Shown here in pieces: positions 1 through 64,000 of a DNA stretch of 64,000 bases. Under the pieces are notes generated by a model. It was given only the letters and a program-made list of their open reading frames with translations, ran no database searches and was not told where the DNA came from. Position 1 is the stretch's first letter. Each line of letters opens with the position of its first letter. Both the position numbers and the translations under genes were made by a program. Origin of the DNA: Candidatus Gastranaerophilales bacterium (lineage in GTDB: Bacteria; Cyanobacteriota; Vampirovibrionia; Gastranaerophilales; Gastranaerophilaceae); contig CALUWF010000001.1 in the NCBI GenBank assembly GCA_944324405.1, positions 124,001-188,000 of the forward strand, in the 5' to 3' direction.

Positions 1-387
1 CGATACGATGAGGAAAAAATAAAATCCGAAAAACAAAGCGCAAGACGAATTTTCAATGAAGTTATAAACTTTTTTGCACAGGCACACAAACATCAGGAAG
101 ATTTGATTAAAGAAATTTCAATGCGAAAAAGCCTAAATGCCTCTGCCCAAAAAATCCAAGAAAAAATTACGGAACTTTTGCGCACGGTAATTAAAAAATA
201 TTACAAATACCCTTTTATAATGTTTCTTTGCGCCTCTTATACAAACAGGTATTTTGACAATTTAGAAAAGATAAAAAATGCGCCCGATTTCGGATGCATG
301 CAAAAATTGCAAAAACAAAACCTTATATTTTTACAAGTGCCTTTAAAATGGTGCAGGAAATGCTCTTTTGATTTATCTGATAAATAA
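1..387 (+). CDS. 3' end of an unrecognised protein, truncated by the left window edge
   Basis: The frame is open from base 1 to the TAA at 385-387, giving 128 residues with no start in view that has a convincing ribosome binding site, so the gene begins outside the window. The visible part is lysine-rich and mostly helical in character (QEDLIKEISMRKSLNASAQ), followed by a more hydrophobic stretch (YPFIMFLCASYTNRYF) and a short tail with CRKC. I recognise no domain. Its last 15 bases overlap the 3' end of the convergent CheW gene. It is a real-looking frame by its codon use, but the function is unknown. Confidence 0.5.
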   Translation, partial: RYDEEKIKSEKQSARRIFNEVINFFAQAHKHQEDLIKEISMRKSLNASAQKIQEKITELLRTVIKKYYKYPFIMFLCASYTNRYFDNLEKIKNAPDFGCMQKLQKQNLIFLQVPLKWCRKCSFDLSDK

Positions 388-1416
388 TTTATCATTTGAC
401 AGCATCTCTTTAACGTTTATTATCATATAAATTTCGCCGTCTTTAACGTATTGCATAAGTTCGCTTCTATTTTCCTGTTTTTTAAGGGATACTATTTCAT
501 CGGGTTTAATTTGGATGTTATCGGAAATTGAATCCGCTAAAATACCTATTTTAAATTCATCGGAATTAAGAACGATAATTGTACCGGAGCTGTTGTAGGA
601 GAACTTTTGGGAATGAAAATAATTTTTTATATCAACAATACAGATAAAATCTCCCTTTATATTAACAAGGCCGAGAATAAAATCAGGTGTGCAGGGAACT
701 TTTATCATTTTTGTTTCCTGGAGCTTATAAAAGCCCTTGATGTCATTCATTTTAATACAGTATTTATTCTCCGCAACACAGAAAGACACAAACTCGTCTT
801 TATCGGTTAAAATTTTATAAGGGTTTTTACTTGTTTTTTCAATATATTCAAGCTTTCTTGCATGCAAAACCTCAAGAGAGTGTGCATCTTTTGGAATTAA
901 ATCAAAACCGTTTTTAAACCCGCCGTCGTCAGGATGATTTATAACCCAAGAGCTTATTGCCTCAAGATTTAAAACGCTGCACTGAAAAGTATCACAGTCG
1001 TAAATAGACTCAATAAAATTATTTTGCGTTTGATAGGGGACACTTTGAATGTTTGATAAATCAGCCCTTTTAACGTCCAGAACTCTGTTTGCCATAATTG
1101 CAAAAATATTGTCCTCAACTTTTATTATCACAATCATGGAATTAAGATCATAAGGAGTGGGCTCAATGTTTAAAACCGATTTAATATCAGCGACGTTAAT
1201 AATTTTCCCGTCATATTCAAATAATCCGGCTATGTGCGAAGGGAGCCTCTCGGGACGCGAAAGCTCGGTAAATTTTAATACTTCAAGAACACGTTTTGCA
1301 TCCATGGCGTAAATATCTTCGCCTATGCCGATTATTACGAAAATTTTCTCCTGCGGCTCGTCAAATTGTTCTAAAGGAGCCTGTAATTGGGTAAGCTGAT
1401 TTTCAATATTTTCCAT
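373..1416 (-). CDS. cheW: Double CheW-domain chemotaxis adaptor
   Basis: The 347-residue protein holds two CheW-like beta-barrel domains, at about residues 24-160 (KIFVIIGIGEDIYAMDAKRV, then HIAGLFEYDGKIINVADIK) and about 205-340 (DEFVSFCVAENKYCIKMNDI, then FILGLVNIKGDFICIVDIKN). The motif of hydrophobic-G-L-x-x-x-x-G-x-x-I-x-V-x-D-I appears twice. CheW couples receptors to the CheA kinase in the cytoplasmic array; tandem CheW proteins are known in several phyla. It starts at an ATG preceded by AGGATA and follows the REC-GGDEF gene by 8 bases, so the two are one transcription unit, divergent from the MCP and CheA genes. Confidence 0.88.
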   Translation of the reverse strand: MENIENQLTQLQAPLEQFDEPQEKIFVIIGIGEDIYAMDAKRVLEVLKFTELSRPERLPSHIAGLFEYDGKIINVADIKSVLNIEPTPYDLNSMIVIIKVEDNIFAIMANRVLDVKRADLSNIQSVPYQTQNNFIESIYDCDTFQCSVLNLEAISSWVINHPDDGGFKNGFDLIPKDAHSLEVLHARKLEYIEKTSKNPYKILTDKDEFVSFCVAENKYCIKMNDIKGFYKLQETKMIKVPCTPDFILGLVNIKGDFICIVDIKNYFHSQKFSYNSSGTIIVLNSDEFKIGILADSISDNIQIKPDEIVSLKKQENRSELMQYVKDGEIYMIINVKEMLSNDKLFIR

Positions 1417-1424
1417 GGTATATC

Positions 1425-2813
1425 CTATTTAAGTAAAATATCATTTTTTGAATGTCTTGCCATATCAAGCACATCATATAGAGCATCTATATATTCATAA
1501 TGGCTCTTGTATCTGTCATTCAGCATAAGAGCGGCTGCTTTTACTCTTATTTCTTCATCATCAAAAATTAAGGAAGAAGGGTCTTTTATTTTCCCCACGA
1601 GATATTCGAGCTTTTCTTTTGCAGTTTCACTGTTTGAATTTGTCATAAGAATTGCAAATATATTATCTTCGTTCCTGTAAATAAAATCCCCGTCGCCAAG
1701 ACAGCCGCTTAAAAAATTTGAAATCTTTGCAAGCAGCAAATCAGTATACTGGCTTCCGTAATTATTTTCCATGCTGTCAAAAGATTCAATTTCTATAAAA
1801 GCAAGACATAAAGGTGCGCCGTTTCTTTTGTGCCAGCCGCACTCATAGCTTAAAATCCTGTCAAAATCAAGCTGGGTATATAATTTTTTAGGATTTGCAC
1901 CGCTTTTGTTTTCATCATTACATAGCTTAAAATGTCTAAGGCGCATTATGTGTTCCACAAGGTCTTTTATGGTGCCTAAAAGCTTAAGTTCCGAAGAGTT
2001 TAGATTATTTTTTGCATAAAGATAGAGATAGCCTATTATCCTTGGCTGCGCGTTTATTTCATACTCATATTTTATAAAAAACCTGTCAAGAGAGCTTATT
2101 TCTTCTGTTTTCTCTTTTTGCAAAACAATATTTACACGGGGATTTTTTATGGAAACTTTTTGTTTAATCTCTTCAAAGACACTTTCGCTTAAAGAAATGC
2201 AGCCGGTATCAAAAAACAAAGGTGCATTTTCTTTTTTGTCACTGAAGGCAATCATTGCGCAGTCATATTTAAAATAACGGTTTATTGTGCCGAGAATTTT
2301 AACGGCGAGAATATCGCCTTCGGCGTCAATTTCTTTTATAAGGTTAAAATCTTTTATGAGATTTTCCTTCGCGGAAGCGTTTGTCGGGTTATCGGTCTGC
2401 GATTTTGCACTTAAAAGCTGCCCTTTTATTTCAAGGCTCACCGGATTATTTTCTATTGTTTCAAGACATACATTTAAAAGCTCCTGCGAACGTTCTCCTT
2501 TATTTACAAAGGCGTTTGCACCGGAGCGAAATGCCCAAAATTTATCTATATTTTTATCAAGCCTTGAATACATTACAACCGGAATATTTTTTGCAAGTTC
2601 ATCCGCCTTTATCATACGGCAAAGCTCATATCCGCCCAAGTCAGGCATTAGAATATCCAGTACTATTAAATCGGGGACTTCTTTGTAAATGGCATCCATA
2701 GCATCAAATGCATCATTTAAATGCACAATGTTTATACCAGATTTTTCAAAAACTCCAGATACCGCTTTGGCATCTTCCGGGCTATCATCTATAATGAGTA
2801 CTTTTTTTGCCAT
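1425..2813 (-). CDS. Response regulator: REC domain, middle region and degenerate GGDEF domain
   Basis: Residues 1-120 are a receiver domain (MAKKVLIIDDSPEDAKAV; phospho-acceptor Asp in LIVLDILMPDLGGYELC; conserved Lys in AFVNKGERS). About residues 130-310 could be a GAF-like input domain. The C-terminal 160 residues align with GGDEF domains, but the signature reads YRNEDNIFAIL where YRxGGDEFAIL is expected, so cyclase activity is not predicted. An upstream ATG at 2858 would add 15 residues; I prefer 2813 because the REC fold begins there. The gene is cotranscribed with the double CheW gene and probably takes phosphate from the hybrid CheA. Confidence 0.82.
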   Translation of the reverse strand: MAKKVLIIDDSPEDAKAVSGVFEKSGINIVHLNDAFDAMDAIYKEVPDLIVLDILMPDLGGYELCRMIKADELAKNIPVVMYSRLDKNIDKFWAFRSGANAFVNKGERSQELLNVCLETIENNPVSLEIKGQLLSAKSQTDNPTNASAKENLIKDFNLIKEIDAEGDILAVKILGTINRYFKYDCAMIAFSDKKENAPLFFDTGCISLSESVFEEIKQKVSIKNPRVNIVLQKEKTEEISSLDRFFIKYEYEINAQPRIIGYLYLYAKNNLNSSELKLLGTIKDLVEHIMRLRHFKLCNDENKSGANPKKLYTQLDFDRILSYECGWHKRNGAPLCLAFIEIESFDSMENNYGSQYTDLLLAKISNFLSGCLGDGDFIYRNEDNIFAILMTNSNSETAKEKLEYLVGKIKDPSSLIFDDEEIRVKAAALMLNDRYKSHYEYIDALYDVLDMARHSKNDILLK

Positions 2814-2881
2814 ATACCTAAATATCTTATATAATTGAACGTATAAAAAATTATACATTATTTTTTAAAAAAAGGGGATTT

Positions 2882-3934
2882 ATGTCTAAACAAATCAAAC
2901 AAAAGAACGGTATAAACGATTATCTTGCAAAAAAACAAACTATCGATCTTGTTGTGGTATTGTTTGTTTTTGCCTTTGTTTTTGCGGTATTTGAATTTAC
3001 CGATTTATCCCATGCGGCTATTGCGGGCGTACTTGTGCTTTTATTTTGCCTTACCGCCGTTCTTTTTGAAGCTACAAAAAAACAATACAAAAAAAATACC
3101 ACAAATGCCATAAGTGAACTTATCGAGAATGCTCTTGACAATACAAAAAAAATAGAAGGCGCAACCTCCATACAAAAAGAAAACATAAATCTCACCTTTG
3201 CAAAACTGTCAAACATAAAACTCCTTATTGAAAACCTTAAAAATCAAAGCTCGGATTTAAATATAATAATCACAAATACAAAACAAAAAGCCCTGGATTC
3301 GCTTAATTACACAAATACGGAATATGACGCGGTTAAAGCAAATATCGAAAAAATGTTTACCATAAGGCATAAAATCCAAACAATTGCAGAGCTTATACTT
3401 GAACTTTCCGATTATATTCAATCAATATCTTCAACCATAGGACTTGTCGAAGATATCGCCGAGCAGACAAACCTCTTGGCGCTCAATGCCGCAGTTGAAG
3501 CTGCCCGCGCCGGAGAACACGGCAAAGGCTTTGCAATAGTTGCGGGCGAGATTAGAAAATTGGCGGATGAATCCAAACAGGCAACCACAAAAATAACTTC
3601 TCTTATTACAAATATTCAACAAAGCGCCAATTCTACCGTGCTTGCGACCGAAGAAGGCACAAAAGAAGTTGAATCCGGCATTGAACTTGCTCACAATATA
3701 GGCTCAAATATTGAACAGCTCATACTTTTAATGAATGAAATATCGCAAGGCATAAACGATATGACAGGCTCATCAAAAAAAATCTCAACAGATACATCGA
3801 CAACGGAAAATGCGGTTTCCGAGATTAATTCAATGCTTGAGAACAACTACAAGGCAACTGAAGAAAACTTTCAAAATATAGAAAATATTCAGATAATTTC
3901 AAAAACGTTTAAAACAAATATAAGCGAGGAATAA
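2882..3934 (+). CDS. Methyl-accepting chemotaxis protein with a minimal membrane hairpin
   Basis: The 350-residue receptor has a 21-residue cytoplasmic start, two membrane helices (about 22-41 and 46-66) joined by only a few residues, and then a cytoplasmic coiled-coil signalling domain. The highly conserved MCP tip is clear at about residue 190 ([20 protein letters not shown], then [18 protein letters not shown]). There is no periplasmic ligand domain, no HAMP domain and no C-terminal CheR-binding pentapeptide, so it must sense something inside the cell, in the membrane or through a partner. The ATG follows AGGGG at 6 bases. The hybrid cheA follows 12 bases later. Confidence 0.93.
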
Positions 3935-3946
3935 CAGGCTTTTTAG

Positions 3947-6900
3947 ATGGATTTCTTAGACGACGAACTGGATGAAATATTAAATATTTTTCAGCAGGAA
4001 AGCGGAGAAATTCTGCAATCCATGGACAAAAATCTCTTTGCGCTTGAAAAAGAGCCTGAAAACCAAGATATAATAATCCGGCTCGCCCGTGATGCGCACA
4101 GTCTGAAAGGCTCCGCAAGAATGCTCGGTTTTGGCGGAATTCAAAGCGTTGCGCATAAAGTCGAAGACATTTTGGGGCTTATCAGGGATAAAAAAGTAGA
4201 ACCGACAAGTGATGTAACCGATACCATATCGGAAGCACTCTCGCATATTCAAGTCTTAATAAATAAAACGGTGGAGCAGAAAAAAGAGTTCTTAACGGAT
4301 GATACGAAAAATTTCATAGAAAAGCTTGAAAAAATATCTATTGATGAAGACCAAGGGCAAAACAACACAATACCAATTTACAATTGCAGCCAGGATATAA
4401 AAAAACTACTCTCCAGATTAAACAAAATAGAAGAACTTATTGTACAAATAATATATATTTTCTCTGCCGCAAGACAAGGGGGTGGTTTTAAAGAAATTCA
4501 CATTATTAAAGCTCCGCTTGCCGAGCTTAATATGATTATAAAAGAACTAAATATAAAACCCCTTGAAGAGTTAATCGGCGCGACGGGCAGATATATTTCA
4601 TCAATTAATACGGAAAATATCGGCGAAAATGAAATACTGGAACTAAATTCCAAAATTGACTCAATAGAAGAATTTTTTACCAATTATTGCAGGGAAAGAG
4701 GAATTGTCACACAAAATTATTTTGACATCGCAAATGAGCTTTTAATAAGCGAGGATGAGGACAAAATAAAACAAAACGATACCGAGGACAAAAAAATAAT
4801 TGCCGATTTAATAGACAGGATTTATGAAAAACTCAGCCTGCTTGAAATAAACCTGGAGTTTTTGCCCGATATCAAAGAGCTTCTGACACAGCTTTTAACA
4901 AAAATAAAAAATGCCGAAATAAAAAAGATTTTTGAAACAATTTTAAGAATTTTAAGTCTTTACCAGGCAAACTCCAAAAATCTTGAAACCGACACACTTG
5001 AAGCCATCAAGGAAATCTGCGAAAATACAAGAAAAATTTTTGAACCGGAAAGCCTAAAAAGTGAGGAAAGAAAGTTTGAAATAGAACTTTTGGTACAAAA
5101 AATAACTATTGTGGAGCAAATGTCAAAGCTCAACATAGCAAAGCCAAGACCCAAAAAAAATCTTCCCAAAACCGAAAAAAGTACACAGGACTGGATGAGC
5201 GCAATTGATACAAGTGATATCAAAACGCTAAGGATTGACTCTTTTAAACTTGATAAACTTGTAAATCAAATCGGCGATCTTATCATCACAAGAATTAAAA
5301 CAAACGAACATTTAAGCATTGCAAAAAACATACAAAACGAGCTTTTGGAGTGGCAAAAAAGCTTTAATAAAATGGGTTATTACATAAAGTATTTCGACAG
5401 AAAATACGTTGCAAACTCCTCTTTCGGCTCAACTCCGGATCCAAGAGCAATCAGCGCCTTTAACAGGCAGCTTATGGTTTTGCAAAATTACCATACCGAA
5501 AAAATGATGCATTTAATAAAAGAAACGACCGACCTTTTTAAACAAATGCAGGAGAACGATTCAAAACTTAATTCCGCAACGGCCGAGATTGAAGGTATGG
5601 TCAAAAATATGCGTATTTTACCATTGTCAACAATTTTCCATCTTTTTCCCCGCATGGTACACAATATCGCCAAAGAAAAAGGTAAACAGATTGAATTTAT
5701 AACCGAAGGTTCAGACGTTGCGGCGGATAAAAAAATTATTGAAGAAATAAAAATCCCACTTATTCACATATTAAGAAACTCGATTGACCATGGGATAGAG
5801 CTTCCGTCCGAAAGAAAAGAGACAGGCAAAAATCCCGTAGGCAAAATAACAATAAGCGCAAAGCATCACGAAAATAAAATTATTATTAACGTAACCGACG
5901 ACGGGCGCGGGCTTGATGTGGAAAAAATTAAACAAAAAGCCCTTGAAAAAGGCCTGTTGACCCAGGAAGAAATTGACAACATTGACGAAGAACATCTTAT
6001 AAATATTATTTTTTATCCGGGCTTTACAACGGGCGATTCTGTTACCGAACTTTCAGGCAGAGGGCTTGGGCTTGATATAGTCCACACAAAAATCTCTCAA
6101 TTGAACGGCAGAGTAGATATTTTCAGCGAATTTCAAAAAGGAACAATTGTCACAATAGAGCTTCCAGCCAGTATGGCAACAATTAAAACGTTTATAGTAT
6201 CGGAACAAAATCAGCTTTATGCCATTCCGACTTCTTCCATTAAAACGGTTTTAAGAATAGATACAACCGATGTTTTTGAGCGCGACGGGAAAAATTATTT
6301 TGTGCACAACGATGATGTCATACCAATTTACACCCTTTCACAAATTCTTGAACTTGAAAACATCCCGAGACAAGCAAACAAATACACTCTTATGATTGTA
6401 AAATCAGAAAGTGCAACAGTCGGGATAATCGTTGAAAAACTCGTATGCGACCAGGAAGTTTTACACAAAAAGCTTGAAGCGCCGCTGTTTAAAGTCAAAA
6501 ATATCTCGGGCATTACTACTCTTGCAAACGGTGAAATATGTCTGATTTTAAATGTCGGCGACATATTCTCAAGCACTCTGCCTAAAAAAATAAGTACAAA
6601 AATAATCGCTTCAAATAAAGCTATAAAAATGAAAGAAAACTACGAGCACAAAATACTTGTAGTAGACGATTCTTTAACAACAAGAACCCTGCAAAAAAAT
6701 ATTCTGCAAAGCTACGGCTACAGGGTACAAATTGCCACAAATGCGCCTGACGCTTTAATAAAAATACACAAAGAACATTTTGACCTGATAATAACAGATA
6801 ATGAAATGCCCAAAATGAGCGGGCTTGAATTTGTAAAAGAAATAAGAAAAGAAAAAGCCTTCTCAAACATTCCCATAATAGTACTTACATCCATGCCTGA

Positions 6901-7027
6901 GTCCAAATGGGGGAAAGCATTTAAAGAAGCGGGCGCGCAGGCATATGTGCAAAAAGACCATTTTGAACAGGAAAGCTTTGTAAGATGTGTTGATAATTTC
7001 CTAAAAGGGGAAATTAATGAAGGTTGA
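3947..7027 (+). CDS. cheA: Hybrid chemotaxis histidine kinase CheA with C-terminal receiver domain
   Basis: The 1026-residue kinase has an N-terminal Hpt domain with phospho-His51 (AHSLKGSARMLGF), a long lysine/glutamate-rich region (130-420) in place of a recognisable P2 domain, a dimerisation segment from about 426, and a HATPase with N box HILRNSIDHG (about 605), DDGRGLD (about 651) and GRGLGLDIVH (about 705). A CheW-like domain (about 745-885) and a receiver domain (about 900-1020, DD pair in ILVVDDSLTTR, acceptor Asp in LIITDNEMPKMSG) follow. This is the CheA-REC architecture of cyanobacterial Tax/Pix and pilus ChpA-type systems. No cheR, cheB or cheY lies in the window, so the link to flagella is not shown. 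Confidence 0.93.
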   Translation: MDFLDDELDEILNIFQQESGEILQSMDKNLFALEKEPENQDIIIRLARDAHSLKGSARMLGFGGIQSVAHKVEDILGLIRDKKVEPTSDVTDTISEALSHIQVLINKTVEQKKEFLTDDTKNFIEKLEKISIDEDQGQNNTIPIYNCSQDIKKLLSRLNKIEELIVQIIYIFSAARQGGGFKEIHIIKAPLAELNMIIKELNIKPLEELIGATGRYISSINTENIGENEILELNSKIDSIEEFFTNYCRERGIVTQNYFDIANELLISEDEDKIKQNDTEDKKIIADLIDRIYEKLSLLEINLEFLPDIKELLTQLLTKIKNAEIKKIFETILRILSLYQANSKNLETDTLEAIKEICENTRKIFEPESLKSEERKFEIELLVQKITIVEQMSKLNIAKPRPKKNLPKTEKSTQDWMSAIDTSDIKTLRIDSFKLDKLVNQIGDLIITRIKTNEHLSIAKNIQNELLEWQKSFNKMGYYIKYFDRKYVANSSFGSTPDPRAISAFNRQLMVLQNYHTEKMMHLIKETTDLFKQMQENDSKLNSATAEIEGMVKNMRILPLSTIFHLFPRMVHNIAKEKGKQIEFITEGSDVAADKKIIEEIKIPLIHILRNSIDHGIELPSERKETGKNPVGKITISAKHHENKIIINVTDDGRGLDVEKIKQKALEKGLLTQEEIDNIDEEHLINIIFYPGFTTGDSVTELSGRGLGLDIVHTKISQLNGRVDIFSEFQKGTIVTIELPASMATIKTFIVSEQNQLYAIPTSSIKTVLRIDTTDVFERDGKNYFVHNDDVIPIYTLSQILELENIPRQANKYTLMIVKSESATVGIIVEKLVCDQEVLHKKLEAPLFKVKNISGITTLANGEICLILNVGDIFSSTLPKKISTKIIASNKAIKMKENYEHKILVVDDSLTTRTLQKNILQSYGYRVQIATNAPDALIKIHKEHFDLIITDNEMPKMSGLEFVKEIRKEKAFSNIPIIVLTSMPESKWGKAFKEAGAQAYVQKDHFEQESFVRCVDNFLKGEINEG

Positions 7028-7625
7028 AGAGTATATCAAAAATTACCTCACTTCAAAAAATGCTCTTGAACACTCCAAACACACGCAAAAGCTGAGCCTT
7101 CAATTTTACTGCGAATTAAAAAAAATTTTTCCTAAGGAACCGCTCCTTGAATTTGACAATGCAAAAAAGCTTGTATCCTACAGCGCACTTTTGCATGATA
7201 TCGGAACTTTTCTTGAAAATTCATCCGGCAGGGCACACAACAAAGCCGGCGCAAAACTCATTTTGGAAAATAAAATAGATGACCTTGATGAAAACGAAAC
7301 AAAAATCGTTGCGCTTTGCGTCAGATACCACAGAGGCTCAAAACCAAAAGAACACAAGCATAAACTCTTTAGCAAACTAAGTGAAAAAGATAAAAATATC
7401 ACAAGGGTAATTTCTTCAATAATAAGGATAGCAGATGCGCTTGATTGTAATCATATCCAAAATATCGAAAATATCATACCGGCGTATGATATTTCCAATC
7501 GCGCGTTGATTTTAAATACAGACGTAAATATAATGTTCAATAAGGGGATTTATGAGGTTTTTAACAAGAAAAAGACCCTTTTTGAGGATGTATTTAAAAT
7601 AAAAATCTGTCTTGGCAATGATTAA
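7017..7625 (+). CDS. HD-domain phosphohydrolase-like protein
   Basis: The 202-residue protein is a stand-alone HD domain. It shows the metal-binding His-Asp pair at residues 60-61 (YSALLHDIGTFL), a downstream His in GRAHNKAGAKLIL, a further His at 105 (VRYHRG) and an Asp in IRIADALDCNH. The arrangement resembles the C-terminal HD domain found behind Ppx/GppA exopolyphosphatases, but the phosphatase domain itself is absent. The substrate is unknown; nucleotides are typical for HD enzymes. The ATG has AAGGGGA 5 bases upstream and overlaps the end of cheA by 11 bases, so translation is coupled and a role in the same signalling path is plausible. Confidence 0.8.
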   Translation: MKVEEYIKNYLTSKNALEHSKHTQKLSLQFYCELKKIFPKEPLLEFDNAKKLVSYSALLHDIGTFLENSSGRAHNKAGAKLILENKIDDLDENETKIVALCVRYHRGSKPKEHKHKLFSKLSEKDKNITRVISSIIRIADALDCNHIQNIENIIPAYDISNRALILNTDVNIMFNKGIYEVFNKKKTLFEDVFKIKICLGND

Positions 7626-8337
7626 TTTTATAAAAAAAACACTGTTTTTTGCATTCTTTGCGGGCTTGTGCGCTTTAAACCCCGTATTTTGCGCAGAGAA
7701 AATAAACGCAGGTGTTGTGTATGAATTTTATCTTGATATAAAAAATCAAATTCCCTCAAATATTAAATACACCACGGAAAACCTGCCTCAAATAAATAAT
7801 GAAGAACTAAACATCGCTTATTACAAAGATTTTCGCCCCCTGAATATGCTTTCCTTAAGAAATACTTATACAATTAAAAAAACTGCGCCGAAAATTTTAA
7901 ACAATATGCAAACTCCAAAAGAGTACAATTTGAGCCTGAAAGAAAATAAAATTGCCGCTGCTGCAAAAATTGAACCCTCATATGAAGAGTATTTCAACAG
8001 TGCGATAAAATACAAAAACAAAGAAAAATACAAAGATGCTCTCAATGCCGTAAATAAAGCACTTAAAGAAAATCCGCTCAGCATGGAGGGACATTTCTTA
8101 AAAGCGGATATTTTAAGATTAAACGGACAGTTTAAAGAAAGTGTCTTGGAATACACCCTTGCGATAAATATCGACCCGAAGTGCACTGATGCCTATTTTA
8201 ACATTGCAAAAATACTGGAAAATGCGGATAATAAAAAACTGGCACTTGAATACTACAGATATGCATACAGCACAAAGCCCGATGATTACGAAATAAGAAA
8301 CATAATCTTAAGCTACGAAAAAGAAGGAATTAACTGA
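7618..8337 (+). CDS. Exported TPR-repeat protein
   Basis: The protein (239 residues from the ATG at 7618; a TTG two codons upstream is possible) begins with a signal peptide, MINFIKKTLFFAFFAGLCAL, with likely cleavage after FCA near residue 27. Residues 125-230 contain about three tetratricopeptide repeats (YKDALNAVNKALKENPLS, FKESVLEYTLAINIDPKC, KKLALEYYRYAYSTKPDDY). TPRs mediate protein contacts; no enzymatic motif is seen. The start overlaps the HD gene stop by 8 bases (ATGATTAA), so it is the last gene of the MCP-cheA-HD unit. Its 3' end overlaps the convergent WYL regulator by 8 bases. Confidence 0.82.
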   Translation: MINFIKKTLFFAFFAGLCALNPVFCAEKINAGVVYEFYLDIKNQIPSNIKYTTENLPQINNEELNIAYYKDFRPLNMLSLRNTYTIKKTAPKILNNMQTPKEYNLSLKENKIAAAAKIEPSYEEYFNSAIKYKNKEKYKDALNAVNKALKENPLSMEGHFLKADILRLNGQFKESVLEYTLAINIDPKCTDAYFNIAKILENADNKKLALEYYRYAYSTKPDDYEIRNIILSYEKEGIN

Positions 8338-9217
8338 CATCCGAAAGCGTTTTTTCAACAGCTGCAAGCATCCGCTTAAAGTTTTCCACATCTTCTTTTG
8401 AAGAAATAATTTTACACAGCGTGCCGTATCTTAAGAGTCTTTTATACAATTGAGTCTTATTTTCAAAATTATTTGAAACAACAATTGAATTCTCTTTTGT
8501 TTCTATAATTCTTTCATGCTCATATAGAGTATATGACTTTGCAAGTCTTCCTTTAAGTTCAAAAACAGTGCTCGGCGCAAAAGTACAGCGCGAGGAAATC
8601 TCCGGAGTAGAGTAAATTTCATCTATGTCATTCAGAAGCAAAAGTTCGTATTTTTTGGACTGTTCATCAAAGGCGTGGATATATACCGCGCTGTCAAAGT
8701 ATTTGAAAGTAACATGTGATATATATCTTTTTTCACCGTTATAAACAATTTTTATTTTAGAATTACCATATCCGTATTTTATAAGTTTTGAAATTTTTTC
8801 TTTAAAAATAAAAGGTATGGAAGAATCAAAAGAAAAATCCATCAACTTTGGGGTGTAATTTTCATATTTATTCTTATCCGCAAGAGAAAGTATTTTCATA
8901 ACCGCATTTTTTAAATCACTTTGCACACTTTCGCCATAGAGCTTTATTCCCAAATCCACAAAAGCCGCAAGATAATAGTAATCGCTCTGCGTTAAATCAA
9001 GAGTAAAGGAAATATTTTCCATATAAAATTTACCGTTTCTTTTTTGCAGAATACAGCCTGATTCCCTTATTGTTTTAAAATATTTTGCAAGGGTTTCTTT
9101 GTTTATAAAAATATTATCCTCACCCAGCGCCTTTATTATTTCTCCTATCGAAAGCGGGTTATTATAAAGCATTTTAAATATTTTCATAATCCTGTATGAG
9201 GCATCTATTTTTCTCAA
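8330..9217 (-). CDS. WYL-domain transcriptional regulator (second gene of a tandem pair)
   Basis: The 295-residue protein has an N-terminal winged helix-turn-helix (residues 1-65, NKETLAKYFKTIRESGC) and a WYL-like sensor domain with the expected beta-rich segments (IVYNGEKRYISHVTFKYF, VYIHAFDEQSKKYELLLLND) and a C-terminal extension. WYL proteins are DNA-binding regulators, and in several cases the domain binds nucleic acid ligands. The start overlaps the stop of the upstream WYL gene by 4 bases (ATGA type), so the two are cotranslated and may form a heterodimer. Targets are not evident from the neighbours. Confidence 0.75.
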   Translation of the reverse strand: MRKIDASYRIMKIFKMLYNNPLSIGEIIKALGEDNIFINKETLAKYFKTIRESGCILQKRNGKFYMENISFTLDLTQSDYYYLAAFVDLGIKLYGESVQSDLKNAVMKILSLADKNKYENYTPKLMDFSFDSSIPFIFKEKISKLIKYGYGNSKIKIVYNGEKRYISHVTFKYFDSAVYIHAFDEQSKKYELLLLNDIDEIYSTPEISSRCTFAPSTVFELKGRLAKSYTLYEHERIIETKENSIVVSNNFENKTQLYKRLLRYGTLCKIISSKEDVENFKRMLAAVEKTLSDVS

Positions 9218-10134
9218 GAGTACATCTCCTTAACATCTTTAATTATTTTCAGAAGCCTTGTCCTTACATTTTCATCTTCCACGCTCACTAAATCCGCACC
9301 ATAGGAAAGGAGTTTTTGAATTAAGTTAAACTCGTTTGTATACACCTCTTTTATCTGTATATATTTGGAAGTATATCTGATTATTTTTTCTCCGCCTTCA
9401 AAATTAACGGGCAGGTCTTTTTTATTTAAAATGCAGTACACACAGCTTTTTGAAGGTGTTTTTAGCTGTGCATTTACTTTTACAATTTTTACTATCTTTT
9501 TTATTTTATCCGTTCTTAAATACACGGTGCCATATTCATCGCACTCTCCCCATAAATAGAGCTTGTCATTTTTCTTTGAATATTCAATCCTGTCGCATAT
9601 CACGCTTATGCGGCGCTTTTTACCGGCGGGAGAATCATAAACGAGAACAATTTCGTTTTTATGCTTTGCATGCACATCGAGCTCTTTTAATAATTTAAAA
9701 TCCGTTTTTAAAATATTTCCAAAATCCAAAATCGATTCTATCTGCTCATCCGATTCAAGCAGTTTTGAAATTTTCTCAAAAGCTTCATAGAGAGAAATAA
9801 TGCAGCGAAAATCCATAAAATGAAACATCGCGCTTTTTGTATTTAAAAGTGCTTTGAGTTCCGCCTTTGTGAATTTTATTTTAACCGGAACAAGCTTTAG
9901 CTCATAACAGTAGTTATTGCCTTTATTTCCTGTCGTAATCTCAAAACCTACCGATTTAAGAGTATTAATATCAAGAGTTATTGTATCCGGCGTAACATCG
10001 TTTAAATATGGATTTTTTGCAATTTCCTCAATGATTTTTGCCTTTGGAAGCGGGCCTTTTATAAGAAGCTGCGCCACAAATAATATTCTTAATCCGGTCT
10101 GAGCTATATTGTTGTTATATTTTCTTTTCAGCAT
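9214..10134 (-). CDS. WYL-domain transcriptional regulator (first gene of a tandem pair)
   Basis: The 306-residue protein has an N-terminal winged helix (RILFVAQLLIKGPLPKAKII, DTITLDINTLKSVGFEI) and a WYL domain core (IVLVYDSPAGKKRRISVICD, LYLWGECDEYGTVYLRTDKI) followed by a C-terminal WCX-like part (LIQKLLSYGADLVSVEDENV). It is a paralogue of the next gene and both share the layout of the actinobacterial PafB/PafC pair, though sequence identity was not computed. The 185-base region upstream separates it from the divergent rpsA and must carry its promoter; I see no clear box there on the minus strand. Confidence 0.77.
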   Translation of the reverse strand: MLKRKYNNNIAQTGLRILFVAQLLIKGPLPKAKIIEEIAKNPYLNDVTPDTITLDINTLKSVGFEITTGNKGNNYCYELKLVPVKIKFTKAELKALLNTKSAMFHFMDFRCIISLYEAFEKISKLLESDEQIESILDFGNILKTDFKLLKELDVHAKHKNEIVLVYDSPAGKKRRISVICDRIEYSKKNDKLYLWGECDEYGTVYLRTDKIKKIVKIVKVNAQLKTPSKSCVYCILNKKDLPVNFEGGEKIIRYTSKYIQIKEVYTNEFNLIQKLLSYGADLVSVEDENVRTRLLKIIKDVKEMYS

Positions 10135-10279
10135 TTAAAACCAAAAACTTCTCTTATCCGACCTCTTTTATAGTAACAAAAAATTATCCGTATAACATAA
10201 ATTTTAAGTTTTTATCTCATCCATGCGACCTATTTATTAAGTAATATTAACAAAAAAACATGTAATCCTTTAAAAAATT

Positions 10280-10288
10280 TGTTATAAT
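10280..10288 (+). promoter_or_regulatory. Extended -10 promoter element of rpsA
   Basis: TGTTATAAT, a TG-n-TATAAT extended -10 element, ends 31 bases before the rpsA start. The -35 position 17 bases upstream (10260-10265) is poor, which fits an extended -10 promoter. Confidence 0.6.
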
Positions 10289-10319
10289 CTAAAAAGGATG
10301 ATAAAACAAGGAGACTTTT

Positions 10320-11387
10320 TTGAGTATGTGCCCATCAAACCAGCTTAGCGACAAAGAGTATGAAGAGCTTCTTAAAAAATACGAGTACAGCTTCCAAAAG
10401 GGTGATTTGGTAAAAGGTACAATCTGCACTTACGATTCGGAAGGCGCCATTGTTGATATCGGCGCTAAAACAAACGCCATTTGCCCCGACAGAGAAGCAA
10501 AGCTAAACAAAGACGACAACATTGAAGAAATCCTTGAAAAAGGCAAAGAATACGAATTTTTAATCATTAAAGAAGAGGATGAAGAAGGAAGATTTACGGT
10601 ATCCTACAAAAAGGTTGCAATGGCTTACAACTGGAAGCTTTTAGAAGAAGCCAAAGCCCAAGATAAAGTAGTCGAAGGCGTAGTTGTTCAATCGGTCAAA
10701 GGCGGAGTCCTTGTTGATGTTATGGGAATAAGAGGCTTTGTTCCCTCAAGCCATCTTCGCTCAAAAGAGCCTGACAACATTGTAAATCAAAAAATCGAGC
10801 TTAAGATTTTAAGCATGGATATGTCACAAAATAACTTTATTTTATCCAACAGAAAAGTTTACACCGATAATCTTGAAGAAATTAAAAAAGATGTATTCGG
10901 ACAACTCGAGGTAGGCACCGTTGTAAAAGGTGAAGTTGTAAGGATTGCAGACTTTGGAGCTTTCATCGACATCGGCGGAGTAGACGGACTTTTGCCTCTG
11001 TCACAAATCTCCTGGAGATGGGTGGATCACCCGTGCGACGTATTAAAAGTCGGCGAAAAAATTGACGTTGAAATCATAGGTATAGATTTAGACAAACAAA
11101 GAGTTTCCCTGAGCCTTAAAAACCTTGAGCCCGACCCGTGGGTTGAAGCAAAAGGCAAAATAACCGAAGGCGCAAAGGTAAAAGGTAAAATCACAAGAAT
11201 TAAACACTTTGGCGCATTTGTCGAAGTTTACCCCTGCGTTGAAGCACTCCTGCCGCAAAGCGAGCTTGTGCAATACCAAAACGAACACGGCACAATCCTT
11301 GATGTCGGCGATGAAATAGATACCACAATTTTAAAATTTAATCCGGACGATAAGAGAATATCGCTTAGTGTCACTCACAATGAATAA
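10320..11387 (+). CDS. rpsA: 30S ribosomal protein S1
   Basis: The 355-residue protein consists of four S1 RNA-binding domains, at about 27-95, 112-176, 196-265 and 281-352. The third is canonical (GTVVKGEVVRIADFGAFIDI, then GLLPLSQIS), as is the fourth (GAKVKGKITRIKHFGAFVEV). S1 binds mRNA on the small ribosomal subunit and supports initiation. The TTG at 10320 is chosen because AAGGAGA lies 5 bases before it; the ATG at 10326 would be too far. Cyanobacterial S1 usually has three domains and E. coli six. It is monocistronic, ending in a hairpin shared with fliI. Confidence 0.9.
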   Translation: MSMCPSNQLSDKEYEELLKKYEYSFQKGDLVKGTICTYDSEGAIVDIGAKTNAICPDREAKLNKDDNIEEILEKGKEYEFLIIKEEDEEGRFTVSYKKVAMAYNWKLLEEAKAQDKVVEGVVVQSVKGGVLVDVMGIRGFVPSSHLRSKEPDNIVNQKIELKILSMDMSQNNFILSNRKVYTDNLEEIKKDVFGQLEVGTVVKGEVVRIADFGAFIDIGGVDGLLPLSQISWRWVDHPCDVLKVGEKIDVEIIGIDLDKQRVSLSLKNLEPDPWVEAKGKITEGAKVKGKITRIKHFGAFVEVYPCVEALLPQSELVQYQNEHGTILDVGDEIDTTILKFNPDDKRISLSVTHNE

Positions 11388-11390
11388 ATA

Positions 11391-11433
11391 AAAAACCGGC
11401 GCAGAGAGTATGGTTACATCTGCGCCAGTTTTA
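11391..11433. terminator. Bidirectional terminator between rpsA and fliI
   Basis: GGCGCAGA (11398-11405) pairs with TCTGCGCC (11419-11426), and the stem extends past one mismatch through AAAAC/GTTTT. On the minus strand it is followed by a run of Ts. The right arm is made of the last fliI codons, so the coding end of fliI forms half of the terminator. Confidence 0.8.
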
Positions 11434-12751
11434 TAATCTCATCCACACTTGTTTGATAGTCCGTTTTATCATCTGTCGGCTGAATTAAATACCCCTCAAT
11501 TTTGTCCATAAGCGAAATTGCTTTATCTGTCAGAGGGTCTGAGCCGCGCTGATAAGCGCCGATATTTATTAAATCCTCATTTTTGGCATAACTTGCAAGC
11601 AGCGCACGGATTTTGCCTGCCGCACTTTTGTGCTCTTTTGATACAATATTATTCATAACCCGTGAAATGCTCTGCAAAACATCAATCGCGGGATAGTGAT
11701 TTTTATGCGCAAGAGCACGCGAGAGCATAATGTGCCCGTCTAAAATGCTCCTTGCAGTATCAGACACAGGCTCATTAAAATCGTCACCTTCAACAAGCAC
11801 GGTATATAGCCCCGTTATTGTGCCGTATTCATTACAGCCCGCACGCTCTAAAAACTTTGGCATAAGCGCAAAAACGGAAGGTGTATATCCTCTTGTGGCA
11901 GGCGGCTCGCCGACTGCAAGCCCGACTTCTCTCTGCGCAAGGGCAATACGCGTTACGCTATCGAGCATAAAAAGAACGTCCCTGCCTTTGTCCCTAAAAT
12001 ATTCGGCAATTGCACATGCCACAAACGCCGCTTTTATTTTGACCAGAGAGGGCTGCTCGGAAGTTGCAACAACGACAACGGAGCGTTTCATGCCCTCAAC
12101 TCCCAAAGTGTGTTCTATAAATTCTCTTACCTCTCTGCCGCGTTCTCCGATTAGGGCAATAACATTTATATCGGCTGATGTATTTTTTGCCATCATGGCA
12201 AGAGTTGTGCTTTTGCCCACGCCCGAGCCTGCAAAAATACCCATTCTCTGACCCTTGCCGACGGTAATTAATCCATCAATAGCCCTTATGCCGAGGCTTA
12301 GCGGCTCATCAATAGGCTTTCTTTTAAGCGGGTTGATGATTTTTCCTCCCGTCGAATAGTATTTATCCGCACTTATTTCGCCAAGAGAGTCAATCGGATT
12401 TCCAAGACCGTCTAAAACACGCCCCAAAAGAGAATCGGACACTTTTACTTTCATATCAGAGCCCGTATTTACAACTTTAGCACCCGCCTTAAGCCCGTCA
12501 ATCGAGCCGAGCGGCATTAAAAGGACTCTATCCTCTCTAAAACCCACAACCTCACAGAATATCGGCTCCATATCATCCGAGATTATATGACACAAATCCC
12601 CGATGGATGACTCCGGGCCGTCAGCTTCGATTATAAGTCCTATAATCTCAACAACCCTGCCGATTTTAACAATGGGATTTATTTCATTTACGATTTTTTG
12701 ATAAGGCGAAAAATCAAATTTATCCAATGCCGCTATCCTCACCATCATCAT
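11414..12751 (-). CDS. fliI: Flagellum-specific ATPase FliI
   Basis: The 445-residue protein is the hexameric ATPase of the flagellar type III export apparatus, acting at the cytoplasmic base of the motor. Walker A is AGSGVGKST at 174-182 and Walker B is DVLFMLDSVTR; the FliI/YscN signatures ALIGERGREVREFIE and GEPPATRGYTPSVFA are present. The start lies in a row of ATG codons inside the fliH end (32-base overlap) and is not certain by a few codons. It is the last gene of flagellar operon 1; fliJ, usually next, is not here. Confidence 0.95.
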   Translation of the reverse strand: MMMVRIAALDKFDFSPYQKIVNEINPIVKIGRVVEIIGLIIEADGPESSIGDLCHIISDDMEPIFCEVVGFREDRVLLMPLGSIDGLKAGAKVVNTGSDMKVKVSDSLLGRVLDGLGNPIDSLGEISADKYYSTGGKIINPLKRKPIDEPLSLGIRAIDGLITVGKGQRMGIFAGSGVGKSTTLAMMAKNTSADINVIALIGERGREVREFIEHTLGVEGMKRSVVVVATSEQPSLVKIKAAFVACAIAEYFRDKGRDVLFMLDSVTRIALAQREVGLAVGEPPATRGYTPSVFALMPKFLERAGCNEYGTITGLYTVLVEGDDFNEPVSDTARSILDGHIMLSRALAHKNHYPAIDVLQSISRVMNNIVSKEHKSAAGKIRALLASYAKNEDLINIGAYQRGSDPLTDKAISLMDKIEGYLIQPTDDKTDYQTSVDEIIKLAQM

Positions 12752-13658
12752 CGGATGAATTCAGCTCTTTTAAAAATTCGTTTGATATTTGATTTAGCTG
12801 CTGTTCAAAACTCAAGTCCAGACGCTCTTTTGGGGTTTGAATAATTAAAGTGTCATCCGGAAATTTTGAATTGTAGGTAAGTTTTATATTTCTCAATTTG
12901 TCTATATCAATATCATCCGCGCAATTTTCATCGGGACTTAAATTCCCGCTTAAAACTTCATTTAAGAGCCTTGCATACTTTTCACTTAAGATAAGTTCAA
13001 TGTTTTCTTTATCACTTAAAAGCGACAGCGACTTAGAAACAAGCGAAGCGACGGATTGAGCATCAACAGAATTTATGGAGATTTTTCTTGCAATCATAAG
13101 CACAAGATTAACAATCTCGTCTTTTGAACTTTTTAATATTTTTTGCTTCATCTCAAAAGTATTTTTTACTATCTCATCCATACCGTGAATTTTTTGGAGC
13201 ATTTCTTCTTTTATTTTATTCACTCCGTCTGAATATCCTGCCTCATATCCTTCTTTTGCGCCCTGCTGTGAAGCTTCTTCTTTTATTTTTTGCGCCTGCT
13301 CACTTGCTTCATCAAGCGTGGCTTTTGCTTGCTGCTGCGCCTGCTCTAAAATTTCATTTGCATTTTTATTTAAAATATCAACCTCGGCGCTTGCTTTACT
13401 TCTTATTTCTTGCGCCTCTTGAGATGCGGCATTTATAATCTCCTCAGATTTTGCATTTGCTTCATCAAGGATTTTTTGCGCTTTATCCTGCGCTTCTTTT
13501 TCAAGAAGATTGATTTTGTTTAAAACTTCATTTGAAATTACGGGCTCTTCTTTTTGCTCTTCTTCCTCCCGTTCTTTTTCTTCAAATTCTTCATTTGTAA
13601 AAAAATCCACGACAACTAAATTGCCAGGATTTATTCTATCCGATGTAATTCTACTCAA
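12720..13658 (-). CDS. fliH: Flagellar export stator-like protein FliH
   Basis: The 312-residue protein has an N-terminal glutamate-rich segment (about 20-42), a long alanine/glutamine/glutamate coiled coil (about 45-150) and a conserved C-terminal domain (KDEIVNLVLMIARKISINSV, LSLLSDKENIELILSEKYA) typical of FliH/YscL. FliH binds and restrains FliI and links it to the C-ring. The family is poorly conserved, so the call rests on the C-terminal part and on its place between fliG and fliI. It overlaps fliG by 8 bases. Confidence 0.87.
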   Translation of the reverse strand: MSRITSDRINPGNLVVVDFFTNEEFEEKEREEEEQKEEPVISNEVLNKINLLEKEAQDKAQKILDEANAKSEEIINAASQEAQEIRSKASAEVDILNKNANEILEQAQQQAKATLDEASEQAQKIKEEASQQGAKEGYEAGYSDGVNKIKEEMLQKIHGMDEIVKNTFEMKQKILKSSKDEIVNLVLMIARKISINSVDAQSVASLVSKSLSLLSDKENIELILSEKYARLLNEVLSGNLSPDENCADDIDIDKLRNIKLTYNSKFPDDTLIIQTPKERLDLSFEQQLNQISNEFLKELNSSDDDGEDSGIG

Positions 13659-14673
13659 TTAACTCATCTCCGGCGCCGTCACGTGCGACAACAATTTCTC
13701 CGTTTTGTTCAAGCATTCTTATAATGCCCACAATTCTTGATTGTACTTCCTGAACTTCACGCGCTCTAACCGGTCCCATATATTCCATATCTTCAAGCAA
13801 AATCGCCTGAGCGCGCTCTGACATGTTACGAAGAATTTTATCTTTAACATCATCCCTTGAACCTTTAAGAGAAAGCGCAAGGTCTTTTGTATCCACTTCG
13901 CGAAGAATTCTCTGAATTGCCCTGTCATCAAGGTTAACAATGTCCTCAAATACAAACATAAGACTTCTTACATCTTCTGCCAATTGTGGAGTTTCTTCCT
14001 CGAGCATTTCTATAACGTTTTTCTCTGTCGCGCGGTCTGTTCTGTTTAAAATGCTTGCAAGAGTTTCGGTACCGCCAGCTTTTGAGAAATCCTGTATAAC
14101 AACATTTGAAAATTTGCTTTCGACAATTTTTTCAACTTCCGAGATAATCTCAGGGTTTGTTGTTTCCATCTGTGCAATTTTAAGCGACACTTTATGCTGC
14201 ACATTTGGCGGAAGGCAGTTTAAAACTTTTGCGGATTGTTCAGGCTTTAAATAGGCAAGAATAAGCGCTATTAGCTGCGGATTTTCATTTTGAAAAGAAG
14301 TTGCAAGCTGAATTGGGTCTGCATCGTTAAAAAATTGGAAAGGATTTGAGTTTAAAATTGTAACCAGCCTATCAAGGATTTTATTTGCCTGCTCGGTACC
14401 GTATGCCTTCTCTAAAAGGGTTTTAGCATAGTTCATGCCGCCTGAAGCGAGCATGGAATTTGCCTGAAAAATAGTATGGAATTCATCCACAATTGCTTCA
14501 AGCGTTTCAATGGGCAGTTTGTTCATTGCCGCAATATCAAGCGTAACCTGCTCCAGGACATCGTCATCCGTTATATTTTTCATAATCTCCGAAGCCGCAG
14601 CAGGCCCGAGCACTATCATAAGTGCTGCAACCTTTTGTGAATGTGTCATGGCTTCTATTTGTATCGGGAGCAT
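13651..14673 (-). CDS. fliG: Flagellar motor switch protein FliG
   Basis: The 340-residue protein covers all three FliG domains. The N-terminal domain that binds FliF begins MTHSQKVAALMIVLGPAAAS, the middle domain carries NENPQLIALILAYLKPEQSA (the EHPQ-type motif reads ENPQ), and the C-terminal torque domain carries LALSLKGSRDDVKDKILRNM with the charged residues that face the stator. FliG is the rotor ring that converts ion flow to rotation. It lies 29 bases downstream of fliF, as in most flagellar operons. Confidence 0.96.
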   Translation of the reverse strand: MLPIQIEAMTHSQKVAALMIVLGPAAASEIMKNITDDDVLEQVTLDIAAMNKLPIETLEAIVDEFHTIFQANSMLASGGMNYAKTLLEKAYGTEQANKILDRLVTILNSNPFQFFNDADPIQLATSFQNENPQLIALILAYLKPEQSAKVLNCLPPNVQHKVSLKIAQMETTNPEIISEVEKIVESKFSNVVIQDFSKAGGTETLASILNRTDRATEKNVIEMLEEETPQLAEDVRSLMFVFEDIVNLDDRAIQRILREVDTKDLALSLKGSRDDVKDKILRNMSERAQAILLEDMEYMGPVRAREVQEVQSRIVGIIRMLEQNGEIVVARDGAGDELIE

Positions 14674-14702
14674 TTCTCTTTAATTCTTCTCTTTTTTATT
14701 AC

Positions 14703-16445
14703 TTACTCTTTAATGTATGATGTTAAGAGCCTTGCCGCATCTTGCGGATCGCTCATAATAATATCTGTTATCTCGGCGCGTTTTTTATCTACAACCGAGG
14801 TAAACACAGGCTCGTCGTCCTCTGCCTGTTCAAGGTAATTTGTATCGACGTTATCATTATTGCCCATCATTATATAAGGGTCAAATCCGTTGAATTGGTT
14901 TTCTTCCTGGTAAACAGGTTTTGGCGGTTCGGGCTTTTTAAATATTGAAGAAAATGTCGTAAGACCCAATATTCCAAGCACCAATACCACAATAAGAGGC
15001 GCAACATTTGAAAATATAAATTCCATCATTTCCATAATTTTTGCGTACCTTTCCTCGTTTAATGTTTGAAGCTGCTCTGCTTTATCTATTCCCATAAATT
15101 TAAGACTTGAAACATTAACAACATCCCCGCGCGTCACATCCATACCTGCAGCGGCTATTACAAGATTTTTGATATCATCTTCTTCTTCCTGAGTTAAAAT
15201 TTTATTAACGGCAACCGCAACGGATAAACGCACAACAGAGCCAGGGGCATAGACAACCTGTTTGATTTCTTTTGTAACCGCGTAATTTACGGCATTTTTC
15301 TCTTTTTCATAGCTCAATTCTCTTCCGCGGACTTTATCGGTTACATTTCTTGCGTTTTCATCCGCATCGCTTATGCCGCTTTGCTCCTCAACAACTGTCA
15401 TGACATTTTGTGTCTGCGGATTTTGAGCATTTGCGTTTTGAATATTAACGTTTTGCCCGCCCTGCTGCAATTGCTGATTTTGACCTGTAGGATTATCAGG
15501 GTCAAGCGCCACTTCATCTTTTTTTAAAACAATTGGCTGAGGTTTTTTATAAGTTTCTTTTTCGCTTTGCTGCCCTAAAATTACGCCGCTTTGTGTGCCA
15601 TTTGCAGGAACATAGCTTTCTATTGTTGAGCGGGTGGAGTTAAAATCCATAACCGCGCTGACCTGAACAGACACATTATCTTTGCCCATAATGGTTTCAA
15701 GAGTGTCTTTTATTTTCTTTGCGGCTTCTTTTTCAAAGGCGCTTCTGTAGCTTTGCATATCGGTATTATTTTTTGCAACATCTTCGCTCAGGGCATTTCC
15801 GTTTTGATCAGTTAAAAACACCCTGTCATTTGTAAGACGCGGAACGGAATATGCCACAAGGTTTTTAATTGCAAGGATTTGCGACGGTTTTAGCCTGTAG
15901 CCCGGCTCAAGTATTAAAATGACGCTGGCACTTGGTTCTTCATCATCATCCGAAAACACGGAACGCTCAGGCTCGGCAAGCTGTACGCGCGCTTTTTGAA
16001 TACCGTTAATTTTTTCAATCGAGCGGGTAAGCTCTCCTTGAAAAATTCTCTGTTTTGTAAGTTTATTTTTAAAATCGGTCGAGCCTAATTGTAAATCGTC
16101 AAGAAGCTCAAAACCGGGGGTAGAGTCTTTTATAAGGTCATTTTCCGCAACAAAAATTCTTAAATCTTCTTTATCTTGTTCGCGCACTAAAATCGCCGAC
16201 TTGTCGTCGGACAATTTAAAGGCATAGCCGCTTTTTTTAAGACTTTCACTGATTGCAGCCACATCATCACGCGACAGGTCGGAATACAAAACAGACCAAT
16301 TAGGCTCTGTTGCTTTAAAAATAAAGTAAATACAAACAACCATTGCAACGACAAGAAGTGCGCATATGACAAATTTTTGGTTCAAATCAAATTTGTCCCA
16401 AATCTTTTTAATATCAAGCGCCATCGCTTTTAGGTGTTCGTTCAC
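14703..16445 (-). CDS. fliF: Flagellar MS-ring protein FliF
   Basis: The 580-residue protein forms the membrane ring of the basal body. It has a first membrane helix at about 25-45 (FVICALLVVAMVVCIYFIF), ring-building motifs (LYSDLSRDDVAAISESLKKS, RIFQGELTRSIEKINGIQKA, QLAEPERSVF), a proline/glutamine-rich periplasmic insert at about 310-360, a second helix near 474-498 (SNVAPLIVVLVLGILGLTTF) and a C-terminal FliG-binding tail ending in DPQDAARLLTSYIKE. Its length and order are usual for the family. Eighty bases without a gene separate it from fliE. Confidence 0.96.
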   Translation of the reverse strand: MNEHLKAMALDIKKIWDKFDLNQKFVICALLVVAMVVCIYFIFKATEPNWSVLYSDLSRDDVAAISESLKKSGYAFKLSDDKSAILVREQDKEDLRIFVAENDLIKDSTPGFELLDDLQLGSTDFKNKLTKQRIFQGELTRSIEKINGIQKARVQLAEPERSVFSDDDEEPSASVILILEPGYRLKPSQILAIKNLVAYSVPRLTNDRVFLTDQNGNALSEDVAKNNTDMQSYRSAFEKEAAKKIKDTLETIMGKDNVSVQVSAVMDFNSTRSTIESYVPANGTQSGVILGQQSEKETYKKPQPIVLKKDEVALDPDNPTGQNQQLQQGGQNVNIQNANAQNPQTQNVMTVVEEQSGISDADENARNVTDKVRGRELSYEKEKNAVNYAVTKEIKQVVYAPGSVVRLSVAVAVNKILTQEEEDDIKNLVIAAAGMDVTRGDVVNVSSLKFMGIDKAEQLQTLNEERYAKIMEMMEFIFSNVAPLIVVLVLGILGLTTFSSIFKKPEPPKPVYQEENQFNGFDPYIMMGNNDNVDTNYLEQAEDDEPVFTSVVDKKRAEITDIIMSDPQDAARLLTSYIKE

Positions 16446-16527
16446 TTTTTAAATATCCCTGATTTTTTAGTATGTTTACTACAGTATTTTAGACTTTTTT
16501 AGCGTTTAATTCAATTTGTTAAGCTTT

Positions 16528-16998
16528 TTAAACTCTTAAATTTTTAAATTCGTTGTATGCATTTACCGCCTGGTTTCTTAATTGGATAGCCATTTGCATT
16601 GCAAGGGTAGACTTTTGAGCGGCAATCATAACTTCATGCACACTTATATCGCCGCCTGCGGCAAAAGTTTCCATGGCATCTTCGGCTGCCTTTTGGGTAG
16701 CGCTCAAATTATTTATTCCGCCGGATATCCCTTTCCCGATATCGCGCGCCATAAGAGCTGTTTCAGAGAGATTTTCAATCTTTTGCGCATTTATTGCATC
16801 GACTCCCAAAAATTCAACCGAGCCTTTTAATTTTTGCGGCTCTTTTGTATTTTGAGGTTCATTTGATGTCAGCGAATTAAAAATCTCATTAAAATCCGAC
16901 GCATCATCAATCTGTTTATCGAAATTTTTAATGCTGTTATCAAAACTTTTATTAAAACTATCTATCGAAGCTATATTTGTATTAATTTCAAAACTCAT
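16528..16998 (-). CDS. fliE: Flagellar hook-basal body protein FliE
   Basis: The 156-residue protein ends with the FliE signature, GGDISVHEVMIAAQKSTLAM followed by QLRNQAVNAYNEF. FliE joins the MS ring to the rod. The N-terminal 70 residues form an asparagine/aspartate-rich extension absent from typical FliE proteins, which are about 100 residues long. It follows flgC by 12 bases in the flgB-flgC-fliE order found in most flagellated bacteria. Confidence 0.93.
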   Translation of the reverse strand: MSFEINTNIASIDSFNKSFDNSIKNFDKQIDDASDFNEIFNSLTSNEPQNTKEPQKLKGSVEFLGVDAINAQKIENLSETALMARDIGKGISGGINNLSATQKAAEDAMETFAAGGDISVHEVMIAAQKSTLAMQMAIQLRNQAVNAYNEFKNLRV

Positions 16999-17010
16999 TT
17001 TTTATTTGCC

Positions 17011-17505
17011 TTATATTTGAAGAGCGCTTTGTATCATTGTTTTTGTGGTTTGCGCTATGGTAACATTTGCCTCGTATGCCTTTGAAGCATTTACCATATT
17101 AACCATCTCCTCTACCACATTAACGTTTGGAAGGGTTACCATACCTTCTTCATCGGCATCGGGGTGTGTCGGGTCATATACCATACGATAAGGATTTTCA
17201 GACTCTCTTATCTCATCCACCATAACGCCCTGCGCCATTCCGTCTTCTTCAAAAACCACTCTTCCTCTTAAATAAGGGCCGTTTATCAAATCCATTTGAA
17301 CATCGTGCGAGCCTGTCGGCATGGCGGGACGAAGGGAGTCTTTATACACCGCTTTAAAAGTAACTTCTTTTTTTGTATAGACTTCTCTTTCACCTTTTGC
17401 GTTTCTTGTAGTGTTGGCATTTGCAATGTTTGATGAAACGGTGTCCATCATAACCCTCTGCGCGTGCATGCCCGAGCCTGCTATATCAAAAATATCAAAA
17501 CTCAT
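17011..17505 (-). CDS. flgC: Flagellar proximal rod protein FlgC
   Basis: The 164-residue rod protein shows the N-terminal flagellar rod motif (DTVSSNIANANTTRNAKGE) and the conserved C-terminus (VNVVEEMVNMVNASKAYEAN then VTIAQTTKTMIQSALQI). These terminal helices form the coiled coil that polymerises into the rod. It sits 11 bases after flgB and 12 before fliE. Confidence 0.95.
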   Translation of the reverse strand: MSFDIFDIAGSGMHAQRVMMDTVSSNIANANTTRNAKGEREVYTKKEVTFKAVYKDSLRPAMPTGSHDVQMDLINGPYLRGRVVFEEDGMAQGVMVDEIRESENPYRMVYDPTHPDADEEGMVTLPNVNVVEEMVNMVNASKAYEANVTIAQTTKTMIQSALQI

Positions 17506-17516
17506 TTAATACTCTC

Positions 17517-17981
17517 CTAAATTTGTCCTCTTATGACACTTTGAAGCCCCTGAAACGACCTTGACATAAGGTTTGTAAGGATTGTGTACTGTGTACCGGT
17601 TTTTGCCTCGTCCATCATTTCCGCTTCAATGTTTACATTGTTGCCATCAGCGCTTATAGGGTCTGAATAATCCCCTATAATCTCGGGCGAAAAACCGTTA
17701 TCTACTGAGCTTCTTAAAAAGGCAATCTGCGCCGGGTCTTGTTTTTTAAGGGCTTCGACGGGATTTTCCACGATTTTTTGTGAATTTTGGACTTTTATGT
17801 GTTCTTTTAAGTCTTCCCGTTCAATCATCTCTTGAATTTGATCTTCAAAGGCAACGTCTTTTCTTTGATACCCCGGCGTTGTAGCGTTCACGGTATTGGC
17901 CGAAATGGCGCGCGAGCGCTCATAGAGTCCGTTTAGTGCAAGAGCTGCGATTTCACGTGTTCTGTTATTTATCAAATCCAT
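17517..17981 (-). CDS. flgB: Flagellar proximal rod protein FlgB
   Basis: The 154-residue protein has the FlgB N-terminus (ALNGLYERSRAISANTVNAT, then TPGYQRKDVAFEDQI) and a C-terminus that links to the next rod unit (NNVNIEAEMMDEAKTGTQYT). FlgB starts the rod above FliE. The gene follows the histidine kinase gene by 14 bases, so kinase, regulator and rod genes share one transcript. Confidence 0.94.
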   Translation of the reverse strand: MDLINNRTREIAALALNGLYERSRAISANTVNATTPGYQRKDVAFEDQIQEMIEREDLKEHIKVQNSQKIVENPVEALKKQDPAQIAFLRSSVDNGFSPEIIGDYSDPISADGNNVNIEAEMMDEAKTGTQYTILTNLMSRSFQGLQSVIRGQI

Positions 17982-17995
17982 ACTGCACCTGCCTT

Positions 17996-19234
17996 TCAGC
18001 TTATTGCATTTTGCGAAAGAGGCACGGTAACAAGAAATTCCGTTCCTTCTTCGTCGCTTTTAACGAGTGAAATTGACCCGAGCTGGGCTGCGAGATATTT
18101 TCTGCAAATATTTAATCCCAAACCCCAGCCGTCTTTTTTTGTGGAAAAACCTTCCGTGAAGAGTTTTGTCCGTATTTCCTGCGGGATTTGTTCACCATGG
18201 TTTTTTATAAACACTTTTGCATATTTTTCATCCGCTTCGATTTTTATTTCAATTTCATCGTCTTGTGTTGATTCATCCGCGTTTTTTACAATATTATTTA
18301 TAACGGCGAAAAATCTTTCTTCATCAATAAAAACAACTGCTCTGCCTTTTATCTTATCTATAAATTTAATTCTGTTGTTTCTCTCCGGAAGAATTTTTTC
18401 AAATATTTCAATTGATGATTTTATGACCTCTCTTAAATCTTTCTCTTCGAAATTTAAATTGTCTGTCGCTCTCAAATCATCAAGCTGCAAGCGAATTAAA
18501 GAAAGGGATTTTTGAATAAGCCCGATATTTTTATCCTCACCCAGCTGCTTTTGAAGAATTTTTGCATATATATCAAGCACGCTCAGCTGATTTTTTATTT
18601 CATGGCAGCAATGGCGGATATTCGCATTTATTTCATCGTTTGTATTTTGTATTTGAAGCTTGTTAGCAAGGGCCTCCTGCTCTTTTAAATTAAATTCGTT
18701 TTCTTTTATGTTCTCATTGAGCATTTTTAAAACGTTATATATAGCATCATTCAAAAGGGCATTTTCACGGCGTTCCGGGCGATATGAATAAAATTTTTCA
18801 TCAAGATTAATTTTAAGCCTGTCTTTTACCGTTTCAAAAACCTCATTAACATCTTTTGAGTTAACTCTTATACACAGTTTTGTTTCTTCTTTATTATCAG
18901 TTTCCGAGTAATCCCAAATTAAAACCGCATTGTATCTGTGCGAAGTTATAATTACAAATTCCGTTTCAATAAAATCATCTTTAGAGATAATATCAAAGTC
19001 TAAAAAGCTGAACATTTCAACATTTGAGCAGTATTCCAATCTTTTTATAATGCCGTCTATACCGCTTGTATTTTTAAACCTTGTAAGAATTAATGACTTT
19101 GCATTATTTGAAGCAATAGGCTCCAGCAAACTGCGCAAAAGACCGTTAACAGTGTTTTTTGAAAACAGCTCTATATTTGTATCATATTCTGATTGAAAAA
19201 AACTCTTTAAGTTTTTTTTACCGTGTCTGTACAT
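17996..19234 (-). CDS. Soluble sensor histidine kinase at the head of flagellar operon 1
   Basis: The 412-residue protein has no membrane helix. The H box HEIKNQLSVLDIYAKIL places the phospho-His at residue 211; the N box is NNIVKNADES, and the ATP lid carries GFSTKKDGWGLGLNICRKYL. Residues 1-140 are an unrecognised input domain with alternating strands (EFVIITSHRYNAVLIWDYSE) that could be DICT-like, a sensor fold common in Cyanobacteria, but I cannot confirm this. It lies between the response regulator gene and flgB and probably gates flagellar assembly, in the way FlgS or FleS kinases do elsewhere. Confidence 0.85.
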   Translation of the reverse strand: MYRHGKKNLKSFFQSEYDTNIELFSKNTVNGLLRSLLEPIASNNAKSLILTRFKNTSGIDGIIKRLEYCSNVEMFSFLDFDIISKDDFIETEFVIITSHRYNAVLIWDYSETDNKEETKLCIRVNSKDVNEVFETVKDRLKINLDEKFYSYRPERRENALLNDAIYNVLKMLNENIKENEFNLKEQEALANKLQIQNTNDEINANIRHCCHEIKNQLSVLDIYAKILQKQLGEDKNIGLIQKSLSLIRLQLDDLRATDNLNFEEKDLREVIKSSIEIFEKILPERNNRIKFIDKIKGRAVVFIDEERFFAVINNIVKNADESTQDDEIEIKIEADEKYAKVFIKNHGEQIPQEIRTKLFTEGFSTKKDGWGLGLNICRKYLAAQLGSISLVKSDEEGTEFLVTVPLSQNAIS

Positions 19235-19280
19235 TTATAAACTCACCATTTTTAACTTTTTGTCTTGAAGTTTTATGCCC

Positions 19281-19991
19281 TTAGGCGATTTTTGCTTTTT
19301 TTCTTGCTCCAAAACCCTTGTTTATCGCATATAATACCGCCTGTGTTCTGTCATTTACCTGTAATTTTTGGAAAATGTTGTTAACGTGTGTTTTAACGGT
19401 TGTTTCAGAGATAAAGAGCTGCTGAGCCACGCCTTTGTATGTAATTCCTTCCGTTAAAAGCCCCAGAACCTCTTCTTCTCTGTTTGTCAGGTAGTTAAGC
19501 AGATTTTCTTCATCATCCTGAGCATTATATGTATTTTCATTTTTTTGTGCGGCTTGGAAATATTCAAAGAATTTAGAACAAAGAATTGAAGGAAGATAAA
19601 TTTTGCCCATTGAAACCTCATCAAGCGCACGGATTAGCTGGGCAGATGCCATTGTTTTTAAAATATAGCCTTTTGCGCCGATTTTCATTGCGCGGTAAAT
19701 TAAATCCGCATCATCATAGCCGGTGAGCGCTATTATTTTTGTTTTTAAACCGAGTTTTTCAATTTCCGCAATTGCGGTAATGCCATCGATTTCCGGCATA
19801 TTTATATCCATTAAAACAATGTCGGGCTGATATTTTTTAATAAGAGAAATTGCGACATTTACGTTTCCGGCATTTGCTATTACTTCATAATCCCCTTCAA
19901 GATTAATAAGTTCACGAATGCCCGAGGCATGATCATAATTATCATCCACGACAATAACTCTTGTTTTCCTTTTAAAATCAGCTCTTCTCAT
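19281..19991 (-). CDS. NarL/FixJ-type response regulator, first gene of flagellar operon 1
   Basis: The 236-residue protein has a receiver domain (RVIVVDDNYDHASGIRELI; acceptor Asp in IVLMDINMPEIDGITAI; conserved Thr and Lys in IIALTGYDDAD and AKGYILKTMAS) and a C-terminal LuxR-type helix-turn-helix (LTNREEEVLGLLTEGITYKG, ISETTVKTHVNNIFQKLQVN). It is the expected partner of the kinase encoded 46 bases downstream. GGAGGAG lies before the ATG. A promoter-like sequence shared with flagellar operon 2 lies about 75 bases upstream. Confidence 0.92.
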   Translation of the reverse strand: MRRADFKRKTRVIVVDDNYDHASGIRELINLEGDYEVIANAGNVNVAISLIKKYQPDIVLMDINMPEIDGITAIAEIEKLGLKTKIIALTGYDDADLIYRAMKIGAKGYILKTMASAQLIRALDEVSMGKIYLPSILCSKFFEYFQAAQKNENTYNAQDDEENLLNYLTNREEEVLGLLTEGITYKGVAQQLFISETTVKTHVNNIFQKLQVNDRTQAVLYAINKGFGARKKAKIA

Positions 19992-20331
19992 CTTCTCCTC
20001 CGCTATCCCTAATCTTTTTTGAACTTTTTACACTTAACGGGCTATTTTTTAAGCCCCCACAATTTGAATATACCCTCTAAAGTGTATTTCTTCATCAATT
20101 GAAAGGTTTAATTTTAGGGCATTTGGGGCGGATAAGAAGTATTAGATCCAAAGATTGAGAACAATGTCTTAAATCAAATTTTTGCGACATTTAGCGCGTT
20201 GTCAATCCTCCCGAAATTAAAAAAATATCCGATTATACAAATTTTCATCCATATAGACCAAAACAAATAAAAAAATTGCGTGTATTATATGCTTGATAGC
20301 AATTACGGAATAAATTCAGGAAATATAAACC
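19992..20331. other. Intergenic region between flagellar operon 1 and ATP synthase
   Basis: This 340-base AT-rich stretch holds no credible gene. It carries the flagellar promoter-like element at 20067-20099 (minus strand) and a weak hairpin in the regulator leader, GGGCT/AGCCC around 20040-20057. The ATP synthase promoter must also lie here, but I found no -35/-10 pair for it that I would defend. Confidence 0.6.
20067..20099 (-). promoter_or_regulatory. Promoter-like element of flagellar operon 1, shared with operon 2
   Basis: Read on the minus strand this is ATTGATGA, 14 bases, then GAGGGTATATT. The same two blocks occur 15 bases apart upstream of flagellar operon 2. GGGTAT matches the -10 type of group 3 sigma factors (SigB in Bacillus), and TGATGA lies 16 bases before it. 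A binding site for the operon's own response regulator is the alternative. Confidence 0.6.
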
Positions 20332-21015
20332 ATGGGAGAGCACTTAAGCGCCCAAATAATGGGAATGCAAGTTAATTTAGACACATTAATTATGATGTGG
20401 TTTACAATGGCGCTGTTAATCGTAGTATCTTTTATTGCGACAAGAAAGCTTTCCCTTGTCCCCACAAAACTTCAAATAATTTTTGAAGGAATTATCAACT
20501 ATTTTTCAAATATTGTTTCATCAAATATGGGAGAAAAAGAAGGCAAAAAACACCTGCCCCTTTTGCTCACTCTTTTTATGTTTATATTAAGTGCAAATTT
20601 AGTGGGACAATTGCCCCTAAGGCTTATACACCTGCCACACGGTGAACTTGCCTCGCCCAATAACGATATAAATATGACGGCAGCTATGGCAATAATAGTG
20701 TCGATATATTATATATACTACGGAATAAGAGCAAAAGGCTTCAAATTTTTCATTCACAGCTTTAAGATTGACGGCATTATGATAGCACTTGTTGATTTGC
20801 TTGAATTGTTCGTAAGACCTTTTTCGCTTGCACTCCGGCTTTTTGCCAACATATTGGCCGGTGAAATTCTCGTGTTCACGTTTGCGGGTATGTGTGCGTA
20901 CTTCCTGCCGCTTCCGTTTATGGCATTTGAAATTTTTGTTGCCTTAATTCAAGCGCTCGTATTCACACTGCTTTCAACAACATATATAGCACTTGCGGTA
21001 AATAAAGAAGAATAA
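20332..21015 (+). CDS. atpB: ATP synthase F0 subunit a
   Basis: The 227-residue membrane protein carries the essential stator arginine in LALRLFANILAGEILVFTF and the C-terminal LIQALVFTLLSTTYIALAV helix of subunit a. It forms the two ion half-channels next to the c-ring. It is the first gene of the operon; an atpI gene, often in front in Cyanobacteria, is not seen. The c-subunit gene follows after 16 bases. Confidence 0.95.
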   Translation: MGEHLSAQIMGMQVNLDTLIMMWFTMALLIVVSFIATRKLSLVPTKLQIIFEGIINYFSNIVSSNMGEKEGKKHLPLLLTLFMFILSANLVGQLPLRLIHLPHGELASPNNDINMTAAMAIIVSIYYIYYGIRAKGFKFFIHSFKIDGIMIALVDLLELFVRPFSLALRLFANILAGEILVFTFAGMCAYFLPLPFMAFEIFVALIQALVFTLLSTTYIALAVNKEE

Positions 21016-21031
21016 AATAAAGGAGAAAAAA

Positions 21032-21277
21032 ATGGCAGTAGAACAATTGGCAACTCAAGTTGCGGCATTTAGTAAATTAGGTGCAGGTATTGCAATCGGC
21101 TTCGGCGCTATAGGCGGCGGTATCGGTATCGGTATTGCAACAAAAGGTATGCTCGAAGCAATGGCAAGACAGCCTGAAATTGCAGGTAAAGCATTTATCA
21201 ACTTCATCATCGGTCTCGGCCTTGCTGAAGCAACGGCAATTTACGCTTTGTTTATAGCACTTCAGCTTATCGGTTAA
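21032..21277 (+). CDS. atpE: ATP synthase F0 subunit c
   Basis: The 81-residue hairpin has two membrane helices joined by the conserved ARQPE loop. The ion-carrying Glu is in LGLAEATAIYALFIALQL. The Gln of helix 1 and the Ser after the Glu that mark sodium-binding c subunits are replaced by Ile and Ala (GIGIGIATKG; AEAT), so proton coupling is predicted, although the Thr and Tyr are retained. AGGAG precedes the start. Glycine-rich helix packing (GAGIAIGFGAIGGGIGIGIA) is normal. Confidence 0.95.
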   Translation: MAVEQLATQVAAFSKLGAGIAIGFGAIGGGIGIGIATKGMLEAMARQPEIAGKAFINFIIGLGLAEATAIYALFIALQLIG

Positions 21278-21299
21278 TTAAGAAAGGTCTGCCTTAAAA

Positions 21300-21773
21300 A
21301 TGGAATTCAACGCTACATTTATAGTTGCATTCATAAGCTTTATAATTTTTACTGTTATTATGAATATCATTTTATATAAACCAATAAATGATATAATAGC
21401 AAAGCGTAAAAATTATATTGACAACAATTACAACAAGGCGGATGAAAACAATAAAGAGGCGCAAAACGTCCTAAATAAAAGACTTGATGAGCTATCCAAA
21501 GCAAGACACAGCGCAAAAGAAGAAGTTGATAAAAAAATAAGCCTTGTAAAAAATCGAAAAGAAGAAATAACAAAAAAAGCACAGCTTGATGCCAAAAATA
21601 ATCTTGAACGCGAAAGGCTTGAAAGCATAAATTCAAGCAATGCGGCAAAAGAGGCTCTGGGCAATGAAATCAAAAATCTTGCACAGATGATATCGGACAG
21701 GTTTTTAAAACCGGAAGAAAAAATCTGCGATATTGACAGAGGCATAATTGACAAAATAATGCAGGAAAAATAA
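21300..21773 (+). CDS. atpF': ATP synthase F0 subunit b' (second b-type subunit)
   Basis: The 157-residue protein has one N-terminal membrane helix (TFIVAFISFIIFTVIMNIIL) followed by the b-type YKPINDIIAKRKNYID motif and a long lysine/glutamate coiled coil. It differs from the b subunit encoded directly downstream, so the peripheral stalk is a b/b' heterodimer as in Cyanobacteria, chloroplasts and some photosynthetic proteobacteria. The gap to atpF is 2 bases. Confidence 0.88.
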   Translation: MEFNATFIVAFISFIIFTVIMNIILYKPINDIIAKRKNYIDNNYNKADENNKEAQNVLNKRLDELSKARHSAKEEVDKKISLVKNRKEEITKKAQLDAKNNLERERLESINSSNAAKEALGNEIKNLAQMISDRFLKPEEKICDIDRGIIDKIMQEK

Positions 21774-21775
21774 AA

Positions 21776-22279
21776 ATGGAAATATGGAATATCATTGTAA
21801 AATCAAATACATTTAACTTTTTAATCCTGCTCGGGTTTATTATTCTTTTGTGCAAAATTTTTAAAGCGGGCAGCCTGATTGAAGGCGCATGTCAAAAAAT
21901 AAAAACAAACATCGAAAATTCCGACAATGCAAAGAGCGATTCGGAAAAAAAACTCGATGAAGCACGAAAAGCAGTTGAAAACGTTGCAAATGAAGTAAAG
22001 GAAATTTTTGACAATGCACAAAAAAATGCCGGGCTTATGGGGGATAAAATCCTAAAAGAGGCAGATAACCAGGCAAAGAGAATTTTTGAAAACGCAAACA
22101 AAACGCTTGAGCAGGAAGGCAAAAAACTTGTTCTCTCGCTTACCCAAAAAACCGCACTTGCCTCTCTTGAAACGGCAAAAAATCACATTCAAAAAACGCT
22201 TGAAGAAAAGCCTCAATATCATAATGACTTTATAAAACAAAGTATAGACGAGCTTAACAGGTTAAAAACCGATGAATAA
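21776..22279 (+). CDS. atpF: ATP synthase F0 subunit b
   Basis: The 167-residue protein has an N-terminal membrane segment (FNFLILLGFIILLCKIF) and a charged coiled-coil stalk (SEKKLDEARKAVENVANEVK) ending near the delta-binding region. With b' it forms the peripheral stalk that holds F1 still. It overlaps atpH by 8 bases. Confidence 0.9.
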   Translation: MEIWNIIVKSNTFNFLILLGFIILLCKIFKAGSLIEGACQKIKTNIENSDNAKSDSEKKLDEARKAVENVANEVKEIFDNAQKNAGLMGDKILKEADNQAKRIFENANKTLEQEGKKLVLSLTQKTALASLETAKNHIQKTLEEKPQYHNDFIKQSIDELNRLKTDE

Positions 22280-22820
22280 TACGGATAATCAACTTATAGC
22301 AACAAGATATGCAAAATCTCTGATCGGGCTTGCGGCGCAAGGCGGGCTTGATTATACAAAGCTGTATCAAAATCTTCAAAATGTCAAAGAAATTTTGAGC
22401 CTGACAAATGAGCTGTTTGATGCGCTCTGTAATCCTGTTATATCGGCAAATGACAAAGAAGAACTTATCAGTTGCATTTTTGCAAATGATACCGATGAAA
22501 CAATCAGAAATTTTCTAAAACTTCTTGTTAAAGAAAACCGCTTTAATCTTATCTATGAGATTATAAAAATTTACGATAATATGCTCGATAAAATAAACAA
22601 TATATCGAAAGTCGAAGTTTTATCAGCAATTGAGCTTGATGACAATCTTAAAGAACAGATTAAAAACAAACTCGGTGAAATTTTAAAAAAAGAAATAATT
22701 GTAAATTACAACACAGATAAATCAATTATGGCCGGGCTTGTTTATAAAATGGGTGATAACATTTTTGATACGTCCTTAAAGGGGAAACTTGATAAATTTA
22801 AAAAAGCAATATTAAAATAA
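22272..22820 (+). CDS. atpH: ATP synthase F1 subunit delta
   Basis: The 182-residue protein shows the OSCP/delta pattern: N-terminal helical bundle beginning ATRYAKSLIGLAAQGGLDY, the central FLKLLVKENRFNLIYEIIKI motif and the C-terminal IIVNYNTDKSIMAGLVYKMG followed by DTSLKGKLDKFKKAIL. It joins the b/b' stalk to the top of the alpha3beta3 head. Confidence 0.93.
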   Translation: MNNTDNQLIATRYAKSLIGLAAQGGLDYTKLYQNLQNVKEILSLTNELFDALCNPVISANDKEELISCIFANDTDETIRNFLKLLVKENRFNLIYEIIKIYDNMLDKINNISKVEVLSAIELDDNLKEQIKNKLGEILKKEIIVNYNTDKSIMAGLVYKMGDNIFDTSLKGKLDKFKKAILK

Positions 22821-22832
22821 AGAGGAAATATT

Positions 22833-24356
22833 ATGGTAGCAATTAAACCCGATGAAATAAGTTCTATCATCAGAGAAAAAATCAAAAATTTTGACAGCGT
22901 AAGCGAAGTTTCAAATGTGGGCACCGTACTTGAAATATCAGACGGTATATCGCGCATTTGGGGACTTAAAAACGTTATGGCTTCCGAGCTTGTAGAGTTT
23001 CAAGACGGAGAAGGCACACTCGGAATTACCCTGAACCTTGAAGAAGACAATGTCGGTGTGGTAATTTTGGGTGAATATACAAAAATTAAAGAAGGCATGC
23101 AGGTTAAATCAACCGGAAGAATTGCCTCCATCCCGGTCGGCGATTCGCTTATCGGAAGAATTATAGACCCTACGGGAAAAGCGCTTGACGGCAAAGGCGA
23201 TATTGATTTTTCAAAAACCCGCCCGATTGAGCGTGTAGCGCCCGGTATCATTACAAGAAAATCCGTACATCAACCCCTGCAAACAGGTTTAACCGCAATT
23301 GATGCGCTGACTCCAATCGGCAGAGGTCAAAGGGAGCTTATCATCGGCGACAGACAAACCGGAAAAACGGCAATTGCAATTGATACAATATTAAACCAAA
23401 AAGGACAGGATGTAATTTGTATCTATGTTGCAATCGGTCAAAAAACATCAACCGTTGCACAACTTGCTAAAACACTTGAAGAACACGGTGCAATGGATTA
23501 TTCAATAATCGTTTCCGCTGCCGCAAACGAAAGTGCCCCGCTGCAATACATTGCACCATTTGCAGGGTGCGCTATCGGCGAAGAGTTCTTGGAGCAAGGC
23601 AAACACGTTTTAATTGTATATGATGACTTAACAAAACACGCTCAGGCATACCGTGCAATGAGCTTGCTTTTAAGAAGACCTCCGGGACGTGAAGCATACC
23701 CCGGCGATGTATTTTATCTGCACTCAAGACTTCTTGAACGTGCCTGCAAATTATCGGATGAGCTTGGCGGCGGCTCGATTACGGCGCTCCCAATCATCGA
23801 AACACAGGCAGGCGACGTATCAGCCTACATCCCGACAAACGTAATTTCAATTACCGACGGACAGATTTTCCTTGAGTCAAACTTGTTTAACGCAGGTCAA
23901 AGACCGGCTATTAACGCAGGTATATCGGTATCCCGTGTAGGCGGCGCCGCTCAAACAAAAGGTATTAAACAGGTTGCAGGTCAGCTTCGTCTTGATCTTG
24001 CGCAATACCGCGAACTTGCGGCATTTGCACAATTTGCTTCAGACCTTGACCCCGCAACACGCGCACAGCTTCTAAAGGGTGAAAAACTGACGCAAATTCT
24101 TATTCAGCCGCAATATAACCCTCTTAGCGTGTCCGAGCAGGTTACAATACTTTTTGCGGGAAATGAAGGCTTCCTTGATGATGTTGAAAACAAAGACATT
24201 CAGGAATTTAAAAAGCAGTGGTTTGAATACTTTGGCGCAAATATGAATGATTTGAGCGAAAAATTAAACCAGGGCGCTGCTTTAGATGATAACGACAAAG
24301 AAAATTTAAGAAACGGTCTTAAAAACTTCAAAGAAAACATCTTTAAAAAGGATTAA
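22833..24356 (+). CDS. atpA: ATP synthase F1 subunit alpha
   Basis: The 507-residue protein has the P-loop [18 protein letters not shown] at about 170-187 and the alpha signature [17 protein letters not shown] near 365-381. Length and motifs are those of the regulatory, non-catalytic alpha subunit. AGAGGAAA lies before the ATG. It is followed by the gamma gene after 2 bases; the catalytic beta gene is not adjacent. Confidence 0.97.
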
Positions 24357-24358
24357 AA

Positions 24359-25321
24359 GTGTCAAATTTAAGAAACATAAAAGACAGAATAAAAAGTATT
24401 CAAAACACGCAAAAAATCACGCGTGCGATGAAAATGGTTGCTGCGGCAAAAGTAAAAAAAGCGGAAAACTCGGTTAAAATGTCGCGTCCGTTTACTTTTG
24501 AACTATACAAAATGTTCACAAAAGTGTTTAAAGCAGCGACAAGCGGCACTTTTGAGCCTGTTCAAACGGAGCGCGCAATTGATAATTACCCTAAACTGCT
24601 TGAAAAAAGGGAAATAAAAACAGTAGGTTTTGCCGTAATGTCCTCAAACAAAGGGCTTGCAGGAGCATACAGCGCAAATATAGTAAGGTTTACCCTGAAT
24701 GAAATTAAAAAAGCACTCAGTGAAGGTAAAAAAGTAAAACTCTATCTTGCAGGCCAAAAGGCTTATCCTGCGCTTAAAAACGCTGCAAGAAATTTAAACT
24801 TTGAAATCAAGGCTGTTTATTCAAGCGTTATGGATAACCCGGACTCGACAAATTCACTTGTTCTGGCAGAAGATTTAAGCACACAATATGTCAATGGCGA
24901 AATCGATTCAATTGAGCTTATAACAACAAGGTATCAGAATATGATGACCTATAAAGTTGAAAAATGGACGCTTTTGCCCGTTCTTGAAGTAAGAGAATTC
25001 CATAAAAAGGAATTTGACGAGGAACACAACGTGCGCCACAATGAAAGTTCGCATAAAATCGACCCTCTGACAGAGTTCGAGCCGGATTTGTGTTCTATTT
25101 TGCAAAAAATTGTTCCCATGTATCTTACAAACATCATATTTCAGGCGTTTTTAGAGGCTCAAGCGTCGGAACTCGCATCCAGAATGACTGCTATGTCTGC
25201 CGCTACAAATAACGCTCAGGAAATGATAAGAGTATTAACCATAGACTACAACAAAGCCCGCCAGGCACAAATTACCCAAGAATTAAACGAAGTTGTGTCA
25301 GGCGCGGACGCGCTCAAATAA
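24359..25321 (+). CDS. atpG: ATP synthase F1 subunit gamma
   Basis: The 320-residue protein begins with the gamma coiled coil (NIKDRIKSIQNTQKITRAMK) and ends with its partner helix (ASRMTAMSAATNNAQEMIRV, then YNKARQAQITQELNEVVSGA). It is the rotating central shaft. The GTG start follows the atpA stop by 2 bases. The segment between TLLPVLEV and FEPD is about 30 residues, longer than in E. coli but shorter than the cyanobacterial/chloroplast regulatory insert, and has no Cys pair. The operon ends here at a strong hairpin. Confidence 0.95.
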   Translation: MSNLRNIKDRIKSIQNTQKITRAMKMVAAAKVKKAENSVKMSRPFTFELYKMFTKVFKAATSGTFEPVQTERAIDNYPKLLEKREIKTVGFAVMSSNKGLAGAYSANIVRFTLNEIKKALSEGKKVKLYLAGQKAYPALKNAARNLNFEIKAVYSSVMDNPDSTNSLVLAEDLSTQYVNGEIDSIELITTRYQNMMTYKVEKWTLLPVLEVREFHKKEFDEEHNVRHNESSHKIDPLTEFEPDLCSILQKIVPMYLTNIIFQAFLEAQASELASRMTAMSAATNNAQEMIRVLTIDYNKARQAQITQELNEVVSGADALK

Positions 25322-25347
25322 TCCGCGGGTTTTGGCAAATAATTTCA

Positions 25348-25380
25348 TTCAGGTGTTTTTTATAAACACCTGAATTTATT
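25348..25380 (+). terminator. Terminator of the ATP synthase operon
   Basis: TTCAGGTGTTT (25348-25358) pairs perfectly with AAACACCTGAA (25364-25374) around a 5-base loop, followed by TTTATT. Confidence 0.85.
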
Positions 25381-25394
25381 ATGAGGATTTTAAA

Positions 25395-26321
25395 ATGAAA
25401 ATTACACCTTTATACTTGCAAAAAACCGTGCCTTTTCAAAGCACAAATCGTAAAAAGGACGCATCTGAACCTTCTTTAGCGGATATGGAAATTGTAAACG
25501 GTATTTTAAACAAAGCACAAACGGCAAAAGAAGAGGCCGACAAAATCAAAGAGCAATCACTCTTTGAAGAGAAAAAAGCAAGAGCGGCCAAGCTAAAAGC
25601 GCAAAATGAATACCAAAAAGTACTTGCTATTTTAGATGATGTAACGGGAATGAGAAATGCGCCCGAGGGCACCGTTTTTACTCCGAAAAAAAATGCTGAC
25701 GGGTCAAGCGAAATATATGAAGGCGATATGCTTGGCAATGTTTATAAAATCACAACTTTATATCCTGACGGCAAAATTTATGTAAAACAAGCCTCCAATA
25801 CACAAGGCAAACTTGACCATTACTATATTGATACAAAAGGCGGAATTGTAAATATTATGCTTGGAGTAATGCCTTTAAAAGACGGAAATATGTCAGATGA
25901 AAGCATTATTTATTCAGACGGACAGCCGCTTGCTTACATAAAAAAACATTTCAAAAATGAACACTCGTCAACAAAAGGAGAACAGTTTATATTTAAAAAC
26001 GGCGAAATCTCGGATGTTCAATATGGTATTACGGAAGCCGACGGTTTTGCATCCGTCAAAAAAACGTACACCTATAAAAATTCCAAACTTCAAGAATACA
26101 TTGAAGGATATGTTTCAACAAAAGAAAACACCTTCCAAAAAAGAGAAATTTTCTATACAAACGATGAAAAAAATACATTTGTCTATATAGATTCGGATGA
26201 AAGAATGAAATTTTCAAACGACGAACTTAAAGAGTACATATGCTTTTCAGATCGATATCACACAAGCGCATATTGCAAAGCTGCATTTGAAAACGGAAAA
26301 TGCACGTCTTATAAAGGCTAA
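25395..26321 (+). CDS. Unknown protein with short hydrophobic start and MORN-like repeats
   Basis: I recognise no named family. The 308-residue protein starts MKITPLYLQKTVPFQS, a pattern resembling the starts of other unknown proteins in this window. Residues 30-75 are a lysine/glutamate/alanine coiled coil. The rest is built of short strand-turn-strand units with DG, NG or KG turns (YEGDMLGNVYKITTLYPDGK, KGEQFIFKNGEISDVQYG), like MORN or antitoxin-type beta repeats. It has no signal peptide and no membrane helix. Similar repeats occur in the C-terminal half of the protein at 31105-32658. It is a single-gene unit with hairpins on both sides. Confidence 0.7.
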   Translation: MKITPLYLQKTVPFQSTNRKKDASEPSLADMEIVNGILNKAQTAKEEADKIKEQSLFEEKKARAAKLKAQNEYQKVLAILDDVTGMRNAPEGTVFTPKKNADGSSEIYEGDMLGNVYKITTLYPDGKIYVKQASNTQGKLDHYYIDTKGGIVNIMLGVMPLKDGNMSDESIIYSDGQPLAYIKKHFKNEHSSTKGEQFIFKNGEISDVQYGITEADGFASVKKTYTYKNSKLQEYIEGYVSTKENTFQKREIFYTNDEKNTFVYIDSDERMKFSNDELKEYICFSDRYHTSAYCKAAFENGKCTSYKG

Positions 26322-26325
26322 AAAT

Positions 26326-26355
26326 AAAACCCCTTTGAATTTCAAAGGGGTTTTT
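26326..26355. terminator. Bidirectional terminator between the unknown gene and glnA
   Basis: AAAACCCCTTTGA (26326-26338) pairs perfectly with TCAAAGGGGTTTT (26342-26354) around a 3-base loop. T-runs follow on both strands, so it serves both convergent genes. Confidence 0.9.
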
Positions 26356-26358
26356 AGT

Positions 26359-27711
26359 TTATTGCTGCATATAATGTTTTAATTCCCAATCCGTAACTCT
26401 TATTCTGTAATCATCCCATTCTTTTTCTTTTGAGGATAAAAATTCATTAAATATGTGCTCACCCAGAGCTTTTTTAACAAGTTCGGATTTTTTCATCATA
26501 TAAAGAGCTTCGTTCAAACTTCCCGGAAGCGCCAATATGCCTTTTTCTTTCTTCTGCGCTTCGCTCATCTCGTAAATATTTTCCTCTCTTTGTTTGGGAG
26601 GTTCAATTTTATTTTTAATGCCTTCCAGCGCTGCGGTTATAAGGACTGCAAAGGCAAGATAAGGATTGCAGGAAGGATCCGGCGAGCGCAGCTCTATTCT
26701 TGTTGCATTTCCGCGCTTAGCGGGCACCCTTATAAGTGCGGAGCGGTTTGCCAAAGACCAAGCAAGATAAACAGGCGCTTCATACCCCGGTACAAGCCTT
26801 TTATAACTGTTGACAAGCGGGTTGCAAATCGCGGTAAATTCCTGCACATGTTTTAAATAAGAACCTATTGTATACATTGCCTCGCTTGAAAGTTGATAAG
26901 GCGCATTTTCATCGTAAAAAGCGTTTTTACCGTCTTTAAACAACGATACGTTGCAGTGCATGCCCGAACCGTTAATTCCAAAAATCGGCTTTGGCATAAA
27001 AGTCGCATGCAAATTGTATTTATCTGCCACGGCCTTAACGACGTATTTAAACGTAACGACGTTATCAGCCGTTGTAATGGCATCTGCGTATTTAAAATCT
27101 ATTTCATGCTGTCCGCGCGCAACTTCGTGGTGGCTTGCTTCAATTTCAAAACCCATTTTTTGAAGCACGTCAACCATTTCGCCTCTTATATCTTCGCCTT
27201 TATCAATAGGCGCAACGTCATAATAATAGCCATTGTCGTGCGTTTCCATAGTCGGCATACCGTTTTCATCTTTTTTAAAGAGGAAAAACTCGGCCTCCGG
27301 GCCGGCATTTAAAATATAGCCCATATCCGCCGCTTCTTTAGTCACCCTTTTAAGGTTACATCTGGGGCAGCCTTCAAAAGGAGTGCCGTCGGCATTGTGA
27401 ATATCGCAGATAATCCTTGCAACGTTTCTTCCGCCCGCTTCTTTCCAGGGCAAAATCGCAAAAGTTGCAAAATCCGGATAAAAATACATATCCGAAGTTT
27501 CAATACTTCTAAAACCTTTTATTGACGAGCCGTCCAGCATGCACTCGTTATTTAAAACTTTATCCGTCTGAGAAGAAGGAACGCAGAGATTTTTTACATT
27601 ACCGTTTATATCAACAAATTGCAGTCTGATAAAATGGATGTCGTTTTCACGGATGATTGTTTTAATCTCATCTTTTGTTAACGTTTTTCCATGCTCCGGG
27701 ATGTATTGCAT
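26359..27711 (-). CDS. glnA: Glutamine synthetase type I
   Basis: The 450-residue enzyme makes glutamine from glutamate, ammonia and ATP. Signatures seen are the substrate motif NAGPEAEFFLFKKDENG, the ATP-site KPIFGINGSGMHCNVSLF and the C-terminal RIELRSPDPSCNPYLAFAVL. It has the short GSI-alpha length and no NLYDLP adenylylation tyrosine motif, so regulation by feedback or protein partners is expected rather than adenylylation. I chose the ATG at 27711, which has GGAG 8 bases upstream; a longer frame to 27762 has no such site. A near-consensus sigma-70 promoter lies just upstream. Confidence 0.95.
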   Translation of the reverse strand: MQYIPEHGKTLTKDEIKTIIRENDIHFIRLQFVDINGNVKNLCVPSSQTDKVLNNECMLDGSSIKGFRSIETSDMYFYPDFATFAILPWKEAGGRNVARIICDIHNADGTPFEGCPRCNLKRVTKEAADMGYILNAGPEAEFFLFKKDENGMPTMETHDNGYYYDVAPIDKGEDIRGEMVDVLQKMGFEIEASHHEVARGQHEIDFKYADAITTADNVVTFKYVVKAVADKYNLHATFMPKPIFGINGSGMHCNVSLFKDGKNAFYDENAPYQLSSEAMYTIGSYLKHVQEFTAICNPLVNSYKRLVPGYEAPVYLAWSLANRSALIRVPAKRGNATRIELRSPDPSCNPYLAFAVLITAALEGIKNKIEPPKQREENIYEMSEAQKKEKGILALPGSLNEALYMMKKSELVKKALGEHIFNEFLSSKEKEWDDYRIRVTDWELKHYMQQ

Positions 27712-27753
27712 ACCTTCACTCCTTTTTATATGTAAATAACAAATAATGAGCTT

Positions 27754-27782
27754 ATTATGCAATGTTTTTTTTAAATAGTCAA
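27754..27782 (-). promoter_or_regulatory. Sigma-70 promoter of glnA
   Basis: On the minus strand, TTGACT and CATAAT are separated by exactly 17 bases, ending 42 bases before the glnA start. No cyanobacterial NtcA box (GTA-N8-TAC) is seen next to it. Confidence 0.8.
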
Positions 27783-27807
27783 AGAATTTTATAAAATCTT
27801 TATAAGC

Positions 27808-28746
27808 TTACAGGCTTTCATATCTCTTAAGAAAGTCCCCGTAGGCAATTTTAAGACCTTCTTCAAGCACTGTTGTGCTTTTCCAGCCAAGAGCGTTTAT
27901 TCTTGACACATCCATAAGCTTTCTTGGGGTACCGTCGGGTTTTGTTTTATCCCAGACGATTTCTCCTTCAAAGCCCACAACCTTTTTAATAAGTTCGGCG
28001 ATTTCTTTTATTGTGTGTTCAACCCCTGAGCCTATATTTATAAATTCACCTATGTCTTTTGCGTCTTTGTTTTCCATCAAATAGACACAGCCGCGCGCAA
28101 GGTCATCCGAGAATAAAAATTCCCTTAAAGGAGTGCCGCTGCCCCAGGCACAGACTGTTTTATCGCCCCTGAGCTTTGCTTCATGAAATCTTCTTATAAG
28201 CATAGGTACAACATGGGCATTTTCGCTATGGTAATTATCCCCGATACCATATAAATTACACGGCATAACGGAAATATAGTTTGTTCCGTACTGCCTGTTA
28301 TACGCATTTGCAAGCTTTATCCCGCAAATTTTTGCAAGCGCATAAGGCTCATTTGTAGGTTCAAGTTTTGAGGAGAGCAGATACTCTTCTTTTATGGGCT
28401 GAGGTGCATTTTTTGGATAAATGCAGGAAGAGCCCAGAAACATAAATTTTTTAACACCGTATTTAAAAGAACTCTCAAAAATATTATTTTGGATTTTCAA
28501 ATTTTTAAGCATAAAATCAACGGGGTATGTATTATTTGCATAAATCCCGCCGACTTTTGCAGCAGCCAAAAATACCCAGTCAGGCCTTTCTTTATTAAAA
28601 AAATCATCAACCGCTGCCGTGTTTTCAAGGTCAAGCTCACTGTGAGTTTTAAGGGCGAAATTTTTATAACCCTTTCTTTGGAGTTCCCTTAAAATCGCTC
28701 CGCCTACCAGACCTCTGTGCCCTGCTACAAAAATTTTCTTATCCAT
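27808..28746 (-). CDS. fcl: GDP-L-fucose synthase
   Basis: The 312-residue short-chain dehydrogenase family enzyme converts GDP-4-keto-6-deoxy-mannose to GDP-L-fucose with NADPH. It shows the nucleotide-binding GHRGLVGGAILRELQ, the family motif AAAKVGGIYANNTYPVDFM, and the catalytic Ser and YxxxK in LGSSCIYP and YALAKICGIKLA. I start it at the ATG 28746, where the GxxGxxG fold begins; the frame could extend 51 codons further but that part is unlike the family. No ribosome binding site is visible, and TATTAT lies 8 bases before the ATG. The usual partner gmd is not in the window. Confidence 0.92.
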   Translation of the reverse strand: MDKKIFVAGHRGLVGGAILRELQRKGYKNFALKTHSELDLENTAAVDDFFNKERPDWVFLAAAKVGGIYANNTYPVDFMLKNLKIQNNIFESSFKYGVKKFMFLGSSCIYPKNAPQPIKEEYLLSSKLEPTNEPYALAKICGIKLANAYNRQYGTNYISVMPCNLYGIGDNYHSENAHVVPMLIRRFHEAKLRGDKTVCAWGSGTPLREFLFSDDLARGCVYLMENKDAKDIGEFINIGSGVEHTIKEIAELIKKVVGFEGEIVWDKTKPDGTPRKLMDVSRINALGWKSTTVLEEGLKIAYGDFLKRYESL

Positions 28747-28908
28747 AATGATAAATAATACAATAAACTTTTTTGGAAATTTTATTATGTTGCAAAATAT
28801 TAAGAAAATATTCTCTCCGGCATTAAGCATGCAAGTCGCCGAAATTAAATTTGTGTAAAGTTTAATTGAATTTATGTTAATTTTGAGTGATAATTTCATC
28901 AGGAAAGC

Positions 28909-28937
28909 TTTACATATAAACGCTTTTAAAATATAGT
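28909..28937 (+). promoter_or_regulatory. Sigma-70 promoter of ftsZ
   Basis: TTTACA and TATAGT are separated by 17 bases and end 35 bases before the ftsZ GTG start. Confidence 0.78.
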
Positions 28938-28972
28938 AAAATTAAAATGAAAAAATAATGGGGGCCATTTAA

Positions 28973-30166
28973 GTGGAAAAGTTTAAATTAGACAATTACG
29001 ACAGACAAGCATCTGACTACAGCAGATATGCTTCGCAGGCTAATATAAAAGTTATAGGCGTTGGCGGCGGTGGCGGTAACGCGGTAAACCGAATGATTAA
29101 AGCGGGGTTATCGGGCGTTGAGTTTTGGGCAATGAACACAGACGCTCAGGTTCTTGAGATGTCATCAGCCTCCAAAAAAATACAGCTCGGCGCAAAACTG
29201 ACAGCAGGTCTCGGCGCAGGCGGAAATCCTTCAATCGGTGAAAAAGCTGCCGAAGAATCAAGAGAAGATTTACTTGTTGCGCTTGACGGCTCGGATATGG
29301 TCTTTGTAACGGCAGGTATGGGCGGCGGAACAGGAACAGGTGCAGCGCCCGTTGTTGCAAAAATAGCTAAAGAACTCGGCGCGCTTACAATCGGCGTTGT
29401 TACAAAACCCTTCCAATTTGAAGGCAAACGCCGCATGACACAAGCGCTTCAAGGTTTAGAAAAATTAAAAGAAAATGTTGACGCATTAATTGTCATACCC
29501 AACGACAAATTAATTGAGGTAGTTGAAAGAAGAACAACAATGCGCGATGCGTTCAGTGTTGTTGATGAAGTTCTGCTCTGCGGTGTTCAGGGTATCTCGG
29601 ATATCATCACCGTACCGGGCTTAATTAACGTTGACTTTGCCGACGTTAAAACAATTATGCAGTCCTCAGGCTCCGCACTTATGGGTATCGGTAAATCCTC
29701 GGGCGAAGGCAGAGCAATGGAAGCCGCTAAACTTGCGATTAACTCCAAACTTCTTGAAACTTCAATCAACGGTGCAACAGGCATCATTATGAACGTAACC
29801 GGCGGCCCTGATATGACCCTTCATGAAGTTAACGAAGCGGCAAGCGTTATCCACGACGCTGTTTCAGACGATGCAGAGGTTATTTTCGGTTCTGTTATTG
29901 ACGATAGAATTCAAGGCGAAATTATGATTACAATTATCGCAACAGGATTTGAACTTAAAAACGGCGATACCGTAAACACTAAAGACGACCTTAAGCTCTC
30001 TGCCGCAAGCTTCTTTGGCGGCACAAGCACAAGCGCGCTGAATTTCGGCAATCTCGGCTCGACTTCTTCAAACTCTCAAAACTCGCAAGAAAACCAAAGC
30101 CACGAAGCCGCAGCAAGCAGCCTGCTTGATATACCGGAGTTTTTAAATCCCAAAAACAGATTGTAA
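28973..30166 (+). CDS. ftsZ: Cell division protein FtsZ
   Basis: The 397-residue tubulin-like GTPase builds the division ring. GTP-binding motifs are [19 protein letters not shown] near the N-terminus and the tubulin signature [13 protein letters not shown] near 120. The synergy loop [11 protein letters not shown] is present. A serine/asparagine-rich linker (about 345-385) leads to the C-terminal peptide [14 protein letters not shown] that binds FtsA- or SepF-type partners. The start is a GTG with GGGGG 8 bases before it. It stands alone, away from any mur/fts cluster. Confidence 0.97.
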
Positions 30167-30190
30167 TCTAAATCCCGAAAACAGATTTCT

Positions 30191-30226
30191 TAAAGCCTCC
30201 TACTTCTTAAGGAGGCTTTAATTTTT
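30191..30226 (+). terminator. Terminator of ftsZ
   Basis: TAAAGCCTCC (30191-30200) pairs perfectly with GGAGGCTTTA (30211-30220) around a 10-base loop and is followed by ATTTTT. Confidence 0.88.
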
Positions 30227-30247
30227 GAAAAATGATAAAATTTTTTT

Positions 30248-31132
30248 ATGGAAGAAGAATTGGTTAGCAGCTATTTAAATTACCTTAAATACGAACGCGC
30301 ACTTTCTAAAAATACTCTTGATGCCTACGGGCGCGATATTTTCTCTTTTCTTGAACATATGCGCACAGTATTCAAAATTGAAGATATAAGTCTTATCAGA
30401 CGCACGCACATAAGTTCTTATAACAGATTTCTTGCACAAGGAGGCATATGTCCCACGAGCATTGTAAGAAAAATCGCCTCCATAAAAGGTTTTTTCAGAT
30501 ATTTATGCCTAAATGAAAAATTAAAGAAAAATCCTTCGCTGGCGCTTTCTTCACCAAAAATTACAAAAAAATTACCAAAGGTTATAAGCATTAGCGAAGT
30601 CGAAAAACTTCTGGCAAGCCATCTTAATATTATGCAAAAAGCACTTTTTGAGCTTTTTTACGCAACCGGGCTCAGAGTATCCGAACTTGTAAATCTTGAA
30701 TTTAAAAACACGGATTTGAAAACAAATATCATAAGAACCATGGGTAAAGGCTCAAAGGAGCGCATAATTCCTATCGGCACAAAGGCAAAAGCGGCGCTTA
30801 AAACTTATTTTAAAGAAAGAGAAATAACGATTTTAACAACGGATGAAGGCAGAAAAAACGAAAAATACGTATTTCTAAAACCTGACGGAAAAAGAATTAC
30901 AAGGCAATATGTGTACACTTTTATCCACAATTTGGGTAAAAAAATCCAAAAGGACATCTCGCCGCACACCATCCGCCACTCTTTTGCAACCCATCTGCTT
31001 GAAAACGGCGCGGATTTAAGGGTAGTGCAAGAGCTTCTCGGACACTCGAGCATCGTAACAACACAGCTTTACACCCATATAAGCAAAAAACGCCTGAGGG
31101 AAGTTTATTTTTCAATAAATTCCGGATCCTGA
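30248..31132 (+). CDS. xerD: Tyrosine recombinase of the XerC/XerD type
   Basis: The 294-residue protein has the N-terminal core-binding SAM-like domain (YLKYERALSKNTLDAYGRDI) and the catalytic domain with Arg143 (ATGLRVSEL), Lys167 (GKGSKER), His240 and Arg243 (HTIRHSFATHLL), His266 (LGHSS) and nucleophile Tyr275 (TTQLYTH). Length and motifs fit the chromosome-dimer resolvases rather than phage integrases; XerC against XerD cannot be settled by eye. No dif-like site was recognised nearby. Its 3' end overlaps the convergent gene by 28 bases. Confidence 0.88.
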   Translation: MEEELVSSYLNYLKYERALSKNTLDAYGRDIFSFLEHMRTVFKIEDISLIRRTHISSYNRFLAQGGICPTSIVRKIASIKGFFRYLCLNEKLKKNPSLALSSPKITKKLPKVISISEVEKLLASHLNIMQKALFELFYATGLRVSELVNLEFKNTDLKTNIIRTMGKGSKERIIPIGTKAKAALKTYFKEREITILTTDEGRKNEKYVFLKPDGKRITRQYVYTFIHNLGKKIQKDISPHTIRHSFATHLLENGADLRVVQELLGHSSIVTTQLYTHISKKRLREVYFSINSGS

Positions 31133-32658
31133 TTTATCTCCGGTATATCTTCAAAAGGAACATGTAAAACAGGCGCTGAGCCCTCATCATCAAATAAATC
31201 AAGGCTTTGCAGCTTGCCGTCCTCAAAATTATACCTTCTCATAGGCAAATCGTATGAGGGCATAACAATGATTTTGTCGATTTCGCCGTCATTGGTATAA
31301 TAATATTTCTTAAGCCATTTTTTACCATTTTCATCAGGCAGCAAGGCTGCTTCTACATTTGAAGTTTCCGCATCGATTTGAAAAGCTTTTTTTCTATCGC
31401 CTTCATTTGTACGCGCAAGGTAATACAGGGGTTTTTGATTTTCATCATATATCAGCATATGCGAACTTTTTGTGCTTCCTTTGGGGAAGATAAAAAGATT
31501 TGACATATATGGCTCTTGGGTTTGTTGAGAAAATGCAAATCTGCCCTTTGCAACAAGTTTATTATTTGAATATTTTGAAACTTGCAGTGGTCTGCCATAA
31601 GCGTTATAGAGAATTTTTGAGTCGATATTTCCTTGCGCATCGTATTTTACAAGAGAAACAGTGCCGTTGCTTTTTCTCTCGATATCATATTTTATTGTAT
31701 TGGTTCCTTCCCAAAATTCGCTGTGCGTATCTTTATCCAAAGAATTGTAAAGCTCGACACCTTCATTATAAATATCATAAAGCTTTTCTACCGAATTATA
31801 GGAATGCTCAATTGCACCCAGAATTGATGTATTATAATTTAGATACGCTTCACTTGCTTCTTCAAGTACATAGGGGATTTCAACCTCTTTTAAATAGGGT
31901 TCTTTATTTAAAACTTCTTTTTTAAGCTTCATTGCCTCGACGTCGTCGCTGTTTTTTAATTCACGAAAAGACCTTGCAATAAGCCCTATGCCAAAAGCTG
32001 CAAGTGCAAAATTAATCTCGCCGTTTTTTAGAATTTTATCCTTAAAACTTTCTTTTGTTTCTTCAAGTGTAGCGTCGGAAAGTTTTTTTGCAGCTTCCTG
32101 TGCCTCTTTAGCCGCATCTTTTACTGCCGGGTTTTCTTGTACAATTGTTTGAGCGGCCTGCGGCGTTGCTTGCGAAGCTGCGCTGAATGTTTTTTGAGCC
32201 GTTATTGCTGCATCATCCGCAACATCTTGTGCGGCATCAATTATACCATCTTGTACTTTTGCCATTGTTGATTGTGCGTTTGTGGCTGCTTCTTGCGCTT
32301 CATTTCCCATTTTTGTCAACTGTACCGGTATTTCTTTAACTTTGTGCTTTTTAACCGCGTAAACAATTCCCGCAACCGCTGCAAGTGCAGCACCTGCCGC
32401 AGCTACAGTTTTTGTGCTTATTTTTTTTGCGGATGAGTTAACATCACTCTGTTGTGTTGTCTGATTTTGCGCATTTTGTGAAACGGAATTATTTTGAACA
32501 TTGGAAACAGCAGGCGTTGGCGCAGCACTCTGCGGCATAGGCGGCTGTACATTTGCCGTATTGTCAGTCATTTGTACATTTGCCTGACTCTGCGCAATTG
32601 CAGGGGAAACATTAAACATATGAAAAGGATTTGAGCCAATTGGCGATATTTGATTCAT
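31105..32658 (-). CDS. Unknown membrane-anchored protein with beta-repeat domain
   Basis: No named family is recognised. The 517-residue protein begins MNQISPIGSNPFHMFNVSPA, followed by a low-complexity Q/N/A/S-rich stretch to about 80, one membrane helix (TVAAAGAALAAVAGIVYAV, about 84-102), an alanine/glutamate/glutamine helix region (about 110-220) and a C-terminal domain of short strand-turn units (SKILYNAYGRPLQVSKYSNN, KYYYTNDGEIDKIIVMPSYD). The units resemble those of the protein at 25395-26321. The alanine-rich helical part is like an extended coiled coil. It is monocistronic. Confidence 0.68.
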   Translation of the reverse strand: MNQISPIGSNPFHMFNVSPAIAQSQANVQMTDNTANVQPPMPQSAAPTPAVSNVQNNSVSQNAQNQTTQQSDVNSSAKKISTKTVAAAGAALAAVAGIVYAVKKHKVKEIPVQLTKMGNEAQEAATNAQSTMAKVQDGIIDAAQDVADDAAITAQKTFSAASQATPQAAQTIVQENPAVKDAAKEAQEAAKKLSDATLEETKESFKDKILKNGEINFALAAFGIGLIARSFRELKNSDDVEAMKLKKEVLNKEPYLKEVEIPYVLEEASEAYLNYNTSILGAIEHSYNSVEKLYDIYNEGVELYNSLDKDTHSEFWEGTNTIKYDIERKSNGTVSLVKYDAQGNIDSKILYNAYGRPLQVSKYSNNKLVAKGRFAFSQQTQEPYMSNLFIFPKGSTKSSHMLIYDENQKPLYYLARTNEGDRKKAFQIDAETSNVEAALLPDENGKKWLKKYYYTNDGEIDKIIVMPSYDLPMRRYNFEDGKLQSLDLFDDEGSAPVLHVPFEDIPEINQDPEFIEK

Positions 32659-32708
32659 ATTAAATTTAACCTAACCTTGTTACTGCACTTACAAAACCAT
32701 TGAAACAA

Positions 32709-32747
32709 AAAAATTGCGGTTAGTGCAAAAAATTAACCGCAATTTTT
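32709..32747. terminator. Bidirectional hairpin terminator downstream of lysS
   Basis: AAAAATTGCGGTTA (32709-32722) pairs with TAACCGCAATTTTT (32734-32747). Read on the minus strand it follows lysS at 16 bases and the stem ends in a T-run. Confidence 0.85.
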
Positions 32748-32762
32748 AAGAAATGTAACAAA

Positions 32763-34250
32763 TTATGCCCTTGGACGCATAGTAGGAAACGCTATAACGT
32801 CACGAATGGAGGGCGAATCGGTTAAAAGCATAACCAAACGGTCAATACCGATGCCCATTCCGCCGGCAGGAGGCATACCGTGTTCAAGCGCGCAGATAAA
32901 ATCTTCATCGATATCACAGGCTTCTTCATCCCCCATTGCCTTTTCTCTTGCCTGAGCTTCAAAACGGTTTCTCTGGTCAATCGGGTCTGTAAGCTCGGAG
33001 AAAGCATTTGAAATTTCCCAGCCGTTAATACGCGTTTCAAAGCGCTCTGTCAGGCGCGGATTGTCTCTGTGGACTTTTGCAAGCGGGGAGATATCGCGCG
33101 GATAGTCAAGAATATGGGTGGGCTGAAGGAGCTTAGGCTCAACATGGACTTCAAAAATTTTATCCAAAATTTTGCCCCAGCTGTCTGTGTCTTCTACCTC
33201 AATGCCGAGTTTTTGTGCCTGTTTTGCGGCTTCATCGACAGTTAAATATTCACTAAAATCAATACCGGTAAACTCTTTTATCGCACCGAGCATAGTTTTT
33301 CTGTCCCATGGCGGGGTTAAGTCGATTTTTTTGCCCTGATACTCAATTACCATAGTACCCAGGACGTCTTTTGCAACGCTTGACACCATATTTTCAAGAA
33401 GCACCATCATATCGTTGTAATCAACATATGCCTGATAAAGCTCTATCATTGTAAACTCGGGGTTGTGGCGGGTGTCTATGCCTTCGTTCCTAAAATTTCT
33501 GTTCATTTCAAAAATCTTTTCGCTCACCCCTCCCACAAGGAGCCTTTTTAAGTGCAACTCGGGTGCAATCCTTAAATACATGTGCATATCAAGAGCGTTA
33601 TGGTACGTTTCAAAAGGTCTTGCCGAAGCGCCGCCTGCTTGAGTGTGAAGCATTGGTGTTTCGACTTCCAAAAATCCCTGACTGCACAAATATTCTCTGA
33701 TTTTTTGAATTATCAAAGAACGTTTTCTAAAGGTGTCGCGCACCTCGGGATTCATAATCATATCCACATATCGCTGACGATAGCGAATTTCAACGTCTGT
33801 CAGACCGTGAAATTTTTCCGGCAAGGGTAAAAGCGCTTTTGAAAGCAATTTTACATCGCGTGCTTTTATACTCAATTCGCCCCTGGGTGTTCTTCTGACA
33901 TCGCCTGAAAAACCAACTATATCGCCGACATCAAGTAATTTAATTATAGCCATTTTATCGGGGTCAAGATTTTCTTTGTGCGAAAATATTTGAATTTTGC
34001 CCGAAGGATCCATAAGATCAATAAACATGCCCGTATTGCGAATTGCCATAACGCGTCCCGCAACATTATAAGTGTCATTTGTTTCTTCGCCTGCCGCAAG
34101 GTCTTTGTATTTTTTCTGCAACTCCGCAGCGCTTATGTTTTTATCGTAAGAATAAGGATAGGGGTTAATCCCTTTGTCCGTAAGGTCATTAAGCTTTTGT
34201 ATTCTGTTCTCTCGAATGCTTGAAATGGTACTGTTATTAGTGGTTTCCAT
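32763..34250 (-). CDS. lysS: Lysyl-tRNA synthetase, class II
   Basis: The 495-residue enzyme has the OB-fold anticodon-binding domain (NVAGRVMAIRNTGMFIDLMD) and the class II catalytic core: motif 1 around RSLIIQKIREYLCSQGFLEV, motif 2 FEMNRNFRNEGIDTRHNPEF and motif 3 GMGIGIDRLVMLLTDSPSIR. It charges tRNA-Lys in the cytosol. Length and order are as expected. It is preceded by the glgP-like gene's terminator and so has its own promoter. Confidence 0.97.
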   Translation of the reverse strand: METTNNSTISSIRENRIQKLNDLTDKGINPYPYSYDKNISAAELQKKYKDLAAGEETNDTYNVAGRVMAIRNTGMFIDLMDPSGKIQIFSHKENLDPDKMAIIKLLDVGDIVGFSGDVRRTPRGELSIKARDVKLLSKALLPLPEKFHGLTDVEIRYRQRYVDMIMNPEVRDTFRKRSLIIQKIREYLCSQGFLEVETPMLHTQAGGASARPFETYHNALDMHMYLRIAPELHLKRLLVGGVSEKIFEMNRNFRNEGIDTRHNPEFTMIELYQAYVDYNDMMVLLENMVSSVAKDVLGTMVIEYQGKKIDLTPPWDRKTMLGAIKEFTGIDFSEYLTVDEAAKQAQKLGIEVEDTDSWGKILDKIFEVHVEPKLLQPTHILDYPRDISPLAKVHRDNPRLTERFETRINGWEISNAFSELTDPIDQRNRFEAQAREKAMGDEEACDIDEDFICALEHGMPPAGGMGIGIDRLVMLLTDSPSIRDVIAFPTMRPRA

Positions 34251-34293
34251 TTTAATCTCCCGTAACTATATCTTTATATAAAAATTTTACCAC

Positions 34294-34331
34294 AAAAAAG
34301 ATAACAGACAGTGTAAAAAACACTGTCTGTT
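34294..34331 (-). terminator. Terminator of the phosphorylase-like gene
   Basis: AACAGACAGTG (34303-34313) pairs with CACTGTCTGTT (34321-34331); on the minus strand it is followed by ATCTTTTTTG. Confidence 0.85.
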
Positions 34332-34357
34332 GTTTCACGTAAACAAATAGTTCCCTA

Positions 34358-36055
34358 TTATTTAATGTTGCTAAAAGTCCAAGCGTCAAGATTGGGATTT
34401 TCGGCAATCTTAGCATCGCTGTGGTCTTCATCCTGGCCTGCTTGTGAACCGCCGTGAGCAATAGGTTTATATACACGGTTATAGTATTCAATAACCATGC
34501 GGTCAGAGTTAAAGTAAGCTTCTGCTGTTCTTTTTGCCTGACGCATTAATCTTGCCCACTCATCAGGATTGTTATAGTAAGTCGGAATAATTTCATTTTC
34601 AAGCGTATTCATAACGCATTGGTGATCTTTCCAGTGTCTTTCTTCCCAGGGAATATCATCGTCAAGTCCGGGGTATTCAACGGTATAGCCGTTAATTCCG
34701 GGGAAAGTACCTTCTACCGTCCAGCCGTCATAAGTCGAGAAGTGAAGCGCGCCGTTTAAGTTAGCTGACATGCCTGAAGTTCCCGAAGCTTCAAAAGGTC
34801 TTAAAGGAGTATTTAACCAAATATCCGAACCTTTTTTGAGTTTTGCACTAAGTGCAAGTTCATATCCCGGAAGAACTACAATATTTTTCATACTGTAAGA
34901 TTCTTTTAAGATTTTATTGAACATTTCTTTGCCCATGGCATCATCCGGGTGGAATTTACCTGCAAAGATAAGCTGAACCTTGTTTTCATTTAAAAGTTTT
35001 TCAATACGCGGTTTGTCCATCAAAATAAGCCATGCACGCTTATAATCAGCAAACCTTCTTGCCCAGGTAATTGTAAGCACATTGGGGTCAAATCTTTTAC
35101 CCTGAGTATCTGAAATATATTGGAACAGGTCCTTTTTCATTTCTTTTTTAGCGTCCAATAATTCCTGGAATGTTTCAGCAGAGGCAATTCTCGGGTCTTG
35201 CCAGTAGTGTTGGTTAACTGCGTTTGTAATAGCGCGAATGGGGCATCTGCCTTGAACCCAATCCCACATTTTATTTGCAACAAGACCATGGAGCTGTGAT
35301 ACTGCGTTTGCAACTCTTGACATTCTAAGAGCGGCAACCGTCAACGAGAAGTTTTCTCCGCCCAGCTCAATTGCTTTATCTCTCGGACAGCCGGCAAAGA
35401 AGCCGCCTTCCATTAATGTATCCACCCAGTGAACTTCATTACCTGCGGCAACGGGCGTGTGGGTTGTAAATACTGTTTTCTTTTTAACAGCATTCAGGTC
35501 ACCGTTATATTGTCTTAAAAGTTCAAATGCTGCAGGAAGCGCGTGACCTTCGTTCATATGAATTACATCGAAAGGATAGCCGACTTCCTGAAGAATTCTG
35601 ACACCGCCCACACCAAGGATTGTTTCCTGCGCGATACGAATTTTTTCATCTCCGTCATAGAGTTTATGGGAAATTCTTCTTGCCCATTCGGAGTTGCCGT
35701 CGATATCGGTTGTTAAAAGATAAACGGGACAAGAGCCGAAAAGGTCGCCTTCAACTCTGTATGCTTTTACTTTTACATCTTCATTAAATACTCTGACTGT
35801 TGTGTATACGTTTAAGTCAGTTAAAAAGTCATAGTGCTTTCTTATGTATGCTACTTCAACTTCGCCGTTTTCGTTGATACGTTGGTCATAGTAGCCGAAA
35901 GACCATAACATCGTAACGCCGACCATAGGCATTTGGAGGTATCCTGCGGATTGCATATGTGCACCTGCCAAGAAGCCCAAGCCTCCCGAATATGTTGCTA
36001 ATGATTGGTCTAATGCTATTTCCATTGAGAAATATGCGACATTTGGTAAAGCCAT
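34358..36055 (-). CDS. glgP: Alpha-glucan (glycogen) phosphorylase homologue lacking the PLP lysine
   Basis: The 565-residue GT35-type protein aligns with the short bacterial glucan phosphorylases: N-terminal VAYFSMEIALDQSLATYSGG then LGFLAGAHMQSAG, NEGHALPAAFELL, TVFTTHTPVAAGNEVHW, and the phosphate/PLP-phosphate contact region ITWARRFADYKRAWLIL. The segment that normally carries the Schiff-base lysine (EASGTSGMK) reads EASGTSGMSANLNGAL, with Ser430 in place of Lys. The DNA codon is TCA. Cofactor binding or catalysis may therefore differ. AAAGGA lies 7 bases before the ATG. A 285-base gene-free region upstream has a TATAAT but no good -35. Confidence 0.85.
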   Translation of the reverse strand: MALPNVAYFSMEIALDQSLATYSGGLGFLAGAHMQSAGYLQMPMVGVTMLWSFGYYDQRINENGEVEVAYIRKHYDFLTDLNVYTTVRVFNEDVKVKAYRVEGDLFGSCPVYLLTTDIDGNSEWARRISHKLYDGDEKIRIAQETILGVGGVRILQEVGYPFDVIHMNEGHALPAAFELLRQYNGDLNAVKKKTVFTTHTPVAAGNEVHWVDTLMEGGFFAGCPRDKAIELGGENFSLTVAALRMSRVANAVSQLHGLVANKMWDWVQGRCPIRAITNAVNQHYWQDPRIASAETFQELLDAKKEMKKDLFQYISDTQGKRFDPNVLTITWARRFADYKRAWLILMDKPRIEKLLNENKVQLIFAGKFHPDDAMGKEMFNKILKESYSMKNIVVLPGYELALSAKLKKGSDIWLNTPLRPFEASGTSGMSANLNGALHFSTYDGWTVEGTFPGINGYTVEYPGLDDDIPWEERHWKDHQCVMNTLENEIIPTYYNNPDEWARLMRQAKRTAEAYFNSDRMVIEYYNRVYKPIAHGGSQAGQDEDHSDAKIAENPNLDAWTFSNIK

Positions 36056-36340
36056 TTTTAAAATCCTTTAATACTTACTACCATACATGCAAAATCTTAG
36101 CACAAAGATACTTTTAAATCCTTTTTTATAAAAAAATAATCCTAAAGTACTAATTAATTTTGCCCTACCATTATATTCAAAAAGTAATTTTCTAACACTA
36201 TGTATAAAATTTTTGAAACAAAACTTAATAAAACATATAAATACAGTAAGGGCGTCATAGCCGCTATTTAAGGCACATTAGCATTTTTGCACTCTAAATT
36301 TTTTAAAAGTGCAGCGTGTTTTACAATAAAGACAAAAGAA

Positions 36341-36577
36341 TTAAATTTCACCTTCATCTCTTACACAGTCACTTATGAATTCAAGAAACTCCGTATAGAG
36401 TAGTTTATTTTTAGACAAAAAATTCTTCATATCTTCATTCGTAAAATCAAATTTGGCCTGCATACCCATTTTATTAAGAGTATAGTTAAGCCTTGCTTTG
36501 TTAACAAAATAAAATTTGCCGTGATAGCTTACCTTGACGGTTATTTTCATTAAATTACCAGTAATTTCTTTTGTCAT
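36341..36577 (-). CDS. Small unknown protein
   Basis: The frame encodes 78 residues, or 69 from the internal ATG at 36550 (MKITVKVSYHGKFYFVNKAR). The sequence is charged with no membrane helix and no recognised domain; FDFTNEDMKNFLSKNKLLYT and EFLEFISDCVRDEGEI look like two amphipathic helices after a beta pair. GGAG lies too far (18 bases) from the first ATG. It stands alone between gene-poor AT-rich stretches (36056-36340 and 36578-36862). I treat it as probable rather than certain. Confidence 0.5.
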   Translation of the reverse strand: MTKEITGNLMKITVKVSYHGKFYFVNKARLNYTLNKMGMQAKFDFTNEDMKNFLSKNKLLYTEFLEFISDCVRDEGEI

Positions 36578-36784
36578 AAGTATTTTGGGTCTTTTCTCCA
36601 GTTTGCTTTTACAATTTTAATTTAAATTTGTAAATAAAAATAAATATATATTCCGAGGTTAAATATATCAATATAATTTACAAATATTAATAAAATAAAA
36701 ATACTAAAATACGCGTTAATGAAGGATTTAATATACAATTTAAGCTGCGCAAATAAAAAATATACTTTAACAAACGATGTGCCG

Positions 36785-36816
36785 CCAAAAAAGAACCCCC
36801 CTTTTTTAATCGGGGG
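36785..36816 (-). terminator. Terminator downstream of the orphan NarL-type regulator
   Basis: On the minus strand CCCCC (36816-36812) pairs with GGGGG (36800-36796) around a loop of about 10 bases and is followed by TTCTTTTTTGG. Confidence 0.7.
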
Positions 36817-36862
36817 AATAATAGAGAAATAGGAAGTATGAAAACTCAAGCACGATTTAAAT

Positions 36863-37567
36863 TTACGCCTTTACAAGCCCTTCTTTTATTGCCTTAACTG
36901 CCGCCTGTACTCTGTCATCCACGCAAAGTTTTTGTAAAATTGAGCAGACATGGGCCTTTGCGGTATGCACGCTTACAATCAATTCTTTTGCAATTTCCGT
37001 GTTTGACCTGCCCATAACAAGAAGTCTCAGCACCTCTTGTTCCCTTTCCGTCAGATGCCCCTTGGGATCAGAATTTGTACCTTTTGATAAAAATTCGACA
37101 TTTTCGGGACGCGGAAAAAGTTTAAGTGCCATGGAAGCCACGGTGGGATCTATCCAGCAGGCCCCTTTTGCAGCACTTTTAATAACATCCGAAAGTGCAC
37201 CGGGCTCAATATCTTTTAAACAATAAGCATTTGCGCCGGAGCCAAAAGAGGCAAGGACTTCTTCCTCTCTGTCATGAGAAGTTAAAATGACAACGTTTGT
37301 CTTTGGCGAAGCTTCTTTAACTTTAATTGTCGCTTCAAGTCCGTTCATATTCGGCAAACCCAAATCCATAAGCACAACATCCGGCTGCTCTTTTTTTATA
37401 ACTTCAAGTCCCTCTTCGGCACTTTCCGCTTCCGCAACAACGTTGATGTTTTTAATCTGATTAAGAGCATATCTTAAGCCGACTCTTGTCAATTTGTAAT
37501 CTTCTATGATTACGACCTTTGTTTCTTTTTCCTGCGGCAGTGACGTTTCACTTTTTTGTAAATTCAT
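36863..37567 (-). CDS. Orphan NarL/FixJ-type response regulator
   Basis: The 234-residue protein has a receiver domain (KVVIIEDYKLTRVGLRYALN; acceptor Asp in VVLMDLGLPNMNGLEATIKV; Thr and Lys in VVILTSHDREEE and ANAYCLKDIEPGALSD) and a LuxR-type helix-turn-helix (LTEREQEVLRLLVMGRSNTE, SVHTAKAHVCSILQKLCVDD). No histidine kinase is adjacent. I use the ATG at 37567, which has AAGGGA 6 bases upstream, rather than a TTG two codons earlier. It is clearly a different regulator from the one heading flagellar operon 1. Confidence 0.9.
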   Translation of the reverse strand: MNLQKSETSLPQEKETKVVIIEDYKLTRVGLRYALNQIKNINVVAEAESAEEGLEVIKKEQPDVVLMDLGLPNMNGLEATIKVKEASPKTNVVILTSHDREEEVLASFGSGANAYCLKDIEPGALSDVIKSAAKGACWIDPTVASMALKLFPRPENVEFLSKGTNSDPKGHLTEREQEVLRLLVMGRSNTEIAKELIVSVHTAKAHVCSILQKLCVDDRVQAAVKAIKEGLVKA

Positions 37568-37746
37568 TTTCAATCCCTTTCTTGTACTTTATCCTCGATA
37601 GCGAGTTAATCTCTCCGTCTTGTTTGCAAGGCCTGAAATGACTAAAGAATTAAATCGCCAAGCTAAGCAAGACAAATAAATATTAATATGATTTTTACAA
37701 TTAGAATATTACCTGAGGGGATATTATTTTGGACAAAAGAAGTTTA

Positions 37747-37755
37747 TGTTATACT
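37747..37755 (+). promoter_or_regulatory. Extended -10 element directly before rimM
   Basis: TGTTATACT is a TG-n-TATACT element only 6 bases before the ATG at 37762. If it is used, the rimM-trmD transcript is leaderless. The -35 position is weak. Confidence 0.45.
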
Positions 37756-37761
37756 TTTTTT

Positions 37762-38268
37762 ATGGATGAACTAATCTCAATAGGGAAAATATTAAACTTT
37801 CACGGCATCTGCGGCGAAGCCAAGGTGGGCTTTTCGGATAAAAAAAGAATTGAAAACGCAAAAGAAATTTATATCAAAGATACAGTATTAACCGTTGAGC
37901 GCATAAGGTTTCACAAAAATTTTGCCATAGTAAAATTCAAAGAAATTTCAGATATAAATGATCTTCTTAAATTTAAAGGTGAAAATATTTTCCTTAAAAA
38001 AGAAGATGTTAAAAACTCTATGGATGATGAAGAGTATTTAATCGACGAACTTGAAGGCTTGCTTGTTTTTGATGATAAAGATGATTTAATAGGAACGGTT
38101 GAAACAATTGCAAGAAGCGCAGGTAATGATATTTTATCAATAAAACCCGAAAACCCGGAATACGGCAATATTTTAATTCCTTTTGTAAAAGAGCTTGTGC
38201 CGATTGTTGACATTAAAGGCAAAAAAATTGTAATTAAGCCGATAAAAGGACTTCTGCCGTGGGATTAA
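37762..38268 (+). CDS. rimM: Ribosome maturation factor RimM
   Basis: The 168-residue protein helps assemble the 30S head. It starts with the RimM beta-barrel (ISIGKILNFHGICGEAKVGF) and ends with the PRC-barrel domain (LLVFDDKDDLIGTVETIARS, NILIPFVKELVPIVDIKGKK, IKPIKGLLPW). The ATG at 37762 fits the family; a TTG at 37729 with GAGGGG 8 bases before it would add 11 residues without homology. The gene overlaps trmD by 10 bases. The usual neighbours rpsP and rplS are absent. Confidence 0.92.
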   Translation: MDELISIGKILNFHGICGEAKVGFSDKKRIENAKEIYIKDTVLTVERIRFHKNFAIVKFKEISDINDLLKFKGENIFLKKEDVKNSMDDEEYLIDELEGLLVFDDKDDLIGTVETIARSAGNDILSIKPENPEYGNILIPFVKELVPIVDIKGKKIVIKPIKGLLPWD

Positions 38269-38969
38269 GGTTTGATGTCATAACGCTTTTTCCGGAAATA
38301 ATAAATTCCTACTGTTGCGAGGCGCTTATCGGCAGAGGAGTTAAAAACGGCATAATAGAGATAAACACAATCAATCCGCGCGATTTTACCCATGACAAAC
38401 ACAGGCGCGTTGACGATACGCCTTACGGCGGCTCATGCGGAATGGTAATGATGGCGCCTCCTGTTGTTGAAGCGTATGAAAGTATTGAAAAACTGTCCGA
38501 TTGCGAATTTATCATGCTTACACCAAAGGGTGAGGTTTACAATCAAAATACAAGTGTTGAATTGTCACAAAAAAAACAGTTAATCCTGCTCTGCGGCAGA
38601 TATGAAGGATATGACGAGAGAATAAGGCTCCTTTTAAAACCAAGAGAAATTTCACTCGGGGATTACGTTCTGACAGGCGGAGAATTGGGCGCGCTTTGCA
38701 TAATAGACAGCGTTTCAAGGCATCTGCACGGCTTTTTGGGAAAAGACGAGTCGGCACTTGATGACAGTTTTTCAAAAGGCCTTAACGGGCTTTTGGAACA
38801 TCCGCAATACACCCGCCCAAGAGTTTATCGCGATATTAAAGTGCCGGAAGTTTTATTAAACGGCAATCATCAGGAAATTGAAAAATACCGCTTAGGCGAG
38901 AGAATAAAATGCACAAAGGAACGCCGTCCCGATATTTTTGAAAAACTCAAAAATCAAGGGCTTATATAA
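38259..38969 (+). CDS. trmD: tRNA (guanine-37-N1) methyltransferase TrmD
   Basis: The 236-residue SPOUT methyltransferase begins with FDVITLFPEIINSYCCEALI and carries the knot motifs HRRVDDTPYGGSCGMVM, LLCGRYEGYDERI and ISLGDYVLTGGELGALCIID. It methylates G37 of tRNAs read in CNN codons and prevents frameshifting. The GTG start lies inside the rimM end. The C-terminal HPQYTRPRVYRDIKVPEVLL is typical. Confidence 0.97.
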   Translation: MGLRFDVITLFPEIINSYCCEALIGRGVKNGIIEINTINPRDFTHDKHRRVDDTPYGGSCGMVMMAPPVVEAYESIEKLSDCEFIMLTPKGEVYNQNTSVELSQKKQLILLCGRYEGYDERIRLLLKPREISLGDYVLTGGELGALCIIDSVSRHLHGFLGKDESALDDSFSKGLNGLLEHPQYTRPRVYRDIKVPEVLLNGNHQEIEKYRLGERIKCTKERRPDIFEKLKNQGLI

Positions 38970-38970
38970 T

Positions 38971-39195
38971 TTACTTTATCCCCTTAAAAAGTTCGTTAAT
39001 ATTTATTTTTAGTACTTTTGCTATATCATAAACCAAAAACACGGAAGGAGTTTGCAGCCCTCTTTCTATAAGGCTTATAGTGCCTTCGCTCACGTTAATT
39101 TTTTCCGCAAGTTCAAACTGCGAAAGATCTTTTCTGTGTCTTTCGGCTTTTATGTTCAACGCAAGAATTTTATTCCTTGGATCCCTCATAACCAT
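38971..39195 (-). CDS. XRE-family helix-turn-helix regulator
   Basis: The 74-residue protein is almost only a Cro/cI-type DNA-binding domain: NIKAERHRKDLSQFELAEKI, then NVSEGTISLIERGLQTPSVF and the helix VYDIAKVLKININELFKGIK. A longer frame to 39249 exists, but it would run through the promoter region and lacks a ribosome binding site, so I use the ATG at 39195 (39189 is also possible). It is transcribed away from the pyruvyltransferase-like gene, and two matching palindromes lie between them. Confidence 0.82.
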   Translation of the reverse strand: MVMRDPRNKILALNIKAERHRKDLSQFELAEKINVSEGTISLIERGLQTPSVFLVYDIAKVLKININELFKGIK

Positions 39196-39208
39196 GTGAT
39201 TATTGCAA

Positions 39209-39237
39209 TTGACAAATATATAACAAGATAGTATGCT
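39209..39237 (+). promoter_or_regulatory. Rightward sigma-70 promoter of the pyruvyltransferase-like gene
   Basis: TTGACA and TATGCT are separated by 17 bases. A leftward extended -10 promoter for the XRE gene overlaps it (TAGACA, 16 bases, TATATA preceded by TGT; 39244 down to 39217). Confidence 0.7.
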
Positions 39238-39259
39238 ATGTCTAATCAATAGTATACTA
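39229..39259. promoter_or_regulatory. Probable operator: two 10-base palindromes 21 bases apart
   Basis: TAGTATGCTA (39229-39238) and TAGTATACTA (39250-39259) share nine of ten bases, and their starts are 21 bases (two helical turns) apart. The first covers the rightward -10 and the spacer of the leftward promoter, the second the rightward start region. The divergent XRE regulator is the natural ligand. Confidence 0.6.
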
Positions 39260-39282
39260 CGTTTTAAAAGGAGAATTTTATC

Positions 39283-40359
39283 ATAAAAAAAGTATTGTGC
39301 ATTATAGGCAAAACCCGCTCACAAAAGGGATTTTACTCGGGAAATACAGGCAATTTTTTATTCAATCTCGCATTGGAAAAATTTTTAGATAATGCGGGAG
39401 CAGATGTTGTTTACAATGAAAACATTTTTGATGGCACATTCAGCCCGGAATATATCAATGACAACTTTGATTTAGCTCTTTTTTCAAGTGCAAATTTTAT
39501 AAATCCGAAATGCAAAGAATGGCTTTTATTCCTTGCAAAAAATATTAAAAAACTTAAAATTCCGGTATTTTTTGTGGGTATCGGGCTGCAAAGCCCGATA
39601 AATGACGTTTCGCACGATTTTATAAACTCTTTTAAATTTGAATGCGGCGAGTTTTTAAACGCCGTTTGTGAATGCGGGGGAAGTTTTTCGCTTCGCGGGT
39701 ACAAAACGGCGGAAGTATTTGAAAAACTGGGCTGTAAAAACTACAGTGTAACGGGCTGTCCGTCCGTTTTTCTTTTCGGGAAAGATTTTCAAGTAAATTT
39801 TAAAAAAGTAGAAAAAGAGCTTTTAAAGCCTGTAATAAACGGAACAGGCTGCCTTCGGGATAAAAAAATAAATAAAATTTTTAAAACATATCCCAAAAGC
39901 GTTTTTATCTGTCAGGACAGATTTTATAAAATATTAAGATTAAATTATCAAAAAATCCATCCCGTAAAATACGGGAAACTTGCTCTAATGCTGCGTTTTG
40001 GAAAAACGGTGCCGGAGCTTTTAAAACAAAACAGAATTACACTTTTTGAAGATATTCCCGACTGGATGGACTATATAAAAAATGAAGGGTTTAATTTTTC
40101 TTTCGGCACAAGAATTCACGGGAATTTGATTAATATTTTATGCAATGTGCCCGCGCTTATCTATGCCTGCGATACAAGGGTGCTTGAAATGGCGGAGTTC
40201 TTTAAAATACCGCATATAAAAACTCTGCCTTATGATTTTGATTTGTATAAAATGTATGAAAATGTTGACTATTTTGAATTTAACAAAAACTACACCGAAA
40301 AAGCGGCAAAATTCCAGAATTTTTTTGACAAATTTGAAATTCCCTGCAAAATTTTTTAA
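39283..40359 (+). CDS. Polysaccharide pyruvyl transferase family protein, near-cognate start codon
   Basis: The 358-residue protein belongs to the CsaB/WcaK-like family that attaches pyruvate ketals or acts in surface polysaccharide assembly. Visible family motifs are GKTRSQKGFYSGNTGNFLF, IPVFFVGIGLQ, FSLRGYKTAEVFEKLGC, SVTGCPSVFLFG and SFGTRIHGNLINIL followed by PALIYACDTRVLEMAEFF. AAAAGGAG ends at 39273; the codons at usable distance are ATC (39280) and ATA (39283), giving the expected start KKVLCIIGKT. The first ordinary start is a TTG at 39295, 21 bases away. It is transcribed alone. Confidence 0.78.
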   Translation: MKKVLCIIGKTRSQKGFYSGNTGNFLFNLALEKFLDNAGADVVYNENIFDGTFSPEYINDNFDLALFSSANFINPKCKEWLLFLAKNIKKLKIPVFFVGIGLQSPINDVSHDFINSFKFECGEFLNAVCECGGSFSLRGYKTAEVFEKLGCKNYSVTGCPSVFLFGKDFQVNFKKVEKELLKPVINGTGCLRDKKINKIFKTYPKSVFICQDRFYKILRLNYQKIHPVKYGKLALMLRFGKTVPELLKQNRITLFEDIPDWMDYIKNEGFNFSFGTRIHGNLINILCNVPALIYACDTRVLEMAEFFKIPHIKTLPYDFDLYKMYENVDYFEFNKNYTEKAAKFQNFFDKFEIPCKIF

Positions 40360-40375
40360 AAATTTAAAACAGGAT

Positions 40376-42163
40376 TTATCTTTTAAAATTAAGGTTTGCT
40401 TTTCTCATTCTCACGTTTTTGGGCGTGACTTCAACAAGTTCATCATCCGCGATGTATTCAAGGCAGTCCTCAAGAGTCATAATTTTTGGCGCTTGCAGAG
40501 TAACCATAACATCGGCAGTCGCCGAGCGCATGTTTGTGAGTTTTTTCGTTTTGCATATGTTAACCGCCAAATCCTGCGGACGGTTGCACTCGCCGATTAT
40601 CATGCCCCTGTAGACTTTTGTTTTTGGCGTAATAAAAAACACTCCGCGGTCTTCAAACTGGTGCAGCGCGTAGGGAATAGCTTCCCCGTCCTCAAAAGCA
40701 ATGAGCGAGCCTGTTCTCTGGCGCGCAATTTCGCCTGCGTATTCGCCATAGTGCGAAAAAGTATGATACATAATGCCTTCGCCCTTGGTCATTCTTATGA
40801 AATCAGACCTGAAGCCTATTAAACCTCTTGCAGGTATTAAAAAATCAATATTTGTGCGCTTTTCGCCCGTTTCCATATTTTGCATCTGGGCTTTTCTTGA
40901 GGATAATTTCTCAATTACCCCTCCCGCATACTCCTGCGGCACGTCAACAATGAGATTTTCATAAGGTTCAAGGGTGTGTCCGTCCTCTTTTTTAAAGATT
41001 ACCTCGGGTTTTGATACCGCAAACTCGTATCCTTCGCGGCGCATTGTTTCAATTAATATACTAAGGTGCAGTTCGCCTCTGCCCGATACTCTGAAAACAT
41101 CGGTGGAGTCCGTGTCTTCAACTCTGAGTGAAACATTTTTTTCCAATTCAAAATAGAGCCTTTTTCTGAGCTGGCGGCTTGTGACGAATTTGCCCTCCTG
41201 GCCCGCAAAAGGTGAAGTATTAACGGAAAAATTCATTTGCAGGGTGGGTTCGTCTATGTGAATTAAAGGCAGGGCGATGGGGTTTGTAAGACTTGAAATT
41301 GTTTCCCCTATTTGAATGTCGCTAAAGCCTGCAACGGCAACTATGTCGCCTGACTCTGCCTGTTCGATTTCAACCCTTCCTAAATCCCTGAATCCGAAAA
41401 GTTTTATTATTTTGCCCTTTTGCATTGAGCCGTCGGCTTTTATGAGCGTAACCTGTTCGCCCGCGTGCAAAATGCCGTTTTTAATTCTGCCTATTGCAAT
41501 TCTTCCCACATAGTCGTTGTAATCAAGTGTTGTTACCTGAAATTGCAGCGTCAAATCATCATCCGCAACAGGCGGCTGGATATTTTCCAAAATGCACTCT
41601 AAAAGCGGGGTTATGTCTTTTCTCTCGTCCTCAAGCTCTTTTATTGCAAACTTATGCAGTGAACTTGCATAAATTATCGGAAAATCGATTAAATCTTCTC
41701 TGTCCGTCAGTTCGGTAAAAAGGTCAAAAACCTTATCCACAGTGCCGTTGGGGTCGGCGCCAGGTTTGTCTATTTTATTTATAACTACAATTATTTTTAT
41801 ACCAAGCTCAAGCGCTTTTGAAAGCACAAAGCGCGTTTGCGGCATAGGACCTTCCTGGGCGTCGACAATTAAAAGTGCGCCGTCAACCATACCCAAAACA
41901 CGCTCCACTTCGCCGCCAAAATCCGCGTGCCCCGGGGTATCCACAACGTTTATTTTTGTACCTTTATAATTAACCGAAATATTTTTTGAAAGTATTGTAA
42001 TGCCGCGTTCGCGCTCAATATCATTGTTATCAAGAACCCTCTCGCCTGCTTCCTGGTGTTCTTTAAAAACACCTGTTTGCTGCAACATACAATCAACAAG
42101 GGTGGTTTTGCCGTGGTCAACGTGTGCAATAATGGCTATATTTCTGATATTTTTCTTTTTCAT
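40376..42163 (-). CDS. typA: Ribosome-associated GTPase TypA/BipA
   Basis: The 595-residue translational GTPase has G1 [15 protein letters not shown], the switch I motif RERGITI, G3 [19 protein letters not shown] and G4 [12 protein letters not shown], followed by EF-Tu-like and EF-G-like domains and the BipA C-terminal domain ([40 protein letters not shown]). It assists 50S assembly and stress growth. The ATG at 42163 has AAGGA about 10 bases upstream. It converges with the pyruvyltransferase-like gene without a clear terminator between. Confidence 0.96.
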
Positions 42164-42206
42164 TGTTGTCAATCCTTCTTTAGATGTGAATATTGTACAA
42201 CAAAAA

Positions 42207-42797
42207 TCATATTGTTAAAACAGCTTCTTTTTTAACGTGCTTTTGCCCGCTGTAATTACAGTTTAAATATTCTATTTTTCTTAATTTATTATCATCACCC
42301 ATAGATAAGAATAACTGCGTATCGTTTTTTCCTTTCGGATTATAAAAGCCATGTTCTGTCATTGCAAGCAGCTTTCTGTCACGCTTTAAAAATACATTTT
42401 GTCTTAAAATTTTATGAAGTTTTTCGCTTTGAAGAGCAACTTGTTCAGACAAAGGCATTGAAGAATCAGCGCCTGCTAAATATTTTTCATCAAGTTCTTT
42501 TGCTTCTTTTTTTGCATCTTCGACAATTTGTTTTGCCTTCTTTACTTCTTCGCCGGTAAAAAGACACACTCTGCCGTTTACCCTTCTTATATACATTCCG
42601 GTTTTATTATTGTAATCGCCTATTTGAGCACGCAAAAAGCTGCCTATTTTTCTTGAAGTTTCTTTATCATAAACTGATGAATTTTCGCCTTTCATTGTAT
42701 TTAATACAGCTAATGTTGCCCCGTCTGTTTTTTCTTTAATTGGAGCGGAATTTGTATTGGAATAAACAATTATTGCCCTTTGAAACGATATTTCCAT
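42207..42797 (-). CDS. Unknown protein with short N-terminal F-Q motif
   Basis: No named family is recognised. The 196-residue protein starts MEISFQRAIIVYSN, matching the short start pattern of other unknown proteins here. Residues 80-110 are a lysine/glutamate coiled coil (EEVKKAKQIVEDAKKEAKEL), and the C-terminal part reads LFLSMGDDNKLRKIEYLNCN, similar in style to the strand-turn repeats of the proteins at 25395 and 31105. There is no signal peptide or membrane segment. GGAGAG lies 6 bases before the ATG, which supports it as a real gene. Confidence 0.65.
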   Translation of the reverse strand: MEISFQRAIIVYSNTNSAPIKEKTDGATLAVLNTMKGENSSVYDKETSRKIGSFLRAQIGDYNNKTGMYIRRVNGRVCLFTGEEVKKAKQIVEDAKKEAKELDEKYLAGADSSMPLSEQVALQSEKLHKILRQNVFLKRDRKLLAMTEHGFYNPKGKNDTQLFLSMGDDNKLRKIEYLNCNYSGQKHVKKEAVLTI

Positions 42798-42927
42798 TCA
42801 TACTCTCCTATGCTAAATATATTTTTATAAAACCCATAAAAAAATTTTTTTGTCAAAAATTAGCTTTACTAATAATTCTTTTAAAAGTAAAATTTAGATA
42901 ATAAAAAATATTTTTAGGGGGGATTAT

Positions 42928-44175
42928 ATGGAGCTTAATATAATTAAAAAACAGGATCCGCAGGTAGCGCAATATATTGAAAAGGAATTAGAGCGCCAGC
43001 AAAATACAATTGAACTCATTGCAAGTGAAAATTTCACATCAGAAGCCGTTATGGCGGCACAAGGCAGTGTTTTGACAAATAAATACGCGGAAGGCAAACC
43101 CTATAAAAGATTTTATAACGGCTGCGAGAATGTTGATAAAATTGAAGAACTCGCGGTTGAAAGGTGCAAGGAACTCTTTAAGGTTGACCATGCAAATGTG
43201 CAGCCCCACAGCGGCGCACAGGCTAATATGGCCGTATTCTTGTATGCTCTTAAACCCGGCGACACTATTATGGGTATGGATCTTTCAAACGGCGGACATT
43301 TAACCCACGGTTCACCCGTTAACTTTTCGGGTCTGTATTTTAACGTCGTAAGCTACGGAGTTAATGACAACGGTGAAATTGACTACGAGGACGTTAAAAA
43401 TAAAGCGCTTGAACATAAACCGAAGTTAATTATTGCAGGCGCAAGCAACTATTCAAAAATTATTGACTTTAAAAAGTTCAGAGAAATTTCGGACTTGGTC
43501 GGTGCATATTTAATGGTTGATATAGCGCATATTGCAGCCCTTGTTGCAACGGGTTATCACCCTTCCCCCGCGCCTTATGCCGATTTTGTGACCACAACGA
43601 CTCATAAAACCCTCAGAGGCCCCAGAGGCGGCATTGTTATGTGCAGACAGGAGCACGCACAAGGCATTGATAAAGCAGTTTTCCCGGGCGTTCAGGGCGG
43701 GCCCTTGGAGCATGTTATCGCGGCAAAAGCCGTAGCGCTAAAAGAAGCCCTGAGCGATGAATTTAAAGAGTACGGCAAAAATATTATCGAAAATTCAAAA
43801 GCTTTATCTAAAGCGCTTATGGATGAAGGAATTGATATTGTGGGCGGCGAGAGCGAAAACCACCTTATGACAATTGATTTAAGAAAATTAAACAAAACGG
43901 GCAAGGATGTTGCAAACATGCTTGAGCGTATAGGCATTACCGCAAATAAAAATACCGTTCCAAACGACCCGCAAAGTCCTTTTGTTACCTCGGGCGTCAG
44001 AATAGGTGTTCCTGCGGTTACTACAAGAGGTTTTAGAGCGGACGATATGAAAACTCTTGCTAAAATCATAGCGGATGGCATTTTAGAGCGTGAGGACGAA
44101 CAGATATTGAGGCAAAAAAGCCTTGAACTTTGCAAAAAATATCCGCTCTATGCCGATATGAAATGCGGAGTGTAG
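42928..44175 (+). CDS. glyA: Serine hydroxymethyltransferase
   Basis: The 415-residue PLP enzyme interconverts serine and glycine and charges tetrahydrofolate with a one-carbon unit. The cofactor lysine is Lys227 in [15 protein letters not shown]. Other family motifs are [40 protein letters not shown] and [28 protein letters not shown] precedes the ATG. It is followed after 3 bases by the glycosyl-1-phosphate transferase gene. Confidence 0.97.
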
Positions 44176-44178
44176 AAA

Positions 44179-45249
44179 ATGATTAAACTCACGCAGGCTC
44201 ACATAATCGGCGCGATAATAGCTTATCTTTTGGGAATTTTTATAGTTCCGCTTGTGATATATTTTTCTAAAAAAGCGGGGCTTGTTGATGTTCCAAACGA
44301 GAGAAAAATCCACCATGGGCCCATTTCGCGCCTCGGCGGCATTGCGGTTTGGATATCCGTTATGCTCACTTTTCTCTTTTTGGTGTTATTAAGCTATTAC
44401 CCCAAAGGCGTCGGGTTATCGGGCATTATTGTGGGCGGCTCGCTGATGTTTCTCCTTGGGCTTGTAGATGATATTTTCTGCCTTAATGCAAAATTTAAGC
44501 TGTTTATACAAATTGCAATCGCCACTATGGTCATACTTTTAGGGGTCAGAATTGATGAACTTTGGGTGCCATGGGCGGATTCTCCGCTTGAGTTGGGCAT
44601 TTGGGCATATCCTGTCAGTTTGCTCTGGATTGTGGGAATATCAAACGCCACAAACTTTATTGACGGAATTGACGGACTTGCAGGCTCAATTGTTACAATA
44701 GGCTGTATCGCTATCGGCATTGTTTCATTTGTCGTGACTCCGCCTTCACCGATTTCGGCGCTTGTGGCTTTTATTTTAATGGGTGCAATGCTTGCATTTT
44801 TAACTTTTAACTACAACCCCGCCAAAATTTTTATGGGGGACTCGGGTGCTTTGTATGCGGGCTTTTTACTTGCGGCACTTTCAATTACGGGAATTATGAA
44901 AAATTCCGCAACTCCCGTTATGTATCTTCCTTTTATAATTTTAGCGGTGCCGATTTTGGATGTTGCATTTTCAAGCATAAGAAGGATTATGAAGGGTTCA
45001 AGTCCTTTTATTGCAGACAGTGAACACATACACCATAAACTTTTACACCATGGCTGTTCACAGGATAAAGTAGTGCTTATCCTCTCAACATTTGCTTTTG
45101 CCTGCGCGATTATATCAATACTCATTGCCGGCTCTTTCAGCAAATATTACATCTATGCGGTTATGCTTGTTGCGGTACTTTTGATTTTAAATATGGTTTC
45201 AAAAGCAATTAAAAAAACGGATATAAACGATGACGGGCATGAAAAATAA
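44179..45249 (+). CDS. wecA: Undecaprenyl-phosphate sugar-1-phosphate transferase (WecA/TagO type)
   Basis: The 356-residue protein has about ten membrane helices and the MraY/WecA motifs: DVPNERKIHHGPISRLGGIA, the catalytic LGLVDDIFCLNAKFK, NATNFIDGIDGLAGSI, NPAKIFMGDSGALYAGFLL and the HIHHKLLHHG loop. It starts a lipid-linked glycan (teichoic acid, O-antigen or exopolysaccharide type) by moving GlcNAc-1-phosphate or a similar sugar to undecaprenyl phosphate. The acceptor sugar cannot be read from the sequence. It overlaps the next small gene by 20 bases. Confidence 0.93.
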   Translation: MIKLTQAHIIGAIIAYLLGIFIVPLVIYFSKKAGLVDVPNERKIHHGPISRLGGIAVWISVMLTFLFLVLLSYYPKGVGLSGIIVGGSLMFLLGLVDDIFCLNAKFKLFIQIAIATMVILLGVRIDELWVPWADSPLELGIWAYPVSLLWIVGISNATNFIDGIDGLAGSIVTIGCIAIGIVSFVVTPPSPISALVAFILMGAMLAFLTFNYNPAKIFMGDSGALYAGFLLAALSITGIMKNSATPVMYLPFIILAVPILDVAFSSIRRIMKGSSPFIADSEHIHHKLLHHGCSQDKVVLILSTFAFACAIISILIAGSFSKYYIYAVMLVAVLLILNMVSKAIKKTDINDDGHEK

Positions 45250-45547
45250 AAGATGGTACGACCTTGACCCGACAATACAACTTGCGGTTAATTTACTTGA
45301 AAATACTTCAAAAACACTTCAATTAAAGCTTGCCGATTATATTATCGAAGAGGCAAAGAACAGAGGCGCAAGACTAAATATTAACAATAAAGAAAATTTC
45401 AACTACGTTTGGAAACGCTGGCAGGACAAGGACGAAAAGCTTTTTGAGGCAATGGAGTATTTTAAGATAATTGACTTTGATACAAAAAAACAATTATCAT
45501 TAGAAATAATAGAGTTTATCAGAAATTATAAAGATAAATTGAAATAA
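45230..45547 (+). CDS. Small unknown cytoplasmic protein
   Basis: The 105-residue protein (or 102 from the ATG at 45239) is helical and charged: KRWYDLDPTIQLAVNLLENT, FNYVWKRWQDKDEKLFEAME and IIEFIRNYKDKLK. It has no signal peptide or membrane helix and no domain I can name. It begins within the transferase gene, which points to coupled expression. Its codon use matches its neighbours. Confidence 0.65.
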   Translation: MTGMKNKRWYDLDPTIQLAVNLLENTSKTLQLKLADYIIEEAKNRGARLNINNKENFNYVWKRWQDKDEKLFEAMEYFKIIDFDTKKQLSLEIIEFIRNYKDKLK

Positions 45548-45603
45548 AATTTTTCATGCATATACCTGATGACTGTTTGGGAGGAGTTAACTAAAATAAT
45601 TCT

Positions 45604-46482
45604 ATGACAAGGTTTGTACTAAAATTTATGGTACTGTTTGTGCTTATATTTTTAAATGCCGCACCTTCCCATGCGATAAAAATCGGGCTTGATGACGGCG
45701 TAAGGCAGACCTATGTCGGTTCATCAAAACAAAGTGTAGTGGTTGACGGTAAAACAGGCAAGGTTCTCTTCACCCTTAATTCTTTTGTGCCCTACACGAT
45801 AAGAGCTTATAACAACGTTATTGTTATTAAAATTGACGGAAAATATTACAGCTTTGGCACAAATTACATAAAAGTTAAACCAAAAGAAAAGAAATGTTTT
45901 CTTGCAACAAAGAGAAAATGGTACAGGGGCGAATTTATTGTATACAATATCAACAAAAAACTTGTTGTCATAAATGACCTGCCGATTGAAGAATATCTTT
46001 TGGGCGTTGTGCCTTCCGAAATGCCTTCAAAATGGAATCTTGAAGCGCACAAGGCACAGGCAATTGCCGCAAGAAGCTATGCAATAGCTAATCTTGGCAA
46101 AAGAAAACACAGCGGATACGATTTAAAAGACACCCCGCATGACCAAGCCTACGGCGGTGCAAGTGCGGAAACTCCGCAGACCACCCGCGCTGTTATGCTC
46201 ACTCGCGGAATAGTTTTAACTTACGGCGGAAAAGTTATCCCGGCATATTATCATGCTTCCTCGGGCGGTAAAACGGTATCCTCAGGTGCCGTATGGGCGC
46301 GCGATTTGCCCTACATTAAATCCGTTCCGGCTTATGATGACGGCATCAGAAAAAACGGGCATGGGGTCGGCATGAGCCAGCATGGCGCTAATAATCTTGC
46401 TAATAAAGGCTATAATGCTTATCAAATATTAAATTATTTTTACAAAAACGTAAAGTTCTCCGTTGTTAAAACACAGCTATGA
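45604..46482 (+). CDS. Exported SpoIID/LytB-domain protein with a shortened core
   Basis: The 292-residue protein has a signal peptide (FVLKFMVLFVLIFLNAAPS, cleavage after SHA near 24) and the SpoIID domain: LPIEEYLLGVVPSEMPSKWN, EAHKAQAIAARSYAIANLGK, YHASSGGKTVSSGAVWARDL and GHGVGMSQHGANNLANKGYN. SpoIID proteins cleave or remodel peptidoglycan after amidases. The stretch between YIKSVPAYDDG and the GHGVGMSQ motif is only about 7 residues, whereas many homologues have 80 or more there. GGGAGGAG lies 17 bases before the ATG, too far for a normal start, with a stop codon in frame between. Confidence 0.87.
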   Translation: MTRFVLKFMVLFVLIFLNAAPSHAIKIGLDDGVRQTYVGSSKQSVVVDGKTGKVLFTLNSFVPYTIRAYNNVIVIKIDGKYYSFGTNYIKVKPKEKKCFLATKRKWYRGEFIVYNINKKLVVINDLPIEEYLLGVVPSEMPSKWNLEAHKAQAIAARSYAIANLGKRKHSGYDLKDTPHDQAYGGASAETPQTTRAVMLTRGIVLTYGGKVIPAYYHASSGGKTVSSGAVWARDLPYIKSVPAYDDGIRKNGHGVGMSQHGANNLANKGYNAYQILNYFYKNVKFSVVKTQL

Positions 46483-46545
46483 TAAGCTTTTTCAACTTTA
46501 CCCCGGCAAAAAACCAGGCATTTTGACCTTTTTTTAAAAAAATGC

Positions 46546-46573
46546 TTGCCAAATGCCTATAAATAGGTATAAT
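46546..46573 (+). promoter_or_regulatory. Sigma-70 promoter of the HU gene
   Basis: TTGCCA and TATAAT are 16 bases apart, ending 30 bases before the start. The spacer holds a perfect inverted repeat, CCTAT-AA-ATAGG (46556-46567), a possible operator. Confidence 0.75.
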
Positions 46574-46603
46574 AAAGGGGTAAATATGGAAAGGGGTTCT
46601 TAA

Positions 46604-46876
46604 ATGAACAAAGAAGAATTAGTAAAAGCGGTAGCAGAAAAAGCTAAACTTTCTCAAAAACAAACAGCGGAAGTTGTTGCTTCTATTCTTGAAACTGTAC
46701 AAAAAACTGTTGCTAAAGGCAAAAAAGTTACTTTAGTGGGCTTTGGTACTTTTGAAGCAAGAAAAAGAGCTGCAAGAACAGGCCGCAACCCTCAAACAGG
46801 CAAAGAAATTAAAATTGCCGCAAAAACAGTTCCTGCATTTTCTGCCGGTAAAAAATTCAAAGAATTAGTAAAATAA
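46604..46876 (+). CDS. hup: HU-family DNA-binding protein
   Basis: The 90-residue nucleoid protein is full length and has the DNA-clasping signature GFGTFEARKRAARTGRNPQT followed by GKEIKIAAKTVPAFSAGKKF. The N-terminal dimerisation helices (MNKEELVKAVAEKAKLSQKQ) are typical of HU rather than IHF. It binds DNA without strong sequence preference and bends it. AAGGGG lies 7 bases before the ATG. It has its own promoter and terminator. Confidence 0.96.
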   Translation: MNKEELVKAVAEKAKLSQKQTAEVVASILETVQKTVAKGKKVTLVGFGTFEARKRAARTGRNPQTGKEIKIAAKTVPAFSAGKKFKELVK

Positions 46877-46903
46877 CTATGTTATCTTTGAGTTAAAAAA
46901 TTG

Positions 46904-46945
46904 AAAACCGGTTTGACCTCTTGTTTGGGGGCAGACCGGTTTTTT
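46904..46945 (+). terminator. Terminator of the HU gene
   Basis: AAAACCGGTTTG (46904-46915) pairs with CAGACCGGTTTT (46932-46943), one G-U pair included, and runs into a T-tract. Confidence 0.85.
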
Positions 46946-47003
46946 GCAAAAATTAAAATTTATGATAAGATTTAAAAGTCAGTTAAAATAAGGAGATACA
47001 ACC

Positions 47004-47534
47004 ATTAACAAAGAAATCAAAGCTCAGAAAGAACTTGTCAATGAAAGAATCAGAGCAAAGGAAGTAAGACTCATTGACGATAACGGTACAAACCACGGGC
47101 TTGTTGCCACAAATAAAGCGCTTGAAATGGCACGGGAAAAAGATTTAGACTTGGTTGTTGTATCCCCTAATCAATCCCCGCCGGTCGCAAAAATTATGGA
47201 CTGGGGCAAATATAAATACGAAACCGAAAAACGCGCAAAAGAAGCGCGCAAAAAACAGCATACTATCGACATTAAAGAAGTTAAAATGCGCTATAAAATT
47301 GACACGCACGACTATGAAGTACGCCTTAAAAGTGCTAAAAAATTCATCGCCTCAGGTAACAAGGTAAAAGTCGTTGTAATGTTGAGGGGGCGCGAAATGC
47401 AGCATAATAAACTTGCGCTCGACCTTGCAAATAAATTTTTATCGGAATTTGAAGAAGGCACATATACACTTGAAAAAGCCCCTTCGCTTGAGGGAAGAAA
47501 TGTTGTTGCCGTCCTTGCTCCCGCAGGAAAATAA
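47004..47534 (+). CDS. infC: Translation initiation factor IF-3 with an AUU start codon
   Basis: The 176-residue factor keeps ribosomal subunits apart and proofreads the start codon. The N-terminal domain (NKEIKAQKELVNERIRAKEV, then RLIDDNGTNHGLVATNKALE) comes from codons upstream of the first ATG, and the frame is open from ATT at 47004, with AAGGAG 8 bases before it. AUU is the classic infC start by which IF-3 represses its own translation. The C-terminal domain (IDIKEVKMRYKIDTHDYEVR, KVVVMLRGREM) is complete. The usual partners rpmI and rplT do not follow. Confidence 0.95.
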   Translation: MNKEIKAQKELVNERIRAKEVRLIDDNGTNHGLVATNKALEMAREKDLDLVVVSPNQSPPVAKIMDWGKYKYETEKRAKEARKKQHTIDIKEVKMRYKIDTHDYEVRLKSAKKFIASGNKVKVVVMLRGREMQHNKLALDLANKFLSEFEEGTYTLEKAPSLEGRNVVAVLAPAGK

Positions 47535-47557
47535 ACTTTAATTTTTAAAAATAAAAA

Positions 47558-47583
47558 AAACCTTTTGTCAAAACAAAAGGTTT
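47558..47583. terminator. Bidirectional terminator between infC and flgL
   Basis: AAACCTTTTG (47558-47567) pairs with CAAAAGGTTT (47574-47583). The T-run is strongest on the minus strand, where it ends flagellar operon 2. Confidence 0.83.
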
Positions 47584-47608
47584 AAAAATGGTAAGTTTAT
47601 ATTTTAAA

Positions 47609-48523
47609 TTAAATGTAATTAAGAAGCGTTGCCTGCTGCATAATTGTAGCGCCCGCTTGTAATGAGGCCTGAAGGGCTGTTTGATATTTTATAAGATCTG
47701 TTGCAGCCTGCGCCATATCGGTATCTTGAAGGTTTGATCTCATTTCGGTAAGCCCTAAAGTTGCATTGTCGTTAATTGTGCTTGTGGCATCAAGCCTTTG
47801 CACCCTGCTTGAAATAACCGCCTGCGCATTTGTAACGTTTTTAATGCCGGCCTGAATGGGGTCAAGCATATCGCTTATCGCCTTTATATCCATATCAGGG
47901 TCTTTAAGCGCGTCATTTAGTTCCTTTAGGGTAGCAAAAATACCGTCTGTTTCATTGCCGAAAATTTCTTCGCCGTTTAAATTAAGCGGCATTGTAACAC
48001 CTTCGGATATTTCAATATTTCTTTCCCAATTGCCGTCTTGTGCGGTTCCGGAGTATGTTACATTTAAATCATCATCCAGAGCATAAGGAATACTTGAAGT
48101 ATTTGAGCCTGAGAAAATGTATTTGTCCTGATATTTTGTGTTTGCAAGCTGAGCGATTGTCCTTGTTCTTTGTTCAACTTCGCTCCTTATGGCCTCAAGG
48201 CTTTCAGCCGAGTTATAAGAGTTTGCCGCAGTGATTGTAAGTTCGTTAATTCTTTGTAAATTGTCCTGAATTAACCCCAAGGTATCATAAGACTGCGACA
48301 GTTCGTCTTTTGCTGTTTCAATATTTTTAGACCAATCATCAAGCTGTCCCAATTGCTTATTGTATTTCATAACCTTTGTACCGTCGGCCGGGTTTTGTCC
48401 GACAGAGGTAAGCTTTTTACCCGAGGTAATCTGCTCGTAAGTATTATAAAGCCCCGAAAGGTTTTTATTCATTGTGCTTAACATCAAGTTTGATGTCATT
48501 TGCGCCGTTACTCTTATACTCAT
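47609..48523 (-). CDS. flgL: Flagellar hook-filament junction protein FlgL
   Basis: The 304-residue protein is flagellin-like at both ends: SIRVTAQMTSNLMLSTMNKN and LSGLYNTYEQITSGKKLTSV at the N-terminus, and LQDTDMAQAATDLIKYQTAL followed by QASLQAGATIMQQATLLNYI at the C-terminus. The length of 304 and the place right after flgK separate it from flagellin, which is not in this window. It is the last gene of operon 2. Confidence 0.94.
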   Translation of the reverse strand: MSIRVTAQMTSNLMLSTMNKNLSGLYNTYEQITSGKKLTSVGQNPADGTKVMKYNKQLGQLDDWSKNIETAKDELSQSYDTLGLIQDNLQRINELTITAANSYNSAESLEAIRSEVEQRTRTIAQLANTKYQDKYIFSGSNTSSIPYALDDDLNVTYSGTAQDGNWERNIEISEGVTMPLNLNGEEIFGNETDGIFATLKELNDALKDPDMDIKAISDMLDPIQAGIKNVTNAQAVISSRVQRLDATSTINDNATLGLTEMRSNLQDTDMAQAATDLIKYQTALQASLQAGATIMQQATLLNYI

Positions 48524-48535
48524 GGTTTTTTATTC

Positions 48536-50080
48536 CTATTCGCCTAATGTAACAAGAAGTTGATAGATTTCATTTGCGGTGTTAAATACTCTTGCCGATG
48601 CTTCATATCCGCGCTGATATTTAATCATATCCGCCAATTCTTCATCGAGGTTAACCCCTGTTATGCTTTGAAGATTTGTCTGCTCGGATTCGTTTAATGC
48701 ATTTGCGGTATCAAATTTTCCCTTAATATCGCTTTGCTGCAAACCGACTTCACCGGCAAAATAAGTGAGAAAACCTTCAAATGTAACGTTGTTCGCACCG
48801 CCAAAAGTGCTCATTGTAATTTTATCTCTTAATTGAGCGGTTGCCACAATGTTATCCGTGTTTCCGACATTCTTTTCCCAGCCGTCGACTGCCGTGTCCA
48901 CCCTTGCGGTTGCTATTAAATTAGGATCGTCAATGACATTTTGATTAACACTTATGCTATCCGCCGTAATGGGATTGCCGAGGTTAAATATAGGCTCCGT
49001 TGAAGGGACAAGGATTTGTTCTCCCGTATTAGGATCTGTCCCAAGCGCCATAGCGCCAACTGTACCGTTTGTATAAGTCTGGGTATTGTTGACTTCTTGG
49101 GCAAACGTATTTGCAAGTTCGTCAATTTTGCCTCTCATGCCGCTTATTGTGATAAGCCCGTCATCTGAGGTGTTTACCATATCAAGGATTGCGCCGATTT
49201 GTCCGCCTTGCACCTCGCTGTTTGCATTAGAGAGCACCAAAGTACCGTCAAGCTTTTCAACCTGGACAATAGCGGGAGTTTGGGCATCGCCCGCAGTCAC
49301 ATTTAACTGTACAAGCTGATCAGCGCCGGAGATAAGTTTAACATCCCCCATTTTAACATCGACAGAACCGTTTTTATTGTATTCCACGTCTAAATCAACA
49401 TAAGCGGACAAATTGTTTAAAAGATTTTCTCTTTCATTCATAAGTCCGGTTGAATTATTTGCACCTTGAATAACAATTTGTTTGTTTAATTCGGCAAGCC
49501 TTTCAAGACCTTGGTTAAAGTCTTGTACGCTCATATAAATTTCACTGTTTTCAATTGTTGCGCCCTGCTGCCAATTTCCGACAAGTTCTTCCTGCAAATT
49601 ATCAAGCGAATTTGCAATTGAATTAAATTTCATAGCCACGCTTTGTGCGCTTTCAATGTAAATTCTTCTTGCGGAAGGGTCTGTGGGATTAGCACTAAGA
49701 TTTTGCGCAGCGGAGAAAAACTCTTCAAAACTCGCCTGAAGGCCGTTTTCGCCAAGTTCATCCGTTATGTCTCCAAGCCGCGTCATTAAAGAATCAAGAG
49801 TGTAATAATATTGCGCATCCGAATTGGCGCCGCGTGCTGAATTTGCGGCGGCATTATTTGCATAGCTTGTAATCTGCGAAATTTGTGCGCCGTTTAACCC
49901 TCTTATATTTGCATAAACGTTATTACCGTAGCTGTATGTCGGATTTGTTGCAAAGTCGGCACGCAGCTTAATGTATCCGTCTACGTTCATGTTTGCAATA
50001 TTATGCGACACGACGGCAAGTGCGTGTTGATAATTGTTCATGGATTCTCTGCTGATATTCATCGTCTGTCCGATTGTCAT
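48536..50080 (-). CDS. flgK: Flagellar hook-associated protein 1 FlgK
   Basis: The 514-residue protein begins with the rod/hook N-terminal motif (YQHALAVVSHNIANMNVDGY) and ends with the FlgK C-terminal helix (LNESEQTNLQSITGVNLDEE, then MIKYQRGYEASARVFNTANE). It forms the first junction layer between hook and filament. AAGGAG lies before the ATG. It is 29 bases downstream of flgN. Confidence 0.95.
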   Translation of the reverse strand: MTIGQTMNISRESMNNYQHALAVVSHNIANMNVDGYIKLRADFATNPTYSYGNNVYANIRGLNGAQISQITSYANNAAANSARGANSDAQYYYTLDSLMTRLGDITDELGENGLQASFEEFFSAAQNLSANPTDPSARRIYIESAQSVAMKFNSIANSLDNLQEELVGNWQQGATIENSEIYMSVQDFNQGLERLAELNKQIVIQGANNSTGLMNERENLLNNLSAYVDLDVEYNKNGSVDVKMGDVKLISGADQLVQLNVTAGDAQTPAIVQVEKLDGTLVLSNANSEVQGGQIGAILDMVNTSDDGLITISGMRGKIDELANTFAQEVNNTQTYTNGTVGAMALGTDPNTGEQILVPSTEPIFNLGNPITADSISVNQNVIDDPNLIATARVDTAVDGWEKNVGNTDNIVATAQLRDKITMSTFGGANNVTFEGFLTYFAGEVGLQQSDIKGKFDTANALNESEQTNLQSITGVNLDEELADMIKYQRGYEASARVFNTANEIYQLLVTLGE

Positions 50081-50109
50081 AAAAAAACTCCTTTTTTGTG
50101 TGCCGTATT

Positions 50110-50514
50110 TCAGGCTTCTTCCGTGATTGAAGAAATATCAAGAGTGTTTTCCTGATTTTTCTTACCCAAATGATTATAGTCCGCATTTTTTGCGGATGTT
50201 ATGTTTAAAATTCCCTCAAATATCTTATTTATAACATTTAAGGAATGATTTATTAACACTTCGTTATTTTTTTGTAATTGTCCTATCTGCGCGGTTATTT
50301 TGTTAAGTTCGTCCTTTTCTTCGCGCGTCAGGCTGAATTTGTCCTTTTGTTCGTATATATTTTTTACTTCATTGTAAGCACATATTAAATTTTCATCACA
50401 AACGGCAAGAGTTTCTAAATCTTTCTTAATCAATGCCTGCTGCTTTTTTTCAAGAAGATTTTTTATTGTCAGATATATTTCAAGTATTTTTTCAAAACTT
50501 ATTTGTTCATCCAT
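50110..50514 (-). CDS. flgN: FlgN-like flagellar export chaperone
   Basis: The 134-residue protein is almost entirely helical: ILEIYLTIKNLLEKKQQALI, CDENLICAYNEVKNIYEQKD and LNKITAQIGQLQKNNEVLIN, the pattern of FlgN, which escorts FlgK and FlgL to the export gate. FlgN is weakly conserved; the call rests on length, helical pattern and the place directly before flgK. TATAAT lies 6 bases before the ATG, preceded by GGGGG, so a late promoter inside the operon is possible. Confidence 0.78.
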   Translation of the reverse strand: MDEQISFEKILEIYLTIKNLLEKKQQALIKKDLETLAVCDENLICAYNEVKNIYEQKDKFSLTREEKDELNKITAQIGQLQKNNEVLINHSLNVINKIFEGILNITSAKNADYNHLGKKNQENTLDISSITEEA

Positions 50515-50530
50515 TTAAATATTATACCCC

Positions 50531-50818
50531 CTAGGCGCTGTAGTCCGCAAGTACACTTCTTCCATACGTCAGAGCATATTTAATATCATCATCCGTTATC
50601 TCTTCGCCTATTGATTGCGCGGTTTGTTTAATCTCTTCTATATTAACCCCTTCAAAAATGTCATTTTGCCCGATTAGCCTTATATCATCTTCTTTTGTGT
50701 CATTATTTTGCACCTGAGATTCATTTTTAAAATTTTGGGCCGATTTTAGCGCATAATTATAAAAAATCCTGTTAAGTGCCTGCGTGTCTGTTGTTTGATT
50801 AGTATTTGCTATATTCAT
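50531..50818 (-). CDS. Candidate anti-sigma factor FlgM (by position and C-terminal pattern)
   Basis: The 95-residue protein has a polar, probably disordered N-terminal half rich in N, Q and T and a C-terminal half with two amphipathic helices: VNIEEIKQTAQSIGEEITDD and DIKYALTYGRSVLADYSA. The pattern I-x-x-I-K, a turn with G-E, D-D-x-I and a last helix resembles the sigma-binding part of FlgM. The order flgJ, this gene, flgN, flgK, flgL is where flgM usually stands. Similarity is low and eye-level only; it may instead be an unrelated flagellar accessory protein. Confidence 0.5.
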   Translation of the reverse strand: MNIANTNQTTDTQALNRIFYNYALKSAQNFKNESQVQNNDTKEDDIRLIGQNDIFEGVNIEEIKQTAQSIGEEITDDDIKYALTYGRSVLADYSA

Positions 50819-50821
50819 TTT

Positions 50822-51205
50822 CTATCCCGCCACATCGGTTGTAGTGTTTACAATGTCGCCTTCTTCAAGAGGGACTGATTTTTCCATCTGGGCATAAAGC
50901 TGCTTTGCAAAGCCTATGTTTGATGTCGGCGAGTTTGCAACATCTCTGCCTATTTGATTAAAAAATATCGATTTAAAATTTTCCATATATTTTGACTCGC
51001 CAAACATAGAGCCTTCTCTGTCTATTGTTTTATCCATCTGGGTGAGCATTTTTGAAACAAGGATTGCTTCGAACTCTTTTGCAACTTTTTTTAACTGCTC
51101 TCTTTGCGTGCCTTGCGACCTGACCGTGTTGATAAAGTCGTAATCAGCGCCCTGAGAGTAGCTTTGCGGTATATAATTTTGTGTTGAATAAAAATTTTCA
51201 GTCAT
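50822..51205 (-). CDS. flgJ: Rod-binding protein FlgJ, N-terminal domain only
   Basis: The 127-residue protein is the rod-capping domain: QLKKVAKEFEAILVSKMLTQ, then SKYMENFKSIFFNQIGRDVA and NIGFAKQLYAQMEKSV. The C-terminal muramidase domain found in E. coli-type FlgJ is missing, and a separate lytic transglycosylase is encoded at the head of the same operon. It follows flgI by 9 bases. Confidence 0.88.
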   Translation of the reverse strand: MTENFYSTQNYIPQSYSQGADYDFINTVRSQGTQREQLKKVAKEFEAILVSKMLTQMDKTIDREGSMFGESKYMENFKSIFFNQIGRDVANSPTSNIGFAKQLYAQMEKSVPLEEGDIVNTTTDVAG

Positions 51206-51214
51206 TTTTTATCC

Positions 51215-52336
51215 TTAAATTATCTGCAATTCCGCTTGCAGGCTGCCTGACATCCTGAGCGCCTGCAAAATTGCAATTAAATCCGTAGGCGTTACCCCTA
51301 TTGAATTAAGTGCCGCAACAAGTTCGCCAAGGGTCGAATTTGCCTTCATTTCAACAAGGCTTCCTTCTTTCTTTTCAATATCAATCTGAGCATTTGTTAC
51401 GCCGACTGTTTGACCTTGCGAAAAGGGTGCGGGCTGCGATACATCGTTATACGCCTGAATTGTAACCGTTATGCCGCCATGGGCAACCGCTGCGGGCATA
51501 AGTCTTGCATCCGCGCCTATTACAACTGTTCCCGTTCTTTCGTTTATTATTACCTTGGCACGCTCTCTCGGGGCGCTTACGCGTATATTTTCAAGAATGG
51601 ATATAAAAGCAATTCGATCGGATAAATATCTTTGCGGTATCATAACTTTTACACTGCCGCCGTCAAGAGCGATTGCCTCAGATACATTTCTTGAGATAAT
51701 ATCTGCAATCTGAGCTGCCATGGTGTAATCTGCCTGATCTAAAATGAGCGTAAGAGAATTTTCATCTCCGATGGCGCTTATAATATCTCTTTCAACAATT
51801 GCACCGCCGGGGACTCTGCCTGTTGTTGTAATTGCCGTTCTTGAGCTTGAACCTGCCGCTTTTGCACTTGCTCCGCCAACGGAGAGCGGGCCTTGTGCAA
51901 CAGCTACAATCTCACCGTTTGGCGCTCTCAGCTGGGTTTGTACAAGCACGCCGCCTTCAAGGCTTTTGGCGTCCGCCATGGCGGATACTACAACATCAAC
52001 CCTGTCGCCGTTTTTTGCAAAGGGCGGAATAGTCGCCGTTACAATAACAGCGGCTGAGGCACCTTTTTGGATATAGTTTGACTGGTCAATAACCGTACCC
52101 AGATTTTGCAGTAAAAGTTGGTTTGTCATCTGAGTGTGACGGGAGTTATCACCCGTATTTTGCAGACCGACAACAAGCCCGTAGCCTACTACCTGGTTAT
52201 CTCTGACGCCTTTTATATGGGTTATGTCTTTAATTCTCACGCTTTGCGTGCTTATTGCGCTTGCACTGCCGCAGAAAGAAAGACAAAGCAGAAATATTAA
52301 AGCTGTTGAAAATAATTTTTTAAACAATTTTATCAT
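51215..52336 (-). CDS. flgI: Flagellar P-ring protein FlgI
   Basis: The 373-residue protein has a signal peptide (KKLFSTALIFLLCLSFCGSA) and the FlgI pattern: RIKDITHIKGVRDNQVVGYG, LVVGLQNTGDNSR, VSAMADAKSLEGGVLVQTQL and the C-terminal LVAALNSIGVTPTDLIAILQ. It forms the rod bushing in the peptidoglycan and implies a diderm envelope. Confidence 0.96.
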   Translation of the reverse strand: MIKLFKKLFSTALIFLLCLSFCGSASAISTQSVRIKDITHIKGVRDNQVVGYGLVVGLQNTGDNSRHTQMTNQLLLQNLGTVIDQSNYIQKGASAAVIVTATIPPFAKNGDRVDVVVSAMADAKSLEGGVLVQTQLRAPNGEIVAVAQGPLSVGGASAKAAGSSSRTAITTTGRVPGGAIVERDIISAIGDENSLTLILDQADYTMAAQIADIISRNVSEAIALDGGSVKVMIPQRYLSDRIAFISILENIRVSAPRERAKVIINERTGTVVIGADARLMPAAVAHGGITVTIQAYNDVSQPAPFSQGQTVGVTNAQIDIEKKEGSLVEMKANSTLGELVAALNSIGVTPTDLIAILQALRMSGSLQAELQII

Positions 52337-52341
52337 CCTTA

Positions 52342-52956
52342 CTAGAAAATATATCTCATGAAACGATACAGTATACCTTCGTTTTGACCTCTTGAAACAG
52401 TACCTGCTCCGCTCATTGCAAATTGCAGATTGGCAACCTGATTTGAGCTTATTTCGCCCTGTTGGTCAATCCATCTCGGGTCAACAATGCCGGATACCAG
52501 CAAGTCTACACGCTCATTAGCATTTACAAGGGTCTTTTTGCCCTGTACAAGGAGATTTCCGTTTGGCAGAAGCTGTATAACCTGTACTGCGACTCTGTCT
52601 TGAATACCAAGGCTCCTTTGGGTGTTTGTGCTGCCTGAAACGGAGATTGTTCCGCTTGTATTGTTAAGCGCACCCTTTAAACTCGTTTTAAATATTGTAT
52701 TTATCGCCCCTGTTAAATTTTCAAGAATGCTTGACGTTTTTTCCGTTTCATAAACACCCGAGTCCGTCAGGGTCGGCACTTCATCTATTACAATTGTTAC
52801 AAGGTCGCCGACATTCCTTGCACGCACCGAACTGTAGAGCGGTCTTGGCTCAATAAAGCTTGATTGCGTCGCATTTAGCGAAAAAAGGCTCTCTGCCTGT
52901 GCACAGGCACAAAACATGCTTATAAAACAAAATGTAACTGCTAACTTTTTTATCAT
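52342..52956 (-). CDS. flgH: Flagellar L-ring protein FlgH
   Basis: The 204-residue protein begins with a signal peptide (KKLAVTFCFISMFCACAQA). Family motifs include SSVRARNVGDLVTIVIDEVP and the C-terminal VDPRWIDQQGEISSNQVANL. FlgH is usually a lipoprotein; a CAC sequence near residue 17 could be the lipobox cysteine, or cleavage may be after AQA. It forms the outer-membrane ring, so the cell has an outer membrane. Confidence 0.93.
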   Translation of the reverse strand: MIKKLAVTFCFISMFCACAQAESLFSLNATQSSFIEPRPLYSSVRARNVGDLVTIVIDEVPTLTDSGVYETEKTSSILENLTGAINTIFKTSLKGALNNTSGTISVSGSTNTQRSLGIQDRVAVQVIQLLPNGNLLVQGKKTLVNANERVDLLVSGIVDPRWIDQQGEISSNQVANLQFAMSGAGTVSRGQNEGILYRFMRYIF

Positions 52957-52968
52957 CCTTTTATCCTT

Positions 52969-53688
52969 TTAAATTTTTACCGTTGCTTCGTTTTTGTTGC
53001 TTACAACAGCGCGGTAGACTTTGTTGTATTTTGAACTTTTAACTAAAATATTATCTCCGATACTGCCTTCTTTTAAAGCTTTTCCGTCTATTGTTATCCT
53101 TAAATTTCCCATTGATTCAAAAACTATGTTAATTGTCGAATCTTTAAGGACATCGGGTTTTGATTTTACATAGCTTTTCAATACGGGCGAGCCTTTCGGT
53201 ATATTCCTTGAAGCGACAAGCGCGCTTTTTGGATTTGTGTCTATTGTTTGCCCTATATATTCCCCGATTTGCGCTCTTTTTATTGCGGTGTTTGAGCGGC
53301 TTATGTTCTGTTCTCTTGTAATCGGATTAATTGCACACAAGACATCTTTATACACAAGGGTGTTTACACTTATCGGAAAAGACTTAACAAAAGTTTCGCC
53401 GTCATAAATGCTCACTCTTTTTAAATCTCTGCTCAAAAAACCGTTCGTGTTTGACTCTACTTTTATTGTTGTTTTATTTTTTGTCGTGATGTCCCCCTGC
53501 GGCATATTTAAAATTTTAACCTCAATTTCTCCGCCGCCAAGAGGCTCAATTTGTTTTTTGGTTAAAACTTTTATCTGCTCAATAATTTGCGCTTCAATTT
53601 CTTCCCTGCCAAGCGTCTGCGAAAATACGGGCGCACTCAGCGCAAGGAATAAAAAAAGTATTAAAATTTTAGAGCAAAAGTTTTTCAT
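52969..53688 (-). CDS. flgA: P-ring assembly chaperone FlgA
   Basis: The 239-residue protein has a signal peptide (SKILILFLFLALSAPVFS), a variable N-terminal half and the FlgA/SAF C-terminal domain: ALVASRNIPKGSPVLKSYVK, NIVFESMGNLRITIDGKALK and EGSIGDNILVKSSKYNKVYR. FlgA guides FlgI into the P-ring in the periplasm. It lies between flgG and flgH, 3 bases after flgG. Confidence 0.92.
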   Translation of the reverse strand: MKNFCSKILILFLFLALSAPVFSQTLGREEIEAQIIEQIKVLTKKQIEPLGGGEIEVKILNMPQGDITTKNKTTIKVESNTNGFLSRDLKRVSIYDGETFVKSFPISVNTLVYKDVLCAINPITREQNISRSNTAIKRAQIGEYIGQTIDTNPKSALVASRNIPKGSPVLKSYVKSKPDVLKDSTINIVFESMGNLRITIDGKALKEGSIGDNILVKSSKYNKVYRAVVSNKNEATVKI

Positions 53689-53691
53689 AAA

Positions 53692-54477
53692 TTATTGCAG
53701 ATTGTTTGTTACCTGTAGAATGTTTGAAGCTGATGTGATGATTTTTGAATTTGATTCAAATGCGCGCTCGGCCTTGATGAGCGCTATCATTTCTTCAACC
53801 GTTTGCACGTTTGAACCTTCAACGAAATACTGTTGAATTGTTCCGTAGCCGTCCTGACCTGCAATACCCGGAACAGGCACGCCCGAGGCGGGTGTTTCAA
53901 GGTAGAGATTGTGCCCGACGGCTGCAAGGCCGGAGTTGTTTTGAAATTTTACTATCTGAAGCTGTCCGACTTGTGTTTGTTCGGGCTGGGCGCCGACTTT
54001 AACGGACACCATGCCCTGCGGAGTTATGGTTATTTCTTTTGTATTTTGCGGGATTTGAATAGGAGGCATAAGCTGATAGCCGTCTGTTGTGGTTAAAGAA
54101 CCGTTTGCGTCCATTTTAAAAGAACCGTCACGGGTGTAGGCAATTGTACCGTCGTCAAGAGTTATTTGAAAAAAGCCGTCGCCTTCTATTGCCACATCAA
54201 GGTTTCTGCCTGTTGATTGCATAATGCCCGTTGTAAAAATTCTCGATGTTGCGGCAGTTTTGACACCAAGACCGATTTCAACGCCGACGGGCTGATAAGT
54301 TCCCTGCCCCATTTGAGCGCCCGAAGCTTTTTCAACCTGGTAAATTAAATCCTGAAATTCGGCACGAACTTTTTTGTATCCGTAAGTGTTGACGTTTGCC
54401 ATATTGTTGGCTATAACGTCAAGATTGGTTTGTTCTGCTATCATGCCTGTTGCGGCTGTGTGTAATGACCTTAGCAT
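53692..54477 (-). CDS. flgG: Flagellar distal rod protein FlgG
   Basis: The 261-residue rod protein starts with RSLHTAATGMIAEQTNLDVI and NNMANVNTYGYKKVRAEFQD and ends with EGSNVQTVEEMIALIKAERA and FESNSKIITSASNILQVTNN. It contains the FlgG middle-region motif GDGFFQITLDDGTIAYTRDG. Length matches E. coli FlgG at about 260. Confidence 0.96.
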   Translation of the reverse strand: MLRSLHTAATGMIAEQTNLDVIANNMANVNTYGYKKVRAEFQDLIYQVEKASGAQMGQGTYQPVGVEIGLGVKTAATSRIFTTGIMQSTGRNLDVAIEGDGFFQITLDDGTIAYTRDGSFKMDANGSLTTTDGYQLMPPIQIPQNTKEITITPQGMVSVKVGAQPEQTQVGQLQIVKFQNNSGLAAVGHNLYLETPASGVPVPGIAGQDGYGTIQQYFVEGSNVQTVEEMIALIKAERAFESNSKIITSASNILQVTNNLQ

Positions 54478-54493
54478 TTATTTAATTCTCCTC

Positions 54494-55372
54494 CTAGCGG
54501 TTTACCACACCGAGATTTATTGCTCTTGATACGGTATCGCCCTGTGTTCTTACTACTTTTGCCATTGCTTCATACGAGCGTGTGACGGTTATTGTATTTA
54601 TCATTTCATAGATTGTATTTGTATTTGAACCTTCAAGCATGCCCTGCTGCAGCCTTGCGGTTTGGTTACTTTGTCGCATGCCGGCGTCAATTCCTTCCTG
54701 CTGGACATATTTGCTCTCACCCAATTGGGCGCTTAAAAGTTCTTTATGGTCAAAATCAACAATTTGAATTTGTTGCAAAGTCCGCGCATTATTGGGGTTT
54801 GTAATTTGAATTACCCCGTTTTCCCCGATACTTATATCTTTTAGCGAGTCTATTCTGTTGTTTGGGTTATTGTTTGGATCTTCGGGATTAAGAACAATTC
54901 TTATTCTCCTGTTTTGAGTATCCATAACCCAGTCGCCTTCTTTTGTTACAAGATAGTAATCATCAGTCATCTGGAAATTTCCGGCGCGGGTGTAGTAATA
55001 ATTTGACTCGTCATAAGGGACATTATCGGGCACATTTTGGTGTCTTATCTTAAAAAATCCCTTGCCCTGAATGCCTATATCAAGCTTATTTCCCGTTGTA
55101 ATTAAGCCGCCCTGGGAAAAATCAATATAGGTTCTGTCCGCACCGTTTCCGAGGCTCAAGCTTCCGACCCTTATAAACTGTGTGTCTTTGGGATTATTTG
55201 TAACGGGCACCTGTTTTACTTCCACATCAGCCTGCATCAAGTCTTTAAATGTTATATTTGTTTTTTTAAAGCCTACGGTGTTTACGTTTGCAAGGTTGTT
55301 CGCGTTTACATCTTCTTGTTTTAAAAGCGACATCATACCTTTTGTCGCGGCTTCAAGACCCCTTGTAATCAT
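54494..55372 (-). CDS. flgF: Flagellar rod protein FlgF
   Basis: The 292-residue protein shares the FlgG/FlgF fold: ITRGLEAATKGMMSLLKQED, NANNLANVNTVGFKKTNITF, the middle motif GIQGKGFFKIR and the end SNTNTIYEMINTITVTRSYE. It precedes flgG as FlgF usually does; two tandem flgG-like genes would be another way to name them. Its start overlaps the transglycosylase stop by 4 bases. Confidence 0.88.
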   Translation of the reverse strand: MITRGLEAATKGMMSLLKQEDVNANNLANVNTVGFKKTNITFKDLMQADVEVKQVPVTNNPKDTQFIRVGSLSLGNGADRTYIDFSQGGLITTGNKLDIGIQGKGFFKIRHQNVPDNVPYDESNYYYTRAGNFQMTDDYYLVTKEGDWVMDTQNRRIRIVLNPEDPNNNPNNRIDSLKDISIGENGVIQITNPNNARTLQQIQIVDFDHKELLSAQLGESKYVQQEGIDAGMRQSNQTARLQQGMLEGSNTNTIYEMINTITVTRSYEAMAKVVRTQGDTVSRAINLGVVNR

Positions 55373-55986
55373 ATTCTGCCCCCTTTCATTGCTTCATAGG
55401 AGGCTAAAATATTTTTTACATAGTTTTGTGTTTCGCGATAAGGAGGAACATCGCCGTATTTTTGAACTGCTCCCGGCCCTGCATTATAGGCTGCAAGTGC
55501 GAGTTTGGGGTCATTGTTAAAGCGGTTTAACATGCTCTTTAAATATTTAACTCCACCCTCGATATTTTGCTCGGGATCATAGGCATTTGTAACGCCCAAG
55601 CCCTTTGCGGTGTTTGGCATAAGCTGCATTAAGCCCATAGCGCCGCATTTTGATGTGGCGTCAGGATTAAAGCCCGATTCTTGTTTTACTACGGCTTTTA
55701 TAAAATCGGGGTCAAGGTTATTTTTTTGGGCATATTTTTCAATCAGCCCTTCTATATTTTCTCTTGAATTTTTAAAAGAAGCTTTCTCAACAGGTATTGC
55801 ATCTTGGCTTTGGGGTTTATCCGCCGCGATTTTTTCATCGAGTATACTCTTAAATTCTTTTGCGGCAGAGCTTTTTTGCGCATTTGAGATGTTTTCATCC
55901 GGCCCCAAAATGCGGTTGATGCTGTTTTCAATCGTATTTAACCTTCTTAAGGTTAAATCAAGCCCTGTGATTAAGCCCTCACTCAT
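55369..55986 (-). CDS. Soluble lytic transglycosylase-like protein, flagellar operon 2 head
   Basis: The 205-residue protein has a 75-residue N-terminal part (SEGLITGLDLTLRRLNTIEN) and a C-terminal SLT domain with catalytic Glu103 in AVVKQESGFNPDATSKCGAM, followed by GLMQLMPNTAKGLGV, NIEGGVKYLKSML and LALAAYNAGPGAVQKYGDVP. It cuts peptidoglycan strands. No signal peptide is seen, so export through the flagellar rod apparatus is a possibility. It probably replaces the missing muramidase domain of FlgJ. Confidence 0.92.
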   Translation of the reverse strand: MSEGLITGLDLTLRRLNTIENSINRILGPDENISNAQKSSAAKEFKSILDEKIAADKPQSQDAIPVEKASFKNSRENIEGLIEKYAQKNNLDPDFIKAVVKQESGFNPDATSKCGAMGLMQLMPNTAKGLGVTNAYDPEQNIEGGVKYLKSMLNRFNNDPKLALAAYNAGPGAVQKYGDVPPYRETQNYVKNILASYEAMKGGRI

Positions 55987-56015
55987 TTTATATAAACCTA
56001 CCTCTTACCATTTTG

Positions 56016-56029
56016 GCGCAATTTTGCGC
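56016..56029. repeat. Inverted repeat in the leader of flagellar operon 2
   Basis: GCGCAA and TTGCGC are separated by two bases, between the promoter-like element and the transglycosylase start. It can form a short hairpin or be a regulator site. Confidence 0.5.
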
Positions 56030-56039
56030 TTACAATATA

Positions 56040-56073
56040 AATATACCCTCAGCTTATATATATTCTCATCAAT
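56040..56073 (-). promoter_or_regulatory. Promoter-like element of flagellar operon 2, shared with operon 1
   Basis: On the minus strand this reads ATTGATGA, 15 bases, then GAGGGTATATT, and ends about 53 bases before the first gene. Both blocks are identical to those upstream of flagellar operon 1. GGGTAT is the -10 type of group 3 sigma factors. Confidence 0.6.
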
Positions 56074-56131
56074 CAAATGATGGAAATTTTTTAAAAAAAT
56101 AAGCCTTTGGATTTAAATTTCAATACATGTT

Positions 56132-56155
56132 AAAAGACCGGCCTGTTGGCCGGTC
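56132..56155 (-). terminator. Terminator of the small unknown gene at 56163
   Basis: GACCGGCC (56136-56143) pairs perfectly with GGCCGGTC (56148-56155) around a 4-base loop; on the minus strand TTTTAA follows. Confidence 0.85.
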
Positions 56156-56162
56156 ATCAAAA

Positions 56163-56402
56163 CTATACAAAAACTTTTGATATAAAACAAACCGCATCCA
56201 TAAATGTTTCTTTTACAAAGTCTTTTGCCAGTTTGTTTAAAGGTTTTGAATCAATATGTTCAAAAGCCAAAGCTATCGGATCTCTTGTTCTCCTGAAAGA
56301 AGGTACGATATTTTTAGAATCCATTACATCCAATCTTGCTTTTAGTGCATTTATATCTTCAAAATATAAAACCTGTTCTTGCGTATCAAAAATTGTACTC
56401 AT
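56163..56402 (-). CDS. Small unknown protein with its own terminator
   Basis: The 79-residue protein (DTQEQVLYFEDINALKARLD, then DPIALAFEHIDSKPLNKLAK and DFVKETFMDAVCFISKVFV) has no recognised domain, signal or membrane helix. GAGGG lies 5 bases before the ATG and a strong hairpin lies just behind the stop, which together support a real gene. It sits upstream of flagellar operon 2 on the same strand but is separated from it by the terminator and the flagellar promoter-like element. Confidence 0.65.
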   Translation of the reverse strand: MSTIFDTQEQVLYFEDINALKARLDVMDSKNIVPSFRRTRDPIALAFEHIDSKPLNKLAKDFVKETFMDAVCFISKVFV

Positions 56403-56589
56403 TTTCCCTCTTAATCTCTCTTTAGTATATTGTACTTATATAAAAAATATATATCTTAAAAAATTGCCTTTTTTGTTAATATTATGTTAAAATTTCTTAA
56501 CAAAATCGGTATTAAACGTATCGGGCAGTAGCAAAAAATTTTCTTTTCATGTTTTATGTTTATAGTGTTGTGTTTAGACAGGGGAAAAA

Positions 56590-58041
56590 ATGAAAATAGG
56601 TTCAATTTCAAATGGATATCAGTCTGTAAATTTTGGCAGAAGCCTTAATAACACAGAATTGGAGGGAGCTTACAAAGCCGCACGGGACGCAAGGACAGCC
56701 ATGGGCTTGCAAAACGGAAACGGAGTTTTATTATTGCCATCGGAAAAACTCCCCGCGCAAAGCGAAAACACCGTAAATATAAAAGAACAAATAGTAAACT
56801 TTTTTGAAAAAGCTAAAAAGCTTCTCGGAATAAACGCGGTAGAACTTGAAGGCAGTGCGGATGAAGCCGTTAAGGCGCCTCTTGATGAGGCATTTAGCCA
56901 AACCGGACTTAAAAAAATCGTAAAATTTACCGCTCCCGCAGGCGATAAGGAAGCCCTTTTAAATGCGGTAGAAAATGCCGCACAAGATGCCGACGGTTTA
57001 AGGATAGTTAATCCGCAAAGCATTAGTGAAGACGACATTGAGGCAATTGAAAGCAAATTTAAGGAAATCAAAGGGGATAAATTTGACCCGCAAATGCTTA
57101 TGTACCAGCATGGCATGGAAGCATACGACTGGAACAGCGGCAAAATTGCGGGAAAATACAACGGAAGAACAATTATAAGCTCCTCTATGGATTTAAACGA
57201 TGACAGCGGAGTGCTTTGGGGTTCAAAAAGCTTTTTGACCGACAGAATGGGAGCAAAACAAGGCGGTTTTATCCACGGCTTAAGAATGGAAGGACAACCT
57301 GATTTAAACTCGCAAATGTATAATTCCGATCAAATACACAAAGGTTTAAGACTTTTAGAAACAGAACTCAAACTGCAAGATGATGACATTGAGCTTCCGG
57401 AAAGATTTGCGGCAGCAAAGCGCGCAGATGTCGCACTTTCGCAAAATTTCTACAAACATTTTGACGACATTGCTCCCGGAGCGGATATTAATATACAAAA
57501 TTTTGATACGATTTATCAACAGGCACTGCAAGAAGGCAAGGGGGATAATTACTTTGACTCTCTTGCAAAGGCAATGAAAGCATTGGGACTTGATGAAAGT
57601 GCGCCCGAAACGTATGAAACCGTTTGTAAATACAGAAATGCGCTTTTCTCCGCAGGTGCAATCGATGCGGATGAAGTGGCAAAACTGACACAAGAGCAGC
57701 TTGAACAGGCATATAAAGATATGTCAAACGTTGTTTTGCAAGGTACAACGGTAAAAGCGGAAAAACTTGAAGCGCAAAAAGAAGCCAAAAAGGCTATGGA
57801 AGCCCTTGCGGCAGAAATTGCAAAATTCGGCGAATACGACAAGACAAAAATGCAAGAAGCAAAAAATATGCAAAAAACAATGAATCCGCTTGATAAAACA
57901 AACTTTGACAGAATTTTAAATGCTGCAAGAAAACATAAAGTACCGATTATAGCAGCCGCAATTATAGCCGCCGCAGGGGCTGTCGGCTTCACAATGTACT
58001 CTTACGGCAAAGAAATCGCACAAAAACAGCCTCAGCGCTGA
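56590..58041 (+). CDS. Unknown protein with N-terminal F-G motif and C-terminal membrane anchor
   Basis: No named family is recognised. The 483-residue protein starts MKIGSISNGYQSVNFGRSLN, the clearest example here of the short start ending in F-G. The body is acidic and mainly helical; MYQHGMEAYDWNSGKIAGKY and GGFIHGLRMEGQPDLNSQMY suggest a folded domain in the middle. One membrane helix lies near the C-terminus (VPIIAAAIIAAAGAVGFTMY, about 452-471) followed by a short basic tail, so it may be tail-anchored. AGGGGAA lies 4 bases before the ATG. It abuts the convergent prepilin peptidase with no space. Confidence 0.7.
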   Translation: MKIGSISNGYQSVNFGRSLNNTELEGAYKAARDARTAMGLQNGNGVLLLPSEKLPAQSENTVNIKEQIVNFFEKAKKLLGINAVELEGSADEAVKAPLDEAFSQTGLKKIVKFTAPAGDKEALLNAVENAAQDADGLRIVNPQSISEDDIEAIESKFKEIKGDKFDPQMLMYQHGMEAYDWNSGKIAGKYNGRTIISSSMDLNDDSGVLWGSKSFLTDRMGAKQGGFIHGLRMEGQPDLNSQMYNSDQIHKGLRLLETELKLQDDDIELPERFAAAKRADVALSQNFYKHFDDIAPGADINIQNFDTIYQQALQEGKGDNYFDSLAKAMKALGLDESAPETYETVCKYRNALFSAGAIDADEVAKLTQEQLEQAYKDMSNVVLQGTTVKAEKLEAQKEAKKAMEALAAEIAKFGEYDKTKMQEAKNMQKTMNPLDKTNFDRILNAARKHKVPIIAAAIIAAAGAVGFTMYSYGKEIAQKQPQR

Positions 58042-58986
58042 TTATCCGATAAAAATACCGATAATTTGCTTTGAAAAAAATATTACAAGCAAGGCACTCA
58101 CAACCATTGCAGGCCCGAAGGGCATGTATGAAAGGCTTTCGCTTGTTTTATTTTTTAAATTTCTTAAAATTTCAAACAGACACAGCAATAAAATCGCGCA
58201 AATTGCCAAAAGGCAGGCAAAATAATATGTACTGTCAGGATTAACTAACTTTAATGAAACAATGCCCGCAACCGCGATAAAAATTGCTGAAGCGCCGGAA
58301 AAATTTTTCTTTTTTACATATTTTACAAATAACATCGGTATTGCAAAAAAAGCCTGGAGAATAAGGCTTAAAAAAGCGCACAGAATAAGCATTTTAAGAC
58401 CAAGAAGTGCACCCAGTCCAACTGCAATAAGGGTGTCGCCTTCGCCAAAAGCACGGGTTTTAATAAATAACGTGCCTAAATGTGCAAAAAGTTCAAAAAT
58501 CAAATATCCGGCAATAAGCCCCAAAATGCTCTCCAATATTGTAATTGAGCCAAGATGTAAAATATTATACAAAAGCCCCAGCGCTATTAAAATATAAGTG
58601 TGCACATCGAGCACAACCTGTTCTTTAAAATCCGTTATGCAAATGAGAATAAAAATTGATGAAATTGCGCACAGAAAAAGAGTCTTAAGGCTCAAGCCGA
58701 AGCTTAAAAACATTATAAGGTATAATATTGCATTTGCCGCCTCAACAATCGGATATTGCAAGGATATGGGCTTTTTGCAAAATTGACATTTGCCCAGCAA
58801 AAAAATATATGAAATAACGGGAATATTTGTATACCAGTTTAATTTTTTGCCGCATTTAGGGCACTTTGAAGGCGGAAATACAATGCTTTCTCCGGATAAA
58901 CCGCGAAGTGCAACAACATTTAAAAAACTCCCGATACAAAGCCCTGTCGCAAATACAAATATCGCAATAAGCGTATTAATGTCCAT
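58042..58986 (-). CDS. pilD: Type IV prepilin peptidase / N-methyltransferase
   Basis: The 314-residue membrane protein cleaves and methylates prepilins at the inner membrane. It has the N-terminal methyltransferase part with two CxxC pairs (PPSKCPKCGKKLNWYTNIPV, GKCQFCKKPISLQYPIVEAA) and the catalytic aspartates in ICITDFKEQVVLD and GEGDTLIAVGLGALLGLK. About eight membrane helices follow. The ATG at 58986 fits better than the GTG at 58998. It overlaps the sigma factor gene by 11 bases, which links type IV pili or pseudopili and this sigma factor in one transcript. Confidence 0.93.
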   Translation of the reverse strand: MDINTLIAIFVFATGLCIGSFLNVVALRGLSGESIVFPPSKCPKCGKKLNWYTNIPVISYIFLLGKCQFCKKPISLQYPIVEAANAILYLIMFLSFGLSLKTLFLCAISSIFILICITDFKEQVVLDVHTYILIALGLLYNILHLGSITILESILGLIAGYLIFELFAHLGTLFIKTRAFGEGDTLIAVGLGALLGLKMLILCAFLSLILQAFFAIPMLFVKYVKKKNFSGASAIFIAVAGIVSLKLVNPDSTYYFACLLAICAILLLCLFEILRNLKNKTSESLSYMPFGPAMVVSALLVIFFSKQIIGIFIG

Positions 58987-59794
58987 ATTTATTGACACCT
59001 TTTTTTGTAATTATATTGAAAAGTTTATCAAGAGCTTTTTTAAGCTTTCTTGAAACCTGCATCTGCGACATATTAACCCGCTGAGAGATTTCTCTTTGGT
59101 TTAGACCTTCAAAATAATTTAAAATTATAATCTGCTGTTCGTCATAGTCGAGTTTTTTAATTGCATCTTGCAATATAAGCCTGTTTTCAAAATCGTTTAC
59201 AAGGTCTTTCTGGTTTTCATCCACCAATAAATCGCCAAGTGTTGAATTTCCGCTGTCCTCCCCGCCCAATATCTGGTCAATCGAAATTGTAGTCGTTCTC
59301 CTGTCAAGCTCATATACCTCTTCTATTTTCCTTTCACTCATTTGCAGCGCCTGTGCGAGTTCTTTATCCGAAGGAGTTGCACCGAGTTTTTCTGTTAATT
59401 CTATAGTAATTTTATGCACCCTGTAAGAAAGTTCTTTAATTTCGCGAGGCGCGCGGATAATCGTACTTTTATCCCGTAAATAATGCCTGATTTCACCTGT
59501 TATAAGATATGTGGCATAGGTTCTGAAATTTGTACTTATTTCCGGCTTAAAAAGATCCACTGCTTTAATAAGCCCGACGGCGCCGACCTGGGTAATGTCT
59601 TCAATAGGGTCAGTCGAACGTCTTGCGAGAGAACGTGCGACTTTTTTTACAAGGGGCATATAGGCAAGGACTATAAGCTCACGAAGACGACGCTTTGTAG
59701 AGTCGTCCTGGGTTTGCTTATACTCTTTCAACCACTGTGCAACTCTGTTTTCCGGGTCTATTGAGTCGTTTGTATTTAAAAATTCCTGTGCCAT
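58976..59794 (-). CDS. sigF: Group 3 sigma factor, SigF/SigB-like
   Basis: The 272-residue sigma factor has region 2 (VLAYMPLVKKVARSLARRST, DITQVGAVGLIKAVDLFKPE, FRTYATYLITGEIRHYLRDK), region 3 (APREIKELSYRVHKITIELT, GATPSDKELAQALQMSERKI) and region 4 (LDYDEQQIIILNYFEGLNQR, EISQRVNMSQMQVSRKLKKA). It has no region 1.1 and looks closer to the SigB/SigF group, with cyanobacterial SigF, than to FliA. Such sigma factors use GGGTA-type -10 boxes, and two of these lie before the flagellar operons in this window. It is cotranscribed with metG and pilD. Confidence 0.9.
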   Translation of the reverse strand: MAQEFLNTNDSIDPENRVAQWLKEYKQTQDDSTKRRLRELIVLAYMPLVKKVARSLARRSTDPIEDITQVGAVGLIKAVDLFKPEISTNFRTYATYLITGEIRHYLRDKSTIIRAPREIKELSYRVHKITIELTEKLGATPSDKELAQALQMSERKIEEVYELDRRTTTISIDQILGGEDSGNSTLGDLLVDENQKDLVNDFENRLILQDAIKKLDYDEQQIIILNYFEGLNQREISQRVNMSQMQVSRKLKKALDKLFNIITKKGVNKYGH

Positions 59795-59807
59795 GTATGT
59801 TTTCCGT

Positions 59808-61361
59808 TTATTTTTTTACCGCAAATTCAGAATCGAGCCTTAAAAATACAGGTTGGATTTCTGATTTTTCTATAAGTTTTCCCGCTTTAATCATTTTCGG
59901 TTTAAGTTCGTCAAGCTTCATATTAACATCTATTTTAAGCTGGCGCGCCATATTGGCCGCGATATTGGGGCAATAAGGATAAATTAAAACGGCGACTTTT
60001 GTCATTAAATCAAAAATTGAATACAGAACCTCGCCGCATTCTTGCATTTTGCCTTCTTTTGCAAGTGTCCAGGGTGCATTGTCGTTTACAAATTTATTTG
60101 CCTCATCCACAATATTTATAATTTCTGCGGCAGCTTCCGCAAGTTCCATCCGATTAAAATGCTCTTTAACCTTTTCAATCGCGCTCATTGATATTTCGCT
60201 CAGTTTATTTTCGCAGATATGTTCTTCCAAAATGTTTCCGTCAAAATATTTGCAGAGCATATTAAGCGAGCGGTTTAAAAGATTGCCCATATTATTTGCC
60301 AAGTCTGCATTTACACGCTCTTTAAAATCTTCATCCGAGTAATTTCCGTCCTTGCCCGACGGTGCGCTCACACACATAAAATAGCGAAAAGAATCGGGCT
60401 CTTTTAATTCAAAGGCGTCCATAACAGTCTTTGGCGAGATAACATTTCCGGTGGATTTTGACATTTTGTTTTTGTCAATTGTTATCCAGCCGTGCGCGTA
60501 AATTGTTTTGGGCAGTTCAATGCCGAGCGCCATAAGGATTGCGCTCCAGTAAATGGCGTGAAATTTTAAAATATCTTTGCCTATTATCTGAAAATCTGCG
60601 GGCCAAAAAGTATTGAATTTTTCGCCGCTTTCGCCGTTTGGATTGTAGTTGAGGGCTGTAATGTAGTTGCTGAGCGCATCAATCCACACATAAATTACCT
60701 GCGAAGGGTCTGATTTAACCTCAATGCCCCAGTTTACGTTTGTTTTTGCGCGCGAAACGGAAATGTCTTCAATATTTTCAAGCTGGTTTAAAACTTCATT
60801 TGCGCGAAAAGACGGCATGATAAAATCGGGATTTTCCTTAATATGCTTAATTATCGCGTCTTTGTATTTTGTTAATTTAAAAAAGTAATTTTCTTCACTC
60901 ACGGGTTCCGGCTTTTTGCCATGAATAGGGCAATTGCCGTTTTCATCAAGGTCTTTCTGGCTTAAAAAGCTCTCGCAGCCGCTGCAATAAAGTCCTTCGT
61001 ATTTATGTTTGTAGATGTCGCCGTTTTGAAGGAGCTTTTCAAAAATCTCCTGTACGATTTTTTTGTGTTCGGCATCCGTTGTTCTTATAAATTTATCGTA
61101 ATTAATGTCCAAAAGTGCCCAGGAGTCTTTAAACTTTTGCGAATTTTCATCGCACAGTTCTTTTGGAGATATATTAAGCCCAGCCGCAGTTTTTTGAATT
61201 TTAATGCCGTGTTCGTCCGTGCCTGTTAAAAAAAACGTCTTGTCGCACCTTTGTTTAAAATGTCTGTATAAAACATCGGTTAAAATTTTCTCAAAGGCAT
61301 GACCTATGTGCGGAGCGCCGTTAACATAGTCTATTGCCGTTGTTACCATAAATTTATTCAT
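59808..61361 (-). CDS. metG: Methionyl-tRNA synthetase
   Basis: The 517-residue class I enzyme has the HIGH motif in YVNGAPHIGHAFEKIL (residues 18-21) and KMSKSTGNV near residue 300. The zinc knuckle has one set of ligands (YCSGCESFL, NCPIHGKK), as in single-knuckle bacterial MetRS such as that of Thermus. There is no C-terminal tRNA-binding Trbp111 domain. It lies 13 bases before the sigma factor gene. Confidence 0.97.
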   Translation of the reverse strand: MNKFMVTTAIDYVNGAPHIGHAFEKILTDVLYRHFKQRCDKTFFLTGTDEHGIKIQKTAAGLNISPKELCDENSQKFKDSWALLDINYDKFIRTTDAEHKKIVQEIFEKLLQNGDIYKHKYEGLYCSGCESFLSQKDLDENGNCPIHGKKPEPVSEENYFFKLTKYKDAIIKHIKENPDFIMPSFRANEVLNQLENIEDISVSRAKTNVNWGIEVKSDPSQVIYVWIDALSNYITALNYNPNGESGEKFNTFWPADFQIIGKDILKFHAIYWSAILMALGIELPKTIYAHGWITIDKNKMSKSTGNVISPKTVMDAFELKEPDSFRYFMCVSAPSGKDGNYSDEDFKERVNADLANNMGNLLNRSLNMLCKYFDGNILEEHICENKLSEISMSAIEKVKEHFNRMELAEAAAEIINIVDEANKFVNDNAPWTLAKEGKMQECGEVLYSIFDLMTKVAVLIYPYCPNIAANMARQLKIDVNMKLDELKPKMIKAGKLIEKSEIQPVFLRLDSEFAVKK

Positions 61362-61402
61362 AATTTTATTCCCGTTTTCCCTTTAAAATTATACAATGAA
61401 CA

Positions 61403-62707
61403 TTAAAGCGCGTAAATAAGCTCCTTTGCGTATGGTTTTAAAGCGCTTATTTCAACCGCTTCGTCGGCTGAATTAATTGCTTCATCAAGCTTTTCGCTTT
61501 TTATATCGTCATAGTAAAGTGTTAAAACCGTTTCGCCGCACTTAACTTTATCGCCTGATTTTTTGTTTAAAATGCAGCCGGCAGCAGGGTCTATATTATC
61601 TGTTTTTTTATCCCTGCCGGCACCCAGAAGCTTGCAGGCGCGGGCAACTTTAAGTGCGTCAATGTTTTCAATATAACCGTCTTTTTTCGCCTTTAGTTCA
61701 TAAGAATTTCCGGCTTTTTTAAATAAGGTGTAATTATCTGTTATATCAGGGTTTGCGCCTTGATAAGCTATGATTTTTTTAAATGTTTCAAGGGCTGCGC
61801 CCGATGAAATACTTTTGTCAAAAAGCTCCTTTGCTTCTTCTTTTGTTTTGCAAAAACCGCCTGCGATGAGCGTTTTTGCGGCTATTTCAAGCGTTACTTC
61901 ATAGAGGTCTTTTTGATAATTTCCTTTTAAAAACTCTATACTTTCAATTATTTCAAGGCTGTTGCCTATATGCGTGCCTAAAGGCTGCTCCATAGAGCTT
62001 ATTATGGCGGAGATTTTTCTGCCCAAAAGTGCACCAGTTTCAATCATAAGCTCTGCAAGCTCCGCGGCTTCTTCTTTTGTTTTAATAAATGCGCCCGAGC
62101 CGTATTTGACGTCTAATACTATTGAATTTGCGCCGCTTGCGATTTTTTTGGACACAACAGAGGCGCAAATTAAAGATTTATTATCTACCGTTGCCGTAAC
62201 GTCGCGAAGCGCGTATATTTTGCCGTCTGCGGGGGTTAAATTTGGGCTTTGGGAAGATATTGCGGCATTTATCTCTTTAATTTGTTTCATAAACTCATCT
62301 TTTGAAAGCTCGCAATTAAAGCCGGGGATTGATTCAAGCTTATCTACCGTACCGCCCGTGTAGCCCAATCCCCTGCCCGAGAGTTTGGCACAGGTAACAC
62401 CCAGGGAAGCTAAAAGGGGAATTAAAACTATTGTTACCTTATCGCCCACCCCGCCTGTCGAGTGTTTATCCGCGACAAAAGAGCTTATGGAAGAAAAATC
62501 CAAAACTTCGCCCGAATCTACAAAAGCCTGTGTCATCCAGGCTGTTTCTTCTTTATCCAGACCGCAAAAACACACCGCCATAAGCCATGCCGACATTTGA
62601 TAATCTTCAACTTCGCCCCTTGTGTAGCCCTCAACAAGAAAATAAATTTCTTCTTTTGTGTGTTTTTTGCCTTCTTTTTTCTTTTGTATTAAATCGACGG
62701 TTCTCAT
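61403..62707 (-). CDS. deoA: Pyrimidine-nucleoside (thymidine) phosphorylase
   Basis: The 434-residue enzyme splits thymidine, deoxyuridine or uridine with phosphate to the base and (deoxy)ribose-1-phosphate. Family motifs are the phosphate-binding VADKHSTGGVGDKVTIVLIP, SGRGLGYTGGTVDKLESIPG, the sugar/base site YALRDVTATVDNKSLICASV and VLDVKYGSGAFIKTKEEAAE. The deoA and pdp types cannot be separated by eye. It lies 8 bases downstream of rlmH. Confidence 0.95.
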   Translation of the reverse strand: MRTVDLIQKKKEGKKHTKEEIYFLVEGYTRGEVEDYQMSAWLMAVCFCGLDKEETAWMTQAFVDSGEVLDFSSISSFVADKHSTGGVGDKVTIVLIPLLASLGVTCAKLSGRGLGYTGGTVDKLESIPGFNCELSKDEFMKQIKEINAAISSQSPNLTPADGKIYALRDVTATVDNKSLICASVVSKKIASGANSIVLDVKYGSGAFIKTKEEAAELAELMIETGALLGRKISAIISSMEQPLGTHIGNSLEIIESIEFLKGNYQKDLYEVTLEIAAKTLIAGGFCKTKEEAKELFDKSISSGAALETFKKIIAYQGANPDITDNYTLFKKAGNSYELKAKKDGYIENIDALKVARACKLLGAGRDKKTDNIDPAAGCILNKKSGDKVKCGETVLTLYYDDIKSEKLDEAINSADEAVEISALKPYAKELIYAL

Positions 62708-62715
62708 TTTTGCTC

Positions 62716-63132
62716 CTATTTGTGGTAAGGTTCGTTGTTTAAAATTTTATGTGCGCGATAAATTTGCTCAATTAAAATTAAAACTGCCTCCTGATGAAGA
62801 AAGGTAAGTTTTGACATTGAAAATTTAAAATCCGACAAATTTTTCACCTTCCGGCTAAGGCCCTCCGAGCCGCCAACAAGAAAAAGAATTTCATTTGCAC
62901 TGCCCGAAGTTTCAATTTCCCTTAACTTATTTGCAAATTCAATGCTTGATAACATTTTGCCCTCAATCTCAAGGGTTATCACATAAGAATTTGTTTTATT
63001 TTTCAAATATTCGTATATGTCGCTTATTTCAAGAATTTCAACCTTGTTTAAAAGTCTTTTTTTATATACTTCAATACCTAATTTAAAACAAGGTTCTTTT
63101 ATCTTGCCTTCAAGTACGATTTTGATATTCAT
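62716..63132 (-). CDS. rlmH: 23S rRNA (pseudouridine-1915-N3) methyltransferase RlmH
   Basis: The 138-residue SPOUT enzyme methylates Psi1915 in helix 69 of 23S rRNA in the 70S ribosome. It shows the knot region EILFLVGGSEGLSRKVKNLS, FSMSKLTFLHQEAVLILIEQ and the family end YRAHKILNNEPYHK. Its length is slightly below the usual 155. The ATG shares one base with the stop of the upstream symporter gene (TAATG), so translation is coupled. Confidence 0.93.
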   Translation of the reverse strand: MNIKIVLEGKIKEPCFKLGIEVYKKRLLNKVEILEISDIYEYLKNKTNSYVITLEIEGKMLSSIEFANKLREIETSGSANEILFLVGGSEGLSRKVKNLSDFKFSMSKLTFLHQEAVLILIEQIYRAHKILNNEPYHK

Positions 63133-64000
63133 TAAACTATTTCTTTATAACCGTCAGGATTGTTCAGAAGGTCATAATTTATTTCGTTTTCATTATCAGC
63201 AATTATTGCCGCAACAACGGCATCTGACGCTACGTTAACAGTTGAGCGCAGCATATCCGCAAGACGTTCAAGCGCAAAGAGGAACGAGAAGCCTACAACA
63301 AGCTGATCGGGAGCAAGGCCGATACCGTTTAGTACAAGGGCAATAGTGATTAATCCTGCTCCGGGAATTCCCGCGGAAGTTGATGAAGCAATCATTGCAA
63401 GCACTGCAATTTGGATTATAAGACCTAAAGAAAGGTCGATGCCGTAAGCCTGTGTTAAAAATATTACCGCAACGGTTTGCACAAGGGCTGTTCCGTCCAT
63501 ATTAAGCGTTGCACCCAGAGGAAGTACAAAAGAGCAGATTTTGTTTGAAATGCCGCGTTTTTCGCAGCATGTAATAGTCAAAGGAAGCGTGGCAGAGCTT
63601 GAAGCGGTACCGAATGCAACCATGATGGCTTCCGTAATTGCGGTGTAGAGTTTTCCGACCGGAACTTTCGAGAATATTTTCATTAACAGCGGATAAACAA
63701 CGAAAAACTGAATTGCAAGTCCCAAAACAATTACAAAGAAATATTTCCAAACTTCGCTAAACATTTCCATACCAAAGCTTGCAACCGAACTTGCAGTCAG
63801 TGCAAAAACGCCCGGAGCCGCAAGGTACATAATCCAATCCGTTACTTTCATTGTGGCTGCAAAAACACTTTCAAAGAAAGACACAACAGGGCGGTTTATT
63901 TCGCCTACTTTAGCTAAAGCAATAGCAAAAGTTAAAACAAAAATGATAATGGGTATCATATTGCCGTTTGCAAGGGAGCTAAAAGGATTTGAAGGAATCA
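63132..64000 (-). CDS. Dicarboxylate/amino acid:cation symporter, C-terminal part (5' end beyond the window)
   Basis: The frame stays open to the right edge, where IPSNPFSSLANGNM matches the inner part of DAACS transporters, so the start lies outside. Visible are the serine-rich re-entrant loop 1 (AFGTASSSATLPLTITCCEK), LGATLNMDGTALVQTVAVIF, re-entrant loop 2 (SSTSAGIPGAGLITIALVL) and the substrate helix LERLADMLRSTVNVASDAVV. These import glutamate, aspartate, C4-dicarboxylates or Ser/Thr with sodium or protons; the substrate is not readable from this part. Confidence 0.92.
   Translation of the reverse strand, partial: IPSNPFSSLANGNMIPIIIFVLTFAIALAKVGEINRPVVSFFESVFAATMKVTDWIMYLAAPGVFALTASSVASFGMEMFSEVWKYFFVIVLGLAIQFFVVYPLLMKIFSKVPVGKLYTAITEAIMVAFGTASSSATLPLTITCCEKRGISNKICSFVLPLGATLNMDGTALVQTVAVIFLTQAYGIDLSLGLIIQIAVLAMIASSTSAGIPGAGLITIALVLNGIGLAPDQLVVGFSFLFALERLADMLRSTVNVASDAVVAAIIADNENEINYDLLNNPDGYKEIV

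Follow-up and report, generated by a model that had tools for sequence, protein, structure and literature searches.

A promoter element shared by flagellar operons across the Gastranaerophilales, most likely switched on by a NarL/LuxR-type response regulator

In the 64,000-nucleotide stretch of DNA from a Candidatus Gastranaerophilales bacterium that was analysed here (the window), the same two-block element stands before each of two flagellar operons, and its conservation argues that it is a real promoter, found before flagellar genes order-wide. Most likely a response regulator switches the element on, and no special sigma factor is needed to read it. We give a probability of roughly 70% to an activator-dependent promoter at which a NarL/LuxR-type response regulator (RR), the product of operon 1's first gene, would drive its own operon together with operon 2.

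Results and discussion

Two copies of the element in one genome

The two copies and the operons behind them are arranged as follows.

20067..20099, minus strand: element, operon 1 copy, ATTGATGA-N14-GAGGGTATATT (pattern match)
19281..19991, minus strand: NarL/LuxR-family RR, operon 1 gene 1, proposed activator of both promoters
17996..19234, minus strand: histidine-kinase-like protein (HATPase_c), operon 1 gene 2, likely RR partner
11414..17981, minus strand: remainder of operon 1, FlgB, FlgC, FliE, FliF, FliG, FliH and FliI
56040..56073, minus strand: element, operon 2 copy, ATTGATGA-N15-GAGGGTATATT (pattern match)
47609..55986, minus strand: operon 2, SLT transglycosylase, FlgF, FlgG, FlgA, FlgH, FlgI and rod-binding protein, then, in its 3' part, two small ORFs, FlgK and a flagellin-domain protein (FlgL-like)

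A distance of 75 nt separates the operon 1 copy from the RR start codon (ATG), and the operon 2 copy lies 53 nt before the SLT gene. The pattern ATTGATGA-N14/15-GAGGGTATATT was matched twice in the window, against 0.00 matches in shuffles, and the whole 1.80 Mb genome holds exactly these two copies, one before each flagellar operon, where chance would give none; reversed-pattern controls over the same 1.80 Mb gave no match. A profile of the element likewise found only two good sites in this genome, with E values of 1.7e-7 and 1.8e-5, the next match standing at 0.07. As the spacers differ (N14 and N15), the two copies do not stem from a recent duplication. The initial annotation had proposed that the same two-block element heads both flagellar operons and that it is a promoter-like element specific to these operon heads, and both proposals are borne out.

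Conservation across the order

A search for the exact pattern over 98 relatives confirmed the element in the genus, where it was found at one or both operons in 14/14 relatives. It misses the remainder of the order because GGGTAT changes there. Sequences upstream of two genes, the RR ortholog and the SLT gene of operon 2, were collected from the order, and a sequence-only profile of 61 positions, R1, was trained on 53 of them. Named RR relatives, at 92-96% identity, come from Candidatus Gastranaerophilales MAGs, including Candidatus Galligastranaerophilus, which places the window among the non-photosynthetic relatives of Cyanobacteria, in agreement with the initial annotation. Training sequences included, R1 matched upstream of the RR gene at 67/67 loci and upstream of operon 2 at 40/40 order-level loci; at three operon 2 loci of other orders it found no element (3/3). 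One genome, G047, carries operon 2 with the element while its RR was not found, operon 1 being absent from that assembly.

Since 53 sequences had trained R1, 63 further named genomes were taken as a held-out set. Their RR upstream regions contained GATG-N19/20-nTANNNT in all 63 cases, and an R1 match at E <=0.05 in the right place in 60. The core conserved order-wide is AAYC...GATGA-N19/20-GTANNNT, accompanied by a separate upstream dyad, TARAYC-N4-GRTYTA. Another pattern, GATGAN{15,21}GGTAATAT, was rejected, as it matched operon 1 of some relatives only and otherwise gave chance hits.

The downstream block and the -10 region

Each copy ends in a -10-like hexamer.

20067..20072, minus strand: -10-like hexamer TATATT (TANNNT), operon 1, preceded by G at 20073
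56040..56045, minus strand: -10-like hexamer TATATT, operon 2

From this hexamer, the operon 1 transcript start is predicted at about 20060 and that of operon 2 near 56033. Column statistics reduce the downstream block order-wide to GTANNNT, the preceding Gs being variable: elsewhere in the order it reads TTGTAGTAT, TAGTAATTT, AAGTATATT, ATGTAATAT and others, and six copies of the genus have TATATA as the hexamer. In about 85% of promoters TA follows a G; GTA is immediately preceded by GG in 30/97 (23/40 for operon 1, 6/38 for operon 2 and 1/19 for flagellum-less RR promoters), and GGTAA occurs in 11/97. The GGGTAT -10 named in the initial annotation thus holds for the window copies and as a feature of the genus, and fails for the order as a whole. 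TANNNT was present in 97/97 anchored promoters and in 63/63 held-out RR upstream regions, figures that are weakened by an anchoring rule that favoured the T, A and last T of the -10 and by the same requirement in the held-out set.

GTANNNT has the pattern of a sigma-70-type -10 (T-12, A-11, T-7), to judge by its constant positions; SigJ promoters, too, retain the A and T at these positions, so that the pattern does not decide between sigma factors. No TTGACA-like -35 was found at 16-18 bp from the -10, TTGATG standing 20-21 bp from TANNNT instead. Lack of such a -35 is expected of activator-dependent promoters.

The stretch ATAGTGTAG around the predicted start (window 20050-20066) is strongly conserved in the RR promoters of the order and weakly in the operon 2 promoters.

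Two dyads upstream of the -10

Two inverted repeats lie upstream of each -10 hexamer.

20095..20110, minus strand: proximal dyad TAAACC-TTTC-AATTGA, operon 1, putative RR operator at about -43
56069..56084, minus strand: proximal dyad TCCATC-ATTT-GATTGA, operon 2
20143..20158, minus strand: distal dyad TCAATCTTTGGATCTA (consensus TARAYC-N4-GRTYTA), operon 1, putative RR operator
56100..56115, minus strand: distal dyad TAAATCCAAAGGCTTA, operon 2

In the upstream block GATG is invariant and preceded by T or C, and a conserved left arm, T.AAYC, lies 5 bp further upstream, covering -14 to -9 if counted from the G of GATG. In operon 2 the region from -14 to +1 forms a dyad, TNNAYC-N4-GRTNGA. Its symmetry centre of -6.5 ranks first for operon 2, first also for the RR promoters of flagellum-less genomes, and second for operon 1. 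From the operon 2 dyad and its centre, ATTGATGA consists for the most part of the proximal dyad's right arm, plus TGA. This centre, 6.5 bp upstream of GATG, falls at -42.5/-43.5 if TANNNT occupies -12 to -7. In the operon 1 copy the left arm is perfect and the right arm, which lies within the ATTGATGA block, is imperfect; covariation of the proximal arms within sequences is weak (z <2). GATG is also more constant than dyad symmetry requires, and together with the weak right arm of operon 1 this means that sigma may in addition touch GATGA directly, or that GATGA may be a half-site in its own right. A GATGA-N5-TCATC dyad in the spacer, with GATGA as its left arm, was considered and discarded, since this dyad occurs in some sequences only and its columns are unconserved.

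The distal dyad is often perfect (TAGACCATATGGTCTA). It exceeded the threshold in 31/31 operon 1 promoters against 2.8 expected, in 31/32 operon 2 promoters against 3.1, and in 15/15 flagellum-less RR promoters against 1.7. Its place is fixed within each class, at -54.5 in RR promoters and at -37.5/-38.5 in operon 2; in this genome the centres lie 54.5 bp (operon 1) and 37.5 bp (operon 2) upstream of the G of GATG, the latter 31 bp from the proximal centre. Dereplicated held-out promoters had the dyad in 54/54 cases against 5.2 expected, again with a fixed centre (-54.5/-53.5). As it played no part in the profile or in finding the promoters, the distal dyad constitutes independent support. The spacing between the two dyads varies by promoter (about 23, 31 and 48 bp), not all of these being whole helical turns.

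The response regulator and its promoter

The RR consists of a receiver domain (PF00072, 93.6 bits) and a GerE/LuxR helix-turn-helix (HTH) domain (PF00196, 71.5 bits), its closest solved structures being LiaR/VraR and NarL. Orthologs (58-96% identity) were found in 78/81 genomes of the order, with conservation highest in the HTH (mean 0.91, against 0.76 in the receiver) and at 0.94 in the recognition region. Twenty flagellum-less genomes (no FlgI) keep the RR and the histidine kinase with the same promoter and no flagellar gene behind it. In another order, two genomes carry an RR homolog (56-57% identity) outside any flagellar operon, and upstream of these genes GATGA-N20-GTATAGT or the same with CTACAAT, plus dyads, is found in the same arrangement. 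The promoter thus accompanies the RR gene wherever it goes, which is most simply read as autoregulation.

It is quite unlikely that the architecture is as described and the dyads are bound by a regulator other than the RR behind it. Each genome does encode many NarL-type and other regulators, among them RR paralogs of 30-38% identity, but the element stands before the RR gene everywhere, after loss of the flagellum too and in another order; moreover, the distal dyad has the 6-N4-6 inverted-repeat shape expected of a NarL/LuxR-family RR site, and the near-invariant HTH parallels the conserved site.

The kinase gene that follows the RR gene encodes about 220 aa, comprising the ATPase part, in many flagellum-less genomes (L171-L190), and about 400 aa in flagellated relatives; the sensor part seems to have been lost together with the flagellum. 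A second flagellar-type export locus, L261 (G000:C3:15000-24500; about 2540-9130, minus strand), holds genes for an SLT protein, a short FliE (110 aa), FliF, a FliG-like protein, FliH and FlhA. The short FliE is present in nearly all members of the order, also where FlgI is absent, so part of a flagellar export system outlasts loss of the flagellum.

The sigma factor

Eight sigma-70-family hits were obtained in this genome, including a SigF/SigB-type and a FliA/WhiG factor, of which the former is encoded in the window.

58976..59794, minus strand: SigF/SigB-type group 3 sigma factor, not favoured as the element's reader

This gene lies 13 bp behind the methionyl-tRNA synthetase gene (59808-61361, minus strand), with which it probably shares a transcript.

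The initial annotation had proposed that the element would be a SigF-type promoter, and the conservation across the order does not support this. Under such a reading, which we consider unlikely, ATTGATGA would be the -35 and GGGTAT the -10 of a group 3 promoter, read by the factor encoded at 58976-59794. The window copies do resemble SigF and SigJ promoters in their G-tract before a TA-containing -10, the SigJ J-Box being GGGaAtacT (PMC6495340), and a related sigma gene lies 3 kb from operon 2; GGGTAT fits the SigB -10, and the G so often found before TA also counts for a group 3 factor. The cyanobacterial SigF promoter of Synechocystis has TAGGC at -32 and GGTAA at -12 (PMC2758279), and the GGTAA is seen in operon 1 of many relatives, but the TAGGC was found in 0/97 promoters. 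Nor is the G-tract conserved in the order, given the minority of promoters with GG before GTA, and the SigF gene adjoins operon 2 in this genus only. Other orders of the class also have SigF, yet no significant match to the profile was obtained in them.

Both SigF and FliA are near universal in the order, so that their presence is uninformative as to co-occurrence with the flagellum, and the absences of SigF are informative. No SigF ortholog hit was obtained in G017, G018, G022, G034, G045, G052, G071, G074 and G077, and the element is kept in 9/9 of these, although assembly gaps are possible in six of the nine; the strongest cases are G022 (98% complete, flagellated), G034 (95%) and G017 (93%). 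A group 3 promoter would also fail to account for the AAYC left arm or for the distal dyad, and the upstream block is better accounted for as the right arm of a dyad shaped like the distal one.

A variant sigma-28 promoter is very improbable. FliA is a flagellar sigma factor and the genome encodes a true FliA/WhiG sigma (TIGR02479, 240 bits), but TAAA-N15-GCCGATAA is absent at the elements, with no strict match in the window, and the -10 block GTANNNT is at odds with CGATAA. FliA occurs in the order with or without a flagellum, and G077 (88% complete), which lacks both a FliA and a SigF hit, carries the element before each of the two operons. Downstream of the element stand early basal-body genes, which usually do not depend on FliA.

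A further reading, which we regard as doubtful, treats GATGA-N19/20-GTANNNT as a distinct class of promoter, a composite site read jointly by the RR and a dedicated alternative sigma factor. The factor would not be SigF itself in all species; it would genuinely contact GATGA as a -35, and the RR dyads would do no more than gate the promoter. With SigF and FliA fitting poorly, the most economical account is a sigma-A type factor at a promoter whose -35 is weak and whose activator sits near -43, and the sigma factor is probably of the housekeeping type.

Proposed mechanism and further targets

From the sequence elements, their conservation and spacing, the membership of the regulon and the constant presence of the RR, we infer binding, activation, sigma factor and start along the following lines. 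The RR, as a dimer, would bind the distal dyad TARAYC-N4-GRTYTA and also the weaker proximal dyad TAAAYC-N4-GRTTGA, in which the ATTGATGA block forms the right arm. Bound at about -42.5/-43.5, the RR would adjoin sigma region 4 and RNA polymerase with a sigma-70/A-type factor would be recruited to the TANNNT -10, the -35 hexamer being dispensable. The RR would in this way activate its own operon (RR-HK-FlgB-FlgC-FliE-FliF-FliG-FliH-FliI) together with operon 2 (SLT-FlgFGAHIJ-FlgKL), and in some relatives also motA-motB-fliL-fliM, flgJ-flgN-flgK, fliJ-fliK-flgD and fliA.

Beyond the training promoters, R1 matches were found before motA-motB-fliL-fliM (G067), fliJ-fliK-flgD (G053), fliE-fliF (G076), fliA (G017), SLT-flgF (G074) and a rod-binding/flgJ-FlgM-like-FlgN-FlgK cluster (G039). 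No distal dyad was recognisable at the extra motA, flgJ, fliJ and fliA matches. In the genome under study the fliM and fliA neighbourhoods have no element, and the lack of a match in the fliM region means that not every flagellar gene is under its control. R1 also matched, in six genomes including flagellum-less ones, before a gene near rimO for a secreted or membrane protein without a Pfam match, and 5/6 of these promoters have a distal dyad at p <0.02, which makes the protein a candidate non-flagellar target of the RR. These proteins (L192, L195, L196, L198, L200 and L201) measure 150-440 aa, with rimO-like neighbours in some; their distal dyads are centred at -28.5 to -30.5, with one at -56.5, in both flagellated and flagellum-less species. 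The remaining profile matches, in L194, L203, L209 and L210, look like chance.

Comparison with known systems

The ComA box of Bacillus subtilis, bound by a NarL-family RR, is TTGCGG-N4-CCGCAA with a second, degenerate repeat downstream (PMC4797271). The arrangement proposed here shares with it the NarL-family RR, the kinase-RR pair, the 6-N4-6 inverted repeat as main site and a second, weaker site between the main site and that of the polymerase. The half-site here is TAAACC, in contrast, the regulon comprises flagellar operons and the RR itself, and the putative second site is inverted whereas that of ComA is a direct repeat.

In Bacillus and Listeria the DegS-DegU pair provides a NarL-family RR that acts on flagellar genes, with SwrA or other partners, at a fla/che promoter. 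The RR proposed here would likewise act on a flagellar operon; unlike DegU, its gene heads a basal-body operon and the core element is common to two or more operons. LuxR-box class II promoters have a dyad at about -42.5, and class II sites of NarL/LuxR-family RRs are centred near -41.5 to -43.5. If TANNNT occupies -12 to -7, the element would resemble them in a putative dyad for a LuxR-type HTH that overlaps the -35 region; it differs in half-site sequence and in its input, inferred to be two-component instead of a quorum signal.

Conclusions

The two main genome papers report flagella and contain no promoter or sigma analysis (PMC3787301, PMC4040986), and a search of the literature on flagellar regulation in Melainabacteria/Vampirovibrionia returned nothing relevant. 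The searchable literature likewise yielded no description of a flagellar promoter of this shape, in line with the initial annotation, and for those relatives of Cyanobacteria that are flagellated and do not photosynthesise, no regulator of flagellar genes appears to have been described. Were the composite site true, these bacteria would have a flagellar hierarchy without a master regulator of the FlhDC, FleQ or CtrA type; a kinase-RR pair that persists after loss of the flagellum would drive it. Under the preferred reading, an RR-activated promoter, a likely master regulator can be named across a hard-to-grow order, along with the operator it would use, the core of its regulon and predicted transcript starts. 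As the RR and its own promoter survive loss of the flagellum, its regulon must include something else, and further targets can be searched for with the same profile.
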